64,000 bases of DNA. It comes from Halanaerobium saccharolyticum. Lineage in GTDB: Bacteria > Bacillota > Halanaerobiia > Halanaerobiales > Halanaerobiaceae. The notes under the pieces are model-generated. The model worked only from the letters and a program-made list of their open reading frames with translations, searched no databases and was not told where the DNA came from. Location of the stretch: positions 58,152 through 122,151 of the forward strand of contig NZ_QLME01000001.1 of the NCBI RefSeq assembly GCF_003259895.1. Reading direction: 5' to 3'. Of this stretch, positions 1-64,000 are shown one piece after another. The translations under genes and the position numbers were made by a program. Numbering within the stretch: the stretch's first letter is position 1; each line of letters begins with the position of its first letter.

Positions 1-24
1 TTCACTATATCTTGCAAAAGACAT
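1..24 (-). CDS. Start of a truncated gene
   Basis: Only the first eight codons (MSFARYSE) lie in the window; the rest runs off the left edge. The ATG is read from positions 24-22 and overlaps the TAA of the creatininase-like gene as TAATG. A GGAGG ribosome-binding site lies inside the end of that gene, 7 bases upstream. The overlap indicates translational coupling as the next member of the PTS operon. Its function cannot be judged. Confidence 0.6.
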
Positions 25-752
25 TATTCAGCCTCCTTTTCAAAATTATTAACTATCTTCACTATTTTAGCTGCTATACCAGTGATTAATTTTTCGCCTT
101 TTTCTTTAGTTGCCAGTGTCGGATCACCCAGAACAGCTTTAGCAGTAATCTTATCCCAGGGTACAGAATAACTGCCAAAATATTCAGGAATTTCTGGGGT
201 ATCTGCTTCTGCCCTGCTCATGTCTACTAAGTTACTATTTATCTGAAGCATCATTGAAGTTTCAATCTCTTCAGCATGAAGATAGTCAGGATGAACCCTT
301 TTGCTTTTAATGTACTTTTTTTCTAAAGATTTAAGCCCAGGATGAGTAAAACGTAAAACTTTGAGGTCGTATTTGTCATTAACTAATCTTTCCGCAGTTT
401 TCAGTGCTGACATATTACCAAAATGAGCATTAATAATTATTAACATCTCCACTCCATGATGATCTAAACTTTCAGACAGATCATCAATCATAGAAATAAT
501 GGTTTGATTACTCAAAGAAATAGATCCTGGAAAATTACGTAAAGACCAGACCTGGCCATATGGGATGATCGGCAATAGTAAAGCATCTAATCTTTGGGCA
601 GCTATTTTAGCAATTTCCTGAGCGATATAATTATCTGTACCTAATGGGAGGTGGTATCCATGAGCTTCAACCGCTCCTAAAGGCAGTATAACTTTTTTAT
701 TCTTTAATTCTTTTTCTGCATCTTTCCAGCTCATTGCTGATAATCTATTCAT
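24..752 (-). CDS. Creatininase-family amidohydrolase
   Basis: A 242-residue protein of the creatininase/creatinine amidohydrolase family, cytoplasmic metal-dependent enzymes that open cyclic amides or remove formamides. Seen: the N-terminal metal motif with E29, H31 and D40 (LGAVEAHGYHLPLGTD), the NAHFGN segment near residue 110 and HAEEIETSMM near 158, all hallmarks of the family; the length is typical. The start has an AGGGATGTG-like ribosome-binding site. It follows the PTS IIC gene after a strong hairpin and overlaps the next gene. Together with the phosphotriesterase-like enzyme it probably processes the compound imported by the PTS; the real substrate is unknown. True creatinine degradation is unlikely in this setting. 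Confidence 0.85.
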   Translation of the reverse strand: MNRLSAMSWKDAEKELKNKKVILPLGAVEAHGYHLPLGTDNYIAQEIAKIAAQRLDALLLPIIPYGQVWSLRNFPGSISLSNQTIISMIDDLSESLDHHGVEMLIIINAHFGNMSALKTAERLVNDKYDLKVLRFTHPGLKSLEKKYIKSKRVHPDYLHAEEIETSMMLQINSNLVDMSRAEADTPEIPEYFGSYSVPWDKITAKAVLGDPTLATKEKGEKLITGIAAKIVKIVNNFEKEAE

Positions 753-840
753 TAAATCACATCCCTAATTAAACAAATCGTTAGTCTGCTCAAAACCAAA
801 ACACATTACTTTATAAAAATTCGAAATCTTATTACCCCGG

Positions 841-866
841 AAGAAAAGAGGGCTTTAAAGCCCTCT
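841..866 (-). terminator. Hairpin between PTS IIC and creatininase genes
   Basis: A perfect 20-base palindrome (847-866, AGAGGGCTTTAAAGCCCTCT) lies 11 bases after the IIC stop. On the minus strand it is followed by TTTCTT, so it can act as a partial terminator that lowers expression of the downstream hydrolase gene, or as a stabiliser of the PTS mRNA. Confidence 0.75.
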
Positions 867-876
867 CGTACTATGT

Positions 877-2169
877 TTAAGTAAAAATACTCATAATCCA
901 TTTTAAAATAGAACCAAAGACGAACATATCTGTATCTCCACCCCAGAGTATGAATTCAGTTACTGTATCAGGAATAATATATTTGATAAATACTGCCTGA
1001 CCAAAAGTGATAATCGCTCCTACAACAACACCTGCAATAACAGCGCCTTTTACTCCACCAGTTTCATTACCAAAAACTCCAGCCCCTGCGGCGTGAAAGA
1101 AAATAGCGATCATTGGCGGAACAAATACATAAAAGCCAGTTGCTCCCATAATTAACATAATCACAGCCATGGTTACAAAAGCTGCTGCGAAACCAATAAT
1201 TGTAGCAGCCGGAGCATAAGCATAGGTTACAGGAACATCAAGAGCCGGTTTTGAATTAGGAACTATTTTTCTAGATATCCCCCTGAAAGCAGGAACAATT
1301 TCCCCGATTAAGAGTTTAACTCCATGCAGCACTACAGCAATTCCAGCTCCAAAACGAAATCCTCTTAAAATGCCAAAAACAATATGATTCCTATTGCCAG
1401 CATATGTTCCTACGAACTCAGAACCTGCCAGAAGAGCACCTAAACCATACATAACTCCCATAACTAAAACAATAACAACATTACTATCTTTTAAAAATCC
1501 AAAGCCTTCCGGCATTTTTAAATCTTCAGTATCGTTTTCTTTATTGCCAAAGTATTTTCCCAGAACTGCCCCCAGCCAGGCACCAGTTGAGAAAGTGTGT
1601 CCTACAGCAAAATTATCTTTACCCGTAAAACTTTTTACATACTTCTGTAAGTAAGCTGGTTGTAAAGTCCAGTAAGCCCCAAGCAGAATAGCCCCACTAA
1701 TGATCATCCACATCTGCGAAACTCCCTGACCAAAAACCTGAACAACTATTCCTGCATAAACAAAACTAACCCAGAACATCATATGACCTGTCAAATAAAT
1801 ATACTTATGTTTTGTAATTCTAGCTAATAAAACATTGACTAAAAATCCAAAAGTCATAATTAGAGTGACTGCTCCACCATAGCTGCTTAAAAATTCATTT
1901 GTTGACATTCCACCAACTTGAGCGCTCTGGGTCATTCCAAATACTTTTTGCCAGATCGGACCAAAAGCTCCCAGAGAATTGCTGATTAAGGTTGATCCTC
2001 CTTGGATAATCATAAATCCCAGAATAGTCTTTACAGTTCCAGTAATAACCTCGCTTGCTCTTTTTTTCTGCAGTAAAAGACCTATCAGGGCAACTAACCC
2101 AATCAAAGTTGCCGGTTCTCTAAAAATATTATTAGCAATCCATCTCGCTACAGCAACTAAACCATCCAT
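877..2169 (-). CDS. PTS transporter subunit IIC, ascorbate (UlaA/SgaT) family
   Basis: A 430-residue polytopic membrane protein with about ten hydrophobic segments, matching the UlaA/SgaT family of PTS IIC transport channels that move a substrate across the membrane while it is phosphorylated by IIB. Recognised from the N-terminal FREPATLIGLVALIGLLLQK, the central GFRFGAGIAVVLHGVKLLIGE and the late VPPMIAIFFHAAGAGVFGNE. Start: ATG with GGGGGAG seven bases upstream. The IIB and IIA genes lie directly upstream on the same strand. The family includes transporters for L-ascorbate and several unknown sugar-like compounds, so the substrate is not settled by homology. Confidence 0.9.
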   Translation of the reverse strand: MDGLVAVARWIANNIFREPATLIGLVALIGLLLQKKRASEVITGTVKTILGFMIIQGGSTLISNSLGAFGPIWQKVFGMTQSAQVGGMSTNEFLSSYGGAVTLIMTFGFLVNVLLARITKHKYIYLTGHMMFWVSFVYAGIVVQVFGQGVSQMWMIISGAILLGAYWTLQPAYLQKYVKSFTGKDNFAVGHTFSTGAWLGAVLGKYFGNKENDTEDLKMPEGFGFLKDSNVVIVLVMGVMYGLGALLAGSEFVGTYAGNRNHIVFGILRGFRFGAGIAVVLHGVKLLIGEIVPAFRGISRKIVPNSKPALDVPVTYAYAPAATIIGFAAAFVTMAVIMLIMGATGFYVFVPPMIAIFFHAAGAGVFGNETGGVKGAVIAGVVVGAIITFGQAVFIKYIIPDTVTEFILWGGDTDMFVFGSILKWIMSIFT

Positions 2170-2173
2170 AATA

Positions 2174-2452
2174 TTACTCCCCCTTTTTTTCTAAAAAATT
2201 TTGTATCTTTGATTTTATTTCTTGATTATCCATAAAATCAGAAACAGTAATCACAGGTACTTCAAAACCTTCTAAAGCATCTTCATGGAATTCTCCTGCC
2301 AAAATCAAATCGGCTCCAGAATTTCTGGCTGTACTTATATTATCGTTATCTACATCAGCATCAAGACCAAGTTCATCTACAACATCCTGGACATTCATTT
2401 TAAGAATAAGACTGCTGCCCTGTCCTGCTCCGCATACTGTCAAGATCTTCAT
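2174..2452 (-). CDS. PTS subunit IIB, ascorbate/lactose type
   Basis: A small (92-residue) cytoplasmic phosphocarrier of the SgaB/UlaB type. It takes phosphate from IIA on Cys7 (MKILTVCGAGQGSS) and passes it to the substrate in IIC. I start it at 2452 rather than further upstream because GGGGAGGTGAG precedes this ATG and the protein then begins exactly as the family does. The start lies inside the 3' end of the IIA gene (53-base overlap), so translation of the two is probably coupled. The IIC gene begins 5 bases after its stop. Confidence 0.9.
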   Translation of the reverse strand: MKILTVCGAGQGSSLILKMNVQDVVDELGLDADVDNDNISTARNSGADLILAGEFHEDALEGFEVPVITVSDFMDNQEIKSKIQNFLEKKGE

Positions 2453-2915
2453 TACTCTCACCTCCCCTATCATAGTTTTCAAAATAGGAAAGCAGTTCTT
2501 TTTTAGAACCAACTTCCTTTATATAATTGACATTTTTTTTATCTTTTAAAAACTCAGCCAGTTCACTTAACATCTGGGTGTGAGTACTGTCATCAGCAGC
2601 ACAAAAACTAATCACTACCTTTACCGGATCATTTTTAGAATGACCGAATTCAACAGGTTCTTTTAACGTTAAAAGACTTAAACCATTTTTCTTTGCTCCT
2701 TTTTCCGGCCGGGCATGGGGTAGAGCAAGTCCTGGAGTAATTACAATATATGCTCCTTTATCTTTTACCATTTCTATCATAGCATCAATATATTCTGGTT
2801 CTATTAAATCATTAGCTTCTAAAATACTTCCAGACTTTTTTATAGCTGCTTCCCAGTTTTCAGCTTTAAAACCTAAATTTATATTATCTTTAGTTAAATA
2901 TTCTGAGATCATCAT
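2400..2915 (-). CDS. PTS subunit IIA, mannitol/fructose type
   Basis: A 171-residue cytoplasmic phosphocarrier. The active-site histidine is H67 in TPGLALPHARPEKG, the signature of the fructose/mannitol-type IIA fold also used in ascorbate-type systems. It receives phosphate from HPr and passes it to IIB. A normal domain would end near residue 148; the last 20 or so residues (from RGGESNED) arise from reading through the ribosome-binding site and first codons of the IIB gene and are probably non-functional. It begins with two ATGs after TAGGAGGG. It resembles the IIA domain at the end of the regulator at 3837-6068, as expected for a system and its sensor. Confidence 0.9.
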   Translation of the reverse strand: MMISEYLTKDNINLGFKAENWEAAIKKSGSILEANDLIEPEYIDAMIEMVKDKGAYIVITPGLALPHARPEKGAKKNGLSLLTLKEPVEFGHSKNDPVKVVISFCAADDSTHTQMLSELAEFLKDKKNVNYIKEVGSKKELLSYFENYDRGGESNEDLDSMRSRTGQQSYS

Positions 2916-2923
2916 TTACCCTC

Positions 2924-3850
2924 CTAAGCCTGCTTAAACGGCAAAAAACTTTTTGGATTATCAATAAATATGTTATCTATCTGTTCCTGGGTAAAACCCT
3001 CTCTAAGCAGCCGGGGAATAAATTTATGCTGGATATATTCCCAGCCCGGTCCGCCTCCATAGGATTTTAGATAAGACTTTCTTCCCATATCATTAGAAAT
3101 AAACAGCTGTTTTATAAAACCATCATCTACTAATTTTTTCAAGGTATCTATTCGATTTTGATCTGCATAATATTTAATTTTAGAAGGACCATCATACATA
3201 ATATTAGCGCCTCTTTCCAGAGCCTGCCTGTGGTATCCATAATCTAAATTTCTATCCATGTGAATTAAAAGTACTCGCGAAAGATCAACACCTTCTCTTT
3301 CAAAAATGTCTAACTGTTCCAGTCCCATAGTTCCCATTTCAGTATGAGTCTTTATTGGAGCTCCTGTTTCTAAATGAGCATTTGCAACAGCTACAAAAGT
3401 TTTTTCTTCTGACTTAGTTATTCGATTGTAATCACTACCTGCTTTCAAAATAGCTGCTTTCAGGTCTGTTCCATCTATACCTACTGTTACTTCTCGAATC
3501 AGAAGTGCTGTTAGTTCATCAACAGAATAATTATGGACCCAGTCTTCGAAAAAAAGACCCCGATTAAAACCTGAAGTAGCAAGGATCTTAATGTTTGTTC
3601 TATTTGCTATTTTAGCCATCTGATCAATGTTTCTTCCATAATCTATTGTGGTTCCATCCACAAAAGTATTAACTTCTGTTTTCTCTAATCTCTTCAGCTC
3701 TTCCACTGCCTTACGGGGACTGTCAAGAACATAATCCGGATCTTTTTTAACTCTTAAATCAGGTGGGTCAGTAAGTAAATGCTCATGCATTCTGACAAAG
3801 CCCAGCTCATCAACATCAATTTCTCCAGTTAAAGTATTAATTTTTGACAT
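2924..3850 (-). CDS. Phosphotriesterase-family metal hydrolase
   Basis: A 308-residue amidohydrolase-superfamily TIM barrel of the phosphotriesterase/PHP (lactonase-like) group. Seen: the first metal ligands H22 and H24 in RMHEHLL, the lysine region (AAILKAGSDYN), THTEMGT and HMDRN for the histidine ligands, and SNDMG for the final aspartate. Members are mostly lactonases or phosphate-ester hydrolases. The gene sits between regulator and IIA, overlapping the regulator by 14 bases, so it is in the same operon. By analogy with UlaG, which opens ascorbate-6-phosphate, it may hydrolyse the phosphorylated PTS product; this is inference. It is unlikely to be a pesticide-degrading enzyme. Confidence 0.88.
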   Translation of the reverse strand: MSKINTLTGEIDVDELGFVRMHEHLLTDPPDLRVKKDPDYVLDSPRKAVEELKRLEKTEVNTFVDGTTIDYGRNIDQMAKIANRTNIKILATSGFNRGLFFEDWVHNYSVDELTALLIREVTVGIDGTDLKAAILKAGSDYNRITKSEEKTFVAVANAHLETGAPIKTHTEMGTMGLEQLDIFEREGVDLSRVLLIHMDRNLDYGYHRQALERGANIMYDGPSKIKYYADQNRIDTLKKLVDDGFIKQLFISNDMGRKSYLKSYGGGPGWEYIQHKFIPRLLREGFTQEQIDNIFIDNPKSFLPFKQA

Positions 3851-6068
3851 AAAATGAATCCTCCTTTTTATATTTTAAGATGTCTAACACTTTCTGATTA
3901 TCATCAGTAGAACTTATCGCACTCCTTATTCTGCTATTATATAATTTATCTATCAGGCTACTTAAAGCCTTAACATGCTGTTCTTTATCCGGAGAGGCAA
4001 AGGCAACTACAATTTCTACAGGATCGTTCTGAGAATGATTAAATTTGACCGGGCTTTTTAAAGTGATTAGAGAGATACCAACTTTTCTGACCCCCATCTC
4101 TGGAGCCGCGTGAACAAGTGCAACACCTGGAGTTATTACTACATAAGGCCCTCTTTGCTCAATGTTCTCGATCATACTTTTTATATAATTCTCAGACACT
4201 ACCCCTAAATCTGAAAGCAGTTTACCACTTTTTTTAACTGCTCCTCTCCAGTCTTTACACTTAACTTTAGCTCTTATTAAATCAGGATTTAAAATATCAG
4301 TTAACTCCAGGTCTCTGCATTCCTGTTTATCAGCAGTTACTTCTTCTTTTAAGTGCTCTTTAAATAATTTTCTTAAATCATTTTTTAAATCTTTTTCTAT
4401 CTGAAGTTTGTGATTGTATTTCAATAATTCTACTATCTCATTAGTTAGCTCACTTATATCTAGTTTTACATTTCCTTTCAGGTTTTCAGGTTTTATAATG
4501 TTTTTATTTTTTGGGTAAATATTCTTATTAAAAATATTTATAATATAATTTTCTATATTTTTTATATCTGCTTCTTTTAAAAGTGGATTAACCTGAAGAT
4601 TATCAATTCCTATCTCTGGTAATTTAATAGTAGAAATTATAAGATCTAGATTTTTTTCGAAACTCTCAATTTCTATATCATGGTAAGAATAAGTATTAAT
4701 TATTTTAAAATTAGCAAACTCATTTTTTAATCTCTCTGCCAGAATTTTAGTTGTACCAATTCCAGTACTGCAGACTAGAGCTACTCTTAATTTATTATTA
4801 AGTTTTGATTTAACATTTCTTCTTTCTAATGCAGCTCCAATATGCATCGCAATAAACCCGATTTCTTCTTCACTTATTTCTCCAAAAATTTCTGTCTGGA
4901 TTACTCCAGCAGCTATCTTAGAAGCTCGGTAAATCTGAGGATATTTTTCTTTAATATCTGCGACTAATTGATTTTCAATATTAAGATCATATTTTATTCT
5001 ATTTAAAGTAGGTTTTAAATGAAGGGCAAGTCCATAAATTAACTCCAGATCATTAGTTAATTCTAAATTTAAGATTTTAGCAGCAATTTCGACCAGCTGA
5101 TAGGTTAAATCTAATAATTTATCATCAAATAATTTATCAGCTTTAAAATCAAAGTCACCCCGTTGGCGGAACTTTGCTCCCAGAAGATGAAGAGTAATAT
5201 AACCAATTTCTGATTCCGGGATTTCTATTTCAAATTTCTTCCTCAGCTTTTTTACTATCTCTTCTGCGGTTTTAAATTCCTCTTTATTCTTAAGAATTAA
5301 TAACTGTTTAGAATTCATATTAATATCTTTATTTTTAATAATTCTCTGCAGAGCAATTACTATATGAAGGATTAAGGCAGAAAATGCAGCATCAGTAAAA
5401 GAATAATCTAAACTTTTTTCAGTTTCTCTAATAATGTTTTTTACAAACTTAACCTGAGCAGAATTAATAGAATTTAATAAGTCACTATAAGAGTCAATAA
5501 AAGACGGTAGACTTTTATTATTTTCAAATTGATTAAGAATATCTATCAGTTCATCTTCGCTGCTGCTTTCTTCCAGGTAATCAAAAACCGCTTTGCGCCA
5601 GTTATTTTCATTACCTCTAATTTCTATCCCATAATTGGGTCTGCGGACTAATTCCAGATTTCTTTTTTTCAACCAGTTTTCTATCTGGTCTAAATCTCTA
5701 ATTATCGTTCCTTCGCTGACATCTAAGTTTATTTCAAATTCTTTGATGATTATTGGCTCTTCTCTAACCAGTAGTTCTTTTAAAATAATTTGCTGTCTTT
5801 CTTCTGGAGTATGAAGCAGCTGGTAATCTACTTTGAAATCTAAAATATCAGTTATTTTATCTTTATCATTACTTTCAAGATAGATACCTACTCCCTGTTT
5901 ACGATACATTTTTAATCCTTTTTCTTTAAGCCAATCTTCAATTTTATCTAGATCATATCTTATCGTTCGAGTACTAACCGATAAGTCGGCAGCTAATTTT
6001 TTAACAACAAGAGGGCCGTCATTGCTAATCAGTTTTTTTATTATTTTACATTCCCTATTTTTTAACAT
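3837..6068 (-). CDS. PRD-domain PTS-controlled transcriptional activator (MtlR/LicR type)
   Basis: A 743-residue modular regulator. In order: two N-terminal winged helix-turn-helix units (about 1-60 and 75-150), two PTS-regulation domains (about 195-300 and 305-410, with phosphorylatable histidines in LILHIV, ITLHLL, LALHLK and IAMHIG), a IIB-like domain with C433 in VCSTGIG, and a C-terminal IIA domain with H653 in VALVHAAPEMG. Such proteins sense PTS flux through phosphorylation and activate transcription of their own PTS operon. It is the first gene of the operon it probably controls. Start: ATG with GGGGAGC upstream. It differs from BglG antiterminators by having DNA-binding instead of RNA-binding N-terminal domains. 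Confidence 0.9.
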   Translation of the reverse strand: MLKNRECKIIKKLISNDGPLVVKKLAADLSVSTRTIRYDLDKIEDWLKEKGLKMYRKQGVGIYLESNDKDKITDILDFKVDYQLLHTPEERQQIILKELLVREEPIIIKEFEINLDVSEGTIIRDLDQIENWLKKRNLELVRRPNYGIEIRGNENNWRKAVFDYLEESSSEDELIDILNQFENNKSLPSFIDSYSDLLNSINSAQVKFVKNIIRETEKSLDYSFTDAAFSALILHIVIALQRIIKNKDINMNSKQLLILKNKEEFKTAEEIVKKLRKKFEIEIPESEIGYITLHLLGAKFRQRGDFDFKADKLFDDKLLDLTYQLVEIAAKILNLELTNDLELIYGLALHLKPTLNRIKYDLNIENQLVADIKEKYPQIYRASKIAAGVIQTEIFGEISEEEIGFIAMHIGAALERRNVKSKLNNKLRVALVCSTGIGTTKILAERLKNEFANFKIINTYSYHDIEIESFEKNLDLIISTIKLPEIGIDNLQVNPLLKEADIKNIENYIINIFNKNIYPKNKNIIKPENLKGNVKLDISELTNEIVELLKYNHKLQIEKDLKNDLRKLFKEHLKEEVTADKQECRDLELTDILNPDLIRAKVKCKDWRGAVKKSGKLLSDLGVVSENYIKSMIENIEQRGPYVVITPGVALVHAAPEMGVRKVGISLITLKSPVKFNHSQNDPVEIVVAFASPDKEQHVKALSSLIDKLYNSRIRSAISSTDDNQKVLDILKYKKEDSFYVKN

Positions 6069-6124
6069 TGTAAGCTCCCCTAATAAAAAAATAATAATTT
6101 TATCTATCAGCGTTTTCTAGTTAT

Positions 6125-6153
6125 ATTGTACCCCTATAATTATCCAGGTTCAA
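6125..6153 (-). promoter_or_regulatory. Sigma-A promoter of the PTS operon
   Basis: On the minus strand: -35 TTGAAC (6153-6148), 17-base spacer, -10 TACAAT (6130-6125), about 55 bases before the regulator start codon. It drives the regulator-phosphotriesterase-PTS-creatininase operon. Confidence 0.75.
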
Positions 6154-6160
6154 CAGCTGA

Positions 6161-6194
6161 TTACCACAAATCTTTTCCGAAAAAGTAGTGGCAA
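6161..6194. promoter_or_regulatory. Candidate binding site of the PRD activator
   Basis: An interrupted palindrome whose outer half-sites are TTACCAC and GTGGCAA, with an inner CTTTTCCGAAAAAG core. It lies 8 bases upstream of the -35 box, where an activator would bind. The half-sites resemble the TTGnCAC-type sites reported for MtlR-class regulators, so autoregulation by the adjacent gene is the likely reading. Confidence 0.55.
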
Positions 6195-6207
6195 AAATGT
6201 AGTAATT

Positions 6208-6240
6208 AAAAAAATCTCACCTGTAATACTCTGGTGAGAG
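6208..6240 (-). terminator. Orphan minus-strand terminator-like hairpin
   Basis: Minus strand: CTCACC, 11-base loop, GGTGAG, then A and seven T. No minus-strand gene lies upstream, because the next gene (6416) is on the plus strand. It may insulate the PTS promoter from antisense read-through or be a dispersed element, since its arm TCTGGTGAGAG also occurs in the repeats at 12175 and 17191. The rest of 6241-6400 is AT-rich with no gene visible. Confidence 0.55.
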
Positions 6241-6415
6241 GAAATAAATATTTTTTTTATAATTATTTAAGATCTACTAATATGCAATATATAAAGCATG
6301 TTTTTCAAAGCACTAATTATTATTTTACCGTATAATTAATAATATAATGAATTTTCTAAAAAGGAGGTGCGGATTGTAAATTTTATATTACTAAAATATT
6401 AGGAGGTAAATTAAG

Positions 6416-7684
6416 ATGCATGCAATGAGTAAGATTTTTATGATTTTAATATTAGTAGTTTTATTAATCTTAAGCAGCAGTCCATTTCTTTTTGCAAAAA
6501 ACAACACATCTAATTTGAAACCTGGAGTAACTGTAGAACCAGATCCCACTTCTCCGACAGGTTATTACGCAACATTTATTTATGAGGATGAAACTGCAAC
6601 AGCAACCAACGTTGAAATATATAGTGATTGTTTTTATCATTTCAAAATTAAAGACGGGTTTTTAATCCCCTATAAACCTGAAGATTATCAAGCAGGAATG
6701 TTTCCAGGTGGAGGAAGTGGTGATACCAAGTATTACATTAATATGAAAAAGTTAGACAACAATCTATGGAAGGCTAAAATACCCCTTTCAAGTGGTGCGT
6801 TTGTTTACAACTTTCGCATTACCAATCCAGATGGTAGTACAACTGAAAGATTGGATGATCCCAATAACCCAACCTTAACCAATACTGCTACAGGTATTTC
6901 AAGTTTATCCAGCATGGTCTATATTCCATACAATTCTGATCTGATGGGGAGTGGACCATGGCTAGATCGCTCAGTAGAAATTCCAAGAAAAGATAATAAA
7001 ATTGGAACAGTAGAAACTGTATCTTATAAGGGTGCTGCTGGTCAAACTCGCGGACTTGCTATTTATTTGCCCTATGGATACAATCCAGATCGAAAAAAAC
7101 CCTATAAAGTACTTTACTTATCTCATGGTATGTCTGGAGATAAACACGGTAATGAACTCCGCTGGATGAACGAAGGTGCAGTGGCAAATATTACAGATAA
7201 TTTGATTGCAGACGGAGTCATTGAGCCTTTTATTGTAGTAAGTATGAATAATCAGGACTTTGATTGGGAATATGAGAAAATAGAAGAAGATCAGTTTGAT
7301 TATATTATACCTTATATTAATGATAATTATAATGTTTACTCTACACCTGAAGGACGAGCTTATGCTGGTTTATCGATGGGGGGAATAACCACTAATCGGA
7401 TGTATTTTTACCATGCTGATGAATTTTCTTATTTTGGTATCTGGAGTTATGCAAGTGAGGGAGAAGAAATAGAGAATATAGATAACTATAAAGAATTGAA
7501 CTCTCCTTCGATAATGTTGGGAGCAGGTATTTGGGATTTTGGACTTTCTCCTGTAGCAAATTTAGCTTCAGAACTTACTAAAAAAGGAATCAATCACTCT
7601 ATTCTTGTGGTGCCTGGTGCACATGACTGGGAAACCTGGCAGTTATTATATGCTGCTTTTATAGAAAACCACTTGTGGAAATAA
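6416..7684 (+). CDS. Secreted CE1-like carbohydrate esterase
   Basis: A 422-residue secreted alpha/beta hydrolase of the putative-esterase family (feruloyl/acetyl-xylan esterase and enterochelin-esterase-like group). A signal peptide occupies about residues 1-28 (hydrophobic IFMILILVVLLILSSS, FAKN). Residues 30-170 look like an Ig-like/CBM48-type domain, followed by the catalytic domain with oxyanion YLSHGMSG, nucleophile elbow GLSMGG (S320) and catalytic His403 in PGAHDWETWQ. It presumably removes acyl decorations from plant or algal polysaccharide outside the cell. Start: ATG nine bases after AGGAGG; a second ATG three codons later is too far from it. Monocistronic, ending at a strong bidirectional terminator. 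Confidence 0.85.
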   Translation: MHAMSKIFMILILVVLLILSSSPFLFAKNNTSNLKPGVTVEPDPTSPTGYYATFIYEDETATATNVEIYSDCFYHFKIKDGFLIPYKPEDYQAGMFPGGGSGDTKYYINMKKLDNNLWKAKIPLSSGAFVYNFRITNPDGSTTERLDDPNNPTLTNTATGISSLSSMVYIPYNSDLMGSGPWLDRSVEIPRKDNKIGTVETVSYKGAAGQTRGLAIYLPYGYNPDRKKPYKVLYLSHGMSGDKHGNELRWMNEGAVANITDNLIADGVIEPFIVVSMNNQDFDWEYEKIEEDQFDYIIPYINDNYNVYSTPEGRAYAGLSMGGITTNRMYFYHADEFSYFGIWSYASEGEEIENIDNYKELNSPSIMLGAGIWDFGLSPVANLASELTKKGINHSILVVPGAHDWETWQLLYAAFIENHLWK

Positions 7685-7708
7685 GTAGATTTTAAAACAG
7701 TTCAAAAA

Positions 7709-7760
7709 TAACTAAGTGACTAAAGACTTCATTCCTAAAGATCTTTAGTCGCTTAGTTTT
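7709..7760. terminator. Bidirectional terminator between convergent genes
   Basis: A 16-base stem (7711-7726 with 7742-7757; ACTAAGTGACTAAAGA against its near-complement) followed by TTTTTA on the plus strand and preceded by A-rich sequence that gives TTATTTTTG on the minus strand. It serves the esterase gene and the convergent gene, whose stop codon lies within the stem. Confidence 0.88.
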
Positions 7761-8742
7761 TATCTAAATATGCTCCACCCTCATATTTTGAATTATTATA
7801 ATCCATATACATTGTAAAAGGATAAGTCTTAAAGCTATCTGGTTTGCGATAAATTTTTTCTACTATTTTGACCTTTAAATCCGCATCATACCCACTGTCA
7901 TCATATTCATATAATATATAATCATCATTTATAACTTCCTTAAAATCTGAAATAGGAGCAAGTAGAGTTGGACTATATATTGTATAGGGCGTCACTTTTC
8001 CAAATTTAAGTTTTAAATTCTTATCTGTAATATCCAATCTCCATCCACCCCAGTCGAACATTTTATAACCTCCAATAACTTTATGCTTAGAAAAATCAAC
8101 TTCATTTAAGCCTATTAATTTAGACTTAAAAGTTTGATCTCCTTTTTCTACTATAATTTCCCTACCTTTAATTTGGGCCTTAACTTGGGGATTCAGATAT
8201 TCAATTCCAGCCTCAGTTTTTTCTTTAAACAGAATATATTCATTTCCAGCAACAGTTAGATGTACTATTTGATCTAGATCTCTAAACTTAATTTCTTGCT
8301 CACCTTTAAAACTAAGAGTTCGCGAAGGGAGATAATTTAAAGTCATTTCCAGAGAATCATAATCTTTAATTAGATTATAATTGAGAGGGCCTGAAATATG
8401 CCAAAATAAGTCATCTCGCTCCTGGAAAACTATCAATTGATAATCATCAATTTTTGCTAATTCTAATTCTGAAAATTCGAGCTCTACAACATTCCAAATA
8501 CTACGAGTTTTTTTCTTTTTGCTCTTAATTATTCTCTTTCCAATAGGAGCCCCTGGTTCAATCAACATCACTCTTAAATCAGCCAGAAGTGCACGTTCAG
8601 GATCTGCTTTCTCCAACTCTATCCTCAAATCAATCTCTGCCGAATCACCTGCAGCCTCTGTTATAAAAATAGTTATTGTTAATGCACAAATTATAACAAG
8701 ACTAATTATCATAATATTTTTAAGTTTAATTAAGTTCTTCAT
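7753..8742 (-). CDS. Secreted protein of unknown function
   Basis: A 329-residue protein I do not recognise. Start chosen at 8742: GGAGG lies eight bases upstream and the protein then opens with a classical signal sequence (KNLIKLKN, a hydrophobic stretch IIVSLVIIC-like, ending near TEAAG at about residue 32). The mature part is rich in charged and beta-forming residues, with no cysteine cluster, no later membrane segment and no catalytic motif I can name. It is convergent with the secreted esterase and has its own transcription unit; a periplasmic or cell-surface role is inferred from the signal peptide alone. Confidence 0.7.
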   Translation of the reverse strand: MKNLIKLKNIMIISLVIICALTITIFITEAAGDSAEIDLRIELEKADPERALLADLRVMLIEPGAPIGKRIIKSKKKKTRSIWNVVELEFSELELAKIDDYQLIVFQERDDLFWHISGPLNYNLIKDYDSLEMTLNYLPSRTLSFKGEQEIKFRDLDQIVHLTVAGNEYILFKEKTEAGIEYLNPQVKAQIKGREIIVEKGDQTFKSKLIGLNEVDFSKHKVIGGYKMFDWGGWRLDITDKNLKLKFGKVTPYTIYSPTLLAPISDFKEVINDDYILYEYDDSGYDADLKVKIVEKIYRKPDSFKTYPFTMYMDYNNSKYEGGAYLDKN

Positions 8743-8907
8743 TTTAAATTCCTCCAACTGTAACATCAACATAAAAACTCTTCATCTATTAATAAAAGCA
8801 CAGATATTTTTGATTCTTTATCTCAAAAACCAATCCACTTCCAACTAACTTTAAAATTATTGATGTTAAATCTTTTTAAATTCATTTCAATTATCTTTCT
8901 TATTTTT
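8743..8907. other. Intergenic stretch with no gene seen
   Basis: Very AT-rich DNA upstream of the secreted-protein gene. Apart from that gene's ribosome-binding site I see no convincing promoter, ORF or repeat. The stretch 8972-9115 is likewise empty. Confidence 0.5.
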
Positions 8908-8971
8908 AAAAAAAAGGACCTGAAAAACTAACACACATATACATATAATCTGCGTCAATTTATCAAGTCCT
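8908..8971 (-). terminator. Terminator of the DUF3100/M20 operon
   Basis: Minus strand: AGGACTTGA (8971-8963), a long loop, TCAGGTCCT (8923-8915), then eight or more T. The nine-base stem contains one G-T pair. It lies about 145 bases after the M20 stop codon. Confidence 0.6.
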
Positions 8972-9115
8972 GACTGTAATATCAGCTATATATCCTATAT
9001 TTAATAAAATATTTTATTGTAGATACAATTTCACATTTAATCGATATAAATATCAAATTCAATTTCACACAGGTTTTCAAATCATTAATTAAAGCATACT
9101 GATATTATTATATAT

Positions 9116-10429
9116 TTACTTAGCAAATTCATCCATTAAACTTAGATATTCTTTCTTTTTTAATAAAGGCTGAAAATCATTAATTACCTTTTTCGCTTCA
9201 GCAGCATTATTATAAAGAAGATCAACAATTGTCATTGCTAAAGCTTTGATTGGTAAAATATATGCATCTTCATCAGCCTTAGTTTTAAAATCTCTTGTAT
9301 GTAAATCCCCTGAAACTCCACCAAAAAATGGATGTAAAGCAGGCATTAAATGAGACACATCTCCAAAATCAAAAGAACCCGTAAAATCTCCACCGACAGT
9401 TATTTCTTCTTTTTCTACTAAATTTAAAAGATTAGATTTTAAAATTAAATCCAGGCCTTCATTATTTAAAAGAGGTAGATAACCAGGAATATCGGTAATT
9501 TTAACATCTGCTCCTACTGCCATTGCAGCAGCTTTAAGTGAACGATCTACTTTTTTATTAGCACTTTTTATTGCTTCAATATTTCTGGCTCTAACATAAC
9601 TTTCCATCCTTACGTCTGCAGGAACAATGTTAACTATATCTCCCCCCTTAGTAATTATCGGATGAACTCTAACTCTATCTTTTTCAGCAAAGGTTTCTCG
9701 CTGCGCATTAATATTATTCATTGCTAAAACAGCTGCATTTAAAGCATTTATTCCTTTTTCTGGTGCTGAGCCAGCATGAGACTCTTTACCTATAAATTTA
9801 ATTTTTTTACCAACAAACCCATTACCCTCTGGTGCAATTAGAGCTTTCTTTTGACCCAAATCGAGGGAATGCATCATTATTGAAATATCAACATCATCAA
9901 AACTACCTCTTTTTATCAATTCCTGTTTGCCGCCAAAATAATTTATTTTGCCTGATTCTCTTAATTCATCTCTAAATTCTAGTTCAATAAATTCTTCAGC
10001 TGGTGTAGCAATAAAATTGAGAGTTCCAGCTAATTCGGATTCCACCCCTGCTTTTTTAAAAGCTGCTGCAACACCATACATCACTCCCAGTTGAATATTA
10101 TGACCACAGGCATGTACAGCCTTAGTCTCTGGGTCCGCATCAGGATGTTCCGTACAGATGACAGCATCTAATTCTCCAAGAACTGCTATAGTTGGGCCTG
10201 GATTTTCCATTTTCAATAATGCATTAATTCCAGTTAAATTTTCATGTTCTTTGAAATTAATTTCTAAATCAGAAAATGCTTTAGCAATTATGCTGGTAGT
10301 TTTCTCTTCTTTATAGCCAAGCTCAGGAGTTTTATAAATTTCTTCAATAATCTCAATAATTTTACTGCGGTTATCATTAATAACTTCAATTATCTTTTTC
10401 TTAATCTCATCTTTTTGCAAATATAACAC
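9116..10429 (-). CDS. M20-family amidohydrolase (AbgB-like)
   Basis: A 437-residue cytoplasmic metal-dependent amidohydrolase of the M20D/AbgB group, which cleaves N-acyl or aminobenzoyl-glutamate-type amides. Seen: ELDAV and HACGHNIQLGVMYG (metal ligands and catalytic Asp/His region), AEEFIE, MMHSLD, KFIGKESHAGSAPEKGINALNA of the lid/dimerisation domain, and a late FGGVSGDLHTRDF. Length is normal for AbgB-like proteins. The reading frame opens at a GTG (10429); a TTG three codons later (10420) has better spacing to AAGGGAAG and may be the real start. It is the last gene of an operon with two membrane proteins, suggesting it hydrolyses an imported amide. Confidence 0.88.
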   Translation of the reverse strand: MLYLQKDEIKKKIIEVINDNRSKIIEIIEEIYKTPELGYKEEKTTSIIAKAFSDLEINFKEHENLTGINALLKMENPGPTIAVLGELDAVICTEHPDADPETKAVHACGHNIQLGVMYGVAAAFKKAGVESELAGTLNFIATPAEEFIELEFRDELRESGKINYFGGKQELIKRGSFDDVDISIMMHSLDLGQKKALIAPEGNGFVGKKIKFIGKESHAGSAPEKGINALNAAVLAMNNINAQRETFAEKDRVRVHPIITKGGDIVNIVPADVRMESYVRARNIEAIKSANKKVDRSLKAAAMAVGADVKITDIPGYLPLLNNEGLDLILKSNLLNLVEKEEITVGGDFTGSFDFGDVSHLMPALHPFFGGVSGDLHTRDFKTKADEDAYILPIKALAMTIVDLLYNNAAEAKKVINDFQPLLKKKEYLSLMDEFAK

Positions 10430-10456
10430 TTCCCTTTCTAACTTTTCAAAGAATTA

Positions 10457-10921
10457 TTAAATGATTCCCTGCATTTTAAGTACAAGATGAGCAACAATTG
10501 CAGAACCAAAATATGTACCGATAAATACTGCAACAGCAACGATAAATACCTTCCAGCTTAATTTTCTTAACTCCTCAATCTTATTTCCTACAGAAATCCC
10601 TGCATAAGCAAGAATTGGAGTTGTTGTACCTAAAAAATTAACTTCATTTGTATATTTTAAAAATAGTTCAGCTGTCGGCATAAAAGGCATGCTTAAAATC
10701 AAAGCAGTTAGTGAAGCCCAGGCAAATGCTGGAAAATGAAGATTAGGAAAACTGTCTTTAATCGTCAGAGCCAAAAATGAAATTAAAATAACTATTATCA
10801 TTCCAGGTAAGGCGCTAAAAATAGATATCCCATAGCCAAATCTCTGACCAACTAAAATTAAAATGCCAACAATAATTAACATCTTTAAATAATCTAAACT
10901 TCTATCCAAGTTCAGGCTCAT
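10457..10921 (-). CDS. Small membrane protein, partner of the DUF3100 protein
   Basis: A 154-residue integral membrane protein with about four to five transmembrane helices (for example MLIIVGILILVGQ near 14-27 and VFIVAVAVFIGTYFGSAIVAHLVL near the end). Its ATG overlaps the stop of the upstream DUF3100-like gene as TAATG, indicating coupled synthesis and probably a two-component transporter. I know of no biochemical function. The downstream M20 amidohydrolase suggests that the pair moves an amide or acyl-amino acid. Confidence 0.65.
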   Translation of the reverse strand: MSLNLDRSLDYLKMLIIVGILILVGQRFGYGISIFSALPGMIIVILISFLALTIKDSFPNLHFPAFAWASLTALILSMPFMPTAELFLKYTNEVNFLGTTTPILAYAGISVGNKIEELRKLSWKVFIVAVAVFIGTYFGSAIVAHLVLKMQGII

Positions 10922-11781
10922 TATTCATCACCTCTATCTTTTCTGGATAAAATTGGACTTAGCTTATCATAAAGAAAATTAACCAGAGGCAGACCTAAAA
11001 AGATCACAGAATATAAACCAGTGACTCCAGTCAGCATATTACTTGTAGCTGCATAAGCTAAAATTTCATCTTTCATTGCTGGTACTGATTCTGCAAGTGC
11101 ACCAGATGCAGCTGCCATCATTGATCCGCTTCCCATTCCGCTGGCCATTGCAAGAGCTAAAGGATGAAGACCTGTTGCCGCTGAAAAACCACCTAGAAGC
11201 CCAAAAAATATTGTACCAAAGACCGTACCCATTAAATATGTCCCAAGTACCCCTGTACCCTCTGGTGATGAAATCCCATATTTTTCCCCAATTACTCCCA
11301 GGGTTGGTTCACGAGAAATACTGGCTGTTGCACCAACTGCTTCTCTTTTCATACCTAAAATCAGAGCCAGCGGTAGAGCAATAAATATTGTACCTAAGTT
11401 TCCTATTTCCTGCAGCAAGAATGCAGGTCCAGCTTTTACTACTTCAACTATATTAGGTCCAACCAGAGTTCCATATTTAACTCCCAGAGGCAGTAGAGCA
11501 ATCATTACATAAGTGCCTGCTGTCTCAACTTCTTTCATAGAAATAATTTTTTTAAGAACTTTAATTTTACTACCCAAAAGATTTGGTGTAATCAGCATCC
11601 CAATAATCACAGCAAATAACATTGGTAATAAAACAACCTGACCTGGTCCAATTCTAAAGGTTTTTGTACCAAAAATTTCAGTAGCTACTACAATAAGCAA
11701 TACTGAAAGAAATAGTTTAAGTAAAGAATTAAAATCATTTTTCTTTACTATATCTCTTTGATTTTCTTTATTAGTTACCAT
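10921..11781 (-). CDS. DUF3100-like membrane transporter protein
   Basis: A 286-residue integral membrane protein with about eight helices. FRIGPGQVVLLPMLFAVIIG and the repeated small-residue segments (ATASISREPTLGVIGEKYG, GMGSGSMMAAASGALAES) match my recollection of the DUF3100 family, which often lies beside M20 amidohydrolases. I start it at 11781 because GAGGAGTG precedes this ATG; an in-frame TTG six codons upstream has no such site. First gene of the operon DUF3100-small membrane protein-M20. A transporter or exporter role is inferred from context. Confidence 0.65.
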   Translation of the reverse strand: MVTNKENQRDIVKKNDFNSLLKLFLSVLLIVVATEIFGTKTFRIGPGQVVLLPMLFAVIIGMLITPNLLGSKIKVLKKIISMKEVETAGTYVMIALLPLGVKYGTLVGPNIVEVVKAGPAFLLQEIGNLGTIFIALPLALILGMKREAVGATASISREPTLGVIGEKYGISSPEGTGVLGTYLMGTVFGTIFFGLLGGFSAATGLHPLALAMASGMGSGSMMAAASGALAESVPAMKDEILAYAATSNMLTGVTGLYSVIFLGLPLVNFLYDKLSPILSRKDRGDE

Positions 11782-11938
11782 TTTAAAAACACTCCTCAAC
11801 TTTTAAACTTCTCATATTTTTAATACTTAAAAAATAAAAAACCAGGCATTACTTAATCTAAACTTTTTATAACTAAAAAATCTAATTCTTCTCCTCCTCC
11901 CGTTATCTAGTTTTTAAAAATAGCTTATTATTGCTTGT

Positions 11939-11967
11939 ATTTTAAGATTAATTTAACAAAGAGTCAA
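11939..11967 (-). promoter_or_regulatory. Promoter of the DUF3100/M20 operon
   Basis: Minus strand: -35 TTGACT (11967-11962), 17-base spacer, -10 TAAAAT (11944-11939). The leader to the start codon would be about 150 bases. Confidence 0.65.
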
Positions 11968-12020
11968 GTTATTCTTTTTATGATTAAAAAGAATACATGT
12001 ATACTCGATATTTTATCGTA

Positions 12021-12086
12021 TTAAAACGGAACTGTAGTTTTGCCGGTTCCTGCAGCTGCAATCACCTGATTATATTTTTTTAGCAT
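12021..12086 (-). pseudogene. Tiny remnant with a nucleotide-binding loop
   Basis: A 21-codon minus-strand frame reads MLKKYNQVIAAAGTGKTTVP and stops. AAGTGKTT is a Walker A loop of the kind found in superfamily 1/2 helicases and restriction subunits. No continuation is visible in any frame, so this looks like a leftover of a deleted ATPase gene. The remainder of the 540-base gap holds only a promoter and a terminator repeat. Confidence 0.35.
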
Positions 12087-12174
12087 CTATTTTTGGCTCA
12101 TTCCTTGATAAATTAATAGTTATAGTTAGATCAAATTATATTTCATAAAATTTTAATCTGCAAGCTTTTCGACA

Positions 12175-12224
12175 TTAATGTACAAAAAACTCCCACCAGA
12201 AAATTTGAATATATCTGGTGAGAG
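12175..12224 (-). repeat. 50-bp terminator repeat, copy 1
   Basis: Exactly identical over 50 bases to 17191-17240. On the minus strand it folds into a stem (CTCTCACCAGA with TCTGGTGGGAG) followed by TTTTTTG, so it works as an intrinsic terminator for the LysR gene ending at 12343. Exact identity over loop and flanks shows recent duplication rather than convergence. Confidence 0.85.
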
Positions 12225-12342
12225 AAGATATAAATAAATATTTGTTTATTTCGGTCTGATTCAGTATAATTATAGTAGTCCTGGGATGCTGAATAGAAAA
12301 CCGACTCTAAAAAAATAAAGATAGATTACTAATAAAGTTCTA

Positions 12343-13230
12343 TTATAAGTTATTTTCAGCCTCATAAAAACTTATAAATTTTCTGACATTTGGGCCTATA
12401 TTCTCCTCTTTTTTGGTTATAATTCCAATTTCCCAATTTGCCTCCGAAACTTTTAGCGGAATCTTGGTCAAATCATGATAGCGATCTAAATAAATTAATG
12501 AATCAACAAAAACAAATATTCCCTTATTTAAACTTACAAATTCATAGGCAACATTTAAATCATGATTACAGCGGCTATATACATCTGGCTTAAAATTAGC
12601 TTTTGCAAACTCTCGCTCCAGGACAGTCTGCATCCTAAATGTCTCATCTAATAGGATTAGTTTTCTATTTTTGATATCTACAAATTTCAACTCATCATTT
12701 TTAATCAGCGGATCCTCTTTATTAACTACTACTGCAAAATTATCTTGATATAAACTTTTAAAATTAAAATCCTCACTATTTTGTGGGTTAACTGTGATTG
12801 CAAGATCAAGATTATTGTTTAACACATTTTTTTCGCAGTCAATATCAGCAAATTCAGATATTTCGATCTCAATTCCAAGCTCTTTGCGGCTGTTTTCAAT
12901 AATATCCTGAGCATTCAAAACCTGCAGAGTTCCAGGTGAAAAACCAATTTTTAGCTTCTTTTTTTCTTTCTCTGCCTTACTATATACCTCACTTTTAAAA
13001 TCATCAAAATGTTTTTTCAGCCCTTTAGCTTTTGGGTAAAAATATTCGGCAAACTCTGTCGGACTGACCCCTCTGGAATTTCTCTCGAATAGTTTAACCC
13101 CAATTTCTTCTTCCAGTTTACTAATTTTTTGGCTTAGTGCCTGCTGAGTTATAAATAATTCTTTTGCAGATTTGGTTAGATTTTCATTCTCAAAAACTTT
13201 AATAAAGTATTTTAAATCATCGATATTCAT
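12343..13230 (-). CDS. LysR-family transcriptional regulator
   Basis: A 295-residue regulator with an N-terminal winged helix-turn-helix (about 1-60: YFIKVFENENLTKSAKELF, QQALSQKISKLEEEIGVKLF) and a type-2 periplasmic-binding-like effector domain (about 90-290). It starts at ATG after AAGGGTGG. It is transcribed in the same direction as the DUF3100 operon (11781) and lies upstream of it, so it may control that operon or the dehydrogenase/flavoenzyme cluster on its other side. The effector is unknown. It has its own terminator, the repeat at 12175. Confidence 0.9.
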   Translation of the reverse strand: MNIDDLKYFIKVFENENLTKSAKELFITQQALSQKISKLEEEIGVKLFERNSRGVSPTEFAEYFYPKAKGLKKHFDDFKSEVYSKAEKEKKKLKIGFSPGTLQVLNAQDIIENSRKELGIEIEISEFADIDCEKNVLNNNLDLAITVNPQNSEDFNFKSLYQDNFAVVVNKEDPLIKNDELKFVDIKNRKLILLDETFRMQTVLEREFAKANFKPDVYSRCNHDLNVAYEFVSLNKGIFVFVDSLIYLDRYHDLTKIPLKVSEANWEIGIITKKEENIGPNVRKFISFYEAENNL

Positions 13231-13245
13231 AAAACCACCCTTAAT

Positions 13246-13286
13246 AAAAAAACTTGTATGCTTTAATTATAACATACAAGTTTTTT
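13246..13286. terminator. Terminator of the flavoenzyme cluster, overlapping the LysR promoter region
   Basis: A perfect 14-base inverted repeat (AAAAAACTTGTATG with CATACAAGTTTTTT) followed by T on the minus strand, 30 bases after the alcohol dehydrogenase stop. Its loop contains TATAAT on the minus strand, which could be the -10 box of the LysR gene. The palindrome could then double as the LysR autoregulatory site. Confidence 0.75.
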
Positions 13287-13316
13287 AAGTGAAAATATTA
13301 TTTATAACAATATTTA

Positions 13317-14462
13317 TTATTTATAATTATCGTACATATCTGCAAGAATATTTTTGATTTCTGCTGCAGTTAATTCTCTGGGCACAAAATTATAACAGGC
13401 ATCAGCCATCACCATATCTGCTGTATCTACCAATTCTTCTTTTCTAATTTCCAGTTCTGCAAAAGATTTAATTCCTGCTTTCTTTACAAATTTTCTAATT
13501 TCTGCAGCAGTTTTTTCAGCAATTTGGGAGTCTGATTCTTCTCCACTAAAGTTGATGCCAAAGGCTTCTCCCACAGTTTTTACCTTATCCGGCTTAATTT
13601 CAGCGGCATAAATCATAACTTCCGGTAGGGCTAATCCACAAATCACTCCATGGGTCAGGTGAAACTTAGCTCCAATAGAATGTGCCAGGGCATGCCCTAA
13701 ATGAACTAAGGCATCATTAAAAGCAATTCCGGCAAAATTACTGGCCAACAGCAAATCCCCTCTGGCTTCCAGATTTTCACTGTCATTTAAAACAGTTTCT
13801 AAATTATTAACTACTTTCTCTATTGCATCTACTGCCATTAATTCGGAACGGGGATTGGGAACTTTAGCAGTAATCGATTCTGCTGCATGGGACAGAGTAT
13901 CAATCGCAGTCTGTGCTGTTATCTCAGCAGAAAGAGAAGTTGTGTTTTCGGGATCCAGAATTCCAAGGGCCGCATTACCGATCACAGAATTTTTAGCATC
14001 ATTGGTAGTATCTGTTACCACAGCTATTGAAGTACTTTCACTTCCTGTCCCGGCTGTAGTAGGGACCATAATAACAGGTACTCCAGGTTGATAAGTAGGG
14101 TCTCCAAAATATTGATTGATCGGGAGTGGATTATTTATTAGAATATTAATCCCTTTAGCAGCATCCATAGGACTTCCGCCTCCAACTGCCACAATCCCAT
14201 CAACTTCTTCTTTTTTAGCAAGTTCTCCACCTTCATTAATTAAATAATCTGGTGGATCCGGAATTACTTTGTCAAAAATTACTACTTCTATTTGAGATTC
14301 TTTCAAACTCTTAACACTATTTTTAAAAGCAGCTGTTTTCTTTACTCCCTGATCAGTAACCAACAGGACTTTACTGCAGCCCAAATTTTTAGCTTCTGCA
14401 CCCAATTGTTCTGTACTGCCATTTCCATAAATAATAGGACATGTCTGTGCATATTTTGACAT
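13317..14462 (-). CDS. Iron-containing alcohol dehydrogenase
   Basis: A 381-residue group III alcohol dehydrogenase that reduces aldehydes or ketones with NAD(P)H in the cytoplasm. Seen: the nucleotide-binding GGGSPMDAAKG near residue 95, VPTTAGTGSESTSIAVVTD near 135, and the metal-binding region with DTLSHAAES near 190 and HLGHALAHSIGAKFHLTHG near 255-275. Start set at 14462 (ATG with GGAGTG upstream) rather than at a GTG three codons earlier. It is the last gene of a cluster with a C_GCAxxG_C_C protein and an Fe-S flavoenzyme. It could supply a carbonyl reduction step next to an enoate or similar reduction; the substrate is unknown. Confidence 0.9.
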   Translation of the reverse strand: MSKYAQTCPIIYGNGSTEQLGAEAKNLGCSKVLLVTDQGVKKTAAFKNSVKSLKESQIEVVIFDKVIPDPPDYLINEGGELAKKEEVDGIVAVGGGSPMDAAKGINILINNPLPINQYFGDPTYQPGVPVIMVPTTAGTGSESTSIAVVTDTTNDAKNSVIGNAALGILDPENTTSLSAEITAQTAIDTLSHAAESITAKVPNPRSELMAVDAIEKVVNNLETVLNDSENLEARGDLLLASNFAGIAFNDALVHLGHALAHSIGAKFHLTHGVICGLALPEVMIYAAEIKPDKVKTVGEAFGINFSGEESDSQIAEKTAAEIRKFVKKAGIKSFAELEIRKEELVDTADMVMADACYNFVPRELTAAEIKNILADMYDNYK

Positions 14463-14508
14463 AATTATCACTCCATTTTTTTAGGATATTAAATCACAAC
14501 TCAGTTCT

Positions 14509-15006
14509 TTAATTATTTTCTTCAATAAATTCAGCTGCAAGTCGTGATGTTTTGCCAACCACTTCTCCACATTTTTCTGCATGATCTTCTATTTTAAAAA
14601 ACTCTTCTGTATCCTCTAGATTAGTAAAATCAAATTCCTTTCCAAATAAATTTTTCTGGATGTTGGGACAGAGAGTTGTTCCAAATTCTTCTATAAATAA
14701 ATCTCTAAACTTCATCATTTTAAGCTGGGCCAATTCTTCCTTTTCTTTAAATTCAGCAGTTCCTACTTCTTTAATTGAGGGATTAAACTTTAAACCAACT
14801 GCCAATTGAGCAGCTATATAGGCTCCACAACTTCCACTAGCAGCACCGCCCCCTCCAGCAAGATTTAAAGACGCATTTACTATATCTTCGGATATAAAAT
14901 CAAAATAACTGCTTAATCCACAAAGTGTACTGCGTGAACAAACATCATCCCTGATTTCTGTTTCTCTGGCCTTTTTTTCAATCATGTCCAGTTCTTTTTC
15001 TTTCAT
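14509..15006 (-). CDS. C_GCAxxG_C_C family redox protein
   Basis: A 165-residue protein with the Cys-rich pattern of the C_GCAxxG_C_C family: C23 and C28 (DDVCSRSTLCG), GGGGAASGSCGAYIAA, then single cysteines in LCPNIQK and AEKCGEVV. Here the GCA motif is replaced by GSCGAY. Family members are thought to bind redox cofactors and occur beside oxidoreductases in anaerobes; no reaction is firmly assigned. It lies between the flavoenzyme and the alcohol dehydrogenase on the same strand with short gaps, so it probably works with them. Confidence 0.75.
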   Translation of the reverse strand: MKEKELDMIEKKARETEIRDDVCSRSTLCGLSSYFDFISEDIVNASLNLAGGGGAASGSCGAYIAAQLAVGLKFNPSIKEVGTAEFKEKEELAQLKMMKFRDLFIEEFGTTLCPNIQKNLFGKEFDFTNLEDTEEFFKIEDHAEKCGEVVGKTSRLAAEFIEENN

Positions 15007-15040
15007 TAGAATAAACCTCCCTGCAATATTATTAAATTAA

Positions 15041-17005
15041 CTATATAGAACGAGCTGCCTTAAATCCACTTTCAACTGCATTTCTAATCCTGCCAACTTT
15101 ATTTGCATCACCCAAAGTTTTGACATTTGAAAATTCTGATTTGATTTTAGCTGTCAGCTCATCATTTTCTCTTCTGCCCAGAGCTAAAATTAAATAATCA
15201 AAATCATATTCTTTAATTTGATCACTATCCATTAATTCAAAAACTGCTTTTCCATCTCTAACTTCAATTAATTTATGCTCTGGATACAAGTCAACTCCCA
15301 GTTCTCCTATAAATTTCATATGATCAATTAGATTTTGAAAATAAAGATCAGGACCAATCTCAGATTCCATTTCGAATAAACTTAAGTTATTATCTTTTTC
15401 TGCCAGTAGATGAGAAATCTCGATTCCGGTCATTCCAGAACCAATAACAGCAATTTTTTTATTTCTTAACTCAACTTTATCTTTTAAAATATCTTCTGAG
15501 CTTAATACATTTCCGGAATTAAGGCCTTCAATATCAGGGATAATTGGCTTTGATCCCTGGGCCACAAATACTGCAGCTGGATTAATTTCTTTTATGCTGG
15601 CTATACTTACTTTAGTATTTAACCGTAAATCTATATCTAATGTTTTGAGCTGCTCCTGATAATAATCTATTAACCAGGCTATCTTATCTTTTTTAGGCGG
15701 CCTTTTTGCTAATTGTAATTGGCCTCCAATCCTGTCTTCTTTTTCGAAAATAATCGGCTTATAATTATTTTCTGCTAAAACTCTGGCAGCTTCTAAACCT
15801 GATGGACCGGCACCGATAATTACTACATTTTCATCTTTTCCATCTTCACTTAACCCAGCATATTCAACTTCAGCAGCAGCTTTAATATTGACGGCACATT
15901 CAAACCCACCTGGTCTCTGATCAGCAGAAATTAAAGTTTCCATACAGCGCAGACAGGAAATACATTTTCTTATTTCATTTTCCCGATTAGACTGAGCCTT
16001 ATTTGACCATTCTGGATCTGCAAGATGCTGTCTGGCAGACCCAATAAAATTAACTTTTTCGTCTTTAAGCAGCTGATCAGCATATTCGGGGTTTCTGATC
16101 ACAGAAACGCCAATTACAGGAATCTCAATCTTCTTTTTTACTGACTCAGCCAGATTTATTTTCCAGCCCTCCTCAAAAGAAGTTGGTTCCCAGGCAGTGT
16201 TCATTGTTTCATAGATTCCAGAACTAACATCAATAGCGTCAACTCCTAATTCTTCCATTCTCTGTGCTATTTTTATACCTTCAGCTAATTTTAAACCGGA
16301 ATCTGCTTTGCCGACTGTCTCCAAAAATTCGTCGACTGAAAGACGGACAATTAGAGGGAAATCTTCGCCACAGCGTTCTCTGATCCCCATCACAATTTCT
16401 TCCAAAAATCTCATTCTATTCTCAAAACTACCACCATATTCGTCATTTCGCCGATTGGTGTAAGGGCTTAAAAATTCGTTGATTAAATAACCGTGAGCCC
16501 CGTGAACTTCTACTCCATCCAGGCCAGCTTTTTTTACACGTTCTGCAGCATCAATAAATTTTTCTACCATCTCTTCTATCTGCTGCAGAGACATTACTTC
16601 TATTGGCTGATGCACAACCTCACATTCTACATCACTGGGAGCTAACATACCCTGATTCTGATTAATAACACTTACTCCCTGGCGTCCTGGATGATAAATC
16701 TGTGCTATCAATTTACTATCATACTGCTGGACAGACTCTGCTAATTTTTTTAAACCAGGAATAAACTTATCATCTGCTACAGAAATCTGATGGGTGTTTC
16801 CTCTACCCCTTTTGTCATCGACACAGGTAGCTTCGGTAACTATTATTCCAACTCCTCCTTTAGCTCTTGCAGTATAAAAGGCTATGTCTTCCTCAGAGAC
16901 AGTTCCATCTGTATTTGCTAAATAGTTTCCCATTGCGGTCATCACAATTCGATTTTTACTTTTCATTGTTCCAATTTTACCACTGGAAAATAGATTGTTA
17001 TACAT
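15041..17005 (-). CDS. Fe-S flavoenzyme of the Old Yellow Enzyme/2,4-dienoyl-CoA reductase family
   Basis: A 654-residue cytoplasmic NAD(P)H-dependent reductase. An FMN TIM barrel spans about 1-340 (DGVEVHGAHGYLINEFLSPY, NRRNDEYGGSFENRMRFL). A 4Fe-4S cluster is held by C348, C351, C354 and C370. The FAD/NAD domain spans about 390-654 (VVIIGAGPSGLEAARVLAE and VIGSGMTGIEISHLLAE dinucleotide folds). This is the architecture of FadH, BaiCD and enoate reductases, which reduce C=C bonds of unsaturated acids or CoA esters. First gene of the cluster with the Cys-rich protein and the alcohol dehydrogenase. Start: ATG preceded by AGGGGGAAT. Confidence 0.9.
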   Translation of the reverse strand: MYNNLFSSGKIGTMKSKNRIVMTAMGNYLANTDGTVSEEDIAFYTARAKGGVGIIVTEATCVDDKRGRGNTHQISVADDKFIPGLKKLAESVQQYDSKLIAQIYHPGRQGVSVINQNQGMLAPSDVECEVVHQPIEVMSLQQIEEMVEKFIDAAERVKKAGLDGVEVHGAHGYLINEFLSPYTNRRNDEYGGSFENRMRFLEEIVMGIRERCGEDFPLIVRLSVDEFLETVGKADSGLKLAEGIKIAQRMEELGVDAIDVSSGIYETMNTAWEPTSFEEGWKINLAESVKKKIEIPVIGVSVIRNPEYADQLLKDEKVNFIGSARQHLADPEWSNKAQSNRENEIRKCISCLRCMETLISADQRPGGFECAVNIKAAAEVEYAGLSEDGKDENVVIIGAGPSGLEAARVLAENNYKPIIFEKEDRIGGQLQLAKRPPKKDKIAWLIDYYQEQLKTLDIDLRLNTKVSIASIKEINPAAVFVAQGSKPIIPDIEGLNSGNVLSSEDILKDKVELRNKKIAVIGSGMTGIEISHLLAEKDNNLSLFEMESEIGPDLYFQNLIDHMKFIGELGVDLYPEHKLIEVRDGKAVFELMDSDQIKEYDFDYLILALGRRENDELTAKIKSEFSNVKTLGDANKVGRIRNAVESGFKAARSI

Positions 17006-17139
17006 AATATTCCCCCTAAAAGTTTTTTATTTCACTTTCTCAGTTCACTTACTATTTTAAAATACCTCCCAGAGATTGTGAAACAATTATCTATTGTAAC
17101 AGCTACAACTAAAACAGGTGACAGCTTAAATTTAGTCAT

Positions 17140-17177
17140 AAAAAATACCTGACAGTTTAAGTTTCAAAGTGTCAGGT
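17140..17177 (-). terminator. Second terminator after the coiled-coil gene
   Basis: Minus strand: ACCTGACA (17177-17170), 15-base loop, TGTCAGGT (17154-17147), then ATTTTTT. It follows the terminator repeat at 17191-17240, giving tandem terminators that insulate the flavoenzyme operon. Confidence 0.7.
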
Positions 17178-17190
17178 CAGATTAATTTAT

Positions 17191-17240
17191 TTAATGTACA
17201 AAAAACTCCCACCAGAAAATTTGAATATATCTGGTGAGAG
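17191..17240 (-). repeat. 50-bp terminator repeat, copy 2
   Basis: Identical to 12175-12224. It lies 30 bases after the stop of the coiled-coil gene, in the terminating orientation for it (stem, then six T). Flanking bases differ from copy 1 on both sides, so the repeat unit is 50 bases. Confidence 0.85.
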
Positions 17241-17270
17241 TCTTCATTTTACATTATTAAATTTTTATAT

Positions 17271-17666
17271 TTAATTTCTTTCATTTTTTATAACATAAAT
17301 ATCCTTAGTATTTCTGGTCACCTCATTATTAAGATAATTGCAGACACTTTTTATCTCATTAATATCCATTTTCAAAGCGGTCTGGCCCAGAGTTAAACGA
17401 ACAGTTTGATCATAAATCATATTAAGTCTATCATCTATCTTATCAAGTCGATTATCCACATCGTTGAATCTTTCGTCTACCCTGTCAAGTCTGTCATCAA
17501 CCTTGTTAAATCGGTCATCGAATTTTTCAAATTTTTCATCAACCTTGTCAAATCGGACATCCAATTTGTCAATTCTATGATCAAGATTATTAAACTTATC
17601 GCTAAACTTACCATCCAGTTGATCAATACGATTTAAGATCCTATCTAAAATTTCAGATTCGGGCAT
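17271..17666 (-). CDS. Coiled-coil protein, paralogue of 52413-52826
   Basis: A 131-residue soluble protein of unknown function. Residues 8-95 are one long coiled coil built from 7-residue units of the form R(F/L)(D/N)KVD (RFDKVDEKFEKFDDRFNKVD), and a conserved tail RLTLGQTALKMDINEIK follows. Start at 17666: GGAGGG lies eight bases upstream. The second copy at 52413 has the same design and tail, and even similar DNA upstream of the start (GGAGAATACGAAG), so the two are paralogues with shared control. No enzymatic motif. Such proteins may form filaments or act as adaptors, but nothing here shows which. Confidence 0.75.
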   Translation of the reverse strand: MPESEILDRILNRIDQLDGKFSDKFNNLDHRIDKLDVRFDKVDEKFEKFDDRFNKVDDRLDRVDERFNDVDNRLDKIDDRLNMIYDQTVRLTLGQTALKMDINEIKSVCNYLNNEVTRNTKDIYVIKNERN

Positions 17667-17749
17667 TTTTTCTACCCTCCTATCTTCGTATTCTCCATAT
17701 ATCAATATTATATCTTAAAATTATGGTGAGTAGCAAGTATTAAATAGTT

Positions 17750-19129
17750 TTAGATCTTACTTATTTTTTCAAAAAATAATTCTTTCGGCCCATAGTAACT
17801 GACCCACCCCACCAAATTAAAAGCAGTAATCCGCGGTATTTGACCTCTTTCTAAAGCACGTCCAATAACATTAGCCAGAGATCTTCTAAACATCTCAGTT
17901 CTGGAAGAATAAGATGATATTTTCCTGGAGTCAGTTACCATTCCGGCAAAATTATAATACAAATCCACAGTCGATATCTGCTGCAGCTGTTTTTCCATCC
18001 CATGGGGACTATCTGAAAACCACCATGCGGCACCCAGATAAACATTGGGAAAAGCTCGCGAGATAGTTGAAAGTGTAAACCAGTGAGTTGGCTCCATTGA
18101 ATATAAAACTATATCCAATTGACTATCAAAGTGATTCAAAAAATATTTGATATTTTTAGCAATCTCAAGCTTATAAGTTGAAATATCGCCTCCATCTCCC
18201 TGAGTCTCATTTTGATTCAGGTATTCCCTGTATCCCCTGACTGTACCAATATGGAATTGAGTTACCCAGTCACTTTTCTGATTCATTTTTCCGATTTCCA
18301 TTAATAGAAAAGCCTTAAAATCTTTAATTTCGTCTTTACTTAATGAAACCCCACTAAGAGCAGAAACGTAAATTTCTTCGGCCTGATTGAATTCAACAGG
18401 ATAGGAAATCGGTTCAAAAAAACCGTGATCACCTGCTACACAGCCCAATTTTTCAAAATGATCATGTGATTTCTGTAGTGCTCTCATAAACCCTTTTAAG
18501 TTTGATATATCCTCTTCATAATTTTCTCCTAGTTGCTCAACACTTTCAAGCCATTCTGGTTCTTCCAGATTCATCACCGTATCAGTTCTCCAGGTAGGTA
18601 AGATTAATGGCCTCTCTAATTGTTTTCTTATCTGCTGATGTTCCTTCAGTAAGGAAAAAACATTATCAGTTGTACACATTATTTCCACATTCATTTGTTG
18701 TAATAACTTTTGGGGTTTAAACTCTGGTTCAGCAAGTATCCTCTTACTTTTTGCCCAGATTTTTTCTGCTGTGTTTTCTGATATATTTTCTTCTATCCCC
18801 AGCACTCTTTTTAAATCCAGGTGAATCCACTCATAGGTTGGATTTCCTGCAATCTCTGGAAATATTTTAGCTAAAGCCATCCATTTTTCCTTATTGGAGG
18901 CCTTACCAGTTATTTTTTCTTCTGGAACCCCTCTTTTTCTCATTAATTCCCAGACATAATGATCACTGGCTGCTTCAAGTTCCCAGATATCATGCCAGTT
19001 TTCATTGTTTAGTATTTCCTTTAAATCAGCATGATTATGAGCATCAACAATTGGTAGATCTTTAATAGAATTGTACAGGTATCTGGCTGAATCATTTTCA
19101 AATAAATAATTACTATCTAAAAATCCCAT
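17750..19129 (-). CDS. Glucuronate isomerase family (UxaC-like)
   Basis: A 459-residue cytoplasmic aldose-ketose isomerase of the uronate isomerase family, converting D-glucuronate to D-fructuronate (or galacturonate to tagaturonate). Seen: VDAHNHADLKEILNNENWHD near residue 30 (metal ligand HxH), WELMRKRGVPEEKITG, MEPTHWFTLSTISRAFPNVY and AAWWFSDSPHGME. Length is near the usual 460-470. Last gene of the operon transporter-GH78-mannonate dehydratase-zinc dehydrogenase. That gives it glucuronate released from a rhamnosyl-uronate glycoside as the likely substrate. Confidence 0.88.
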   Translation of the reverse strand: MGFLDSNYLFENDSARYLYNSIKDLPIVDAHNHADLKEILNNENWHDIWELEAASDHYVWELMRKRGVPEEKITGKASNKEKWMALAKIFPEIAGNPTYEWIHLDLKRVLGIEENISENTAEKIWAKSKRILAEPEFKPQKLLQQMNVEIMCTTDNVFSLLKEHQQIRKQLERPLILPTWRTDTVMNLEEPEWLESVEQLGENYEEDISNLKGFMRALQKSHDHFEKLGCVAGDHGFFEPISYPVEFNQAEEIYVSALSGVSLSKDEIKDFKAFLLMEIGKMNQKSDWVTQFHIGTVRGYREYLNQNETQGDGGDISTYKLEIAKNIKYFLNHFDSQLDIVLYSMEPTHWFTLSTISRAFPNVYLGAAWWFSDSPHGMEKQLQQISTVDLYYNFAGMVTDSRKISSYSSRTEMFRRSLANVIGRALERGQIPRITAFNLVGWVSYYGPKELFFEKISKI

Positions 19130-19206
19130 TTTTTCGCCTCTCTTTCTATTGTCGTTACGTAAAATCTAATTGTTTTTTTAAATTTCAATTAGTTATCTCT
19201 TTATAT

Positions 19207-20217
19207 TCAATACAAAACAGCCTTTAAATCTTCTCGAGCTTTAAGATTTTCAAAAGCAGTTTTCCAGTCTTTTATTGGATATTTATTAGTAATAATCTTT
19301 TCTAAGTCTTTAAGGACTCCACTTTGGTATAATTTTAATAAACGATCCCAGGAATCAGGACGATGACTGACTGCACCTGTTACTTTAATTTCTTTAGTTA
19401 CTATTTTTTCGAAATTAATATTCTGGCTGCTGGCATTAAAAAGTCCCAGTTCAATATATGAACCACCTTTTTTGACTAAATCAAAAGCTAAATTAACTAC
19501 CTGTTCACTGCCAGCACAACCAAATACAGTCTCTGCCCCATACTTACTCAAATCGCTAATATATTTTTTAACATTTATCTTATCAGAATTAATTATATTC
19601 AAATTTAGTTTATCTTTAGCAATTTCAAGTCTTTTTTTACTACTTGATCTGCCAACTAAGAATACTCTCGCTCCTTTAAGTCTTGCCAGATAGGATGTGA
19701 ATATCCCAAGGGGTCCAGGTCCGATTACAACTACCAGATCTCCAGGCCTAATTTTTGTTTTTTCTAAAGCATTTATTACACAGGCTAAAGGCTCTGATAA
19801 AGTAGCCAGATCTAAACTAATTTGCTCAGGCAGTTTATATACATAACGGGCTGGAACAACAATATAATCTGTATAACTGCCGCTAATTCCTTTTCTATCC
19901 AGACAGAGATTAGTATAGCCATCTCTGCAGTAAATACATTTTTCACACCCGGCAGAGCTCTCAGCGATCACTCTGTCACCCACATTTAAATTATTAACTT
20001 TTGAGCCTACAGCAACAATTTCACCTGAATATTCATGGCCCAAAATTATACTCTCTTTCTTTAATACAGGAGGATTTAAGTAGTCACTTAGATCTCCTCC
20101 ACAGACACCAGTTCCATGGATTTTAATTTTCACCTGATCATCTTTTCTTATTTCCGGTTCTTCAACGTCAATAATCTCAAATGGATCTCCAGCTTTTGTT
20201 AATGCAAGAGCTTTCAT
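19207..20217 (-). CDS. Zinc-dependent dehydrogenase (sorbitol/threonine dehydrogenase family)
   Basis: A 336-residue medium-chain dehydrogenase. Seen: catalytic-zinc region GTGVCGGDL and GHEYSGEIVAVGSKV, structural-zinc cysteines (GCEKCIYCRDGYTNLC, about residues 92-106), and the NAD fold VVVIGPGPLGIFTSYLARLKG near 170. In this operon the missing step between fructuronate and mannonate is normally done by UxuB, a mannitol-dehydrogenase-type enzyme not present here, so this zinc enzyme is the best candidate for fructuronate reductase by context. Alternatively it could act on a released polyol or on threonine. AGGAGG lies upstream of the ATG. Confidence 0.85.
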   Translation of the reverse strand: MKALALTKAGDPFEIIDVEEPEIRKDDQVKIKIHGTGVCGGDLSDYLNPPVLKKESIILGHEYSGEIVAVGSKVNNLNVGDRVIAESSAGCEKCIYCRDGYTNLCLDRKGISGSYTDYIVVPARYVYKLPEQISLDLATLSEPLACVINALEKTKIRPGDLVVVIGPGPLGIFTSYLARLKGARVFLVGRSSSKKRLEIAKDKLNLNIINSDKINVKKYISDLSKYGAETVFGCAGSEQVVNLAFDLVKKGGSYIELGLFNASSQNINFEKIVTKEIKVTGAVSHRPDSWDRLLKLYQSGVLKDLEKIITNKYPIKDWKTAFENLKAREDLKAVLY

Positions 20218-20277
20218 TATTAAGGCCTCCTATTATGTTATTCTGAATTGTTATTAACAAAATTATTCAATCAGCTA

Positions 20278-21255
20278 TTACTCTACAAATTTAAGCAGTC
20301 CCTGCATATAACCTATAGCATGAGCTCTAGCACAATAACTCAAACCTGAATCATTATCCATGATTGGAACATGATCAGAAATTATGAACCCATCAAAATT
20401 GAGTTTTTTAAGTAACGCTATTACCTCAGCTGGGTTATAATTCCCAGCCCCAATAAAAGCTTCTTTAAAGTCAGGAACAGTGCCCTCTACATCTCTAAAA
20501 TGGATATAAATCACTTTATCCCGGGGAATAAAGTAGTTTATTGCTTCAAAGATATTTTTAGCACCACCTGTCATTTCCGAAAAAGTACCCAGACAAAGGT
20601 CAATTCCCCAGGCATCACTATCTGCTATTTCTTCTGCTCTCTTAAAACTTTCAACACTTCTAAATAATCTAGGGATGCCTCCAAGTTTCTCAATCGGTGG
20701 ATCAGAGGGATGCAGCGCTAAGGTGACACCTGCATTTTCGGCAGTTCCAATAATATTATCAATTAAATAGCTGTAGTTTTCCCACATTTTTTCTTCACTT
20801 ATTTCTTCAGCATCCATAATCCCACCCGTGATAATATTTTCACCCTTGACTGCTTCTTTTTTATTAAAAGCAGTAACTTTAGCTCCACCTCTTGTTTTTT
20901 GATAAGATGTTCGCCAGACAAATGTTGGCTCAAAATGATAACCTAAGATTGGGATTCCTGCTCGGCCTAAATTAGTAATGGTTTTCTTTAAATTTTTGAT
21001 CTGCTGTTCTTTGCCCGGTAAATCCAGCATAATTTTATGATAAAATCTCAAAGGCACATTTTCTATCGCCTTTAACTTTAGCTCATGCTTTTTACATTTT
21101 TCTTTAAACTTAATTAAATCTTGATAACTCCAATATTCATCTCCTGGGATCTGGGGAGTATTAAAATGAATATTATTTACTCCCAGCTGTTTTGCAAACT
21201 TCACTGCCTCTTTTTCCACTTTCTCTAATTGTCCCACAGCAATTTCAATAGTCAT
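20278..21255 (-). CDS. Mannonate dehydratase-like TIM-barrel enzyme (UxuA family)
   Basis: A 325-residue TIM-barrel metalloenzyme related to UxuA, which dehydrates D-mannonate to 2-keto-3-deoxygluconate. Seen: the family segment GYHFEPTFVWRTSY near residue 105, LALHPSDPP near 185, WGIDLCLGTFSEM near 228, and IHFRDVEGTVPDF near 260. Start set at 21255, an ATG with GGAAGG upstream, rather than the in-frame GTG before it. It lies between the zinc dehydrogenase and the GH78 gene with small gaps. Its placement with a glucuronate isomerase supports a uronate pathway. The next steps (KDG kinase and aldolase) are not in the window. Confidence 0.82.
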   Translation of the reverse strand: MTIEIAVGQLEKVEKEAVKFAKQLGVNNIHFNTPQIPGDEYWSYQDLIKFKEKCKKHELKLKAIENVPLRFYHKIMLDLPGKEQQIKNLKKTITNLGRAGIPILGYHFEPTFVWRTSYQKTRGGAKVTAFNKKEAVKGENIITGGIMDAEEISEEKMWENYSYLIDNIIGTAENAGVTLALHPSDPPIEKLGGIPRLFRSVESFKRAEEIADSDAWGIDLCLGTFSEMTGGAKNIFEAINYFIPRDKVIYIHFRDVEGTVPDFKEAFIGAGNYNPAEVIALLKKLNFDGFIISDHVPIMDNDSGLSYCARAHAIGYMQGLLKFVE

Positions 21256-21286
21256 ACTAAACACTTCCTTCCAAAATTTATTTTAT

Positions 21287-23473
21287 TTATAAAACAGGAC
21301 TAATAAAAAAACCAGTTTGAGAACTATCTTTTTTTATTTCAATTTTTAGATCTTTATTCTGCATGGTAAATTTAATCCTATCAAGTTCGGCTGGCAGATG
21401 AGGAGTCATTTTAATTTGATTTCTTTTGCCACTATTTGATAACTCAATTCCCAGCAGATCTTCAATGATTATTATTATCGGGGCACTTGCCCAGGGATGG
21501 AGCAGACTCGTATTTTTCTTTTGTTCTTTGGACCAGACTTCAAAACAGGTTGTTGCCCCCTCCTTTATCATCGTATTCCAGGAGTTTTTGTTTTCGTTTA
21601 CAATTAAATTATAAATTAATGAGTATTCACCTACTCTAGCAAGAGCCTTTAAGAGATAATAGGCCATATAAACACCACATTTTAGTCCTTTTTCCTTAAT
21701 TAAATCTACTATTTCTTTTTCTGCTTCAGCTGGTGCCAATCCATAAAGCAGAGGCAAAATATTAGAATGAACAGCAGAATGATCTGTAGTTTCGGTATCA
21801 ACAAACAATTTTTTGTTTTGATTATAAAATGCTTCTCTAAAGGCCTGTTTTAACTTAGAAAATTGATTTTTATATTCTATAGATAAAATATCTCTAATTT
21901 CATTTATGGTTTTCACCATTCCAACAAAAAAAGCATTAATCACATTGTGACATCCATATTCTGGTTTTTTATTTAACTGTTCCAGCTTTACCTGATAGTT
22001 ATCTCGCATATTTTTTGGCCAGTCAACAAGATTCCATTTTTCGTTAACCTCAGTCAGTAATCCATCTCCTCGCTGAAATTGTTTAAAATAAGCAAGTAAT
22101 TTTTCTGCTGTAGGATACATTTTTCTTAAAAATTTTTTGTCTCCACTTAACCTATAATATTTTAATAAAAGAGCTGGCCATTGAAGCGAATAATCTGCTA
22201 TCTCCTGCATTAATCCACCCGGAGCAACTGCCATTAGACCTGGTGAAATATAAGATGATAAAGCAAAATCTTGAACTGCTTTTTTATATAATTTTAAATC
22301 TCCTGTTAAATAATGGTGGGCCAGCCCTGTTATTAAAGCATCACCAAGATACTGACCTTTTTCTCTACCAGGACAGTCTAAATATTGGTATTGAGTCCCA
22401 TATTTAACACTATTTTTGCAAATCTGCCAGATCCTATTTAGCTTTGAATTGGAAGAATAAAAAGTAGTGTTCTCATCTTCAAATTTATAGTGTCGAACTA
22501 AAGCCTTAAAAGTTTCTGGATAAAGAGCTTTAGAATCTGGATTATGAGCTATAACTTCTACATAACGAAACACTTTATAATCATAGAAGTTAAGTTTATC
22601 TTTTCCGCCTGAGAGAGTAATAAACTCCTGATATTTGCAATTAGATCTCAGATTATAGCGAACTCTATCTTCATCTTCTCTCAATTCTTCACCCTGTCTG
22701 ATTTCAATTCTTTCATTTTTAAAGCCCTTTGCTGTCATCTGAAAATAACCGACAATTATCTGACCAAAGTCAATCAAATAATGATTATCCTTAATTTTAT
22801 TGATTTTAACTGGCTTGATATAATAGAAATCCAGACCAGAAATTGGCTGTTTATAAAATTTATGATCATCACTATTATTTACACAAACATTACTCCAGTT
22901 ACTGTCATCATAATCAAGCTGCTGCCAGTTTTTATCAATTAAGTTAAAATCAATATTCTCTAAAAATTGAGTCTGGTAACCCGTAATTCCTCCATTTTGA
23001 TAGGCCTCAGTTATTTTGTATTTCCAGCTTTTGTCTGACTTTAGTTTCAATTTATCATTAATAAATAGTTCAGCAATCATTCCCTGACGATAATCGCCAC
23101 TATTCCAGACCCTATTAACTAAACCCTGATAATAGAGATGCACTGAGATTAAATTTTCTCCTTCCTTTAAGTAGTTCTCTACCTGATAACGATTATAAAA
23201 ATAGTGAAAAAAGTAAGCAGGTGCAGGTCCTTCTCCCACAGTCTTTCCATTGATTTTCAACTTATAATAGTCATCAGCAGTTATATCAAGATAGGCTGTC
23301 TTTATATCCTCAGTGATAGTGAATGTTTTTCTAACCAGCATATGCCGATTTTTTAACTTTTCCAGGTGTTTTCTTTTTTCACCTTCCTCTATTTCTCGGT
23401 GAAATAAGTTAATCGGACTTAAGCCATAAAATTTAGACTCTGTAATCCACTTACCCTGCCATATTTTGTCCAA
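21287..23473 (-). CDS. GH78 alpha-L-rhamnosidase-like glycosidase
   Basis: A 728-residue cytoplasmic glycoside hydrolase with no signal peptide, so it acts on imported oligosaccharides. N-terminal beta-sandwich domains (about 1-310, with NWQQLDYDDSNWSN typical of GH78 and GH2-like modules) precede an (alpha/alpha)6 barrel: YLDCPGREKGQYLGDALITG holds the general-acid region near 360, and EGATTCFEVWSKEQ plus SLLHPWASAPI the second catalytic region. It removes terminal L-rhamnose. It starts with TTG after GAGGAGGG. Placed between the ABC permeases and uronate enzymes, the substrate is probably a rhamnosyl-glucuronate such as a fragment of ulvan or another acidic glycan; this is inference. Confidence 0.88.
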   Translation of the reverse strand: MDKIWQGKWITESKFYGLSPINLFHREIEEGEKRKHLEKLKNRHMLVRKTFTITEDIKTAYLDITADDYYKLKINGKTVGEGPAPAYFFHYFYNRYQVENYLKEGENLISVHLYYQGLVNRVWNSGDYRQGMIAELFINDKLKLKSDKSWKYKITEAYQNGGITGYQTQFLENIDFNLIDKNWQQLDYDDSNWSNVCVNNSDDHKFYKQPISGLDFYYIKPVKINKIKDNHYLIDFGQIIVGYFQMTAKGFKNERIEIRQGEELREDEDRVRYNLRSNCKYQEFITLSGGKDKLNFYDYKVFRYVEVIAHNPDSKALYPETFKALVRHYKFEDENTTFYSSNSKLNRIWQICKNSVKYGTQYQYLDCPGREKGQYLGDALITGLAHHYLTGDLKLYKKAVQDFALSSYISPGLMAVAPGGLMQEIADYSLQWPALLLKYYRLSGDKKFLRKMYPTAEKLLAYFKQFQRGDGLLTEVNEKWNLVDWPKNMRDNYQVKLEQLNKKPEYGCHNVINAFFVGMVKTINEIRDILSIEYKNQFSKLKQAFREAFYNQNKKLFVDTETTDHSAVHSNILPLLYGLAPAEAEKEIVDLIKEKGLKCGVYMAYYLLKALARVGEYSLIYNLIVNENKNSWNTMIKEGATTCFEVWSKEQKKNTSLLHPWASAPIIIIIEDLLGIELSNSGKRNQIKMTPHLPAELDRIKFTMQNKDLKIEIKKDSSQTGFFISPVL

Positions 23474-23519
23474 TAAAATCCCTCCTCAAAATCTAAGCTC
23501 TGGTATTTATAAAATATAT

Positions 23520-24362
23520 CTATCCCTTAACAGCTCCGGAAGTAAGTCCCTGAATAAAGTTGCGTTGAAATAACATAAAAATTATAATCGAAGGTATGGT
23601 AGCCAGAGTTGTTGCAGCAGCCACTATTGTCCTATTACTTGATGTTTCACTGGATAGATTAGCCAGCCATAAAGGAAGGGTCATAATTGATTGCGAGTTT
23701 GCAACAAGTAGGGGAATAATAAATTGATCCCAGACCATGATAAAGGAAAATATGAACACTGCCCCAAAAACTGGCTTGGATAAAGGAAGAATTATTTTAA
23801 TAAAAATCTGCAGTGAAGAAGCACCATCTATCCTGGCTGATTCCTCTAATTCCGGTGGGATTTCTTTAAAGAATTCACTTAACATAAAAACACTAAAACC
23901 CCAGGGAATAACAGGTAAGATCATTCCTGCATAACTATTAATTAAAGAAAAAGTCCTTAATATTCTAAATAAAGGTACCATTAAGGCTGCATCAGGCAGC
24001 ATCATTGTGCCAATAAAAACAGTTAGCAAAAATACTGAACCTGGATAATTAAATCTGGCCAGAGAATATGCCGCCAGAGAACAAACTACTGTCTGCATGA
24101 TAACTCCAAAGAAAGCTACAATAACACTATTCAAAAAATAGCGCCAGATATTAAGTTCTGTCAGTGCATAAAAATAATTACTCAGAGTAAAATCTTCCGG
24201 AATTAAGGTGTAGTGTAAAAGACTTATTTCTCCGGGAGATTTAAATGATGCACTGAGCATCCATAAAAAAGGTAAAATCATAAAAATAGAAATCAGTATC
24301 AAAATAAAATATTTTACAAATTTAACAATAGACGTTTCTTCTTTAGCTTCGAGAAATATCAA
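23520..24362 (-). CDS. ABC sugar transporter permease (MalG type)
   Basis: A 280-residue inner-membrane permease with six helices. The EAA loop for docking the ATPase is EEFKE-like at EIPPELEESARIDGASSLQIF near residue 180. It forms the second half of the channel with the permease encoded directly upstream and takes sugar from the binding protein at 25325. It starts with TTG seven bases after AGGAGGG. The operon encodes no ATPase. The C-terminus FIQGLTSGAVKG is typical of CUT1 permeases for oligosaccharides. Confidence 0.92.
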   Translation of the reverse strand: MIFLEAKEETSIVKFVKYFILILISIFMILPFLWMLSASFKSPGEISLLHYTLIPEDFTLSNYFYALTELNIWRYFLNSVIVAFFGVIMQTVVCSLAAYSLARFNYPGSVFLLTVFIGTMMLPDAALMVPLFRILRTFSLINSYAGMILPVIPWGFSVFMLSEFFKEIPPELEESARIDGASSLQIFIKIILPLSKPVFGAVFIFSFIMVWDQFIIPLLVANSQSIMTLPLWLANLSSETSSNRTIVAAATTLATIPSIIIFMLFQRNFIQGLTSGAVKG

Positions 24363-24379
24363 TTTAATCCCTCCTGAAT

Positions 24380-25249
24380 TTATTGACTCTGAAACTTCTT
24401 CTGCATCACAGTTATGAACATAATGATTAAAAATAATACCACTGCCAGCGCTGCTCCATAACTCATATCCCAGTATCTAAATGACTGCTTGTAGATCCAG
24501 GTTGCTATAGTCTCCGTTCGATGCTGAGGATCTCCCGAAGTCATTACATAGGCAGGAACAAAAACCTTATAAGTTCTTAAAACTGCTAAAATTAATACCA
24601 TATTTATCGCATATTTAGTAGAAGGAATTATTATATAAATAAGTTTCTGCCACCAGTTTGCTCCCTCTACTCTTGCTGCTTCTAACTGATTCTGATCCAG
24701 ACCTTTAAGAGCTGCAATAAAAATCATCATATTATAACCAATTATTCGCCAGATCAAGGGAACAATTAGAGCATATAATGCTATGTCAGGATCTGCCAGC
24801 CACTGTTGGGCTGGTATATTTAAATAGGAAAGCAGAGAATTGAGCATTCCGGATTCCCCTGGGTAATACATCATCTTCCAGACAACGGCAATTATAGATA
24901 CTGTTGTAACTACGGGAATAAAAAACAAAGTTCGAAAGAGCTTCTGCCCTTTAAAATCTTCGGTTAATAATAAGGCAGCAAAATAGCCAAATACTGTACC
25001 AAAAATCACCACTAAAATTACTATTATAGTTGTGTTTTTTAATGCTAACCAGAATACTTCATCACTAAATAAGCGGATATAATTTTGCATTCCTACAAAT
25101 TCGCCTACATCTCTGCCAACCTGATGCACACTTAACCAGAATAAATTTAAAATCGGGAAAATTTTAAATACAGTAAAAAAGATCACTGCCGGTAAAACAA
25201 ATAGGATCGGGGTTCTGTATTTCAACATTTTCTTTTTAATATTCTTCAT
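24380..25249 (-). CDS. ABC sugar transporter permease (MalF type)
   Basis: A 289-residue six-helix permease of the CUT1 family. EAA loop: ALKGLDQNQLEAARVEGANWWQK near residue 205. Start at 25249 (ATG after AAGGTGG) rather than a GTG three codons upstream. It pairs with the MalG-type protein and lies after the binding-protein gene across a hairpin-containing gap. Substrate by context: rhamnose- and uronate-containing oligosaccharide. Confidence 0.92.
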   Translation of the reverse strand: MKNIKKKMLKYRTPILFVLPAVIFFTVFKIFPILNLFWLSVHQVGRDVGEFVGMQNYIRLFSDEVFWLALKNTTIIVILVVIFGTVFGYFAALLLTEDFKGQKLFRTLFFIPVVTTVSIIAVVWKMMYYPGESGMLNSLLSYLNIPAQQWLADPDIALYALIVPLIWRIIGYNMMIFIAALKGLDQNQLEAARVEGANWWQKLIYIIIPSTKYAINMVLILAVLRTYKVFVPAYVMTSGDPQHRTETIATWIYKQSFRYWDMSYGAALAVVLFLIIMFITVMQKKFQSQ

Positions 25250-25269
25250 TAATACCACCTTTTTAAGTT

Positions 25270-25306
25270 ATATACAAAGCGGATTGAAATATCCCGCTTT
25301 GTATAT
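25270..25306 (-). terminator. Intercistronic hairpin after the binding-protein gene
   Basis: A 13-base perfect stem (ATATACAAAGCGG with CCGCTTTGTATAT) between binding-protein and permease genes, with no T-run. This placement is typical of hairpins that stabilise the upstream mRNA so that binding protein is made in excess. The two other ABC operons in the window have hairpins at the same place. Confidence 0.75.
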
Positions 25307-25324
25307 ACTTATTGTTAGAACTAA

Positions 25325-26617
25325 CTATTCAGCCAGTACTCCCTGGTTTTCCAATTCTTCATTTATTTTTTGATCATATTCCTCTATTAACTGCTCATAA
25401 TTGGGAGCTTCTTCTGCCAGAAATACCTCCTGCATTAATTCTGCAGCAATAATCTTAATTGGATAATAATCAGGTATATTCTCCGGATACTTTATCTTAT
25501 TATTTAAAAATGCTTCCTGGAAAGGTTTGTCTAAAGGATTATTAGTTACTTTAGCGATATCGATATCTTTTCTTACAGAAAGCCGGACCGGGTTGGAAGG
25601 AGTAATCTGCATACCAAATTTCTGAATATCAGTTGTAGTCATGAACTGTGCTAGCTTTATTATCTCATCATATTTTTCCGTGTTGCTGTTGATATATATG
25701 TTTTCTCCTTCACCCAGACCAAAACTCCCGGCGGATCCAGCAGGCATGATGGCTGCCCCCACATTTTCTCTACCCAGAGCATTTGTATAAGCACTATTTT
25801 TATAATTAGCATGGAAAACCATCCCTACCAGTCCATTCTGAAAGGAAGAATATACTTCTGTAGACTGAGCAGCACTCACCCCGGGCGGTACTACTTCATA
25901 TTTATAAACTAAATCATGTAAAAACTCCAGTGCCCTAACTGTTGCATCAGTATCCAGATTGGAAATAAACTTTCCATTACCAGTATTTTTTATCAGACTT
26001 CCACCAGCCTGCCACAAAAAGTTCTGTAATGTCCAGTAACCATAACCCCTGGTGCTGGCCCCATATAAGCCAATTCCATAAGTATTGTCTTCTCCATCCT
26101 GATCTGGATCAGCATTAGTAAACTTTTGAGTAACATTAATTAGCTGTTCCCAGTTTTCAGGAAATTCTAATCCCAAATTGTCAAGCCAGTCTTTTCTGTA
26201 ATACATCGCCATCCCCTGTACCGACCAGGGAATTGCATAATATTTTCCATCTCCTGCCTGAGCTGTTTTCCAGGCAACATCCATTATCTGATCCGAAAAT
26301 TGATCTCTGTTAACTGATCTAACAAAATCATTAGTAACCCATTTACCTGTGGTGACATTATCTAATATCCAGGCATCGGGTAAACTGTCACTCATTCCAG
26401 CTGTTATTAACTTGTCTTCTAACTGAGGATATAAAACAAAATTCACCTCTATTTCTGGATTTTTTTCATTAAATCTTTCTCCAATTTGAGTATAAGCTTC
26501 ATTATATGCCATATCTCCTCTATGCCAGATTTCGATTGTAGTTTGAGCCATTACACTGGTAGATAGGAAAAAGAAGACTAGAACAAAAAATATGATTGAA
26601 GTTAATTTTTTGGCCAT
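25325..26617 (-). CDS. ABC sugar-binding lipoprotein-like/secreted protein (GH78 operon)
   Basis: A 430-residue extracellular solute-binding protein, family 1 (MalE-like). Signal peptide about 1-25 (hydrophobic SIIFFVLVFFFLSTSV, cut after VMA; no lipobox cysteine). The mature protein begins QTTIEIWHRGD and contains the family motif FNEKNPEIEV. It captures the oligosaccharide outside the membrane and hands it to the two permeases. First structural gene of the uronate/rhamnoside operon. Start: ATG after AGGAGGG. Confidence 0.92.
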   Translation of the reverse strand: MAKKLTSIIFFVLVFFFLSTSVMAQTTIEIWHRGDMAYNEAYTQIGERFNEKNPEIEVNFVLYPQLEDKLITAGMSDSLPDAWILDNVTTGKWVTNDFVRSVNRDQFSDQIMDVAWKTAQAGDGKYYAIPWSVQGMAMYYRKDWLDNLGLEFPENWEQLINVTQKFTNADPDQDGEDNTYGIGLYGASTRGYGYWTLQNFLWQAGGSLIKNTGNGKFISNLDTDATVRALEFLHDLVYKYEVVPPGVSAAQSTEVYSSFQNGLVGMVFHANYKNSAYTNALGRENVGAAIMPAGSAGSFGLGEGENIYINSNTEKYDEIIKLAQFMTTTDIQKFGMQITPSNPVRLSVRKDIDIAKVTNNPLDKPFQEAFLNNKIKYPENIPDYYPIKIIAAELMQEVFLAEEAPNYEQLIEEYDQKINEELENQGVLAE

Positions 26618-26675
26618 TTAAGACCCTCCTTATTGTTTTTGACTAAAATTAATGCTTATTTTATGCTTTGAAGAT

Positions 26676-26711
26676 AAAAAAATAGGGCCAGGAAAATAAA
26701 TTTCCCGGCCC
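26676..26711 (-). terminator. Terminator inside the leader of the GH78 operon
   Basis: Minus strand: GGGCCGGGAAA, 7-base loop, TCCTGGCCC, then TATTTTTTT. It lies between the small ORF ending at 26732 and the binding-protein gene starting at 26617. No gene other than that small ORF is upstream, so either the small ORF is its own unit or this is an attenuator of the sugar operon. Confidence 0.75.
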
Positions 26712-26731
26712 ACGGCCCCAGGTTAGACTCA

Positions 26732-26875
26732 TTATTTAATTTTTTCAATTTTAATCAGGAATTGTTCTGTCTGTCCTTTTACACTTACCTGCTTATGTTT
26801 AAAAAACTTATATACTTTATCGCTAGGTTGCTATTCTGCCAGATTTTTCTGTTCTACTCTAGAATTTTTATTCAC
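26732..26875 (-). pseudogene. Small ORF interrupted by TAG in the GH78 leader
   Basis: A 48-codon minus-strand frame from GTG (26875, with GGGAG upstream) to TAA (26734). Codon 15 is TAG. It reads MNKNSRVEQKNLAE, stop, then QPSDKVYKFFKHKQVSVKGQ and a further 12 basic residues ending IEKIK. The frame after the TAG looks coding (basic, balanced) and ends just before the terminator, as a real gene would. It is either a small protein inactivated by one nonsense change or a leader peptide; I recognise no family. The TAG could also be read through, but nothing here shows that. Confidence 0.4.
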
Positions 26876-26989
26876 AAGTATCACTCCCGGGAACTTTAAA
26901 GCCTAAATAAATTATTATCAAGATTCTGACTTTTTAACACTACAAGTCAATTCCACAAATTTACATGGTACTACTGTGGTATAATTATT

Positions 26990-27110
26990 AAGTAATTATT
27001 TTAACAGATCAGTGCCCACTGAAATCTGTTACCCTGATTTAATTAGTCTAATCCCTCCTTTTTAGAAGAACCCAGGGATAGCTCTGTCTATTTTTATTTC
27101 GGATTACAGT
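26990..27110 (-). ncRNA. Structured leader RNA of unknown class
   Basis: Minus-strand leader transcript. One strong hairpin is AACAGA..CAGT-GGGC-ACTG..TCTGTT (27030-27003); a second pairs ATCCCT with AGGGAT around 27050-27080. The segment lies directly downstream of a consensus promoter and about 100 bases before the interrupted small ORF. I could not match it to a known riboswitch. It may be a regulatory leader or a small RNA. Confidence 0.35.
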
Positions 27111-27134
27111 TTCTATTTATCACATTTCTATTTT

Positions 27135-27163
27135 ATTATAGTTATGATTTGGAACTTTGTCAA
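27135..27163 (-). promoter_or_regulatory. Consensus sigma-A promoter of the GH78 operon leader
   Basis: Minus strand: -35 TTGACA (27163-27158), 17-base spacer, -10 TATAAT (27140-27135), a perfect match to consensus. The start site would be near 27128, giving a leader of about 510 bases before the binding-protein gene. Confidence 0.85.
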
Positions 27164-27223
27164 GGTTTTTTTGGTTATTTTTTTATTTATTTTGATTATC
27201 TGATAAAATGGAGGTGTTTCTCG

Positions 27224-27561
27224 ATGACTTTTGGTGAAAATTTTAAAAAAAGCTAGAAAAAATAAAAACTTTACCCAAAATGAATTGGCAGAACTTGTTG
27301 GTTGTTAAACGTTCAACTATTGCAGGGTATGAAAGTGAAGAGCGGGAACCTTCATATAAGATATTAAAAAAAATTGCTGATGCTTTGGGGGCTAGTATTG
27401 ACTCTTTACTTGCTCATGATTATGATAATTACTTAATTAGTGAAACTCAGATTTCCAAAGAAATTTTAAATAACAAAGAACTTAAATCTCTTTTTAATGA
27501 ATTAAAGGGAATGGACTCAAATAATATTAATTTTTATAGTAAGGTTAATTCAATTTATTGA
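27224..27561 (+). pseudogene. Frameshifted XRE-type repressor
   Basis: Read with two corrections this is a Cro/CI-type regulator of about 111 residues: MTFGENFKKARKNKNFTQ, then NELAELVG, then KRSTIAGYESEEREPSYKIL and KKIADALGASIDSLLAHDYD, which is the complete helix-turn-helix domain plus a short tail. One extra A in an A-run (7 instead of 6 near 27245) and one extra base near 27302 break the frame. GGAGGTG precedes the ATG at 27224. Divergent from the GH78 operon leader. Either a decayed regulator or an assembly error in homopolymers. Confidence 0.7.
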
Positions 27562-27647
27562 GGCAGAGAGATAGTTTTTGTTATATATTACAACAAATTA
27601 AATAATAAGATATCACATCAATTTTCACACATCTTTTAAATAATATT

Positions 27648-27691
27648 AAAAAATCTGGCCCTTAAAGTATATTATTGCTTAAGAGCCAGAT
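27648..27691 (-). terminator. Terminator of the GH38 mannosidase operon
   Basis: Minus strand: ATCTGGCTCTTAA (27691-27679), 13-base loop, TTAAGGGCCAGAT (27665-27653), then TTTTTT. The stem is 13 bases with one mismatch. Confidence 0.85.
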
Positions 27692-27842
27692 TTAATATTC
27701 AATTCATTATAACGACTTTCAACTAATCTTCAGGCTCTAACTTTTATCTTTTTTAAAACATCTGAATAAATTTGTCTCAAAATAATTTCTACATTTATAT
27801 CTTTTTCCTTTATTTATTTAGTTGTTAATAATCAGCTAACCA

Positions 27843-30800
27843 CTATTCCAATTCAACCCTGAAAGTTTTAATCTCATATGGTTTTATTTTAAAAGTAAAT
27901 TCAGAGTCATTATTTTCAACTTCTTCTATATTTTCTTCAACCAGATTGCATTCAGCAACAGATTTAATTTTATTATCTAGCTTTACTTTTACAGTATCTC
28001 TTCTATTTCCATATTCATAAAACCTTAAAACTAAATCATCACTATACTCAGCTTTTTTAACAGTTTCTAATATTGTACTCTGTTCCTCTACCTCTATATA
28101 CGATTTTGCTTTTGCTTCAGTTCCATCTTCACCTTTGATTTTAACCTGTTGAACAGGATAATTTAGCTCATAAGCTTCTTTTGTAGTTTCAGCTTCAAAC
28201 CAGCTCCCGCCATGAGGATAAAGACTATAAGTAAATGAGTGGTGCCCCTGATCTGCTTCAGGATCAGGATAAATACCAGATTTAATTAATGTTAAACGCA
28301 TTGTTTGATCTTTTATGTCATATCCATATTTACAGTCATTTAAAAGACTTACTCCATAATCTCCCTCTGACAGATCTGCCCACTTATGTCCAACAACCTC
28401 AAATTTAGCATAATCCCAGCTTGTATTCCAGTGTGTATTTCTTTCAACATTCCCAAACTGAATTTCATAATTAGCTTTTGTAGTTCTTAAATCAACAGGA
28501 AAAGCTGTCTTTAAGAGAATTTGTTCTTCCTGCCAGTCAACCTCTGTTTCAAAATCAATTCGACGTTTATCAGCATAAATAATCAGATCCTGTTTTATAG
28601 TTGAATCTAAAAATCTCCATTCTAAATTAATTATTACTTTATCATTTACCTTATTTATTTCCATTTCTTTTAAGTCATCTATTACATATTCTTTATCCTG
28701 GTAATAGATATCTATATCCCAGGCATTAAACCTCATAGGACGATCTTCAAAAGCCTGCAGTAAATTAGCTGTCCCATTTTCAGTAATTATTTCCCGCTCA
28801 AATTCCTTATCATAGATGGAAACAATCTGGCCTTTATTATTTAGTTCTATTTTATAAAATTGATTTTCGATTGAATTAGCGCCAACTTTTAATTCACTGA
28901 CTGCTGTTTTGGCTGAGCTTTTCTTTATTCTTTTATCATCTGTAATAACAGGCTCTAAAGTGTTTTCATCAATTTCAACAGCATAATAACCACTGGCAGG
29001 GATATCCTTAATCTCATATTCTTTATCATTTAATTGCAGGTATCCGTCTCTTGACCAGGGAAGAGAATTATAGACAACAACTTTTTCAGCAGTTCCTTCA
29101 ATCTGAATGGCAATTTCTTCTAAACTTCTATTTAATAAAGTTTCAGTTTCCTGAAATAATTCTTTGAATTCTGCACTAGAATCTTCGTAAACTTCTTTAA
29201 TTGAAGACCCGGGTAGAATATCATGGAATTGATTCTTCAGTACTACCTCCCAATTTTGATTAATTCTTTCTGCAGGATATTCTAATTGACTATTTATTGA
29301 ACTGAAATTATTAAACAATTCTAGGTCATGAAGCCTTATTTCAGCTTTACGATTATTCTTTTTCACTTCAGCCTGAGAGGTATATGTTCCACGATGGTAC
29401 TCCAGATATAGCTCGCCATCCCAGACAGGCAGCTCTTTTTCTGCATCCATTTTTTGGGCTAAGTTTTTAAAATAATCTTCAGATTTCCCAAAATTTACTT
29501 TTGGCATTCCGGGAACTTCCTGCATTTTTTTACCTGACTCTATCATTTTTCTGGTAGGTCCACCACCGCCATCACCCCAGCCATAGGCAAGCAGCAGATC
29601 ATCATTTATATCTTTTTGTTGATAATTATCCCAGATCCCTTTAGCAGATTCAGGATTCAAAATTCCGTTATAAGTATAGAAAGGTGAATCATTATGAATT
29701 TCTGGAGTCGTAATAAAATGAGTCAGAACTTCTGTGCCATCTATACCTCGCCAGGTGAATGTGTCGTACTCAGGCCGGTTAAATTGACTCCAGCTAATTT
29801 TTGTAGTCATAAAGTATTTCATACCACTTTTTTTAATTATTTGTGGTAATGCCCATGAATAACCAAAAACATCAGGCAGCCATAAAATATTCCACTCCAC
29901 ATCAAACTCTTCTTTAATAAATTTCTTTCCATGTATAAACTGCCTGACAAGTGATTCTCCTGAAGTAACATTGCAGTCAGCTTCAACCCACATTCCACCT
30001 GTGATTTCCCATTTACCCTCTTTTATTTTTTCTTTAATTTTAGCATAAATATCAGGATAATCTTCTTTGATAAATTTATATAATTGAGGCATTGTCTGGA
30101 CAAAAGTATACTCCGGATATTCGTCCATTAATTTTAAAACAGTGGAAAATGTACGAGAACATTTTTCGCGTGTATGAAGCAGCTGCCAGAGCCAGGCCAC
30201 ATCAATATGAGAATGTCCAACTGCTGTAATAGCTGGTAAATTATCTTTTGTAGATGCATTTAATTTTTCTAGCTCTTTTTTTAGATAAATATTAGCTTTT
30301 TCTGCACTTAATAAAAATTCCTCAGAATTTACTTTTCTAAAATCTAAGATATTTATAGAAGCATCGAGAGTTCTTAATAATTTTTTCCTTAAATCTTCTC
30401 CTTCTTCCATAGTTTTTAATGATTCAAAGACAACTTTGGCTCTCTGATAAAAGTCTTCTAAATTTTTATCTCGATAAATTAAAGCAGCCTTTTTAAAAAT
30501 ATGCTTTTTGGCCTCTAAACCACTAAATGATTTAAGAGATATGTTTAACTCCGGACTTGAACTCAATTCTTTTTCATTTAAAAAAACTAAAGAATGACTT
30601 CTATCCAGGCCCTGCAAGGGCATTCCATTAAGATACAATAATGATTCTGAACCACTTAAATTCCCATAATGACCTTCCCCGGGGATAATTTCTAAATAAA
30701 CTTTTCCTTTTTTTAAATCCCATTCTTCAGGGACGGAGATTTCAGCATTAAACCAGCGGCAGACATTTTCCCCTCCCCATCTTTCTCCAACCTGAAGAAT

Positions 30801-30950
30801 TTCTGCTTCCATTTTTGAAAAATCTGGTAAGGTTTTATTATTTAATTCTGCTGGATATACTTCAAATTTTTCTATTAAACTACTAGCCTGAACCAAATTT
30901 TCTTTTAAATCTTTTAAATATCGTTCTATTTTTCCTTCTTTCATAAACAT
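27843..30950 (-). CDS. GH38 alpha-mannosidase
   Basis: A 1035-residue cytoplasmic alpha-mannosidase of glycoside hydrolase family 38, a zinc-dependent retaining enzyme. Catalytic domain about 255-520: zinc ligands in GHSHIDVAWLW, catalytic nucleophile D360 in LPDVFGYSWALPQI, and EITGGMWVEADCN. Helical bundle and C-terminal beta domains follow, with LKNQFHDILPGSSIKEVYED as the characteristic zinc-histidine segment. I start at 30950 because GGAGTG lies eight bases upstream of this ATG, trimming 22 residues from the open frame. It lies downstream of a CUT1 transporter, so it degrades imported alpha-mannosides. Typical length for bacterial GH38. Confidence 0.93.
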   Translation of the reverse strand: MFMKEGKIERYLKDLKENLVQASSLIEKFEVYPAELNNKTLPDFSKMEAEILQVGERWGGENVCRWFNAEISVPEEWDLKKGKVYLEIIPGEGHYGNLSGSESLLYLNGMPLQGLDRSHSLVFLNEKELSSSPELNISLKSFSGLEAKKHIFKKAALIYRDKNLEDFYQRAKVVFESLKTMEEGEDLRKKLLRTLDASINILDFRKVNSEEFLLSAEKANIYLKKELEKLNASTKDNLPAITAVGHSHIDVAWLWQLLHTREKCSRTFSTVLKLMDEYPEYTFVQTMPQLYKFIKEDYPDIYAKIKEKIKEGKWEITGGMWVEADCNVTSGESLVRQFIHGKKFIKEEFDVEWNILWLPDVFGYSWALPQIIKKSGMKYFMTTKISWSQFNRPEYDTFTWRGIDGTEVLTHFITTPEIHNDSPFYTYNGILNPESAKGIWDNYQQKDINDDLLLAYGWGDGGGGPTRKMIESGKKMQEVPGMPKVNFGKSEDYFKNLAQKMDAEKELPVWDGELYLEYHRGTYTSQAEVKKNNRKAEIRLHDLELFNNFSSINSQLEYPAERINQNWEVVLKNQFHDILPGSSIKEVYEDSSAEFKELFQETETLLNRSLEEIAIQIEGTAEKVVVYNSLPWSRDGYLQLNDKEYEIKDIPASGYYAVEIDENTLEPVITDDKRIKKSSAKTAVSELKVGANSIENQFYKIELNNKGQIVSIYDKEFEREIITENGTANLLQAFEDRPMRFNAWDIDIYYQDKEYVIDDLKEMEINKVNDKVIINLEWRFLDSTIKQDLIIYADKRRIDFETEVDWQEEQILLKTAFPVDLRTTKANYEIQFGNVERNTHWNTSWDYAKFEVVGHKWADLSEGDYGVSLLNDCKYGYDIKDQTMRLTLIKSGIYPDPEADQGHHSFTYSLYPHGGSWFEAETTKEAYELNYPVQQVKIKGEDGTEAKAKSYIEVEEQSTILETVKKAEYSDDLVLRFYEYGNRRDTVKVKLDNKIKSVAECNLVEENIEEVENNDSEFTFKIKPYEIKTFRVELE

Positions 30951-31049
30951 ATAAATCACTCCATTTTTATATTTTTTAGTAATAAAATCAGCTTTTACAA
31001 TTTGAAAATATCTCATATCTAAATTTCACAAAATTTAAAAGGCATATTT

Positions 31050-31871
31050 TTAGCCCTTTACTGCTCCAGCTGTTAGAGCTCTAAGTATAAATTTCTGTAA
31101 AACAAAAACCATTATTATTGCTGGTAATAATGCTATTATACTGGCAGCTGCCAGATAGTGAGTACTTATCTGCTGAAAGTTCCCCTGGGTCATTAAAATA
31201 CCTACGGATACCGGATACTGGCTGGTTGTATTCAGCAGTAAATAGGGCAGTAAAAATTGAGACCAGGCATTGATCGAAATAAATATAGTAGCACTGGCCA
31301 GCGGAGGTAAAGCCACTGGTAAAATTACTTTATGCAGCAATTGAATTCTTGAGGCTCCATCAATTTTAGCTGCTTCATCTAATTCTCTGGGTATAGCATC
31401 AAAACCTCCTTTGATTAAAAAGGTTGCAAATGGAATTTGAATAGCTATATAGACCATAGCCAGCCCAAAATAATTATTTAATAATCCTAAGTTTGAATAA
31501 TATCTATAAATTGGAATTCCAATAACTATAGGAGAAATCATCTGGAATGACAGAATCACAAATAATAATAATGATTTATTTTTAAAATCAAATCTGGAAA
31601 AAGAATAGGCAGCTGGAATAGCAACTAACAGGGTTCCAACTACTGTATATATAACTAGTGTAAAAGAGTTCCAGAGGTAAGTAATCATTGCTGTATTATT
31701 TAAGACATATAAAAAATTATCAAAAGTAATATCGTCCGGGATAAAGGTTGGCGGAAAAACAAATATTTCTGAAGCTGTTTTTAAAGCTAAAGAAATAGTC
31801 CATAAAATTGGCAGCAAAAAAAACATCGAAACTAACGCATATAAAATATAAATTGAGATTTTTTTAATCAC
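31050..31871 (-). CDS. ABC sugar transporter permease (MalG type), mannosidase operon
   Basis: A 273-residue six-helix permease with EAA loop AIPRELDEAAKIDGASRIQLLHK near residue 170 and the CUT1 C-terminus LRALTAGAVKG. It begins with GTG directly after the stop of the MalF-type gene, so the two are translationally coupled. It forms the transport channel feeding the GH38 mannosidase. Confidence 0.92.
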   Translation of the reverse strand: MIKKISIYILYALVSMFFLLPILWTISLALKTASEIFVFPPTFIPDDITFDNFLYVLNNTAMITYLWNSFTLVIYTVVGTLLVAIPAAYSFSRFDFKNKSLLLFVILSFQMISPIVIGIPIYRYYSNLGLLNNYFGLAMVYIAIQIPFATFLIKGGFDAIPRELDEAAKIDGASRIQLLHKVILPVALPPLASATIFISINAWSQFLLPYLLLNTTSQYPVSVGILMTQGNFQQISTHYLAAASIIALLPAIIMVFVLQKFILRALTAGAVKG

Positions 31872-32744
31872 TTATTGATCATCCCCCATAAAATTTACAT
31901 ATAATATGGTAAAGGCACCAGAAAGAATTAACATAATCACAGCATAGGCAGATCCACGGCCGAGATTTAAATATCTAAAAACCTGTTTATAGGCACCAAG
32001 TGAGAGCACAGTTGTACTATTCCCCGGCCCACCCTGAGTCAGAGCAAAAATCGAGTCATATGTATTAAAAGTATAGATAGTAATTAAAATTGTATTTATC
32101 ATTAACATCGGTTTTAGCTGTGGGATAGTGATATTCCAAAACTGCTGCCAGGTTGAAGCTCCATCTATCGCTGCTGCTTCATATAACTGCTCAGGAATTC
32201 CTCTTAAGGCAGCATACTGCATAATTCCGCTAAACCCGGTACCCCGCCAGACATTGGCCAGAGTTACTGAAAACAAAGCCCAGGAAGGAGTATATAAAAA
32301 TGGAACTTGATTAAAACCTAATATTCTAAGAAAGTAATTTAAGATACCCCAGGAACTGCTGCTGTACATTATACTCCAGATAACTCCGGTTATAATTCCC
32401 GGAACTACCCAGGCAGTGATCATAGACAATTTCACCAGAGAACTTCCAAATAAATCTTGATTCATTAATAAAGCTGTAATCAAACCAATTGTTAATTGAA
32501 AAAAAACCGAAGCAAAAACAAAGATTAAGGTAACTTTCATTACCTGCCAGAAGTCACTTCCAGTGACTATATAAATATAATTGCTAAGAGTAAATCCTTC
32601 TTCTATAGTACTTATTGTTGCATTACTAAAACTTAACCTTATAACATTCAATAAAGGATATAAAAAGAAAATACCTAAAACTAATGCTAATGGAATTATC
32701 CAGACCCACCATTTTTCCATTATATTATCATGCATATTTTTCAT
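31872..32744 (-). CDS. ABC sugar transporter permease (MalF type), mannosidase operon
   Basis: A 290-residue six-helix permease with EAA loop ALRGIPEQLYEAAAIDGASTWQQFW near residue 180. Two ATGs (32744 and 32735) are possible starts after AGGAAAGG. It pairs with the permease at 31050 and follows the binding-protein gene after a hairpin. Confidence 0.92.
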   Translation of the reverse strand: MKNMHDNIMEKWWVWIIPLALVLGIFFLYPLLNVIRLSFSNATISTIEEGFTLSNYIYIVTGSDFWQVMKVTLIFVFASVFFQLTIGLITALLMNQDLFGSSLVKLSMITAWVVPGIITGVIWSIMYSSSSWGILNYFLRILGFNQVPFLYTPSWALFSVTLANVWRGTGFSGIMQYAALRGIPEQLYEAAAIDGASTWQQFWNITIPQLKPMLMINTILITIYTFNTYDSIFALTQGGPGNSTTVLSLGAYKQVFRYLNLGRGSAYAVIMLILSGAFTILYVNFMGDDQ

Positions 32745-32768
32745 CCTTTCCTAAACAGCAATGTTTTA

Positions 32769-32797
32769 ACGAGGGCTTATAAAAAATAAGCCCCCGT
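32769..32797 (-). terminator. Intercistronic hairpin after the mannosidase-operon binding protein
   Basis: ACGAGGGCTTAT pairs with ATAAGCCCCCGT (one bulge), between the binding-protein and permease genes. There is no strong T-run on the minus strand, so it is more likely an mRNA stabiliser or partial terminator than a full stop. Confidence 0.7.
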
Positions 32798-32806
32798 ATT
32801 TTTTGA

Positions 32807-34138
32807 TTAATTATTTTCTTCCCATGCATTTAAAGCTTCTGCCTGAATTTGATCAACTTCAGCTTCAATATCATCTGTTTGACCTGTCAATAAGCGTCCT
32901 AATGCACTTTGAGTAAGATCAGAAACTGTATTATAAAGTGGATTAGCAGGTCTGGCGTTACCATATTCCAGAGACTCTCTTAACTTCTGCATCCGTTCGT
33001 TTTCAGAAAAATAAGGGTCAGTTACATATACAGATTCACGGGTAGGTAGATAATTATAAACTTTAGTTCTTTCTGCCATTGCTTCTGTACTACCTACTAC
33101 TCTCATAATATAATCTGCAGCCAGTTCTTGCTTAACTGGATCATCACTTAGAACTGCCCAGGTCCAGCCTCCATTACTATTTGCTCGTTGATCTGCTTCC
33201 ATTTGTGGTAGAGGCACAAAATCCCATTTTTCATCAGCATTATCAATAATGTCATTAATTTGACCATATAACCAGCTTCCATTTGCAACCATAGCTACAT
33301 TATCAGATCGGATCTCTGCTAATAATGGATCACTGCCTGTAATTGAAGCTGCCATTACAGAAGCAGCTCCTGTGTCAATTAATCTTTTTAGAAAACCTAA
33401 ACTATTTACTAAAGCTTCCTTATTTTCTCCTTCACCGATTACAGGACGTCCATTTTCATCAAACATTTCTCCACCCTGAGCCCAGAAGGAAGGCCAGACA
33501 TTACCATTAACTGCTCCTTCCCAGCTGCCAAGCCAGGCAAGATAACCATGAACCCCTCTCTCTTCTTTCATTCTTAAAGCTACATCGATTGCTTCATCCC
33601 AGGTTCTAGGTGGTTCTTCTACCCAATCTTTTCTGTAATAAAGGAATCTAGCGTCAGTTTCACCCCAGATAGCATGCATTTCTCCGTCTTTCATAACTAC
33701 ATCTTTAGTAAAACCATAAAAATCATCTATGGTCTCCTGACTAATATAATCATTTAAAGAACGAGTATAGCCACTATCAATAAATCTACCTACCCAGAAA
33801 GAATCAATATGAGCAAAGTCAGGAGCATTACCAGATTCTGCCTGAGTCATCAGGGTAGCCATTGTCATCGAAATTTGACCTGTTGGTGCCACCTGAACAT
33901 CAATTCTAGCATTTGGATGAGCTCTTGCCCACTCTGCAGCAGCTTCTCTGATATATTCTTTTCTGCTCTCTGTTGCAGCAAATAATGTATCGGACCTCTG
34001 GATATTGGCAGTTAAAACTATCTCAGCATCGGGATTACCAATTCTCTCAGGTGTAACTAATTCATAGTCTTGAGCAAAAGAAACAGACGTCATTAAAAAT
34101 ATCACCATTAAAAAAATAAATAAGATATTCTTCTTCAT
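32807..34138 (-). CDS. ABC sugar-binding protein (mannosidase operon)
   Basis: A 443-residue family-1 solute-binding protein. Signal peptide about 1-22 (hydrophobic ILFIFLMVIFLMTSVSF, cut near FAQ; no lipobox cysteine). The mature part contains AEWARAHPNARIDV and a long ligand-binding domain with many tryptophans, as in oligosaccharide binders. AAGGGGAG precedes the ATG. First gene of the operon with two permeases and a GH38 mannosidase; alpha-mannosyl oligosaccharides are the likely ligand. Confidence 0.92.
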   Translation of the reverse strand: MKKNILFIFLMVIFLMTSVSFAQDYELVTPERIGNPDAEIVLTANIQRSDTLFAATESRKEYIREAAAEWARAHPNARIDVQVAPTGQISMTMATLMTQAESGNAPDFAHIDSFWVGRFIDSGYTRSLNDYISQETIDDFYGFTKDVVMKDGEMHAIWGETDARFLYYRKDWVEEPPRTWDEAIDVALRMKEERGVHGYLAWLGSWEGAVNGNVWPSFWAQGGEMFDENGRPVIGEGENKEALVNSLGFLKRLIDTGAASVMAASITGSDPLLAEIRSDNVAMVANGSWLYGQINDIIDNADEKWDFVPLPQMEADQRANSNGGWTWAVLSDDPVKQELAADYIMRVVGSTEAMAERTKVYNYLPTRESVYVTDPYFSENERMQKLRESLEYGNARPANPLYNTVSDLTQSALGRLLTGQTDDIEAEVDQIQAEALNAWEENN

Positions 34139-34205
34139 AATTGTTAATCTCCCCTTTATTATTATTCTTTGAATTAGAAATAATCGCCTTTACTATAGTA
34201 AGTAA

Positions 34206-34272
34206 CTTCCCGGGCCCCCTTTCAAGCAAGTTATTAGACTTATAATAATTTTTGTGCAAAAATTACAAGTCT
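34206..34272. other. GC block and hairpin between regulator and mannosidase operon
   Basis: 34208-34218 reads CCCGGGCCCCC, an unusually GC-rich block in this AT-rich DNA. Just beyond it an inverted repeat (AGACTT..AATTTTT with AAAAATTA..AAGTCT, about 34236-34272) lies 25 bases after the regulator stop and may terminate it. I found no clear promoter for the mannosidase operon. Confidence 0.35.
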
Positions 34273-34297
34273 TCAGAAAATTTTAAATATAAAAAGT

Positions 34298-35404
34298 CTA
34301 ATCTAGAGACTTACAAGAATCTCTTATCTCAAGATTACATGATTGATAAATTTGTTGTATTTCTTTTTCTTGATTATTTTCCTCTATGTATTCCAACAGT
34401 AAGTTTAATGCTTTTCGCCCAATAATATCTGAATGCTGATTTACAGTAGTTAATTGGATTTCTAAATGTTCGATTTTATCAGTATAATCAAAACTTACTA
34501 CTGATAATTCCTCTGGTATTTCAATTTTATATTCTCTAGACATTTTAATTAGGTCTATTACAATAATGTCATTTACACACACTACTCCTGTAATATTATG
34601 CTTTTCTATATGATTAAAAATTTGTTCATTTATTTTATCTCTGGATTGTTGATCGTCATATGTAAAAACATCATTTTCTTCAATTCCATATTCTTTTAAA
34701 GCTCTTTGATATCCAGTAATCCTGTCTTCAATAGTACTTGTATTAGAATAATGGCCTTTTAAAAACATTATATTTTCATGTCCTAATTGAATTAAATATT
34801 CTGTTGCCTGATAACTACCATTTATATTGTCTGCCATTACACAACTGGTATGGCAAAACTGCAGCTTTCTATCAACTAAAACAAAGGGGAAGTTTTCAGA
34901 CTTAAGATCATAAATAGCTGTGCTATCTTTTTGATCTTCAGCAGCATTAATAATTAATCCATCAACCTTTTGACGTTTCATAAATTGAATAATTTCAGCC
35001 TCTTTTTTATAATTATTAAAATGGTCTTTCAAAATAAATGTATAATCACTGCCGTCTAAAGCATTTTCAATCCCATTAAGAATTTCTATATTTACACCGT
35101 CAGTGTAAGGCATAATAACTCCAATTTGCTTGCTTTTATTATCCTGATTATTTTTTTCACCCTGAGTATCATAAACAAAAGTACCTGTACCCTGGACTCT
35201 ATATAAATATCCTTGATGTACTAATTCCTCTATTGCTTTTCTAATAGTATACCGACTAACCTCCAATTCGTTGCTTAATTCTCTTTCTGACGGAATCAAA
35301 TTCCCTTTTTTATACTCTCTATTTTTTATTTTATTAAGTAAAATATCGCAAATTTGTTGATAAATAAATTTAGAATCATTTCGATTAATTTTGTTTTGAG
35401 TCAT
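34298..35404 (-). CDS. GntR/LacI-type sugar-responsive repressor
   Basis: A 368-residue AraR-like regulator: GntR-family winged helix (about 10-75: IPSERELSNELEVSRYTIRK, AIEELVHQGYLYRVQGTGTF) fused to a LacI-like periplasmic-binding sensor (about 90-365: IGVIMPYTDG, VDGLIINAAEDQ, GVVCVNDIIVID). Such proteins bind operator DNA until a sugar releases them. GAGGAGAG precedes the ATG. Three ACCAGTGGT palindromes cover its own promoter region. It lies upstream of, and points toward, the mannosidase transport operon, which it may control, although no copy of the operator is seen there. Confidence 0.9.
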   Translation of the reverse strand: MTQNKINRNDSKFIYQQICDILLNKIKNREYKKGNLIPSERELSNELEVSRYTIRKAIEELVHQGYLYRVQGTGTFVYDTQGEKNNQDNKSKQIGVIMPYTDGVNIEILNGIENALDGSDYTFILKDHFNNYKKEAEIIQFMKRQKVDGLIINAAEDQKDSTAIYDLKSENFPFVLVDRKLQFCHTSCVMADNINGSYQATEYLIQLGHENIMFLKGHYSNTSTIEDRITGYQRALKEYGIEENDVFTYDDQQSRDKINEQIFNHIEKHNITGVVCVNDIIVIDLIKMSREYKIEIPEELSVVSFDYTDKIEHLEIQLTTVNQHSDIIGRKALNLLLEYIEENNQEKEIQQIYQSCNLEIRDSCKSLD

Positions 35405-35425
35405 TATTAATATCTCTCCTCTTCA

Positions 35426-35478
35426 ACCAGTGGTGCTTACCAGTGGTGTCTCTATATATTATATTGCATACCAGTGGT
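35426..35478. promoter_or_regulatory. Three ACCAGTGGT operators of the 34298 regulator
   Basis: The 9-base palindrome ACCAGTGGT occurs at 35426-35434, 35439-35447 and 35470-35478. A TATAAT (minus strand, about 35459-35464) lies between the second and third. The sites flank the likely transcription start of the regulator, as expected for autorepression. Confidence 0.75.
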
Positions 35479-35529
35479 TAAATTCCTTCTTTTTTTAAAA
35501 ATGTTTTTTTATTTTTTTAAAATTAACAA

Positions 35530-35590
35530 ACAATCCCCTGCCTAATAAACAGATTTATAAAATATACCTGTCTACCAGCAGGGGATCATC
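35530..35590 (-). terminator. Terminator of the GH1-like operon
   Basis: Minus strand: ATCCCCTGC (35586-35578), a loop containing a second small stem (ACAG/CTGT), GCAGGGGAT (35541-35533), followed by a T-rich tract. About 45 bases after the glycosidase stop codon. Confidence 0.65.
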
Positions 35591-35631
35591 TCAGATGCAG
35601 CCTGTCAGAACTCTTTATTTAAAATCAGCAA

Positions 35632-36885
35632 TTAAATACCTTTATTTATGACTTTTTTGAAATGTTCAACCAGAGGGGTATGTTCTCGTTTTAAAGTCCT
35701 GTCAAACTGCATTTCTAATTTCCAGATTCCATTTCTCAACAGATAATTTTCTACATCATCAAATGCTTCCATATAGTCCCAGTGAACCATATCTATTATC
35801 GGCCACCAGGTATAGGCCAGTACTGGAACATCTTCTGCTCTTAACTCTTTGATCATCGTTACTGAATCATCTAACCATTTAATTTTATTTTCTATACCAT
35901 TATCTACACTTGTTTCGGTCAGCATTATCGGAAGCTGATATCTGCTGTAATAATCTTTTATCAACTCTTTATAGCGCTCCGTTCCACCCCAGACCTGTTT
36001 TGATTCGATTTCTCCATTTATATCTCCGACTTTCTGAACTGAAACCAGTGGATAATAATTCAAACCCATTAAATCAATGTCTATCCTATTATTTAGAAAG
36101 TAATCAAAATCAGTATCTTTAAAACCATGCTCTGCTAAAAATTTATATATTTTGCTGTCTCCATTAACCCGACCGGATATTAAATCATAATTTACAAAGC
36201 GAATCTCATTCTGCCAGTTTACATATTCTTCCGCTTTTTTACTGTAGTTATCAGGATCCACAAAAAACTTTTCCATAGCATCAACATGGACCATTACCGA
36301 ATCAGGATTAACTTCCCTGATCCTGTTTACTGTTAAAATAATTCCTTTTGCAATCTGATTTGTAAGCTTTACAAACCCAGAATCCCCTTCTAAATATGGA
36401 GGCCAGAAAGCCCTCTTTCCACAGTATTCAGCATTTATAAAGGGTTCATTAAGAGGGGTATAATATTTAATATTATCATATCTTGCTGCAAATTCTGCTG
36501 CATATTCTGCAACATATTTGGGATAATCTTCATTTAAAAATTGATTTTCCAGCCAGAAAGGAGTCCCATAATGCATTAAATCTATTATGGGCTCAATATC
36601 TTTTTTTGTCATATAATCCAATACTTTATCGGTCCAGGACCAGTCAAATTCTCCTGGAGCTGGGTTGACTTTATACCAGGGGATTCCATATCTCAGCATC
36701 TCAAAGCCAGTTTCTTTTACTAAATCAAGATCCTGCTGCCAGAAAATATAATGCTGAGTCAGCTCATATTCATCTAATTTCCTTTTCCCCATTTTACTCT
36801 GCCCAACAAAGGTATCTTCCACCCCGGTTATCCACTTAAAATCACCATCATCTTGAAAAATATCGATATATTTATTTTTTTCCAT
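35632..36885 (-). CDS. GH1-like (clan A) beta-glycosidase
   Basis: A 417-residue cytoplasmic TIM-barrel glycosidase of the GH1 superfamily. Acid/base E147 lies in YTPLNEPF and the probable nucleophile E324 in MLTETSVDNG. The N-terminus FKWITGVEDTFVG and FEMLRYGIPWYKVNPAPGEFDW fit the family fold, although FWQQDLDLVKE replaces the usual YxxDI signature. Start at 36885, with GAGGGAG upstream, rather than a GTG two codons earlier. Last gene of the operon with a CUT1 transporter, so it hydrolyses an imported beta-glycoside. Shorter and divergent compared with classical beta-glucosidases. Confidence 0.8.
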   Translation of the reverse strand: MEKNKYIDIFQDDGDFKWITGVEDTFVGQSKMGKRKLDEYELTQHYIFWQQDLDLVKETGFEMLRYGIPWYKVNPAPGEFDWSWTDKVLDYMTKKDIEPIIDLMHYGTPFWLENQFLNEDYPKYVAEYAAEFAARYDNIKYYTPLNEPFINAEYCGKRAFWPPYLEGDSGFVKLTNQIAKGIILTVNRIREVNPDSVMVHVDAMEKFFVDPDNYSKKAEEYVNWQNEIRFVNYDLISGRVNGDSKIYKFLAEHGFKDTDFDYFLNNRIDIDLMGLNYYPLVSVQKVGDINGEIESKQVWGGTERYKELIKDYYSRYQLPIMLTETSVDNGIENKIKWLDDSVTMIKELRAEDVPVLAYTWWPIIDMVHWDYMEAFDDVENYLLRNGIWKLEMQFDRTLKREHTPLVEHFKKVINKGI

Positions 36886-36904
36886 TTTCACTCTCCCTCT
36901 CTTT

Positions 36905-37720
36905 TTATCCTTTTAATCCTGTTAAAGCAATTCCCTGCACAAAATATTTTTGAGCATAAAGATAAACTAAAATTATTGGTAATAGGGCAAGTACTGCTCC
37001 AGCAGTTAACATTCCATATTCTATTACATGCTCTCCTCTAAATAAGGCCAGACCTACAGGCAGTGTTCTCATACTCATGCTATTTGTAATAACCATCGGC
37101 CACAAAAAATCATTCCAGTTATACATAAAGTGAAAAATTGCAATTGTTGCCAGGGCTGGTTTTGATAGAGGCATAATAATTTTTCTAAATATCGTGAATT
37201 CCGAACAGCCATCAATCCTGGCAGCATCTTCGAGAGCATATGGTATTTTTACGAAAAATTGTCGCAGCAGAAAGATCCCAAAAGCACTGCTGGCACGGGG
37301 AACAATCAATCCCAGATATGTATTCAGCCAGTTTAACTCATAAAGTAATTTAAATAATGGAATTAAAATGACCTGAAACGGAATCATCAGAGTAACCAGA
37401 ACAATTATAAATAATATATTTTTAAAGGGAAAATCTATTCTGGCAAAAGCATAGGCTGCCATCGAATCCAATATAACAGAAATAAAAGTAACTCCTACAG
37501 AAAAAATAACCGTATTGACAAAAAGTCTGAAAAAGGGTATGCTATTCCAGATTTCTAAATAAGATCTTAAAGAAAATGTTCTCGGTATTAAGGAAGGAGG
37601 ATAGGCTAAGATATCTGCTTCCACCTTAAATGAAGTAAAAAACATCCAGATAAATGGAAATAAAGTTACTACAGCAATTATAAATAAAAATATATAAATT
37701 AATGAATTAGTTAGCTTCAA
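36905..37720 (-). CDS. ABC sugar transporter permease (MalG type), GH1 operon
   Basis: A 271-residue six-helix CUT1 permease. EAA loop: VKIPYALEDAARIDGCSEFTIF near residue 170; C-terminus FVQGIALTGLKG. It starts with TTG after GTAGGTG. It ends 20 bases before the glycosidase start, indicating a tight operon. Confidence 0.92.
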   Translation of the reverse strand: MKLTNSLIYIFLFIIAVVTLFPFIWMFFTSFKVEADILAYPPSLIPRTFSLRSYLEIWNSIPFFRLFVNTVIFSVGVTFISVILDSMAAYAFARIDFPFKNILFIIVLVTLMIPFQVILIPLFKLLYELNWLNTYLGLIVPRASSAFGIFLLRQFFVKIPYALEDAARIDGCSEFTIFRKIIMPLSKPALATIAIFHFMYNWNDFLWPMVITNSMSMRTLPVGLALFRGEHVIEYGMLTAGAVLALLPIILVYLYAQKYFVQGIALTGLKG

Positions 37721-37745
37721 CTTTTTAACACCTACTTTTTAATAT

Positions 37746-38639
37746 TTATTCCTCACCTTTAAAATATCTAAGCTGGATAATGGTTACAAACAATAATAAG
37801 ATAAAAAGAGCATAAGCAACTGTCGATCCATAACCCATATTAAAGTTCACAAAACCCAATTTATAAATATACTGGACCAGAGTTTCTGTCGAGAATAGTG
37901 GTCCACCACCTGTCATTACATAAACCTGATCAAAGACCTGCAGTGATTTTATTACCGTCATAATAACTACAAAAGCGGTAGTAGATTTTAAAAGTGGTAA
38001 AGTAACATAAAAAAACTGTTCCAACTTAGTAGCGCCATCAATTCTTGCAGCTTCATAATAACTTTCGTCAATACTCTGCAAACCGGCAAGAAAAACAACC
38101 ATGTTAAAGCCCATTTCTTTCCAGATGCTGACCATAATAACCGCCGGCATTGCCAGATCTGGATCCCTCAGCCAGGCAGTATTCTCTAATCCGATTAATG
38201 AAAAATAGTAAGATATCATCCCGATATCAGGATTTAAAAGAAAGGTCCAGATTATTGCTATGATTGACATTGGAGCAATTACAGGTAGAAAATAGATGGT
38301 CCGAAATATATTTTTCCCTTTAATTTTTCTATTAACAAATAAGGCTAAAATTAAAGAAATGATAATTCCAATCGGGACAAAACCAAAAGAAAAATAAAAA
38401 GTGTTTTTTAAAGCATTCCAGAAACGGCTGTCATTTAACATGTTATTATAATTATCCAGACCAATATAGGAAGCCTCTGTGGAAAGTATATTCCAGTCAT
38501 AGAAACTCATAATAAACGAATAAACTATCGGATATAAGATAAATAGAATAAAAATTGTTAAACTTGGTAATATAAAAAGATATGCCATCAGCTTTCTTCT
38601 CAGTTTATAGCTATTTTTAATCTTTTTTAATAGCTGCAT
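37746..38639 (-). CDS. ABC sugar transporter permease (MalF type), GH1 operon
   Basis: A 297-residue six-helix permease with a longer first cytoplasmic segment (LLKKIKNSYKLRRKLMAY). EAA loop: GLQSIDESYYEAARIDGATKLEQF near residue 205. AGGAGGATGAGG precedes the ATG. Partner of the permease at 36905. Confidence 0.92.
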   Translation of the reverse strand: MQLLKKIKNSYKLRRKLMAYLFILPSLTIFILFILYPIVYSFIMSFYDWNILSTEASYIGLDNYNNMLNDSRFWNALKNTFYFSFGFVPIGIIISLILALFVNRKIKGKNIFRTIYFLPVIAPMSIIAIIWTFLLNPDIGMISYYFSLIGLENTAWLRDPDLAMPAVIMVSIWKEMGFNMVVFLAGLQSIDESYYEAARIDGATKLEQFFYVTLPLLKSTTAFVVIMTVIKSLQVFDQVYVMTGGGPLFSTETLVQYIYKLGFVNFNMGYGSTVAYALFILLLFVTIIQLRYFKGEE

Positions 38640-38664
38640 TCCTCATCCTCCTAACTTTTAAAAC

Positions 38665-38688
38665 AGAAGGGGGAGATCTCCCCCTTCT
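38665..38688 (-). terminator. Intercistronic hairpin after the GH1-operon binding protein
   Basis: A perfect 24-base palindrome (AGAAGGGGGAGA with its complement) between binding-protein and permease genes, followed by GTTTTAAAA on the minus strand. Probably a partial terminator or mRNA stabiliser. Confidence 0.8.
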
Positions 38689-38699
38689 CTTTTTAACAT

Positions 38700-39926
38700 T
38701 TATTCTATAAATTTTTCTAATTCTTCTGCCGCTTGATCTAAAGATTCCTGTGCTGTAGCTTCATCATATAATATTCTTTCTAAAGCTGGATGTATAACAT
38801 CACTGATTATTGTAGAAAATTCGGGTTCTTTATTAAGAGGGAATCTGGACTTCTCTGAAATCTCAGAAAAAGTATTAATTACAGCTTTTTGAGAAAACTC
38901 AGCTTCTGGAATATCGGTTCTGGTGGGAGGTGAACCAGTATTTATAGAAAAATATATTTGAGATTCTTTTGAATTCCAGTACTCAAAAAACTTGTAGGCC
39001 GCTTCTTTTTTATCTAGACTGTTTTTGTTTAAAACCATTGCGGTACCGCCAGCCCAATTAACACTTTCTCCGGCTGGGTTTTCAGGAGCAGCTGCCACAC
39101 CAAAATCTATACCTGCATTTTCAAACTGAGGATAAGCCCAGGGTCCATTAAAATACATTGCTGCTTTACCGGAAGCAAACAGCTGGTCTCCTTCGACTCC
39201 ATTAATTACAAAGGGAGATATTTTGTCTTCTTTCATAGCATCTGTAAGTCTTTTAATTGTCTCAACTGCTTTCGCTTCGTTGATTTTGATTTCTCCATCT
39301 TCTAAGACTCGACCATTATTACCCCAGATAACTATTGACCAGGCTTCAAGATAACCTTTTATCGGAAAGATAAAACCATACTGATCTATCTTTCCATCTC
39401 CAGTAGTATCTTTGGTTAATTTGCGTGCATATTCAAAAAGCTGATCCCAATTTTCAGGTGGTTCTTCTCCCAGACCTGCTTCTGCAAAAAGCTCTTTATT
39501 ATAATAAAACCCAGCTGTTGCCAGAGTCATAGGTGCAGCATAAACTTTATCTTCCCACCGCATAGCTTCATATAAGGAAGGTGGTAAATTTTCTTTAGCT
39601 AAGTAATCATTATAAAAATCATCTATGTGGGCAATTACTCCAGCATCAGCAAACCTGGATAAATGTTCGCGTCCCATTCCAGCAATATCTGGTCCCTGAC
39701 CTACAGCCAGTGATGGCAAAAGTTTCTGAAAAAAGCTGTCCCAGGGCATAATTTCCATCTTAACTTCAATATCCTGATGTTCTTCGTTAAATTTATTGAC
39801 AATTCCTTCTACATATTCTCTATCCGGCCCGGTAAATCCATTCCAAAAAGTTAATTCTACTGTTTGAGCAGAAACACTAATACTTAAAAGAAGTAATATT
39901 AATGTAAAAAAAATAATTTTTTTCAT
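38700..39926 (-). CDS. ABC sugar-binding protein (GH1 operon)
   Basis: A 408-residue family-1 solute-binding protein. Signal peptide about 1-20 (IIFFTLILLLLSISVSA, cut before QTVEL). The mature protein has FWNGFTGPDREYVEGIVNKF and a MalE-like fold with WGNNG and YFNGPWAYPQF in the binding cleft. I start at 39926, where GAGGGG lies upstream and the signal peptide begins immediately. First structural gene of the operon and preceded by two GGTAATTACC operators. Confidence 0.92.
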   Translation of the reverse strand: MKKIIFFTLILLLLSISVSAQTVELTFWNGFTGPDREYVEGIVNKFNEEHQDIEVKMEIMPWDSFFQKLLPSLAVGQGPDIAGMGREHLSRFADAGVIAHIDDFYNDYLAKENLPPSLYEAMRWEDKVYAAPMTLATAGFYYNKELFAEAGLGEEPPENWDQLFEYARKLTKDTTGDGKIDQYGFIFPIKGYLEAWSIVIWGNNGRVLEDGEIKINEAKAVETIKRLTDAMKEDKISPFVINGVEGDQLFASGKAAMYFNGPWAYPQFENAGIDFGVAAAPENPAGESVNWAGGTAMVLNKNSLDKKEAAYKFFEYWNSKESQIYFSINTGSPPTRTDIPEAEFSQKAVINTFSEISEKSRFPLNKEPEFSTIISDVIHPALERILYDEATAQESLDQAAEELEKFIE

Positions 39927-40010
39927 TTTAGTCCCCTCTCTAAAGTTGTTGATAACCTGATTATTAAACAAAAGTTTAAATATCCCCCCTTAATTATTAT
40001 TTTCACTACT

Positions 40011-40020
40011 GGTAATTACC
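40011..40020. promoter_or_regulatory. Operator GGTAATTACC, site 1
   Basis: A perfect 10-base palindrome in the leader of the GH1 operon, about 50 bases downstream of the second site and near a weaker TTGACT (40048-40043) promoter-like element on the minus strand. Same sequence as the sites at 40062 and 41333. Confidence 0.8.
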
Positions 40021-40061
40021 TATATTTGTTATATAGGTTATAAGTCAATAATTATACAATT

Positions 40062-40109
40062 GGTAATTACCTGTATTTATATTATATAACCTCTTTTTAA
40101 TTATTGCAA
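40062..40109 (-). promoter_or_regulatory. Promoter and operator of the GH1 operon
   Basis: Minus strand: -35 TTGCAA (40109-40104), 17-base spacer, -10 TATAAT (40086-40081), then the operator GGTAATTACC (40071-40062) about 10 bases downstream of the -10 box. The segment TATAAT..AAATACAGGTAATTACC is nearly identical to the regulator's own promoter at 41333-41378, so both are repressed by the same protein. Confidence 0.85.
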
Positions 40110-40118
40110 ATATTTTTT

Positions 40119-40150
40119 CAAAAAAAAGACCTGCATAAAAATATGCAGGT
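40119..40150 (-). terminator. Terminator of the GntR/LacI regulator gene
   Basis: Minus strand: ACCTGCATA, 4-base loop, TATGCAGGT, C and eight T. It lies 38 bases after the regulator stop and directly before the -35 box of the GH1 operon. Confidence 0.9.
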
Positions 40151-40187
40151 TAAAGTTTATATGATATTATATTTTAGAATTTTTATT

Positions 40188-41291
40188 TTATAGTATTTCT
40201 TTTACTGATTCTCTTTCTATTAGTTCTACCGGTAAAGTAACATTTAAGGAATAATTTCGTCCTTCAAGTATTGATTCAAAAAGCAGCTTTCCAGCAACTC
40301 TTCCCATTTCCTCTTTCATAACTTTTAAAGTAGTTAATTTAGGTTTTAACTGTCTGGCCAAATCTACATCATCAAAACCAATGATTGATAGATCTTCAGG
40401 AATCTTAATATTTTCTTCTTTAGCCTGACTTATAGCGCCCATTGCCAGGAGATCAGAAGCTGCAAAAATGGCTGTTATTTCCTTATTACTCTTCACAACT
40501 TTTTTCATAGCCTGATAGCCAGCATCAAAATCCCAACCTTCTGCAGTAATTACCAGTTGATTGCTTTCTAATCCCGCTTTCTGCATTGCATTTAAATAAC
40601 CTTCTTTTCTCTGCTGTGAGGGAAAACTATTTGCATCTCCAGCAATAAAGGCTATATTTTGATGTCCTTTTTCGATAAGATATTCTACAGCTTTTGTTGC
40701 CCCTTTTTTATCCTCAATATTTACAGTATCTACATTGTCCACTGTTATCGAGGGACTTACTAAAAGCAGGGGAATGTTAATATCCAGTAGATGATTTAAG
40801 AATTCTTTGTTATGCAGCTCCCCACCCCAGATAATACCTTCTACTTTTGCTAAAAGCTGATCAATTTCTTCCTGGTCAATACTTTTTTCGTCTATTGTTT
40901 TATAGATACAGTGGTAACCATTATCTGCTGCAGATTGCTCGATCCCCATTAATAAGGCCGGATAAAAAATGTCATTTCCATTAGAGAAATTATCCTTATT
41001 ATCACTGTGTACACAGCGAACAAACAAGACATTACCAGTTAACTGTTCATTATTACTAAGCGAGCCTTTATTATTTTTAACAAAGGTTCCTTTTCCCGCT
41101 TCTTTATTAAGATAACCTTCTGTTACAAGTACATCAATTGCTTTTCTAATTGTAGTCCTGCTGACAGAATATAAATCGCACAATTCCCTTTCAGATGGCA
41201 GTTTATCGCCTACTTTTAATTCTTTTGAATTTATCTTATCCATTATATCTTCTATTACTTCTTTATAATAAACTCCAGATTTATTTGCCAT
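40188..41291 (-). CDS. GntR/LacI-type repressor of the GH1 operon
   Basis: A 367-residue regulator with a GntR winged helix (about 12-75: KLPSERELCDLYSVSRTTIR, KAIDVLVTEGYLNKEAGKGT) and a LacI-like sensor domain (about 90-365: IPLLLVSPS, NIAFIAGDAN, IFAASDLLAMGAI, IIGFDDVDLARQLKP). It sits directly upstream of the GH1 transport operon. Three copies of the palindrome GGTAATTACC, one at its own promoter and two at the operon promoter, are the likely targets, giving autorepression and sugar-induced expression. GAGGAG precedes the ATG. Paralogue of the regulator at 34298. Confidence 0.92.
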   Translation of the reverse strand: MANKSGVYYKEVIEDIMDKINSKELKVGDKLPSERELCDLYSVSRTTIRKAIDVLVTEGYLNKEAGKGTFVKNNKGSLSNNEQLTGNVLFVRCVHSDNKDNFSNGNDIFYPALLMGIEQSAADNGYHCIYKTIDEKSIDQEEIDQLLAKVEGIIWGGELHNKEFLNHLLDINIPLLLVSPSITVDNVDTVNIEDKKGATKAVEYLIEKGHQNIAFIAGDANSFPSQQRKEGYLNAMQKAGLESNQLVITAEGWDFDAGYQAMKKVVKSNKEITAIFAASDLLAMGAISQAKEENIKIPEDLSIIGFDDVDLARQLKPKLTTLKVMKEEMGRVAGKLLFESILEGRNYSLNVTLPVELIERESVKEIL

Positions 41292-41332
41292 TGGTATTCT
41301 CCTCTATCTAACAAATTAATGGTTTCCAGATT

Positions 41333-41378
41333 GGTAATTACCTGTATTTATTATATCTTTATTTTTAAGCCAATGCAA
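41333..41378 (-). promoter_or_regulatory. Autoregulated promoter of the 40188 regulator
   Basis: Minus strand: -35 TTGCAT (41378-41373), 17-base spacer, -10 TATAAT (41355-41350), then operator GGTAATTACC (41342-41333) covering the start region. Same layout as the GH1-operon promoter. Confidence 0.85.
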
Positions 41379-41401
41379 ATAATATTTATCAAACTCCCTG
41401 A

Positions 41402-43705
41402 TTAATATCGCTGTCTTACCTGCTGTTTCAATTTTAAATTATTAAAAGTAAATGCATTCTGTCTTAGTTGATTAACTACATCAGTATATATGTCTGCTCC
41501 CTCAGGATCAATAATTGTTATGACAAGAACAAATCTTTGTTTTGCAGTATTATTTTCATTCCTGTTCAGAAAATCTACTCTTAATTTCCAGTCCTGATTT
41601 TTTATACCCCTGGGAATTTTTCTATAATATGATTTTATAGGCGACCATTTAAAACCATTTTGAATTCTCTCTTTTTCATATTTGCTGTCCCAATTTTTTT
41701 CTAATGGTACTTCACCGGAATAATCAAATTTCAACTCACCATTTTCATTAATTTCTTTATAAGTTCCTAAAGAAGCATTGATATTAACCCTACAATATTC
41801 CTGACCAAAATTCGGATCTAAGGGAGGATCATACGCTAAAGTCATATATATTTCACCATACCACTTATTATTTCTCAATAATGACTCGGGATATGGAAAA
41901 TCATAAAGTTCAAGATGCTCTCCCTTTTTGATAAGCTCATTAAAAATTAAGGTAACCTTATCATTTCTGCAGCTTAAAATATCAGCTGGTAATATATTAG
42001 GGTGTCCGAAACCATAGTATTTATTTTCTTCATCTTTATTAATCTTAACCGAATTGGAAAGTCTAGCAGAATGTATTAATAAAGCTTTTGAAGTCAATAA
42101 ATCCTGGTTGTCCAAACTATTATTTATAGCAGCATAAGTATTAGTAACTAAAGGGGTAGAAAAACTGGTACCAATATTTTCAAAGATAGAACAATCTTCG
42201 CCAAGAGAAAAAACACCTAAATTATTACAGCTCCATTCACTATCTAAGTTACCTCCATAATCTACTACCTCAGGCTTAATTACATAGTTTGCTCCAGGTC
42301 CACGTCGACTAAATGGAGAAGGTTCATGTTTTTTTACAATTGAATTATCGGAATCTTTGTGAGCAATAGAACCAACTGTGAGAGATCTTATTGAATCAGC
42401 TGGAGAAGTAATTCTATCATTTTCACCCAGATCTTTAACAGGGGGCCAACTTCTAAATGGAGGAGTATTATAATTGCCGCTTGATAAAATAAATTTAACC
42501 TCATATTTATCCGATAATTCATCTAAAAAAACAGCTAAATCACTAATTTCATCATTCTTGCACATAATACTGGAACCTAATGATAAATTCCAGATCTTAA
42601 CTTCATTTGAATACTTAGGGACAACTTCATTCATAATCTCTATAAATTGGTCTTCTGTTAAATGATCTACTTTACCATATTGAGGATCATCATTTGGAAT
42701 AACAACAACATCCAAAAATTTAAACTTTTGATTACTTCTATTTTTAAAATTATTAAAAATATCTCCATACTGAATTAACCCCGCTACAAAAGTACCATGT
42801 TGATTATTTTGATATTCTTCCGGCACAAAACTTTCTCTTGCATATATCCAGGGCTCTAATAAAGGATGGTCTGCCTTTATCCCACTATCAACAACACCGA
42901 TAACGGGGTATTCACTTTTACCAGGCTTCTTATATTCTGAAGGATCAATACTTTTGACTGAATAACTTTTGATTGGCGCAGTATTGATAGTTCTAATAGG
43001 AGAAATAGTTTTAAGCGCACTAAATCCAGCTATATTATCCAGACTATTTTTGTCGCAATTATTTACTTTGAAGGTTTTAAATAAATCACTGAAACTTATT
43101 TCTTCCAAATTATCAATAAGGTTATATTTTTCTAAAAGCCTATAAAAATTTTGGTGTGAATTTTTATTATCCTGTTGATTATCAAAATTAAATAATTTTA
43201 ATTTTACTGGTCTTCCTGAGTTTATTTGTTTATACATTTCTTCTTTAGAAAACTCAGAAAAAATGTCTTCAGAAGTATAAGGTAATATATTATCAATAAC
43301 CGTTAAGTTAGACTTAAATTTTTCAGTACTATTATTCTTCATTTCACTAATAACCGTATCAATTCCAGTCTTAGTTAACTTAATAAAAATTTCATCAAAT
43401 GTATTACTGCCAATAATAGGACAAGTATCAGGGTTAAATATTTTATTGGGTTTATGAGATTTAGCAATTGCTTTATTCTTTATTTTTATTTTACCGACAC
43501 AGGGTACTTCAGGAAATTCTTTGAAATTTTTTGAATAATATTTATTAAGACTAACAAATTTATCCGACAGGCTTTTTCTAAGCTCTGGTGTCACTTCCCC
43601 AAAAAACTTAGTCTGACCTCCCCCGGTATTTTTTGTTTTATCCTGTTTTCTAGAAAAAACTACTTTAATCGGCAATCTTTCATTCTTATCACTCACTATT
43701 CTCAC
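41402..43705 (-). CDS. ietS: Subtilisin-like (S8) protease, IetS-like
   Basis: A 767-residue intracellular S8 serine protease. No signal peptide. The catalytic triad is complete: D273 (VIGVVDSGI), H303 (HGTFVAG) and S514 (GTSFSTP). A 260-residue N-terminal region and a roughly 190-residue beta-rich C-terminal region flank the catalytic domain. It overlaps the upstream AAA+ ATPase gene by 17 bases, so the two are made together. This ATPase-subtilase pair matches the IetAS system (known as a plasmid stability locus and listed among anti-phage systems). Probably the effector that cleaves proteins once the ATPase senses infection; that mechanism is inferred. Confidence 0.75.
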   Translation of the reverse strand: MRIVSDKNERLPIKVVFSRKQDKTKNTGGGQTKFFGEVTPELRKSLSDKFVSLNKYYSKNFKEFPEVPCVGKIKIKNKAIAKSHKPNKIFNPDTCPIIGSNTFDEIFIKLTKTGIDTVISEMKNNSTEKFKSNLTVIDNILPYTSEDIFSEFSKEEMYKQINSGRPVKLKLFNFDNQQDNKNSHQNFYRLLEKYNLIDNLEEISFSDLFKTFKVNNCDKNSLDNIAGFSALKTISPIRTINTAPIKSYSVKSIDPSEYKKPGKSEYPVIGVVDSGIKADHPLLEPWIYARESFVPEEYQNNQHGTFVAGLIQYGDIFNNFKNRSNQKFKFLDVVVIPNDDPQYGKVDHLTEDQFIEIMNEVVPKYSNEVKIWNLSLGSSIMCKNDEISDLAVFLDELSDKYEVKFILSSGNYNTPPFRSWPPVKDLGENDRITSPADSIRSLTVGSIAHKDSDNSIVKKHEPSPFSRRGPGANYVIKPEVVDYGGNLDSEWSCNNLGVFSLGEDCSIFENIGTSFSTPLVTNTYAAINNSLDNQDLLTSKALLIHSARLSNSVKINKDEENKYYGFGHPNILPADILSCRNDKVTLIFNELIKKGEHLELYDFPYPESLLRNNKWYGEIYMTLAYDPPLDPNFGQEYCRVNINASLGTYKEINENGELKFDYSGEVPLEKNWDSKYEKERIQNGFKWSPIKSYYRKIPRGIKNQDWKLRVDFLNRNENNTAKQRFVLVITIIDPEGADIYTDVVNQLRQNAFTFNNLKLKQQVRQRY

Positions 43706-44831
43706 TACCTTCCCGGATTAACTGACCAATATATGCCTTTGAATATCCAAGCAATTTAGCAATTTTAGAATAACTAAAAATTTTATCATCAATATTCCTT
43801 AAATAAATAGATATTTTTTTTGCCCTCTCTCTATCAGAAAGATCAGTCTCTGAATCAAAAAAATCTATATAAGAAAAAAATCTTTTAACTAAAATTTTAA
43901 CATTAAATTTATTATCCCTAATAATACTATCCCTTAAAGAACTATTACAGATATCCTCAATCTGGGCTCCAGTTAAATCTTTAAAAATATGAGCTAAGAG
44001 CTCATAATCCATTTTATTTAACTTGTCTGTTCCTAAAAAAAGTCTTATTAGTTCTTTTCTAGATTCAAAAGAAGGTTTTTTGATATTTAAAGTGTAGTCA
44101 AATCGTCTCCAGACAGCAGGATCTAGTAATTGTTCATGATTAGTGGCAGCAATTAAGATGTGACCTTCATTAAGAAAATCAATATTCTGCAGCAGACTGT
44201 TAACAACCCTTTTTAATTCACCCAGCTCATTTTTATCATCTCGCAGTTTGGCCAGTGCATCAAATTCATCTAAAAATAATATACAGGGAGTTGTCTCTAC
44301 ATATTCAAATAAATATCTAATATTTTTAGCTGTATTACCTAAATAAGAAGAAATAAGACTATCCAGTCGGGCAACTAATAATGGAAGCCCTGTTTTTAAT
44401 GAAAGATAGTGAGCTAATTTTGTTTTTCCACATCCAGGTGGGCCATAAAATAATAATGTATTTGGAAACTCTAAACCAGAAGCAGCAAGTAAATCACTTT
44501 TTTCATAAGCTAAAATGAATTCTTCTATTTTTTCTTTTTCTAATTTATTTAAAACTATGTCCCCAGAAATTTCTTCTGGCATTATTACATCAGCCATAGA
44601 TAATCTTGACTCCTGATCAACCGGAACATTCATAATTGAATCTAAATTTTGCGCCGTCATATGTTTTTTAGTATTGTTAGAAGAAAGAGCTTTTTTTAAT
44701 TTATCAGCAACTTTATTTTCTCCTTCTTTTTCAAGTTTATTACTGAGCAATTTCGTATAGTTAACAACCTTATCTTGATCTGACTTCAAAGCGCCTTCAA
44801 TAATTTTCAAAATTTCTAAAGTGTGTTCCAA
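43689..44831 (-). CDS. ietA: AAA+ ATPase, IetA-like
   Basis: A 380-residue cytoplasmic ATPase. Walker A is GPPGCGKT at 130-137, Walker B ILFLDEFD at 184-191, sensor 1 ILIAATNHEQLL near 227, and an arginine finger region DPAVWRRFD near 240, as in FtsH/Vps4-type AAA proteins. An N-terminal helical domain (1-115) and a C-terminal helix-turn-helix-like segment (KIAKLLGYSKAYIGQLIREG) are extra. It starts with TTG after GGAGGTG. It forms an operon with the subtilase and probably controls its activity. The end HTH and the palindrome over the start region suggest autoregulation. Confidence 0.78.
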   Translation of the reverse strand: MEHTLEILKIIEGALKSDQDKVVNYTKLLSNKLEKEGENKVADKLKKALSSNNTKKHMTAQNLDSIMNVPVDQESRLSMADVIMPEEISGDIVLNKLEKEKIEEFILAYEKSDLLAASGLEFPNTLLFYGPPGCGKTKLAHYLSLKTGLPLLVARLDSLISSYLGNTAKNIRYLFEYVETTPCILFLDEFDALAKLRDDKNELGELKRVVNSLLQNIDFLNEGHILIAATNHEQLLDPAVWRRFDYTLNIKKPSFESRKELIRLFLGTDKLNKMDYELLAHIFKDLTGAQIEDICNSSLRDSIIRDNKFNVKILVKRFFSYIDFFDSETDLSDRERAKKISIYLRNIDDKIFSYSKIAKLLGYSKAYIGQLIREGSENSE

Positions 44832-44844
44832 ATTTTATCACCTC

Positions 44845-44891
44845 CAAATTGTATACAATTTGATTATATCATGTACGATTAATGATGTAAA
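44845..44891 (-). promoter_or_regulatory. Promoter and palindromic operator of the ietAS-like operon
   Basis: Minus strand: -35 TTTACA (44891-44886), 17-base spacer, -10 TATAAT (44868-44863), then a perfect 18-base palindrome CAAATTGTATACAATTTG (44862-44845) at the start site, just before the ribosome-binding site. A related half-site CGTATACAAA occurs about 60 bases upstream (near 44915). This looks like an operator for tight repression. Confidence 0.75.
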
Positions 44892-44952
44892 CTTAATTTT
44901 ATAGCTTTATTTGTATACGATTTTACTCTTTTGGAATACTAATTTCCAAAAC

Positions 44953-44994
44953 AAAAAAATACTCCTGGCAGCTAATAAATAACTCCAGGAGTAT
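44953..44994 (-). terminator. Terminator of the KGGVGR ATPase gene
   Basis: Minus strand: ATACTCCTGG (44994-44985), loop, CCAGGAGTAT (44968-44959), then seven T. It separates this unit from the ietAS-like operon. Confidence 0.88.
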
Positions 44995-45088
44995 TATCTC
45001 ACTCAATTTTATTTTACTTAATCATTTTAGGACCGTAATCTAATTTCCTTCAATCCTTATTTTCAAAAAAATATTTATTAAGTTTCAT

Positions 45089-47434
45089 CTAATATCTTTC
45101 AAAAACACAGCCTAAACTATCTCTACTAATAAGTGACTTTTTGCTCTTTAAGTTATTCTCAATTTCTAATTTTATTGTTTCACTTAAAATTTCTGCTACT
45201 GAGATAGGGTTCATCATATTTTTTGATTCTAGTAAATCATAAAAATAATCTATAACCTTTTTAGAATAAATTTCAGGATTAATTCTAATTCCCCAGAATA
45301 AATTTAACAGATAGTCTGTTCTGATTTCTACACTGTTGGCAAAATAATTGTTCAGATTGAACTTTTCACTAACTTGATTCTTATTTTCTTCATTTTCTTT
45401 TCTTTTAAATTCAGCCAGTTTTTCTTCAAAAGTAGAAACTTTATTGGTCCGATTAATAGCATATAAGTAATCTTCCAGATTACTGGAAACCGAAAGTAAG
45501 TAATCTAATATCAGCCTTTTTAGATCATCTTTTTTCCATTCAAGCTGATAAACTCCAAGTAAATCTGTAAATAATTCCAGATTGTTTTTATAATATCTAT
45601 CAGATACAATTATTTTCAGATTAAGCTTCGAAAAGTGTTCTCTAATAAATTCAACTGCCGAATTTAATATATTAATTTTTTCAGCGGTTAAATAATTATT
45701 TCCGAAAATATTTAGATTAATAACCAAATTTATTTCTCTTCTTACATTATTGATCCTGTTTCCAGTTTCATTTAAATAAAAAATATCATCTGAATCTTCT
45801 GCAACCAGAGTCAAATCTTTAATTTTTTGAATCCGATCATCGAAATCAAGCTCTATAAACTCACTTTTTATTCTAGAATAATCCTCCTGAATAAAGTTAT
45901 CAGCTGTAAAAACCATTTTTGAATCATCTGATTTCAATACCTGTAAAGTTACATAATAAAAATAACTTAATACATCAAATAAATCTTCAAATTGATTTTC
46001 AGCAAGAAAGTTATTATCCTCAATAAAAACGAGTTTGTTTTCTACTAAAGCTAATAAAGAGCTCCCCTTTTCCTCTCGCATGGGGGTAATTTTATTGAAA
46101 TTATCTATTAATCTCGAAAATCGTTTTTCTATTATTTGAGAGTCAGCAGCTATAAAATTGTATTTATTACTCATTACCTTTTTTTCGGCCTCAGTTATAT
46201 AAAATTCCTTACTTATATTATCTAACAGCTGCTTTAACACTTCTTTTTTATCAATATAATCTGTAATATATGTTTTATTAATCTCTAATTGATCTTTTTC
46301 TAAAATAAAATCTGCAATCTCCTGATACTCACTTAAGAATTTATCATTAGGAAAATCCTTAATTACAGCTAATCTTGGATTATACACGATCGAGATGAAT
46401 TCCTGCTCAAGCCTTAATTCTTCAAATAATTCTTCTGCATAATCAAGACCCTCATCAGCTTCAACTCTAGAAAAAACAACTGTAAATTTCTTCAACTGCA
46501 TATTTTTCATTAAATCAACTATTGTTCGAGTTCCAGTTATGTTTTCCCTATTTGGATAAGTAAAAAAGAATACTTCATCCGCAATATCTAAAATAGAAAA
46601 AGCTCCCCAATCATTGATACCAGTTCGAGAATCAATAAGTACAATATCTATCTCTAATCTTTTTTGCAATTTTTCTAATAGAACAGTTAAATAGTCTCTC
46701 CGGGAAAGAAATTTAGGTTTTAACTGAGTTAATTTATAAATATACTCTGCAGACATTATTCCAGCAGGGATAGTATACAAATTACCGGCAAGTGTTTCAT
46801 CTACCTGGATATTACTAACAATATCATCAATATTTATATCTTTCTCTTCGCCGGCAAATTCCTGTTCATAAAGATAATCAACAATCCCTTTGTCCAGTTC
46901 AATTTTATTAGAGAAAATATCATATAAACTTGGAGCTTCAATGTCTAAGTCGAGCATTAATACATTTTTGCCTTTTTTAGCTAAAAGATAAGCGGTCTGA
47001 ACTAAAGCAAGAGTTCTCCCAACTCCACCTTTATACGAATAAAAAGATATAAGGTGAGGCAAATCATTTTTTACTTTTTTATCTTTAATTTTGGCATCAG
47101 CTTCTAATGATTTTATCATGCTCTCCCAGTCAGAAAATCCATCTTTTTTAGTTGAGGGTTTTTTGATTCCAGAAAAATCAGCATCTTCAACACTATAAAA
47201 GGTAGTAAATCCTTTATGGTAGAAATCATCAAGTTTCTGAAAAGAGCTCTCTATAAATTTTAAAGATTCTGATTCATCATCTTCAAATTTATTACTAACA
47301 ATAGTTAAATCTATTCTGCCTAGAGGAGTTACATTAATATCTATCCATTCAGCATCTTTTTTTATAAAGTGATCTTTCAGTGCTTTTTTGAATTTCTTTA
47401 AACTGCTCAACCTTTTATTTAATTTACTATCCAT
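45089..47434 (-). CDS. KGGVGR ATPase (ParA/MinD superfamily) with long extensions
   Basis: A 781-residue protein. Residues 128-370 form a SIMIBI/ParA-type ATPase with the deviant Walker A KGGVGRT (135-141), LMLDLDIEAPSLYD (switch/A' region) and IVLIDSRTGINDWG. The 120-residue N-terminal part (many Lys/Asp) and the roughly 400-residue C-terminal part have no motif I recognise. KGGVGR ATPases occur in bacterial conflict systems as multidomain NTPases. Start at 47434 (ATG) rather than the in-frame TTG upstream, because GAGGG sits directly against that TTG. Independently transcribed and terminated, next to the IetAS-like pair; a role in defence is inferred from neighbourhood. Confidence 0.7.
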   Translation of the reverse strand: MDSKLNKRLSSLKKFKKALKDHFIKKDAEWIDINVTPLGRIDLTIVSNKFEDDESESLKFIESSFQKLDDFYHKGFTTFYSVEDADFSGIKKPSTKKDGFSDWESMIKSLEADAKIKDKKVKNDLPHLISFYSYKGGVGRTLALVQTAYLLAKKGKNVLMLDLDIEAPSLYDIFSNKIELDKGIVDYLYEQEFAGEEKDINIDDIVSNIQVDETLAGNLYTIPAGIMSAEYIYKLTQLKPKFLSRRDYLTVLLEKLQKRLEIDIVLIDSRTGINDWGAFSILDIADEVFFFTYPNRENITGTRTIVDLMKNMQLKKFTVVFSRVEADEGLDYAEELFEELRLEQEFISIVYNPRLAVIKDFPNDKFLSEYQEIADFILEKDQLEINKTYITDYIDKKEVLKQLLDNISKEFYITEAEKKVMSNKYNFIAADSQIIEKRFSRLIDNFNKITPMREEKGSSLLALVENKLVFIEDNNFLAENQFEDLFDVLSYFYYVTLQVLKSDDSKMVFTADNFIQEDYSRIKSEFIELDFDDRIQKIKDLTLVAEDSDDIFYLNETGNRINNVRREINLVINLNIFGNNYLTAEKINILNSAVEFIREHFSKLNLKIIVSDRYYKNNLELFTDLLGVYQLEWKKDDLKRLILDYLLSVSSNLEDYLYAINRTNKVSTFEEKLAEFKRKENEENKNQVSEKFNLNNYFANSVEIRTDYLLNLFWGIRINPEIYSKKVIDYFYDLLESKNMMNPISVAEILSETIKLEIENNLKSKKSLISRDSLGCVFERY

Positions 47435-47566
47435 AATAATCAACCCTCAATCCTTTGCTTTTGCTCATTTAGCCAGTTATTATTGTTACATATTATTATT
47501 TTGAACTAAACTAAAAAATTAAACATCCCTGGATTTGTTCTTGTATATTTACTGGCGTGAAGCTTA

Positions 47567-47620
47567 GTTTGTTACATCTGGTTTGGTTTGGCTGCAATCC
47601 AGATGACAAAAGGCATAACG
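47567..47620. other. Palindromic spacer after the GNAT gene
   Basis: TTTGT..CATCTGG pairs with CCAGATG.ACAAA (47575-47581 with 47599-47605 plus flanks), bordered by GGCATAACG. On the minus strand it reads CGTTATGCC then the hairpin. It resembles recombination-type spacers in shape but does not fit the attC consensus; see the findings. Confidence 0.4.
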
Positions 47621-47656
47621 TCAATCTCATCTTATATGACAACTAGCAGTAATCTA

Positions 47657-48085
47657 TTACTTTTTCCAGATCATTAAATATTCTTCTTCTTTTAGTTTTT
47701 TATCTACCAATTCTTCTTTTATTTCAAACCCATTTTTTGAATAAAAATTATAAGCTCTAATATTTTTTTTAAAAACTTTTAATTCTATATAATCTCTATC
47801 CTTTTTTACATGATTTAATAACTCTTTACCAAAACCTCTGCTTTGAAATCTGGCATCGACAAAAATTGCAGCTAAATAGTTATCCAGCATTGAAATAAAT
47901 CCAGATAACTCATTATTATTTTCTATAACATATGTTTCAGAATTTGGAATATATTTTTCCTTCATATCTGCTTTTGCTGATTTCCAATATTTTTTATCAA
48001 CAAAATTATGAGCTTCTAATGATACTTCATACCATAAATCCACTAACTTATTAATATCATCTTTACTGCTTCTCCTGATTCTCAA
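47657..48085 (-). CDS. GNAT-family N-acetyltransferase
   Basis: A 142-residue cytoplasmic acetyltransferase. Seen: the acetyl-CoA-binding motif A (AAIFVDARFQSRGFGKELLNH, near residues 70-90), ELKVFKKNIRAYNFYSKNGF (motif B) and the C-terminal EYLMIWKK. It transfers acetyl from acetyl-CoA to an amine, possibly an antibiotic, an amino acid or a protein end. It starts with TTG after GGAAG. It heads a row of three resistance-type genes with palindromic spacers and no obvious promoters of their own, so HGT origin is likely. Confidence 0.88.
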   Translation of the reverse strand: MRIRRSSKDDINKLVDLWYEVSLEAHNFVDKKYWKSAKADMKEKYIPNSETYVIENNNELSGFISMLDNYLAAIFVDARFQSRGFGKELLNHVKKDRDYIELKVFKKNIRAYNFYSKNGFEIKEELVDKKLKEEEYLMIWKK

Positions 48086-48110
48086 TTTGATCTTCCTTTT
48101 TTATTAAATT

Positions 48111-48166
48111 GCAAGTTTTATAACAGAAGGTATGACACTAATCCCCTGTCATATTATAAAGTTTGC
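48111..48166. other. Palindromic spacer between GNAT and MccF-like genes
   Basis: A stem-loop with bulges: GCAAGTTTTATAA (48111-48123) pairs with TTATAAAGTTTGC (48154-48166) and TATGACA with TGTCATA, leaving CAGAAGG unpaired on one side. It occupies nearly the whole spacer. Confidence 0.45.
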
Positions 48167-48179
48167 TGACTTTTAAAGC

Positions 48180-49223
48180 TTATAAACCTGATGTTCCTGC
48201 TTCATTAATTCGAAATTTATTATTATCACAATCTATTTCTGCCTCTACTCCATATGGTAATATAAACATTGGTGCTGTATGTCCAAAATTCATATTATAC
48301 ATTATTGGAAGATCATCTCTCTTTGCTTCATCTCTTATTACTTTTAAATATTCTTCTTTATATTCTTCATAATATTTCTCAGCTTGCGGCTTGGCTATGA
48401 TCAAAGCATTTAATCTTTCAAATATACCAATTGCATCTAAAGATCTCAAATATCTTCTAATTTCTATAGGTGTAGGCTTTTCTTCACTAGTCTCCAGAAA
48501 TAGTATTTTATTTTCCCATGCTTCTAAATCAGGCCATAAAATTGTTCCTCTCAACCAGTCTAAAACCTCTATACAACCACCTATTAATTCCCCCTTAACT
48601 ACACCCTCACCTTGAAGTAATTCATAGCCTCTTTTTTCTTTATTCAATTCTCTTTTAATTTTACTATTTTCTCTATTCTCCCATGGTAACATTTGAGAAG
48701 TCCAGTAGTTACTACTTTCAATTTCTCCTATAGTTTTATTATTAAATAAAACTTTTTTAATCCATTTGACTGTATAATCATGCATTTCAACATTCTCAGC
48801 AAATTCTGCTAGAACACTGGGGCCATAATAACTTGTCAACCCAGCCTTATAGCACATAAAATGATTTACTGTTGTATCTGAATAACCCATAAATATTTTA
48901 GGATTATTTTTTATAACGTCAAAATCTATGTAGGGAAGTAATCTAAGGGTATCATCACCACCTATGTTAGAAAATATAGCTTTTATTTCTTTATTTTTAA
49001 ATGCATTTATCATATCCTCAGCTCTTGCTTTGGGGTTATTGCTTAAATATTTACTCCCTTTTAAACTATTAGGCATTTCTACGACTTTTAGTCCAAATAA
49101 ATTCTCTAGTCTTTTTTTCCCTATTTCATATCTACATCTGAATTCTTTATCTCCTGCCAGCCCTGATGATAAACTTATCGTTGCTATTTTATCTCCTTTT
49201 TTTAAACTTTCTGGTTTTATCAT
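48180..49223 (-). CDS. S66 peptidase, MccF/LD-carboxypeptidase-like
   Basis: A 347-residue cytoplasmic serine peptidase of family S66, closest in features to the MccF microcin-C immunity type. Seen: catalytic serine in FMGYSDTT near residue 112, the glutamate region GELIGGCIEVLDWL and FLETSEEKPT, and the catalytic histidine in FGHTAPMF near 310. MccF-like enzymes cleave acyl-sulfamoyl-adenylate antibiotics, and LD-carboxypeptidases trim murein peptides. The SGLAGD start and missing signal peptide favour MccF. GAGGAGCC precedes the ATG. Middle gene of the resistance-type row. Confidence 0.85.
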   Translation of the reverse strand: MIKPESLKKGDKIATISLSSGLAGDKEFRCRYEIGKKRLENLFGLKVVEMPNSLKGSKYLSNNPKARAEDMINAFKNKEIKAIFSNIGGDDTLRLLPYIDFDVIKNNPKIFMGYSDTTVNHFMCYKAGLTSYYGPSVLAEFAENVEMHDYTVKWIKKVLFNNKTIGEIESSNYWTSQMLPWENRENSKIKRELNKEKRGYELLQGEGVVKGELIGGCIEVLDWLRGTILWPDLEAWENKILFLETSEEKPTPIEIRRYLRSLDAIGIFERLNALIIAKPQAEKYYEEYKEEYLKVIRDEAKRDDLPIMYNMNFGHTAPMFILPYGVEAEIDCDNNKFRINEAGTSGL

Positions 49224-49268
49224 AATTAGGCTCCTCTTTAATTATTTGTTAAATCAAATTTTATAAAA

Positions 49269-49394
49269 CGTCCCGAACATTTGCGACATGGCTGTCCTTA
49301 TTCTTTAGTTTGGCACATCGCTTGCTATTTATCAGCATTTTCAGCTTAAACAACTGCAAGAGATGTGACAAAAGCCATGTCTCAACGGGCGACG
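49269..49394. repeat. Large imperfect palindrome (126 bp) upstream of the MccF-like gene
   Basis: CGTCCCG (49269-49275) pairs with CGGGCGACG (49386-49394), and GACATGGC (49285-49292) with GCCATGTC (49374-49381), with further pairing inside (GTTTGGCACATC against GATGTGAC). Two smaller hairpins follow at 49394-49440 (GGCTATTTTACAGCC and TGCACTATTTATGTGCA). G+C is higher than in the neighbouring DNA. No ORF. It fills the spacer between the Vat-like and MccF-like genes. Confidence 0.65.
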
Positions 49395-49532
49395 GCTATT
49401 TTACAGCCCAACATCATACCCAATCAGCGCCAATGCACTATTTATGTGCAGTACCATACTTTAGTTAAAAACTTCATAAATGACATTATTCACTCTAACT
49501 ATGAAATAAGATTAATGACTATACAAATTAAA

Positions 49533-50169
49533 TTACTTAATAGATTTAATTTTTTTCAGATCAGAACTACAAAGTATTTCTAAATTTGAAAATATTTTTT
49601 TTGCTGGCCAATCCCACCATTTTAAGTTCAAAAGATAATCAATCAACTCATCATCAAATCTTTTCCTTATAATTCTGCATGGATTTCCACCAACTATATG
49701 ATATGGCAAAACATCCTTTGTTACAACAGAATTTGCTGCAATAATTGCTCCATCACCTATTTGAACTCCAGGCATAATAGTTACATTTTGTCCAATCCAA
49801 ACATCGTTTCCAACAACTGTATCACCTTTAAATGGCAAGTCATCAAGTGAAGGAGTGGATTTTTCCCACCCATTACCCATAATATTAAATGGATAAGTTG
49901 TAACAGAATTCATTCGATGATTTGCACCATTCATAATAAACTCTATACCTTTTGCAATTGCACAAAATTTACCAATAATCAACTTATCACCCAAGAAATC
50001 ATAATGATGAGTAACATGCTCTTCGAATTTTTCTGGTTCATTTTTGTCATCGTAATAGGTATAATCTCCAACAATAATATCTTTGCGAGTTATTACATTT
50101 TTAATATAACAAATATTTTTTTAAAGCATCATTCGGATATATTTTATCTGGGTTTGGTCCATATTCCAT
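49533..50169 (-). pseudogene. Vat/CatB-type acetyltransferase with a frameshift
   Basis: Corrected, this is a 211-residue left-handed beta-helix (hexapeptide repeat) xenobiotic acetyltransferase of the Vat/CatB family, which acetylates streptogramin or chloramphenicol. N-terminal part from ATG 50169: MEYGPNPDKIYPNDALK. After one extra A in an A-run near 50127-50133 (7 instead of 6) the frame continues NVITRKDIIVGDYTYYDD, then NGANHRMNSVTTYPFN, VVGNDVWIGQNVTIMPGVQI and YHIVGGNPCRIIRKRF. Catalytic His lies in NGANHRM. AGGAAGGTG precedes the ATG. The single homopolymer error may be real decay or a sequencing fault; if false the gene is intact. Confidence 0.8.
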
Positions 50170-50218
50170 TTCTACACCTTCCTCTAACCAAACATTAATC
50201 TCCAACCTTCATAAATCC

Positions 50219-51361
50219 TCAGCTATCCTTACCCAGGCAGCACTTCTTATATTTCTTGCCGCTGCCACAGGGACAGGGATCATTTCGGCCAACTTTTTCG
50301 CCTTTGACAACTGTCTGTTCACCGACGGAACCATCTCTTTCATTTTTTGGCAGGGGCTGCAGGTGCTTTCTCTCTTCTTCAAACAGCTCCTCTGGAGTAT
50401 GGCCTTTCAGAATCCACATCCGGGTGTTATTGTGCAGCTCATTCAGCTGCTTCACAAACTTCTGGGTTTGCTTTTCATTTTCAAACTCATAATCAATGGC
50501 AAAATCCTGCAGCATCGACATAGTACTAAAATCATTTTTTATATCCAGCTTCATGGTCCAGAGCATATCTTCAGCCTCAACTTCTGGAATTGAAAAATCT
50601 TTGATTAACATTTTTTTGAATTTACGCTGCACAAAATTCAACTTTTCCTCTTCATTGCTGCCGGCATAGAGAATGTCCTTTTTTCGAGGTAAATAATAAT
50701 CTACATTCTGCCTCATCTCGATTTCATCAATTATTTCTTCCGGGCTAATAACTCCGGGATCAAGATAATAATAACCGTAGCGTTCAATTCTATCAGTTGA
50801 GAGATATATTTCATCTACTAGCTTTCGCAAATAAAGATAATTTACATCTTTTCCAGAGTTATCATAATATTTTTCATAAAAATCATAAATTTCACTTGCG
50901 CTTAAGGCACCATAATAAACCAGCAAACCACTGACAAAAGTCATGATTTCTTTATTTTTCTGAAGCCGTTTTTTAAACTCAGAGTCATTTGTAATTTCTT
51001 CAATTTGTGCTGCTAAATCAACCGGGATTCTGACAGTAGTTTCCTCTTCATCATCTATCAGGTCAAGAATTCCCCGATAATAAAAGTTATTTAAAGCCTG
51101 TGGTAAAACTTCTTTAAAAGTTACTTTCACTCTCTTCTTCTGCTTCTGTTTTTCAATTACCCTCGCTAAAAAATCAATATTTCTGGGAAGCTGATACTTA
51201 AGCCAGTCTTTAAGCTGAGCTTTAATTCTTTCAACGAGAGCCTCTATTAATTCAGACTTGTTTAACTGACTGATTCCGCCAAACTGCCAGTACTGTCTGA
51301 TTTCAGTTAGTTCCTTTTTGGGTAGAGTCGATAAGTAATCGCCTAAATTTTGCTGTAACAT
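50219..51361 (-). CDS. SEC-C motif protein
   Basis: A 380-residue cytoplasmic protein. The C-terminus is a SEC-C zinc-binding motif ([19 protein letters not shown], about 355-375), as at the end of SecA and in many accessory proteins. Residues 1-60 look like a SAP/Rho-N-type helical unit ([27 protein letters not shown]-like). The middle (60-330) is helical and unassigned, with [15 protein letters not shown] near 105. AGGAGG lies upstream of the ATG. It ends 50 bases before the Vat-like gene on the same strand. No function can be given beyond possible protein or nucleic-acid binding. Confidence 0.78.
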
Positions 51362-51559
51362 ATTTTAACCTCCTGTGCAGCTAATTGATCTTATATTTTA
51401 AAATTTTTGATCTATTCATTATTAATTTTAATTATAGCATAACCTTCAGGTCTTCTCCAACAAAAGTGTTTTGGACTGGAGAATAAAAATTGTAAATCAA
51501 AAAACTACAAACCAAAATTCCTCCTATTACAGAAAAATTATAACAGTTTCTATTATGAG

Positions 51560-51607
51560 TTGCTATAAAGTTCTTCATATTATATAATATAAATGTGGGT
51601 AAAACCC
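51560..51607 (+). promoter_or_regulatory. Promoter and operator of the AbrB/RelE pair
   Basis: -35 TTGCTA (51560-51565), 17-base spacer, -10 TATAAT (51583-51588). A palindrome TGGGTAAAACCCA (51596-51608) covers the start region and is a likely operator for the AbrB-type antitoxin. Confidence 0.75.
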
Positions 51608-51630
51608 ATAAAATACAGGGTGGTGATAAA

Positions 51631-51885
51631 ATGAGTGATAAATTAGTTGTCAAAGTGGACTCAAGAGGCAGAATAACAATCCCCAAAGAAGCTAGAAAAG
51701 CTGCAGATATTGAATCAGGAGATGTACTTTTTATGAATCTCAGCCCCGGAAGAGTAGAATTAACCAGGGCAATTAAAGATCCACTTGTAGAATTAACAGC
51801 ATATGCAGAAAGTGAATATGAAAAAGGGAATACACAAAATCTGAGAGATTTTGCTGAAGAAGAGGGGATTAAATTAGATGAATAA
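51631..51885 (+). CDS. AbrB/MazE-type antitoxin
   Basis: An 84-residue DNA-binding antitoxin of the swapped-hairpin AbrB fold (residues 1-50: KLVVKVDSRGRITIPKEARK, ESGDVLFM). The acidic C-terminus (ESEYEKGNTQNLRDFAEEEG) would bind the toxin. I start at ATG 51631 after AGGGTGGTG rather than 12 codons upstream. It overlaps the toxin gene by 8 bases, as in many toxin-antitoxin operons, and probably represses its own promoter. Confidence 0.88.
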   Translation: MSDKLVVKVDSRGRITIPKEARKAADIESGDVLFMNLSPGRVELTRAIKDPLVELTAYAESEYEKGNTQNLRDFAEEEGIKLDE

Positions 51886-52192
51886 TTATTCTGTTGAGAT
51901 TATTCATTTAATAAAAGATGACTTAAAAAGACTTAAACATCAAAAAGAAAATGCTATTAAACAAATTATTTCTTTAGAAAATGATCCAATTAAAAAAAGT
52001 AAATCTTTATCTGGAAATCTCAAAGGATTAAGAAGTTTTAAGTTCACTTTATCTAATGGACAATATAGAGCAATTTTTAAAATTTTAGAAGATAATAAAG
52101 TATGTTTGTTGATTATTGTCGGCAGCAGGCAAAATATTTATCTGGAGGCAAAACGAAGAGTTAAAGCTCTTAAGAAAAACGGATTATTATAA
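51878..52192 (+). CDS. RelE/ParE-family toxin
   Basis: A 104-residue basic protein of the RelE/ParE fold: HLIKDDLKRLKHQKENAIKQI, then KSLSGNLKGLRSFKFTLSNG and QYRAIFKILEDNKVCLLIIV, the order typical of RelE mRNA interferases (GLRxFR, YRAIF). It is translationally coupled to the antitoxin by the overlap ATGA-type junction. Toxins of this family cut mRNA at the ribosome or block gyrase; which one applies cannot be told here. Confidence 0.88.
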   Translation: MNNYSVEIIHLIKDDLKRLKHQKENAIKQIISLENDPIKKSKSLSGNLKGLRSFKFTLSNGQYRAIFKILEDNKVCLLIIVGSRQNIYLEAKRRVKALKKNGLL

Positions 52193-52257
52193 ACACTATC
52201 CCCAAATTACCGCACTTTCAGAAAAAAGATAAAAGTAAAATATAACTAATTAATAAA

Positions 52258-52287
52258 TCAAAGCCCTCATTAGAGGGCTTTTCTTTA
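52258..52287 (+). terminator. Terminator of the AbrB/RelE pair
   Basis: AAAGCCCTC, 4-base loop ATTA, GAGGGCTTTTCTTT. The same loop and stem core (CCCTCATTAGAGGG) recurs at 59071-59084. Confidence 0.9.
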
Positions 52288-52341
52288 CTTATACTATCAA
52301 TTTCAGTTTTGATATTTGCTTTTACTAGCTCTGTTACCAGA

Positions 52342-52383
52342 TAAAAAAAGAGCAGCCTCTGCAAAAAAATGAGAACTGCTCTT
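52342..52383 (-). terminator. Terminator of the 52413 coiled-coil gene
   Basis: Minus strand: AAGAGCAG (52383-52376), loop, CTGCTCTT (52355-52348), then TTTTTT. It is convergent with the toxin-antitoxin terminator. Confidence 0.88.
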
Positions 52384-52412
52384 GCTATTTCTTTCTTAAT
52401 ACTTAAGCAACG

Positions 52413-52826
52413 TTACATACTGTTGATATTTTCCTCGTTTTTTTCTGCCGTTGAATTTTTAAGCTTATCAATTTTCATATTCAGTTCACTCTGGCCAATA
52501 CTCAGGCGAGCAGTTTGATTATGAATCTTTTTAATAGTATGTCCCATTTCATCAAATCTCTCATCGTGCTTTTTAAGAGTTGATTTGATATTATACAGTT
52601 CAATATTCTGCTCTTCAAGAATATTAACCAACTTATCAAAACGTTTATCAACCTGATCGAAACTCTGATCATGTTTGTTTAATTTGTTTTTAACTTGATC
52701 AAAATTTTTATCAACCTGGTCGAAACGCTGATCGTGTTTATCTAGTTTATTTTCAACTTGATCAAAACGTTTATCAAGCTGGTCAAAACGGGCCACAAGT
52801 GTCTCTAAAATTTCAGCTTCTGACAT
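52413..52826 (-). CDS. Coiled-coil protein, paralogue of 17271-17666
   Basis: A 137-residue protein with a long coiled coil made of 7- and 14-residue units (KRFDQVENKLDKHDQRFDQ and similar repeats) over about residues 10-110, and the tail QTARLSIGQSELNMKIDKLK, which matches the tail of the 17271 protein. Starts: ATG at 52826 after GGTGG, or a GTG three codons before. The DNA upstream (GGAGAATACGAAG) is shared with the paralogue and would read GEYEER in frame, but no start codon precedes it here, so it is probably a shared control region. Function unknown. Confidence 0.75.
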   Translation of the reverse strand: MSEAEILETLVARFDQLDKRFDQVENKLDKHDQRFDQVDKNFDQVKNKLNKHDQSFDQVDKRFDKLVNILEEQNIELYNIKSTLKKHDERFDEMGHTIKKIHNQTARLSIGQSELNMKIDKLKNSTAEKNEENINSM

Positions 52827-52953
52827 CTGATCCACCTGCCTTTCTTCGTATTCTCCAGATACTTATAGTATATCGATTTTCTTAGTAATTGGCAAATGAT
52901 ATTTGGCCAGTTGGGCAGGAAAAATGCGGCTTCTGATCTAAGTTGGCACAGAA

Positions 52954-54828
52954 TTAAGAGCTCTTTTTATCCTTTTTAAAATCAATCTTTTTGACATTAT
53001 CTCGCCTCGGCTGATAGGTTTCTACCAAATCAACCAGAGCTGCAACTATCTCACTACCAGCAGACTTTTCTGCAAGTTTTGTCAGGCGCTTCAGATGTTT
53101 ATTTAAAAACTCCTGGTCTACAGCTTCTAAATTATTGATAAAAATCCGCTCATGTTCTGTGGGCAGATTATCTTCAGTATCACATAAAAGCTCTTCGTAA
53201 AGTTTTTCTCCCGGGCGCAGTCCGATCACCTCAATATCAATATCTTCATAGGGAGTTAAACCAGAAAGCGAAATTAAATCTTCAGCAAGCTCCATAATCT
53301 TGACCGGCTCTCCCATGTCCAGGACAAAAACTTCTCCTCCCTTACCTAAAGCACCAGCCTGGATCACAAGCTGAGAGGCCTCAGGAATAGTCATAAAGTA
53401 GCGGGTTATATCCTTATGAGTCACTGTCAGCGGACCACCATCAGCAATCTGTTTTTTAAATAAGGGGATTACACTTCCCTGACTGCCCAGAACATTACCG
53501 AAGCGGACTGCCATAAACTTGGTCTCAGATTTTTTGTTTATAGTCTGGACAACCATTTCAGCTGCCCTTTTGGAAGCTCCCATCACATTAGTTGGGTTAA
53601 CTGCCTTATCTGTTGAAATTAGAACAAAACGATCAATTTTAAATTTAGCTGCTGTTTCTGCCAGATTTCTGGTTCCCAATATATTGTTCTTAATAGCCTC
53701 TTCCGGACTGGTCTCCATTAAGGGTACATGTTTATGAGCTGCCGCATGGAAGACCACATCTGGAGAATGATCGCCAAAAACTTTCTCCAGCTTATTTTTG
53801 TCCCTGATGCTTCCGATGATGGAGACTAAATCTAAATTAGGATATTTATCGCGCAAATCTCTTTCTAAAAAATAGGTAGTATTTTCATTAATATCAAAAA
53901 TAATTATTTTTTTCGGATTAAACTTGGCAACCTGACGGCAGAGTTCAGAACCGATTGAGCCCCCACCACCACTGACCAGCACAGTTTTGTCCTGCAGATA
54001 ATCAGAAATTTCATCAGTAATCAAATCCACCTGATCCCGGCGCAGCAGGTCTTCTACCTTTACTTCCCGGATCTGATTTAAGGAAACATCACCTTTTAGA
54101 ATTTCATAAACTCCAGGTACAATTTCCACCTTGACCTCTTTTTTATTGCTCAGCTCATAAAAACGCTTAATTGTCTTACCATCGGCAGAGGGAATAGCGA
54201 TTATTACTTCATCAACATCGTATTCCTCGATCAACTGCGGTATTTTTGAAGATTTACCAAGCACCCGATTCCCGTGAATCTCCAGAGACTGCTTGGCCGG
54301 ATCATCATCGACAAGCCCCACAATTCTTTTGCCAATTTCCGGATGTTTCTGCATTTCTCTAATTATCATTTCTGCAGCATCACCGGCTCCAATAATTAAA
54401 ACTCTGCTCTGAGATTTATGAGTCTGATTGCGGTTTAAATGATCTTTGAGCAGGCGAAGTCCAAACCTCATTCCTCCGAGCAAAAAGATATCCGACATTA
54501 AATTAATGGCGATTATGCTGCGGGGAAAAGAAACTCTAAAGAAATAGATATAGATTACAAATATTATATTGATTACTATTGTGGCTTTAAAAATAGAATA
54601 AAGCTCGGACATGCTGGCATACTGCCACATCTTATTATAGAGTGCTGAAAAATAGAGGACAAAAAATGAGATAACTGTAATTGCCAGCAAATATTCAATT
54701 CTAAAATACTGCATCCAGGCTTCATCAAAACGCAAAATAAAGGAAAATAGTACTGCCAGATTAACTAAAGCCAGGTCAATGATAATTAACCTCGGCTTTT
54801 TATATAATTTTAAAAGATATTCAATCAT
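52954..54828 (-). CDS. Membrane-bound nucleotide-sugar 4,6-dehydratase (PglF/CapD/FlaA1-like)
   Basis: A 624-residue inner-membrane enzyme of polysaccharide or glycoprotein sugar synthesis. Four N-terminal helices (about 10-125), a CoA-binding-like domain (VLIIGAGDAAEMIIREM, about 145-260), and a C-terminal short-chain dehydratase (about 280-600: VLVSGGGGSIGSELCRQ for NAD, STDKAVNPTNVMGASKRAAE with the MxxxK catalytic motif). It converts UDP-GlcNAc to the 4-keto-6-deoxy sugar. No other polysaccharide genes are adjacent in the window. Full family length. Confidence 0.92.
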   Translation of the reverse strand: MIEYLLKLYKKPRLIIIDLALVNLAVLFSFILRFDEAWMQYFRIEYLLAITVISFFVLYFSALYNKMWQYASMSELYSIFKATIVINIIFVIYIYFFRVSFPRSIIAINLMSDIFLLGGMRFGLRLLKDHLNRNQTHKSQSRVLIIGAGDAAEMIIREMQKHPEIGKRIVGLVDDDPAKQSLEIHGNRVLGKSSKIPQLIEEYDVDEVIIAIPSADGKTIKRFYELSNKKEVKVEIVPGVYEILKGDVSLNQIREVKVEDLLRRDQVDLITDEISDYLQDKTVLVSGGGGSIGSELCRQVAKFNPKKIIIFDINENTTYFLERDLRDKYPNLDLVSIIGSIRDKNKLEKVFGDHSPDVVFHAAAHKHVPLMETSPEEAIKNNILGTRNLAETAAKFKIDRFVLISTDKAVNPTNVMGASKRAAEMVVQTINKKSETKFMAVRFGNVLGSQGSVIPLFKKQIADGGPLTVTHKDITRYFMTIPEASQLVIQAGALGKGGEVFVLDMGEPVKIMELAEDLISLSGLTPYEDIDIEVIGLRPGEKLYEELLCDTEDNLPTEHERIFINNLEAVDQEFLNKHLKRLTKLAEKSAGSEIVAALVDLVETYQPRRDNVKKIDFKKDKKSS

Positions 54829-54999
54829 TTTAAACTCAACCCCCGATTTAAATTGCTCCCTGCTTATAACTAATTATATTATATTGCAATTTCTTTCTTA
54901 ATTCAATTGATTCGACAATAATAGTGAAAAGATGTGGCAATCTCTGGCCTCCCCTACACATTATAATATTTACTATCTATAAATAATTACAAAATACTG

Positions 55000-55028
55000 T
55001 TAAAAAATTTTCCAGCAAATGCTATAAT
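55000..55028 (+). promoter_or_regulatory. Likely promoter of the phage-type replication genes
   Basis: -35 TTAAAA (55000-55005), 17-base spacer, -10 TATAAT (55023-55028). About 90 bases upstream of the 55117 start codon. The rest of 54829-55116 shows nothing recognisable. Confidence 0.5.
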
Positions 55029-55116
55029 ATCTAATATGAAATTTGCAGAAAGGAGGACTCCATATTTTTATTTTAAATTGTGATAAAATTCTTAATAAAC
55101 AGAAAGGATGATTTAA

Positions 55117-56157
55117 ATGGGTTATAACAGGATTCAGGATAATTTTTGGATTGATGAAAAGGTTAAAAACTGGGATTTTAAAACGCGGATGATCGCCCTC
55201 TATTTATTAAGCAATCAGCACAGTATTTCCGAAGGACTTTATCACCTGCCTTTAAGTTACATGGCAGAAGATATGTGCTTAAAAAAGGAAGAAATTCTGG
55301 AGGGGGTTAATAAACTCAGTGCTGAGAACTTTATTAAATACGATAAAGACAACTCCATTATTTTGATCATCAATGCTTTAAAGTATCAACCTCTAAATAA
55401 TATTAACCACTACAAGTCAGCATTAAACAAACTGGAGGCTCTGCCGACCTCCCCGCTGCTGCAGGATTTTATTGAACAGGCAGAACTATATAATCCTAAA
55501 TTTTACAGCTATCTTAAAGCAGAAAGCAAAAAGAAAAGATTCTTAAAAAAGGGCTTCTCAACCAGAAAAAGCAAGGGGCTTACTGCAGATAGAAATAAGG
55601 GGCTGCAGACAAACAGTCTGGATGGGCTTTCGACAAATAAAAGTAACTCTCAAGCTCCAGCTCTATCTCCAACTCTAACTCAAACTCAAGCTCAAATAAA
55701 AACAGAGTCTGGAAAAAAGGAGGAGGCAGAATTTTTAGAACAGATAAACTCAGATGATAATTTTAAAAAGGCAGCTGAACTCGCTTCCTATTTAATTGAG
55801 CTGATAGCTGCTAATAATCCCCGGGCTGCTGTTCCCAAAAAAGATCCTGCCGACAGGCTTTTTCTAAAGTGGACAAAAGAAATGGAAAAACTCCACCGAC
55901 TCGGTCCGGTAGGAGCAAAGGCTAAGGAAAATAAAGGCTACAGCTTTGCAGAAATAGAAGCAATTATCTGCTTCAGCCAACAGGATCAGTTCTGGAAAAA
56001 CAATATCTTAAGTGCTAAAAAATTAAGAAAACAGGTAATTAAACTGGAAAACAAACTTAAAAGTTCTAAATTTAATGCTCCCAGTCAAAAAAATAATCTC
56101 CTAAAGGAACTGTATCTGGCAGCAAAAGAGGAGGAAAACAGCAATGAAGAAAAGTGA
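55117..56157 (+). CDS. Phage-type replisome organiser/DnaD-like protein
   Basis: A 346-residue protein. Residues 1-110 form a winged-helix domain as in phage replication initiators (FKTRMIALYLLSNQHSISEG, LPLSYMAEDM, DNSIILIINALKYQP). A basic, low-complexity linker follows (about 150-200, Lys/Ser and repeated TQTQAQ), then a helical C-terminal domain with WTKEMEKLHRLG and a FAEIEAIICFSQQDQFWKNN segment typical of phage replication proteins. It would open the origin and recruit the helicase loader encoded next. AGAAAGGATG precedes the ATG. 14-base overlap with the next gene. Confidence 0.72.
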   Translation: MGYNRIQDNFWIDEKVKNWDFKTRMIALYLLSNQHSISEGLYHLPLSYMAEDMCLKKEEILEGVNKLSAENFIKYDKDNSIILIINALKYQPLNNINHYKSALNKLEALPTSPLLQDFIEQAELYNPKFYSYLKAESKKKRFLKKGFSTRKSKGLTADRNKGLQTNSLDGLSTNKSNSQAPALSPTLTQTQAQIKTESGKKEEAEFLEQINSDDNFKKAAELASYLIELIAANNPRAAVPKKDPADRLFLKWTKEMEKLHRLGPVGAKAKENKGYSFAEIEAIICFSQQDQFWKNNILSAKKLRKQVIKLENKLKSSKFNAPSQKNNLLKELYLAAKEEENSNEEK

Positions 56158-56683
56158 AATCATTAAAATCCTGAGTTATTTAAACAACTGCTATAATAAC
56201 CGCTTTAAGTTTCCAAAGGCCGATGATGACAGTTCGACAATGATGGTGGAGGTCTGGTATGATCTCCTGAAATCATATCAGTACCAGCTGGTGGTGGCAG
56301 CGGTGAAAAAATTGATTATCAATCAGCCGCAATGGCCCCCCACTCCCGGCGAAATAGTTAAGGCAATAGAAATACTAAAACAACCAGAGTCAGCTAAAAT
56401 CACAGCCGGAGAAGCATGGTATCTGGCTTTAAAAGCTGTGCGTAAATTTGGCTACTATAACCCTGGGGAGGCTATGGAATCTCTGCCGCCTGCAGTTAGA
56501 GAAGCTGTCCGCAACTTTGGTGGTTTTACCGCCCTCTGCCACAGTCAGGAGACAAGTTATGTTAAAAATCAGTTTATCAAAATTTATCAGGAGGTTAATT
56601 TTAAAAGAAAGGATACTGCTTATCTACCCCGGCCTTTTAAGGAAAAACTGCTCTTAATCCCAAAAGAAAAGGAAGTGGAGTAA
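56144..56683 (+). CDS. Helicase loader/inhibitor-like phage replication protein (G39P-like)
   Basis: A 179-residue protein. The N-terminal 80 residues (YNNRFKFPKADDDSSTMMVE, VWYDLLKSYQYQLVVAAVKK, WPPTPGEIVKAI) match the helical domain of G39P-type helicase loaders, which bring the replicative helicase to the phage origin. The C-terminal 100 residues carry a basic tail. It overlaps the DnaD-like gene and is followed directly by the next ATG (TAAATG). The pair is a typical phage replication module. Confidence 0.75.
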   Translation: MKKSEIIKILSYLNNCYNNRFKFPKADDDSSTMMVEVWYDLLKSYQYQLVVAAVKKLIINQPQWPPTPGEIVKAIEILKQPESAKITAGEAWYLALKAVRKFGYYNPGEAMESLPPAVREAVRNFGGFTALCHSQETSYVKNQFIKIYQEVNFKRKDTAYLPRPFKEKLLLIPKEKEVE

Positions 56684-57019
56684 ATGCGCAAAGAAAAATA
56701 TAGCGAGGAAGAATTATATCAGCTGCTCTGGCAGAAAGCAGAAGAAATAGAAAAAGTTCCCGGAGCAAGAGAAATCAACAGTGATCCTTTTCTACCTGAC
56801 TACGAAGTTTTTACTGACTGCTTTGGTAATTTTAGAAAATCAAAAAGGCTGCAAAAACTGGTAGAAAAGTTTACTGATCTGAGAAGAAAAAATCGCTGTT
56901 TTTGTATTGACTGTCCCCAGGATGAAAACAGGTGTAAAAAAGATGTAAGGATCTGTAAAACTAAATTTACTAATAATGAATTGAGACTTTATTTTATCAT
57001 ATTTGATCAAATTTGCTAA
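56684..57019 (+). CDS. Small Cys-rich protein with a homing-endonuclease-type repeat
   Basis: A 111-residue protein in the phage module. Residues 5-60 (EELYQLLWQKAEEIEKVPGA, then YEVFTDCFGNFRKSKRL) resemble the HNH-associated helical DNA-binding repeat (FGxWxxAL pattern). Residues 73-95 hold a cysteine cluster (CFCIDCPQDENRCKKDVRIC), probably a zinc finger. No HNH catalytic motif is visible. It begins directly after the loader stop codon. A DNA-binding role in phage replication or transcription is inferred. Confidence 0.6.
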   Translation: MRKEKYSEEELYQLLWQKAEEIEKVPGAREINSDPFLPDYEVFTDCFGNFRKSKRLQKLVEKFTDLRRKNRCFCIDCPQDENRCKKDVRICKTKFTNNELRLYFIIFDQIC

Positions 57020-57061
57020 TCACTCCTGCAGTCCCTGTTTATTCAGGGGCTGCCCCTTAAT

Positions 57062-57241
57062 TTAAAGCTCTTTTTCTTTTTTAAGTCTTCTCAATTCAGC
57101 TGATTCGACATTGCTGAGAATAATCAGGGTGTCGATTGATTCTTTGAGACCTCTGATCAGTGTTTCCAGACGAATGAGCAGGTAAATCGATAAAACCATG
57201 GGAAAACCATAAGTACTAATTAAGTTGAATAACTGTTCCAT
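57062..57241 (-). CDS. YvrJ-family small membrane protein
   Basis: A 59-residue protein with one transmembrane helix: MEQLFNLISTYGFPMVLSIY, then LLIRLETLIRGLKESI, which is the YvrJ family pattern (single helix then a charged coiled segment). Start at 57241 after AGGAG; the ATG three codons earlier lies too close to that site. Such proteins occur in phages and genomic islands beside holin-like genes. A hairpin (GCAGTCCCTG/CAGGGGCTGC, 57027-57053) separates it from the plus-strand module. Confidence 0.75.
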   Translation of the reverse strand: MEQLFNLISTYGFPMVLSIYLLIRLETLIRGLKESIDTLIILSNVESAELRRLKKEKEL

Positions 57242-57322
57242 ATAAAACATCTCCTTTCCGAACTAATGTTTGGGTTAATGGTATCACCTTAGTTCAAAAA
57301 AAGGAAGGCTGGTTTGTAAGTA

Positions 57323-57514
57323 TTAGGAATCTAAATCCATTTCCTGTGTAATTTCCTCAGATGAGGAAAGTCTAAAACCTGATTCTTCAGCAGCTTTAAT
57401 TTTATAAGCTCCTGCATTATACATATTCTTTTCAAATTCCTCTATACTTAGATTATTAAAATGTTCTTCTATATTTTTAATTCTTTCTTTAAAAGTGCGC
57501 AGGGGAATCGCCAT
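57323..57514 (-). CDS. Small hypothetical protein
   Basis: A 63-residue acidic, helical protein I do not recognise (FKERIKNIEEHFNNLSIEEF, then FEKNMYNAGAYKIKAAEESG). Its ATG overlaps the end of the zinc-finger gene by 26 bases, and it has only a weak ribosome-binding site, so it is either coupled to that gene or a frameshifted continuation of it. Confidence 0.5.
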   Translation of the reverse strand: MAIPLRTFKERIKNIEEHFNNLSIEEFEKNMYNAGAYKIKAAEESGFRLSSSEEITQEMDLDS

Positions 57515-57707
57515 CTCTATAAGCCTTATCTATTCTTTTAAGATTCTGATCATGAAGTTCAGGAATGAAAATTTCGGATCCACATTCATTGCAATAAGCT
57601 CTTTCTGCCTCATATTCAAATTCCAGACCCCGAACCTCTTTTTTCTCAACTGACTTTTCAATATGATACTCAACTTCTTTTCTGCATTCAGGACAAAAAT
57701 TTCTCAT
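57489..57707 (-). CDS. Small zinc-finger protein (MqsA/antitoxin-type N-terminus)
   Basis: A 72-residue protein with two CxxC pairs (NFCPEC near residue 4-7 and YCNECG near 38-42), the zinc-ribbon arrangement of MqsA-like and Panacea-associated antitoxins, and EIFIPELHDQNLKRIDKAYR. In relatives a helix-turn-helix follows; here the protein stops at AYRDGDSPAHF, so it may be a truncated antitoxin. Start 57707 after AAGGGG. Confidence 0.6.
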   Translation of the reverse strand: MRNFCPECRKEVEYHIEKSVEKKEVRGLEFEYEAERAYCNECGSEIFIPELHDQNLKRIDKAYRDGDSPAHF

Positions 57708-57741
57708 TTTTTTACCCCTTTCAAAGTCCAATATAACAAAA

Positions 57742-57945
57742 TTAATTATAATTATTAGGAATACTCAGTCCCTCGATATTTCTGCTTTCTGCTTCTTCTA
57801 AGTGAAGTATTGACCCGTCTTACAGCATAAAGTTTAAATCCAGTAATTCTAAATTTGTCCCAATCTCAGCAAATTCAATTTCAAATATAGCTTCAATAAT
57901 ACTATCTGGTATTTCTGGTATATCTAAAATTTTATTTATATACAT
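57742..57945 (-). pseudogene. Remnant of a PD-(D/E)XK (Rpn-like) nuclease gene
   Basis: A 68-codon frame broken by TAA at codon 42. It reads MYINKILDIPEIPDSIIEAI, then EFAEIGTNLELLDLNFML, stop, DGSILHLEEAESRNIEGLSI. The pattern (EFAEI..LDLNFML..DGSILHLE) is that of the Rpn/YhgA-type transposase-nuclease active-site region, where DGSILHxE supplies the catalytic residues. The last nine residues (GLSIPNNYN) and 25 bases of DNA are shared with the 3' end of the gene at 59208, showing recombination between the two loci. Not functional. Confidence 0.5.
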
Positions 57946-57980
57946 TTTATGGTATAATAAGAAAAAGGAGGTTATATAAA

Positions 57981-58841
57981 ATGAGCTTCTACAAAAGATT
58001 ATTTTTTCTTTTACCATTTATTTTTTCATCCTTATTTTGGATATTCTCTTTATTCAAAAGTATCCTCTACGACAAATTCATCTTTAAATATATCCATTAT
58101 GAAAAAAAGATTTTTAAAAGATTATATTATCTTTTAAGTTTCATCTGGATTTCAGCTTTTATGAATATTTATTTTAAAGATTTAATCCAATTTAGTAGTG
58201 AATATAATATTAACAGCAAATATTTTGTGATTGGAATTTTAATATCACTGATATTAGCAGTTTTATTCTGGGATTTCTTTTTCATTTCCTGCAAATCCAT
58301 CAAAAGTTTATCCTTTAAAGATTTCGAATTCACAACTGAAAAAGCTAAAGAAATAGTAGAAAAAAATGTTTTAACTAAAAATAGAGATATAAATTTTTTG
58401 CAGAATATTATAACTACAGAAAACTCATTATTAATAAATATGGATAATTATATAAATGAGCTGGATGAATTCTCCCAGCAAATGTATATTAAGTTAATAA
58501 AGAAATATATTGCTTTACGAAATAATAAAAAAATCACCTTTTTTAGATTGGAGTATTATTTTTTAAATGAAATTGGATTTAAAAAAATAAAAGATGAATA
58601 TAACTTAAGCAAGCATGATTTGGCTTTACTAAGAGAAAAATTTAATCAAGAAATAAGCAGTGTTTATATAATAGATTCAAAATATAAATTAATAAAAATC
58701 AACACTCTGTTCATTGAAAATGATATCATATTTAAAATTAAAGATACCTATAATTTAGAAGATGAACATCAAATAATACAAAATATCATTTCTCATCTAG
58801 ATAATAAAATCATAAATTTAGATAGAGAAATTTCCGGTTGA
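57981..58841 (+). CDS. Membrane protein of unknown function
   Basis: A 286-residue protein. About three transmembrane helices in residues 1-105 (LFFLLPFIFSSLFWIFSLF, LYYLLSFIWISAFMNIYF, FVIGILISLILAVLFWDFFF), then a 180-residue Lys/Asn/Ile-rich soluble part with no recognised domain. AAAAAGGAGG lies upstream of the ATG. Very AT-rich compared with its surroundings, which suggests transfer. Plus-strand orientation contrasts with the neighbours. Confidence 0.6.
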   Translation: MSFYKRLFFLLPFIFSSLFWIFSLFKSILYDKFIFKYIHYEKKIFKRLYYLLSFIWISAFMNIYFKDLIQFSSEYNINSKYFVIGILISLILAVLFWDFFFISCKSIKSLSFKDFEFTTEKAKEIVEKNVLTKNRDINFLQNIITTENSLLINMDNYINELDEFSQQMYIKLIKKYIALRNNKKITFFRLEYYFLNEIGFKKIKDEYNLSKHDLALLREKFNQEISSVYIIDSKYKLIKINTLFIENDIIFKIKDTYNLEDEHQIIQNIISHLDNKIINLDREISG

Positions 58842-58843
58842 AG

Positions 58844-58872
58844 TTGAAACAAAAATTTTAATATATTATAAT
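58844..58872 (+). promoter_or_regulatory. Promoter of the 58893 small gene
   Basis: -35 TTGAAA (58844-58849), 17-base spacer, -10 TATAAT (58867-58872). The gene starts only 21 bases downstream of the -10 box. Confidence 0.75.
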
Positions 58873-58892
58873 AAATATAGGAGATGATTAAT

Positions 58893-59060
58893 ATGGATGC
58901 TAAAAAAAGAGAAAGTTTAAAAGATGCGATGGCTATTTATGAGAAAAAAAGCAAAAATAAAAAATTGAAGTCTCCTTCTTCGACTAATATAAGAATTAAA
59001 CATGACATCTCTTTCAAAGAAAATGAACGGATTTTAAGAGAAGAAATATTAGCTAAATAA
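58893..59060 (+). CDS. Small basic protein
   Basis: A 55-residue protein (DAKKRESLKDAMAIYEKKSK, then KNKKLKSPSSTNIRIKHDIS, then FKENERILREEILAK) not resembling any family I know. It has a consensus promoter, AGGAG upstream of the ATG and a terminator after it, so it is a real, independently transcribed gene. The basic middle and acidic end suggest a small DNA-binding or antitoxin-type protein; that is inference. Confidence 0.65.
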   Translation: MDAKKRESLKDAMAIYEKKSKNKKLKSPSSTNIRIKHDISFKENERILREEILAK

Positions 59061-59068
59061 TAACTACA

Positions 59069-59090
59069 AGCCCTCATTAGAGGGTTTTTG
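59069..59090 (+). terminator. Terminator of the 58893 small gene
   Basis: AGCCCTC-ATTA-GAGGGTTTTTG. Same core as the terminator at 52258. Confidence 0.85.
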
Positions 59091-59207
59091 TTTTATAAAA
59101 AATAATAAACTCTGCAAATTGGAGAATTTCATCCTGAATTGGCCTAATAATAAAAATTAATTAGGTATCGAACATTCATGTCGCGGTACTTTAACAACCT
59201 TTTAAAG

Positions 59208-60341
59208 CTAATTATAATTATTAGGAATACTCAACCCATTCTTTTCTGCTGCTTTAAAAAATGCTTTTTTATACCACTGGATTCCTTGATAGTATTGATA
59301 CCAGTTGCTCTGCAGAAAATCATCAGCTAAATGTACCCCATTAACTATTCTTTTTTCAAAATCACAGTTAATGAAATCTTTAAAAGCTTCTTTTAACCAG
59401 ATATTATGATCATATTCAATAATATTTTGATCTGAAGAAGAAAACAGCCCCTTAGTAAGCATAAACTCTTTCCAGTCAGCTATTCGCTCCTCCTCAACTT
59501 TTCTAGCCGTAAGAATAGAATTAAATTCTGCACAATCTATTTCAACAGTTGAATCATCTCTATACTGTTCATTATTTTCTAAAAAATTCTCCAAAATATC
59601 TTTAATTTTTTTAAAGGCCTCAATAAACCTTTCATTATTCTTAACTCTGCTAACTTGATATTGACTTGAAAAGTTATCAGTTGCATCATATTCATATCGC
59701 CACTCTAAATAAGGAATATCAGGATAAGAATAAACCTGACCATGACCATAAGCTGGAACCACCGTATCCCTTTTCTGCTCTGAAACAAGGGGCAGAAATC
59801 TAACCCCTATTTGTTTCCAACTTTTTTCTTTTATTAACTCTAATATTTTGGACGGTATTTTATTGTTTTCTCTAACACCTTCTACATCATTTACCTTGCT
59901 GGCTATACCAGAAAAGCCCTGGTGAGAATAAGTATCTGCATAAGCATGGAGAGTAATCCCTAGTTTAATAGGATCAGCATTATTTACTGCTTCCTCAACT
60001 ATAGTTTCAATTATTTTAGATTCTTTTTTGCAGCGCATTTTTTTAGGAAAGTTTTTACCTTCACAGCCAGGGACAAAATGAAAAGCAGAAGTATTGGCTG
60101 TCATAGAAGAATAATTATATGTACTTAAATCCGAATAACTGTGACACGTAGCAGCATTAATAATTTCATCACCAAGTTGAGAAAGCAAATCGGAAGGGTT
60201 ATCAGCAGCAAGAGTAATTTTATTTACTTTGGCATCATCAACAAACTGAGAGGCATAAGCTATTTTGTGGGCAGTTTCCTTTTCTATTCCAACAGAACGG
60301 GCCATTGCCAGCAGAGCATAGTAATGAGCATCTTTTTTCAT
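59208..60341 (-). CDS. DUF6765-like protein, probable metal-dependent hydrolase
   Basis: A 377-residue cytoplasmic protein resembling the DUF6765 family. N-terminal YYALLAMARSVGIEKETAHK and IAYASQFVDD lead to a histidine/aspartate-rich half: ATCHSYSDLSTYN near 90, LGITLHAYADTYSHQGFSG near 150. These H/D clusters recall zinc-dependent phospholipase C-type folds, but no activity is established. Start at 60341 (ATG after GGGTG) rather than a GTG three codons upstream. A good promoter lies 120 bases upstream. Its C-terminal GLSIPNNYN is repeated in the remnant at 57742. Confidence 0.75.
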   Translation of the reverse strand: MKKDAHYYALLAMARSVGIEKETAHKIAYASQFVDDAKVNKITLAADNPSDLLSQLGDEIINAATCHSYSDLSTYNYSSMTANTSAFHFVPGCEGKNFPKKMRCKKESKIIETIVEEAVNNADPIKLGITLHAYADTYSHQGFSGIASKVNDVEGVRENNKIPSKILELIKEKSWKQIGVRFLPLVSEQKRDTVVPAYGHGQVYSYPDIPYLEWRYEYDATDNFSSQYQVSRVKNNERFIEAFKKIKDILENFLENNEQYRDDSTVEIDCAEFNSILTARKVEEERIADWKEFMLTKGLFSSSDQNIIEYDHNIWLKEAFKDFINCDFEKRIVNGVHLADDFLQSNWYQYYQGIQWYKKAFFKAAEKNGLSIPNNYN

Positions 60342-60458
60342 TAAAATCACCCTTAATTTTTATTTGATAGATTCTCGATTGGAATAACTGAAATATTTAC
60401 CTGGTTAAAGAAAGAATTTAAATTAGATTATTAGTTGTTTATTAATCTATCTACTCAA

Positions 60459-60487
60459 ATTATAATACATTTGTTCGTCTAATTCAA
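60459..60487 (-). promoter_or_regulatory. Promoter of the DUF6765-like gene
   Basis: Minus strand: -35 TTGAAT (60487-60482), 17-base spacer, -10 TATAAT (60464-60459). Confidence 0.75.
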
Positions 60488-60606
60488 GAAAATCCTTATA
60501 ATATATTTTTTATATACTAAAACACCAAAGAATTTTCTTCCAACTCTTTGCAAATTAATTGGTCAGCTATTAAAATAAAATTACAGTAAGTGAAAGAGGT
60601 GGTCTT

Positions 60607-60855
60607 ATGAATATAAATCTAGAAGATATTTTTGAAGTTGTCGAAGAACCAGAACACTCAAAAAATGTTTTATTAAGTTTTCAGGAAAAATATAATATTG
60701 ATTCAGAAGAGCTCTATCTATTCTATCAACAGAACGGAATTAATTATGAAGAATTACCTGCTACAGAAGATGATTTTAAATCATGGATTCACCATTTTAT
60801 TATCTTTAAAGAAAATGGTGGCGATCCCTGGGAATTAAAAGAATCGGATATCTGA
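60607..60855 (+). CDS. Small acidic protein of unknown function
   Basis: An 82-residue acidic protein (NLEDIFEVVEEPEHSKNVLL, YNIDSEELYLFYQQNGINYE, SWIHHFIIFKENGGDPWELK), soluble, with no signal peptide or cysteine. AAGAGGTGG precedes the ATG. It is divergent from the DUF6765-like gene and convergent with the PIN gene. Acidic small proteins of this size are often inhibitors or antitoxins, but no partner is evident. Confidence 0.65.
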   Translation: MNINLEDIFEVVEEPEHSKNVLLSFQEKYNIDSEELYLFYQQNGINYEELPATEDDFKSWIHHFIIFKENGGDPWELKESDI

Positions 60856-60944
60856 GAAGAAAATGCTAACTATCAGAACAAGGAGGAAAACTACTCTTCG
60901 AATTTTATGACTCCAGTGGGAGTAGTAATCTTATTATTTCTGTA

Positions 60945-61493
60945 TCAAATTTTATAATAAGTATATATTTCACTCTTTAAATAATTAGACAGATAACAGC
61001 TTGAATCTTCTGAAAATAGAAATTCTAAACAATCTTTAAGCTGACTAAATTCTATAATTCCATTTTCATAAGCAGAAATGATTATTCCAAGAGTGCCAGT
61101 AACTTTGATATCATAGTTTTTACAGATATCTCTAACTGGCTTATCATTACTTACTGCCAAAAGATCACCTTCACCAGCAATGGCAATAACAATTCTATCA
61201 TATTCAGATAATCTTTTAGCTGTATTATCATCTGAATCTTCAAGCTCAATAAAAATATTATATCCCAATTCACTCTCTATTGTGCCTTCAATAAATTTTA
61301 AGCTTCCTAAATCATCATAAATATTTTCATCTTCTAAAACAGGTGTTGGAATTTTTACTTTTTCAAATAACTGATTTAAAATAGAAATATAATCAAAGCT
61401 TAAGGCTGCTGTTATCTCCATAAAATCAGTTAGTATATTATTATCGACTACTATAGTTTCTCCTTTAAAGTTTTTAAGCCGTTCTGTATTCAT
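60945..61493 (-). CDS. PIN-domain toxin-like protein
   Basis: A 182-residue PIN-fold protein: first catalytic Asp17 in IVVDNNILTDFME, then LSEYDRIVIAIAGEGDLLAV (E/D ligands) and SNDKPVRDIC with the last acidic residue. PIN proteins are RNA-cutting toxins. It overlaps the upstream XRE/ImmA-IrrE gene by 20 bases, the arrangement of a toxin with its regulator-antitoxin. It is longer than most VapC proteins (about 130) because of a C-terminal helical extension. Confidence 0.75.
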   Translation of the reverse strand: MNTERLKNFKGETIVVDNNILTDFMEITAALSFDYISILNQLFEKVKIPTPVLEDENIYDDLGSLKFIEGTIESELGYNIFIELEDSDDNTAKRLSEYDRIVIAIAGEGDLLAVSNDKPVRDICKNYDIKVTGTLGIIISAYENGIIEFSQLKDCLEFLFSEDSSCYLSNYLKSEIYTYYKI

Positions 61494-62616
61494 AATTCTT
61501 CCATTTTTTAGCCAGTTTTCTCATTTCTAAAACTGAAATATTTAATACTTCTGCAGCCTTATTAATGGTTATTTCTTCTTTGATAACTAATTTTCTAACC
61601 AGAGCAAATAGCTTTTCATTTTTTCTTACATAATCTCTCGGTTCTGGTTCTTTTTTATCATATCCAGCTTCTTTGAGTTTTTTGAATAAAGCACCTAATA
61701 TTTTACCATTTATATAACCATATTTATTTAAAATCATGATCAGGGATTTTGCACTAACACCAAATTCTCTCTTCTTCTCAATAATCAGGTCCAGATCAAT
61801 ATATCCATCAAAATAATAATCATAATTTTTTAAAACTTTAGCAGGCACTAAAAATGCCATTGCAAAATGATCTGCTGCTTTTTCTCTTATATCTTTTATC
61901 CGAGTGTTAGCATATTTTAAGTCACTAATATCTTTACTGTATTGATCACGGTGAAGAATTAAGTGCCCTAATTCATGGACTGCAGAAAAGATTTTTCTTT
62001 CTTCGGGAATATCTCTGCTGTCATTGATAAAAATATAAGCACCTTTATCTTCAGAATAAGCAGAAACAGCATCTAAATTAGCATTTTTTATTTCCTGAGC
62101 AATTACATTAATATTATTTTCTTCAAAAAGAGTAAAGACATTGATATTTAATGCATCATCTACCCCCATATATCTTCTCTGTTTTTCTGCAATTTTATCT
62201 ATCGCGGTTTTTTCTTTTTCATTTAATTTATTACCTTCGATTTTTAGTTTATATTCTTCTGGTAAATAATCTTTTACTGGGTCATCACTCAGTTCTATAA
62301 TTTCATGATATAATTTAAATTTCTCTGCAATTTTATTTTTTAATTTGTCATCAAAATTATTTTCTGGATCATCGGCTCTAAACATAAATGATACTTTTTC
62401 TCTTTTTGATTTTTCGCTTAAAAAGAAATCAATCTCTTTATCAAAACATCTGGCTAATTTGTATAATTTGCCGCTGTCCATTACTCTTTCTCCATCTAAA
62501 TACTTTGCAAAAGTCTGTCTGGTAACCCCTATGATCTCTCCCATTTCAGTCTGGTTAAGGTTGAATTCATCCTGCAGCTCTTTTAAATTTTTAGCTATTA
62601 CTTCTGCCACTTTCAT
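61474..62616 (-). CDS. XRE regulator fused to ImmA/IrrE metallopeptidase
   Basis: A 380-residue protein with an N-terminal helix-turn-helix (about 5-65: LKELQDEFNLNQTEMGEIIG, VTRQTFAKYLDGERV) and a ImmA/IrrE-type zinc peptidase domain with HELGH at residues 214-218 (SAVHELGHLILHRD). In phage and toxin-antitoxin systems such proteins act as repressors that are inactivated by self-cleavage or that degrade a partner. It shares an operon with the PIN toxin. The promoter region holds repeats of TTAATGTTAA on both sides, suggesting autorepression. Confidence 0.85.
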   Translation of the reverse strand: MKVAEVIAKNLKELQDEFNLNQTEMGEIIGVTRQTFAKYLDGERVMDSGKLYKLARCFDKEIDFFLSEKSKREKVSFMFRADDPENNFDDKLKNKIAEKFKLYHEIIELSDDPVKDYLPEEYKLKIEGNKLNEKEKTAIDKIAEKQRRYMGVDDALNINVFTLFEENNINVIAQEIKNANLDAVSAYSEDKGAYIFINDSRDIPEERKIFSAVHELGHLILHRDQYSKDISDLKYANTRIKDIREKAADHFAMAFLVPAKVLKNYDYYFDGYIDLDLIIEKKREFGVSAKSLIMILNKYGYINGKILGALFKKLKEAGYDKKEPEPRDYVRKNEKLFALVRKLVIKEEITINKAAEVLNISVLEMRKLAKKWKNYEYRTA

Positions 62617-62631
62617 AATGGCACCTCCCCA

Positions 62632-62698
62632 TTAATGTTAATTTTATATAACTTCTATTGAAATATCAAAAATATATTTGTTATACTATATTAACATT
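62632..62698 (-). promoter_or_regulatory. Promoter and candidate operators of the XRE/ImmA-PIN operon
   Basis: Minus strand: -35 TTGATA (62669-62664), 17-base spacer, -10 TAAAAT (62646-62641). ATTAATGTTAAT (62632-62643) overlaps the -10 box, and an inverted copy TATTAACATTATAA (62686-62699) lies upstream of the -35 box. Confidence 0.65.
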
Positions 62699-62732
62699 AT
62701 AACACTAAATTCTGAAAAATGAAATGATTACT

Positions 62733-62758
62733 TAAAAAAACTCACCTATTACAGTGAG
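62733..62758 (-). terminator. Orphan minus-strand terminator-like hairpin
   Basis: Minus strand: CTCAC, 8-base loop, GTGAG, then seven T. It lies between divergent genes, so no transcript needing it is known. Similar in form to the hairpin at 6208-6240. Confidence 0.45.
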
Positions 62759-62789
62759 ATTAGAAATCAGACTAAATCTATCTTTACCT

Positions 62790-62845
62790 AATTTAGCCGA
62801 GAAAGCCTCGCTTATGTCAATGGGCGGGGATGAATCGGCTAATTT
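62790..62845 (+). mobile_element. Probable right-end/guide-RNA scaffold remnant of an IS200/IS605 element
   Basis: TTAGCCGA and TCGGCTAA form the outer arms of a hairpin whose inner part reads GAAAGCCTCGCTTATGTC and GGCGGGGATGAATCG. This resembles the 3' end of TnpB genes, where the omega-RNA scaffold ends. It lies upstream of, and in the same orientation as, the tnpB at 62973, so it is probably the leftover end of another copy. Confidence 0.45.
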
Positions 62846-62869
62846 ATAGTTGAAAAAGCTTTATATTTG

Positions 62870-62898
62870 TTGAACGTTTGTTCTTTTAATGGTATAAT
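62870..62898 (+). promoter_or_regulatory. Promoter of tnpB
   Basis: -35 TTGAAC (62870-62875), 17-base spacer, -10 TATAAT (62893-62898). AAAAAGGTG lies upstream of the ATG at 62973. Confidence 0.7.
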
Positions 62899-62972
62899 AT
62901 ACTTAGTAATAAAGTTTTTGCATTGGATTAAAATATCATTGATATTAATAATTAATGAAAAAGGTGTTTGAT

Positions 62973-64000
62973 ATGCAATTAACATATGTGCTGGAGTTAT
63001 TAAAACCAACTAAAAGAAAATATATTCTTAAATAACATTGCTGAAGTAGTTAAGAATCGTCAGGCTATTGCTGCCAAACTTAAAACAGGAGAAACTAAAT
63101 TGAGTTCTGCTGACTTTAGGAATATAAAACTACCTTCTGCTGTTAAAAATCAGAATATTAGGGAAGTTAAAGCTCTCTACAAACTATTCTTGAAATCTGG
63201 TTCTAATAAAGATAATATCGAATTCAAAGCTAACCAGCCTATTTGCTATAATAATCAAAATTATAAGATTGATCACCATATAATCTCAATTCCTCTTTAT
63301 ACTACTAAATGTCAGAGATTTGCCTTTCCTGTTAAGCAGACTGAAAGGTTTGAAGAGCTGCAGCAGTATATCGATAGTGGCTGTAAATTAGGTAAAGCCA
63401 GTCTCTTCTACAAGAGAGGTAAATGGTACTTTGCTGTAACAATTAAAATTGCTGTTAAAAAAACCAATAATTCTAATTTAATGGGAATTGACATAGGGCT
63501 TCGACAATTAGCAGTTGCCAGTGTTAAAAACTCTCAAGGTAAAGAGATTAGTCGTCAATTCCACAATGGTAAACAGGCAGGTTTTATCCGCAAAAAGTAT
63601 CGTATGTTAAGAAGAAAACTGGGTCAATCTAAAAAAGTTAAAGCTATTAAAAATATTTATGACAAAGAGCAGAGATGGATGACTGATTTAAACCATAAAA
63701 TTAGTCACCAACTTATTAATTTTGCTGTGCAAAAGAAAGTTGGGACTATAATTATGGAGAATCTAGAGAATATCCGAAATACTGCTAAGAGTCTTAATAG
63801 AGCAGATAGAAACATCCACAGCTGGACTTTTTATCAACTTCAACAATTTGTTGAATATAAAGCTGAATTAGCTGGGATTAAGGTAGAATATATAAACCCT
63901 AAATATACCTCCCAGAGTTGTTCTATATGCAATAAAATTAAGAAGTCTAATAGAAGAGCTAATTTATATTCTTGCGAGTGTGGTAATCATATCCACGCTG
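62973..64000 (+). pseudogene. tnpB: IS200/IS605-type TnpB, frameshifted and cut by the window end
   Basis: The ATG frame reads MQLTYVLELLKPTKRKYILK and stops at 63035. One base out of phase it continues for 320 residues to the window edge: NNIAEVVKNRQAIAAKL, then GIDIGLRQLAVASVKN (first RuvC Asp), IIMENLENIRN (second RuvC acidic residue) and the zinc finger CSICNKIKKSNRRANLYSCE. The third RuvC Asp would lie just beyond the edge. The extra T in the AAAATATAT stretch near 63020 breaks the frame. TnpB is the RNA-guided nuclease of these elements; no TnpA gene is in the window. Decay or a sequencing error. Confidence 0.75.

Follow-up and report, generated by a model that had tools for sequence, protein, structure and literature searches.

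The early region of phage lambda combines the CI repressor, the promoter PL, nutL, N and the terminator tL1. The leaders described here resemble this arrangement, with an HTH-type putative repressor beside a strong promoter, a structured leader, a gene for a small basic protein that, as in N/nut-type systems, is encoded between promoter and terminator, the terminator itself and an operon. In this comparison, for which lambda was considered by description only, the leaders differ in that the downstream genes are catabolic and that the corresponding unit of other Bacillota lacks the repressor. Ribosome-mediated attenuators of the trp type share the order of promoter, leader ORF, terminator and operon. 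In contrast to these, the present leaders have no regulatory codon run, belong to catabolic operons and encode a conserved protein, and their ORF is dispensable at single loci.

STAB-SD sequences stabilise mRNA by 30S binding. Like the mRNA stabiliser STAB-SD (cry3A; PMC4113751), the leaders carry an SD sequence, AAAGGAGG, without a consistent start codon; here, however, it lies inside a covarying helix and a stabilising effect is only putative. In Sinorhizobium meliloti the 14-aa peptide peTrpL of the Trp attenuator acts in trans on smeR mRNA together with antibiotics (PMC7298713). As for peTrpL, an attenuator leader would here encode a small protein that may work in trans, but the protein has 47 aa and the leaders are many and dispersed. 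The leader studied here is real and belongs to a family for which we found no description, and a conditional terminator is the best reading of it.

Parts of the window locus

The window is a 64,000 nt long stretch of the Halanaerobium saccharolyticum genome (contig NZ_QLME01000001.1). On its minus strand the original prediction had placed a perfect-consensus promoter, a strong double hairpin, a GTG-started frame with a TAG at codon 15 and an intrinsic terminator in front of the GH78 operon. All of these parts were found in their places and in this order (Table 1), with the double hairpin corresponding to the helices P2 and P3 at 27080-27002. The divergent XRE pseudogene and the multicopy nature of the leader were both absent from that first reading. 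The promoter is the sole perfect match within 24000-29500, and the transcript is expected to start at about 27128. The 466-nt window transcript is more stably folded than most of its shuffled versions (z -2.4).

Table 1. Features of the leader locus, in window positions.
Feature	Position	Strand	Basis or remark
Divergent XRE/HTH regulator gene, pseudogene (two frameshifts)	27224..27561	+	homology to intact XRE genes
Promoter TTGACA-17-TATAAT	27135..27163	-	12/12 match, 17-nt spacer
P1: RNA 5' end UGUGAUAAAU with UUAUACCACA	26975..27127	-	imperfect in window, clear elsewhere
P2: CCCUG with CAGGG around hairpin carrying SD-like AAAAGGAGGG	27031..27080	-	compensatory changes
SD-like AAAAGGAGGG without start codon, inside P2	27062-27053	-	
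P3 hairpin ACAGA..CAGUGGGCACUG..UCUGU	27002..27029	-	
Two invariant blocks AATTATACCACA and GTAAATTT(GTGG), possible alternative hairpin P4	26957..26986	-	pattern search
ORF ribosome-binding region UUCCCGGGAG; UUCCCGG complementary to terminator 5' arm, possible antiterminator	26884..26893	-	
Small ORF, 47 codons, inactivated copy of conserved basic protein	26732..26875	-	GTG start at 26875, TAG at codon 15, TAA ending at 26732
Invariant element CTGGGGCC-N-TGGGCCGGGAA, overlaps terminator 5' arm	26702..26721	-	
Intrinsic terminator	26676..26711	-	stem 26711-26685, T-run to 26676, -21.0 kcal/mol
ABC sugar-binding protein (SBP_bac_1), first operon gene	25325..26617	-	

The XRE gene of the window carries two single-base frameshifts, and its homology to the intact XRE genes of the copies G000b and G011_72 is spread over three frames. 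In addition, the window has an imperfect dyad in its promoter spacer, which looks as though this putative operator had drifted.

Leader copies in the Halanaerobiales

Altogether 21 leader copies were found in 6 of the 38 Halanaerobiales genomes, a count that includes two remnants with little beyond the terminator; one extra tandem leader in G025 was counted separately. Three copies reside in the window genome, i.e. two besides that of the window, and the others in G001 (H. saccharolyticum), G007, G011 (H. salsuginis), G013 and G025, the last of which represents a different family of the same order and still has leader copies. Typically, a strong promoter is followed by a folded 5' domain, often by an ORF of about 47 codons, by an intrinsic terminator and by a catabolic or transport gene. 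Genes 3' of the leaders include ABC and TRAP binding proteins, a GntP permease, an arginine deiminase, a threonine-dehydrogenase-like ADH, a peptidase M20, a mandelate-racemase-family enzyme and an alanine symporter. In H. salsuginis the same GH78 operon lies behind its own leader copy.

Searching the 38 genomes for the pattern AATTATAYCAYA plus GTAAATTT provided 24 matches compared to 0 for the backwards control, and confirmed leaders with other terminators. Four matches of the AATTATAYCAYA pattern, in G033, G029, G016 and G015, possess none of the other parts and are not members, and the status of one further match (G025 C1:2430904) is ambiguous. In G035, two seeming members were discarded because they resemble matches to coding sequence. 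Other inspected GGGCC-N2-GGGCC matches in these genomes, which have no terminator with T-run, also look like coding sequence.

The perfect TTGACA-17-TATAAT promoter is present in 15 of the 21 copies, and an intact divergent XRE/HTH gene (HTH_3/HTH_26) adjoins 17 of the 21. Dyads such as GTTCTAATATAGAAC were found in the promoter spacers of G000b, G001b and G011_72 and represent possible XRE operators.

Three leaders of G025 are 77-100% identical (40-nt windows) from AGAAAGGAGG (or TTATCCC) through the terminator T-run and less than 60% identical outside that span, with differing adjoining XRE genes and operons. Judged from sequence, the leader cassette has been copied or converted as one piece, whose 3' end is fixed and whose 5' end varies.

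The G025 leaders L139, L140, L141 and L142 (terminators at about 3444, 3490, 3813 and 3743) are almost identical from the SD helix through the complete T-run and unrelated outside this span; their XRE neighbours belong to different subfamilies and their 5' truncation is variable. L139 forms a tandem with L168 (G025:C1:1136789-1137460), with an antisense 72-aa HTH_26 gene in between and a TRAP operon thereafter. In the leader remnant L153 (G013:C19:1-400) the middle of the cassette is lost, and a C-terminal XRE fragment is almost directly fused to the terminator element.

The pairing of the predicted double hairpin turned out to be conserved in homologous leaders. In an alignment of 15 copies, from which the pair counts were taken, 8 of the 16 pairs of P2 and P3 change on both sides. 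None of 500 shuffles reached this number, and slid controls gave 2-3. Where copies have long inserts, the SD helix was misaligned by MAFFT. Helix swap tests between copies, taking each helix alone, were not significant (p 0.09-0.24). In P1 the RNA 5' end pairs with UUAUAYCACA. This helix can be recognised clearly in G000b, G000c, G011_72 and G007, whereas the window has an imperfect version; in other copies the same strand has a competing pairing with UGUGG. P2 carries a AAAGGAGG-like motif in 15 of 15 aligned copies, i.e. a strong SD sequence in the 5' UTR that has no consistent start codon associated with it, an ATG following in two copies. A conserved upstream ORF after AAAGGAGG was rejected, as spacing and frames vary.

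A multi-helix 5' domain, with P1 formed from the RNA 5' end and with alternative pairings of P1 and P4, would suit a riboswitch in which a metabolite bound by the P1-P3 domain governs the terminator. We consider this very unlikely, since the downstream pathways are unrelated, such that only a general signal would fit, since part of the domain is lost in several copies, and since neither a conserved pairing between the 5' domain and the terminator nor an Rfam covariance model scoring above its gathering threshold on the leader was found. Weak Rfam matches to CyaR and the L20 leader rest mainly on the terminator and were dismissed.

The small protein and proposed terminator read-through

An intact ORF of 46-51 codons is present in 12 leaders, and its protein has the core PGDKIYKLFxHxxVxIxG...FIIxI. 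Between G000b and G001b a dN/dS of 0.014/1.06 was obtained, with ratios down to 0.01, and ten of ten computed proteins are basic (pI 9.1-9.9). The substitution pattern shows that the ORF encodes a real small basic protein under purifying selection. It had no match in Pfam, NCBIfam and PDB, and searches with PDB profiles, NCBIfam and PHROGs as well as of phages and plasmids gave nothing convincing. An AlphaFold prediction from an input of two sequences was uninformative (pLDDT 50).

In the window copy the TAG at codon 15 is accompanied by a change of an invariant Gly to Ser. At the TAG position, for which a sense codon in relatives had been considered, these indeed have Phe or Tyr. Recoding of the TAG is unsupported because of this and because the copy lost the invariant Gly. 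By its sequence the window ORF is thus a dead, decayed copy of the conserved 47-aa protein. The ORFs of G000c and G001a are cut by an internal deletion.

Of the attenuation device that had been proposed, the conserved structure and the terminator between promoter and operon stood up, and this before about 20 operons. The ORF as a classic leader peptide did not: it is under purifying selection, contains no run of codons for the amino acid of the pathway (in translations and alignment) and is missing or dead in 9 of the 21 leaders, all nine of which keep the terminator. The original prediction had offered a separate short gene, now inactivated and with its own terminator, as the alternative. This is partly right, because the ORF is a decayed conserved protein gene that is missing or dead in 9 of 21 leaders, all with terminators. 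Were an RNA of about 450 nt and the small protein the product, with the operon transcribed from another promoter, the real gene and the strong terminator would be accounted for; a discrete terminated RNA would also be expected, but so it would in any model. However, also where the ORF is lost the terminator remains on the same strand 38-195 nt from the first operon gene, and in most copies no 10/12 promoter lies between the two. We regard such an independent unit as improbable.

The terminator-like pattern alone does not exceed chance (2 found, 2.4 expected), such that conservation has to carry the argument. On the 5' side of the terminator 20 nt recur in 19 copies with almost no change, compared to 0 matches of a backwards control pattern. 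In these 19 copies CTGGGGCC-N-TGGGCCGGGAA is near-invariant, whereas the 3' arm drifts and most of its changes are G-U-compatible; this points to a function of the terminator 5' strand beyond the hairpin. The GGGCC element is absent from three leaders (G011_53b, G013_27 and the upstream one of the G025 tandem). As in attenuators, the intrinsic terminator lies between the promoter and the first structural gene on the same strand.

We favour, with a probability of roughly 0.55, a multicopy conditional-terminator cassette under XRE control, in which the small protein sets the read-through. From its position and the spacer dyads, the divergent XRE-type repressor would control the near-perfect promoter. 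The transcript would begin with the structured 5' domain, which is supported by covariation, and would continue in intact copies with the gene of the small basic protein, for which purifying selection was seen, and with the intrinsic terminator in the operon 5' UTR. With the terminator situated behind the only good promoter and ahead of the operon, the latter would depend on read-through for its expression. The early-made small protein would set the read-through frequency, in either direction, via CTGGGGCC-N-TGGGCCGGGAA. Conditional termination, the role of the protein and the signal are here what we infer from the arrangement of the parts.

Within the order, ORF and terminator element co-occur in the same 6 of 38 genomes, and no leader-bearing genome is without an intact ORF. 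In G011 and G013 the element-bearing leaders have no ORF, and the only intact ORF is found in a leader without the element. The small protein may therefore act in trans on the element, being encoded elsewhere in these genomes, although this argument is a correlation in few genomes, in which linked copies make a simple p-value too optimistic. Copies without their own ORF would be served in trans. The window copy, with its XRE gene and ORF broken and its promoter, P2/P3 and terminator intact, would for this reason rely on factors from the two other copies of the genome. A mutation of CTGGGGCCNTGGGCC would bear on trans action of the protein at the element. If such action occurs, control of a whole set of operons by the product of an attenuator would be a rare case.

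Attenuation could instead proceed in cis only, with translation or stalling on the ORF choosing between SD-region pairing and the terminator and with no trans role of the protein. Upstream of the start codon, TTCCCGG is complementary to CCGGGAA in the terminator arm and can pair with it. In nascent-RNA folds of the window and three G025 copies this pairing forms before the 3' arm is made; with the 3' arm complete, the terminator is favoured by about 11 kcal/mol (window). G011_53b, which has a different terminator, has a matching SD segment, and three Bacillota operons have the stop codon of the ORF within the terminator hairpin, at a point where a ribosome that terminates would shield the 5' arm. 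In a permutation test the complementarity is marginal (34 of 720), two divergent copies are no better than shuffles, and the pairing is absent in ORF-less copies. A cis-only mechanism appears unlikely to us: the ORF stop in the Halanaerobiales is usually 9-13 nt before the GGGCC element and thus does not reach the terminator arm, the importance of the protein sequence is evident from dN/dS, and both the missing codon run and the terminators kept by the nine leaders without intact ORF speak against it. In the favoured conditional-terminator cassette, the unoccupied ribosome-binding region of the ORF might act as antiterminator with the terminator 5' arm, as a possible second layer in cis.

No papers describing the leader or the small protein were found in the literature searched, an absence that does not prove novelty. 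If our reading is true, these terminator-controlled leaders would form a new family whose RNA element and small protein are both undescribed, and halophilic anaerobes would control their catabolism at a second level.

The small ORF in distant Bacillota

A profile search across 398 genomes of the phylum detected the small protein outside the order convincingly in four distant Bacillota; a fifth, near-identical, came from the class of one of these genomes. There the small ORF is part of a glucitol-type PTS operon, after GutM wherever upstream DNA was available; GGGCC-N2-GGGCC and a hairpin come next. In one copy the hairpin arms are changed and GGGCC-N2-GGGCC is kept. These operons have neither the 5' domain nor an XRE gene, but a SorC-type regulator instead. 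The latter argues against the small protein being an anti-repressor of the XRE protein with an incidental terminator, as the linkage of ORF and XRE gene in most leader copies could suggest. The XRE genes beside the leaders moreover belong to several unrelated subfamilies, and we find this explanation hardly credible.

A broader version of the favoured reading can be put forward tentatively. The leader-encoded protein could be a dedicated termination or antitermination factor acting in trans on GGGCC-N2-GGGCC, such that one protein would link many unrelated catabolic operons. The unit would be common to the glucitol-type PTS operons of Bacillota, and the Halanaerobiales copies would be an XRE-controlled cassette before sugar, uronate, arginine, threonine and peptide operons. 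It also becomes testable why glucitol-type PTS operons of other Bacillota contain a terminator together with a small conserved ORF.

In the distant Bacillota (L202, L203, L204 and L201) the gene for the SorC-type regulator, GutM, the small ORF, the GGGCC-N2-GGGCC terminator and the EII genes occur together, and the operons also contain a DRL-domain oxidoreductase and pyruvate/acetoin-dehydrogenase-like genes.

Follow-up and report, generated by a model that had tools for sequence, protein, structure and literature searches.

A KGGVGR ATPase beside IetAS in Halanaerobium saccharolyticum, probably an orphaned and eroded subunit of a PDC-M28-type system

The locus

What is a large KGGVGR ATPase doing next to an IetAS pair in Halanaerobium saccharolyticum: is it a part of that pair, a defence gene in its own right, a partition protein, or what is left of another system? 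The gene, here called P0001, lies in a window of 64,000 nucleotides, the whole stretch of DNA that was analysed. A sequence-only reading had described a 781-residue KGGVGRT ATPase with its own terminator beside an IetAS-like pair, and translation, PADLOC matches and a terminator hairpin all bear this out. Positions 45089-47434 of the window, on the minus strand, translate into 781 residues and a stop; an in-frame TTG 9 bases upstream would give 784 residues, and the ATG at 47434 is preceded by GAGGG, a ribosome-site-like sequence. The frame is not a chance one: it stays open for 781 codons, three NTPase motifs in it are intact, and its matches have E-values between 1e-39 and 1e-49. The gene and its surroundings are as follows.

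41402-43705: IetS, on the other side of P0001 from GNAT (PADLOC 1.5e-269)
43689-44831, minus strand: IetA, on the same side as IetS (PADLOC 1.7e-140)
44863..44891, minus strand: sigma-70-like promoter ahead of IetA, TTTACA-17-TATAAT with TG, a match to consensus only, at 11 of 12 positions
44951..44998, minus strand: intrinsic terminator of the P0001 gene, a hairpin 3' of the gene
45089..47434, minus strand: P0001 gene, 781 aa, eroded PDC-M28B/M28C fusion, ATG at 47434, stop at 45091-45089
47444..47656: intergenic stretch, the place of the HEPN-like M28A gene in relatives, with none found here
47657-48085: GNAT acetyltransferase, the next gene on one side of P0001
48180-49223: S66 LD-carboxypeptidase, beyond GNAT on the same side

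Despite their PADLOC matches, IetA and IetS both fall under the NCBIfam cut-offs. The terminator hairpin of P0001 (-23.4 kcal/mol, z -7.6) is followed by a U run; a simple terminator scan, which accepts loops of 3-8 bases and perfect stems only, did not list it. Upstream of P0001 come 222 bases of non-coding DNA and then the GNAT gene. The GC content of GNAT, P0001, IetAS and S66 is 0.25-0.30, whereas 50 ORFs of the window average 0.33; this suggests that the stretch consists of acquired accessory genes. Repeats bounding the island were sought, and only chance-like AT-rich pairs were seen apart from palindromes at 39992-41356; no Rfam family was found at window positions 40000-50000. The palindromes, of the TTGGTAATTACC type and in three copies (39992-40034, 40043-40085 and 41314-41356), surround a regulator gene (40188-41291) and are possibly that regulator's operators. 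Gene order around P0001 is not conserved within the genus: of 12 genomes, that of P0001 included, 3 were found to have S66 and 4 the regulator. Because the three stretches around S66 have no other neighbours in common with the P0001 locus, except for a single 26% match to a gene at a distant position in the window, no empty site could be drawn.

Two other gene pairs were noted further along the window. One, on the plus strand (51595-51885 and 51878-52192), is a type II toxin-antitoxin pair of the ordinary kind, in which the genes for a MazE/AbrB-like antitoxin and a ParE-like toxin overlap. The other, on the minus strand at 60945-62616, consists of an Xre + ImmA/IrrE-type protein (60945-61493, PADLOC RmrA) overlapping a DUF3368/PDC-S70 gene (61474-62616), a further toxin-antitoxin- or defence-like pair.

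The N-terminal and ATPase domains

The PADLOC candidate family PDC-M28 is made up of M28A (HEPN-like), M28B (a KGGVGR ATPase) and M28C (a P-loop ATPase). The first half of P0001 was resolved into these features.

47150..47434, minus strand: N-terminal alpha/beta domain, about residues 1-95, common to PDC-M28B relatives
46250..47062, minus strand: KGGVGR-type MinD/ParA ATPase domain, about residues 125-395, from the NF047398 match and a fold match
47012..47032, minus strand: deviant Walker A KGGVGRT, residues 135-141
46931..46951, minus strand: DLDIEAP motif, residues 162-168
46619..46633, minus strand: Walker-B-type motif DSRTG, residues 268-272

PDC-M28B matches residues 13-336 (E 1.9e-39), and the NCBIfam KGGVGR ATPase model NF047398 matches residues 126-308 (E 2.3e-49) with 168.3 bits, well over its curated cut-off of 90 bits. 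In its N-terminal domain and its ATPase P0001 is an M28B protein, having the KGGVGR MinD-like ATPase together with the M28B N-terminal domain. The Walker A motif has an Arg where the P-loop Lys is usual, a Lys to Arg change found family-wide, with KGGVGR conserved in all 30 rows of alignment A5. The N-terminus had been called lysine-rich, and as composition this stands (18% lysine, with 19% acidic residues, in residues 1-120); residues 1-95, mostly predicted as folded alpha/beta (block pLDDT mostly 70-91), would form a domain and not a basic tail.

An AlphaFold2 model built from 30 related sequences (mean pLDDT 73.8) shows this small alpha/beta domain followed by a confident MinD-like domain. 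The fold-search rows cover residues 123-386, which align to chains of MinD, FleN and Soj, the best match being a chain of the MinD-MinE complex (Z 23.5, 229 residues, 2.7 A), in agreement with the ParA/MinD-type ATPase first proposed. The same fold and the matches of Pfam ParA/CbiA models speak for a ParA/Soj-type partition protein, the kind of locus that the sequence-only reading had named as the finding that would count against it. That P0001 is such a protein is scarcely conceivable, as its neighbours are GNAT and IetA, with no ParB among them, and a parS scan of the window gave no cluster, its single hit, at 11305, having 3 mismatches and being at chance level (0.28 expected). The P-loop, with Arg for Lys, and the M28C-derived C module also speak against partition.

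MinD/ParA-like domains have been recruited to conflict systems elsewhere, and the expectation that this class of ATPase is tied to such systems is supported here. In the part of the eLife 2020 paper (PMC7159879) drawn on here, the vWA-MoxR ternary conflict systems carry MinD/ParA domains that are described as predicted to be inactive. Those systems have other architectures, whereas the only departure in the motifs of P0001 is the Lys to Arg change that the whole family shares.

The C-terminal half

The 400 residues that follow the ATPase had been set down as a domain of unknown kind, in a layout known from nowhere else. Comparison with relatives gives both an identity: the layout is that of a fused PDC-M28B and PDC-M28C in which the C module has decayed.

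45092..46249, minus strand: residues 396-781, C-terminal remnant of the M28C STAND/ORC-type AAA+ module
46124..46150, minus strand: place of the lost C-module Walker A, AADSQIIEK, residues 429-437 (GxKGTGKT in relatives)
45716..45733, minus strand: place of the lost C-module Walker B, LVINLN, about residues 568-573 (LYDDLD in relatives)

In alignment A6 the GxKGTGKT of relatives is replaced by ADSQIIEK in P0001 and LYDDLD by LVINLN, so that P0001 lacks the Walker A and Walker B of a STAND/ORC-Cdc6-type AAA+ module and, with them, the intact P-loop ATPase M28C of PDC-M28. It also stops about 100 residues short of its intact relatives, before a tail RYxxADIYxxGF that, from its similarity to Cdc6/ORC, we read as winged-helix-like. 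Two motifs, LxW...D and LFWGxR, are still kept. Profile-profile comparison by hhalign of the eroded C-termini (P0001, L038 and L040, the much shorter L039 being left out) with 26 intact ones gave a probability of 96.7% and E 3.4e-10 over about residues 604-777, against a probability of at most 0.3% and a best E of 0.2 in 30 column shuffles. A narrower profile of five M28C-type sequences set against the P0001 C-terminus alone reached a probability of 4.4 (E 0.0092). The hhalign support is confined to the later portion of the C module; residues of about 425-600, which make up the first half, are assigned by alignment alone, and the model of P0001 is likewise poor there (block pLDDT 28-68) and better beyond about 620. 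Judged from these sequence comparisons, the C-terminal half of P0001 is the remains of a fused M28C STAND/ORC-type AAA+ module.

What such a module looks like when whole can be seen in L041 (Paenibacillus), the C module of which gave a confident model (pLDDT 91.2) resembling archaeal AAA+ ATPases, Cdc6/ORC and CED-4/NLR proteins. The fold matches have Z of 13.6-15.2 (best 6 rows) with an rmsd of about 5 A, and the best Foldseek match is 1fnn (1.9e-5); the Z values are moderate, yet the list is of one kind of fold. Walker A of the C module is present in 26 of the 30 aligned fused proteins and missing in P0001, L038 (Clostridium tepidiprofundi), L039 and L040 (both Clostridiaceae), so that the erosion is common to P0001 and three Clostridiaceae relatives. 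Since these four form one clade (support 100/100) next to L041 with its intact module, the erosion most simply happened once, on a Bacillota branch.

Relatives and their neighbourhoods

Relatives of P0001 are thinly spread. Protein matches occur in 7 of 398 genomes of the phylum and in 2 of 59 of the class, the own genome counted in each, and in none of 11 other genomes of the genus, while PDC-M28B matches occur in at least 9 of the 398, again with the own genome counted. One of the nine (G284/L029) was dropped from the M28 count, having neither M28A nor M28C and a KGGVGKTT that is Mrp-like by eye. A scan of genome contigs with P0001 alone gave no relative, and alignment A2 was needed; the alignment-based scan gave at least 80 loci in the species genome collection and 23 in viral contigs. 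M28-type proteins were found in Bacillota, Cyanobacteriota, Pseudomonadota, Chloroflexota, Spirochaetota and viral contigs. Among phage records there was no match to P0001. On plasmids, the matches listed (24-37% identity) cover the ATPase domain and in some cases also parts of the regions beside it, and the C-terminus taken by itself matched no plasmid.

The sequence-only reading had proposed a survey of the neighbourhoods of homologues, and in that survey they adjoin the HEPN-like M28A and M28C, not IetAS. The recurrent order is a HEPN-like ORF, the KGGVGR ATPase and a second P-loop ATPase, the two ATPases being fused in L021, L023 and L024, and PADLOC assigned most of the scanned neighbour ORFs to PDC-M28A, M28B and M28C. 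Among the matches listed, 78 ORFs are M28-type ATPases (8 from the phylum sample, 56 from genome contigs and 14 from viral contigs), and an M28A ORF adjoins 72 of them by an HMM that was trained on 11 of the loci counted. Of the six listed without one (L131, L134, L136, L068, L121 and L091), by eye a HEPN-like ORF lies upstream of the first three, and L068 and L121 begin at a contig end. KGGVGR-type ORFs with neither M28A nor M28C make up a second class, with 23 of 79 in genome contigs and 9 of 23 in viral contigs among the matches listed; one of two scanned from this class, L082 (9911-11680), is a KGGVGR ATPase with TPR repeats.

Ten viral-contig loci (L122, L123, L124, L125, L129, L130, L132, L133, L135 and L137) have M28A, by HMM, together with M28B and M28C, which suggests that M28 systems are carried from place to place by viral or proviral DNA. 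The 118 neighbours of 22 M28 loci match 103 PADLOC models at 1e-20, including MkoA, PD-T4-6, HerA, JetC and type I MTase, against one model matched by 46 control ORFs. As this control was small and taken from the genus of the window, the count is of models rather than proteins, and two long neighbours were omitted, the enrichment of defence genes near M28 loci is supportive only. In L038, HerA-type (with the HerA-like part in two ORFs) and SIR2-like genes were seen by eye beside the ATPase, at 3736-6815.

The absent HEPN partner

In PDC-M28 a HEPN-like M28A is encoded directly upstream of the ATPase, and the three other members of the eroded clade (L038, L039 and L040) each have one, of 177-196 residues. 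For P0001 none was found. In the window, tblastn gave a best E of 0.017, inside an unrelated gene, and the HMM a best E of 1.6. Searched with the profile at E<=10, the own genome (an assembly of 63 contigs) gave nothing; with no positive-control genome behind this result, a very diverged M28A could have escaped. An in-frame peptide ending NNWLNEQKQRIEG just before the start of P0001 looks like an M28A tail by eye and suggested a degraded M28A upstream; at E 85 it was dismissed as evidence.

An active M28 system with its HEPN partner unlinked, or unrecognised elsewhere in the genome, would fit the rapid divergence of M28A (eight examples are 17-38% identical to a ninth, and Pfam HEPN misses several real ones) as well as the tail-like peptide. 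With M28A otherwise nearly always adjacent to the ATPase among the matches listed, and with the genome search empty, such an arrangement is distinctly unlikely.

The view that P0001 is an independent defence gene was right in kind, but an intact stand-alone system is unlikely because the usual HEPN partner is missing. In its strongest form this view would make P0001 a single-gene defence whose product detects phage or nucleotide state and relies on its own domains to act. Neither the open frame nor the MinD-like active site of P0001 is disrupted, and the gene adjoins IetAS with a terminator of its own in a low-GC stretch suggestive of acquired accessory genes. It has, however, no domain of known effector activity and no nucleotide-binding motifs in its C module, and nearly all of the relatives listed possess the HEPN partner, which leaves single-gene defence an improbable account.

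IetAS as a neighbour

A place for P0001 as a third, separately transcribed IetAS component was suggested by its position, on the same strand as IetA and 257 bp away, an arrangement seen only in this window. This did not hold up, and IetAS membership is very unlikely. In the relatives, linkage of the ATPase to the IetA and IetS genes is not conserved: no IetAS pair stands beside it in the 112 relatives' stretches among the matches listed; the nearest approach is at L057, where a 612-aa AAA protein resembles IetA (1.5e-26) with no IetS match. IetA-like proteins (E<=1e-40, none above the family's cut-off) occur in at least 41 of 398 phylum genomes and M28B in at least 9, both counts being lower bounds because only the best candidates were scored per genome. 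Both occur together in three (G000, G050 and G089) and adjacent in G000 alone, so that IetA ordinarily occurs without the M28B ATPase. Between P0001 and IetA, moreover, lie the terminator and the 11/12 promoter-like site that would give IetAS its own transcription signal. IetAS is the next-door neighbour of P0001 and independent of it. Two further IetA-like AAA genes are present in the own genome (G000:C24:30540-31469 and C1:165615-166361).

Proposed mechanism and meaning

The open PubMed Central literature yielded neither a paper on "KGGVGR" or "PDC-M28" nor any experiment with an M28 system. A close precedent is the dyad of a HEPN protein (MAE_18760) and a ParA/Soj-like ATPase, proposed as a toxin-antitoxin system with the ATPase as antitoxin and an RNase as toxin (Anantharaman et al. 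2013, PMC3710099, in the sections drawn on here). As in that dyad, a HEPN gene sits beside the ATPase in the intact M28 relatives, although not in the window; unlike it, as far as those sections describe it, M28A is HEPN-T/PF05168-like where Pfam recognises it, and not MAE_18760, and the M28 system adds an AAA+ module. The E, K, H and RY of M28A are invariant in 72 of 72 aligned ORFs, a set that fits the alternative-histidine pattern of some HEPN-T proteins, which the same sections treat as possible RNases.

P0001 is probably what remains of the ATPase subunit of a PDC-M28-type system, orphaned and eroded, and would today be either a relic or a toxin-free antitoxin. Its N-terminal domain and ATPase correspond to M28B and its C-terminus derives from M28C, but its locus has no M28A, and the M28C part is fused and lacks both Walker motifs as well as about 100 residues at its end. 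In intact relatives the HEPN-like M28A, encoded directly upstream of M28B joined to M28C, would be the candidate effector and the ATPase its putative regulator. By analogy with the 2013 proposal, as given in those sections, the MinD-like domain may dimerise on ATP and either hold the HEPN protein in check or license it, and the AAA+ module with its winged-helix-like end would sense the trigger. The clade of P0001 has dispensed with both nucleotide-binding motifs and the C-terminal end of this module and, since both motifs are lost, only the MinD-like switch would be able to bind nucleotide there. In the own genome the HEPN gene appears to be gone too. P0001 would then most likely be a relic, or else a toxin-free "antitoxin" able to neutralise a related HEPN toxin on incoming mobile DNA; the intact 781-codon frame and ATPase motifs argue against simple decay. 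As a minor possibility, the clade gave up its AAA+ sensor and the MinD-like switch alone governs an enlarged HEPN protein (177-196 aa), with P0001 serving as a toxin-free antitoxin that immunises the cell against M28-type HEPN toxins on phages or other mobile DNA.

For the family, the candidate defence system PDC-M28 gains a gene order, domain identities and candidate active residues, with a putative HEPN-T-like effector, a MinD-type switch and a STAND-type AAA+ module. The M28-type system is predicted to be a three-part anti-virus or toxin system, of which P0001 would be a regulator retaining a working-looking switch. A natural dissection is also provided, with one clade living without the AAA+ motor and one member of it without the effector as well, and M28 offers a way to test whether a MinD-like ATPase restrains HEPN proteins, an idea put forward in 2013 for a different HEPN family. 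Were the toxin-free antitoxin reading true, P0001 would be a natural counter to toxin-based defence.
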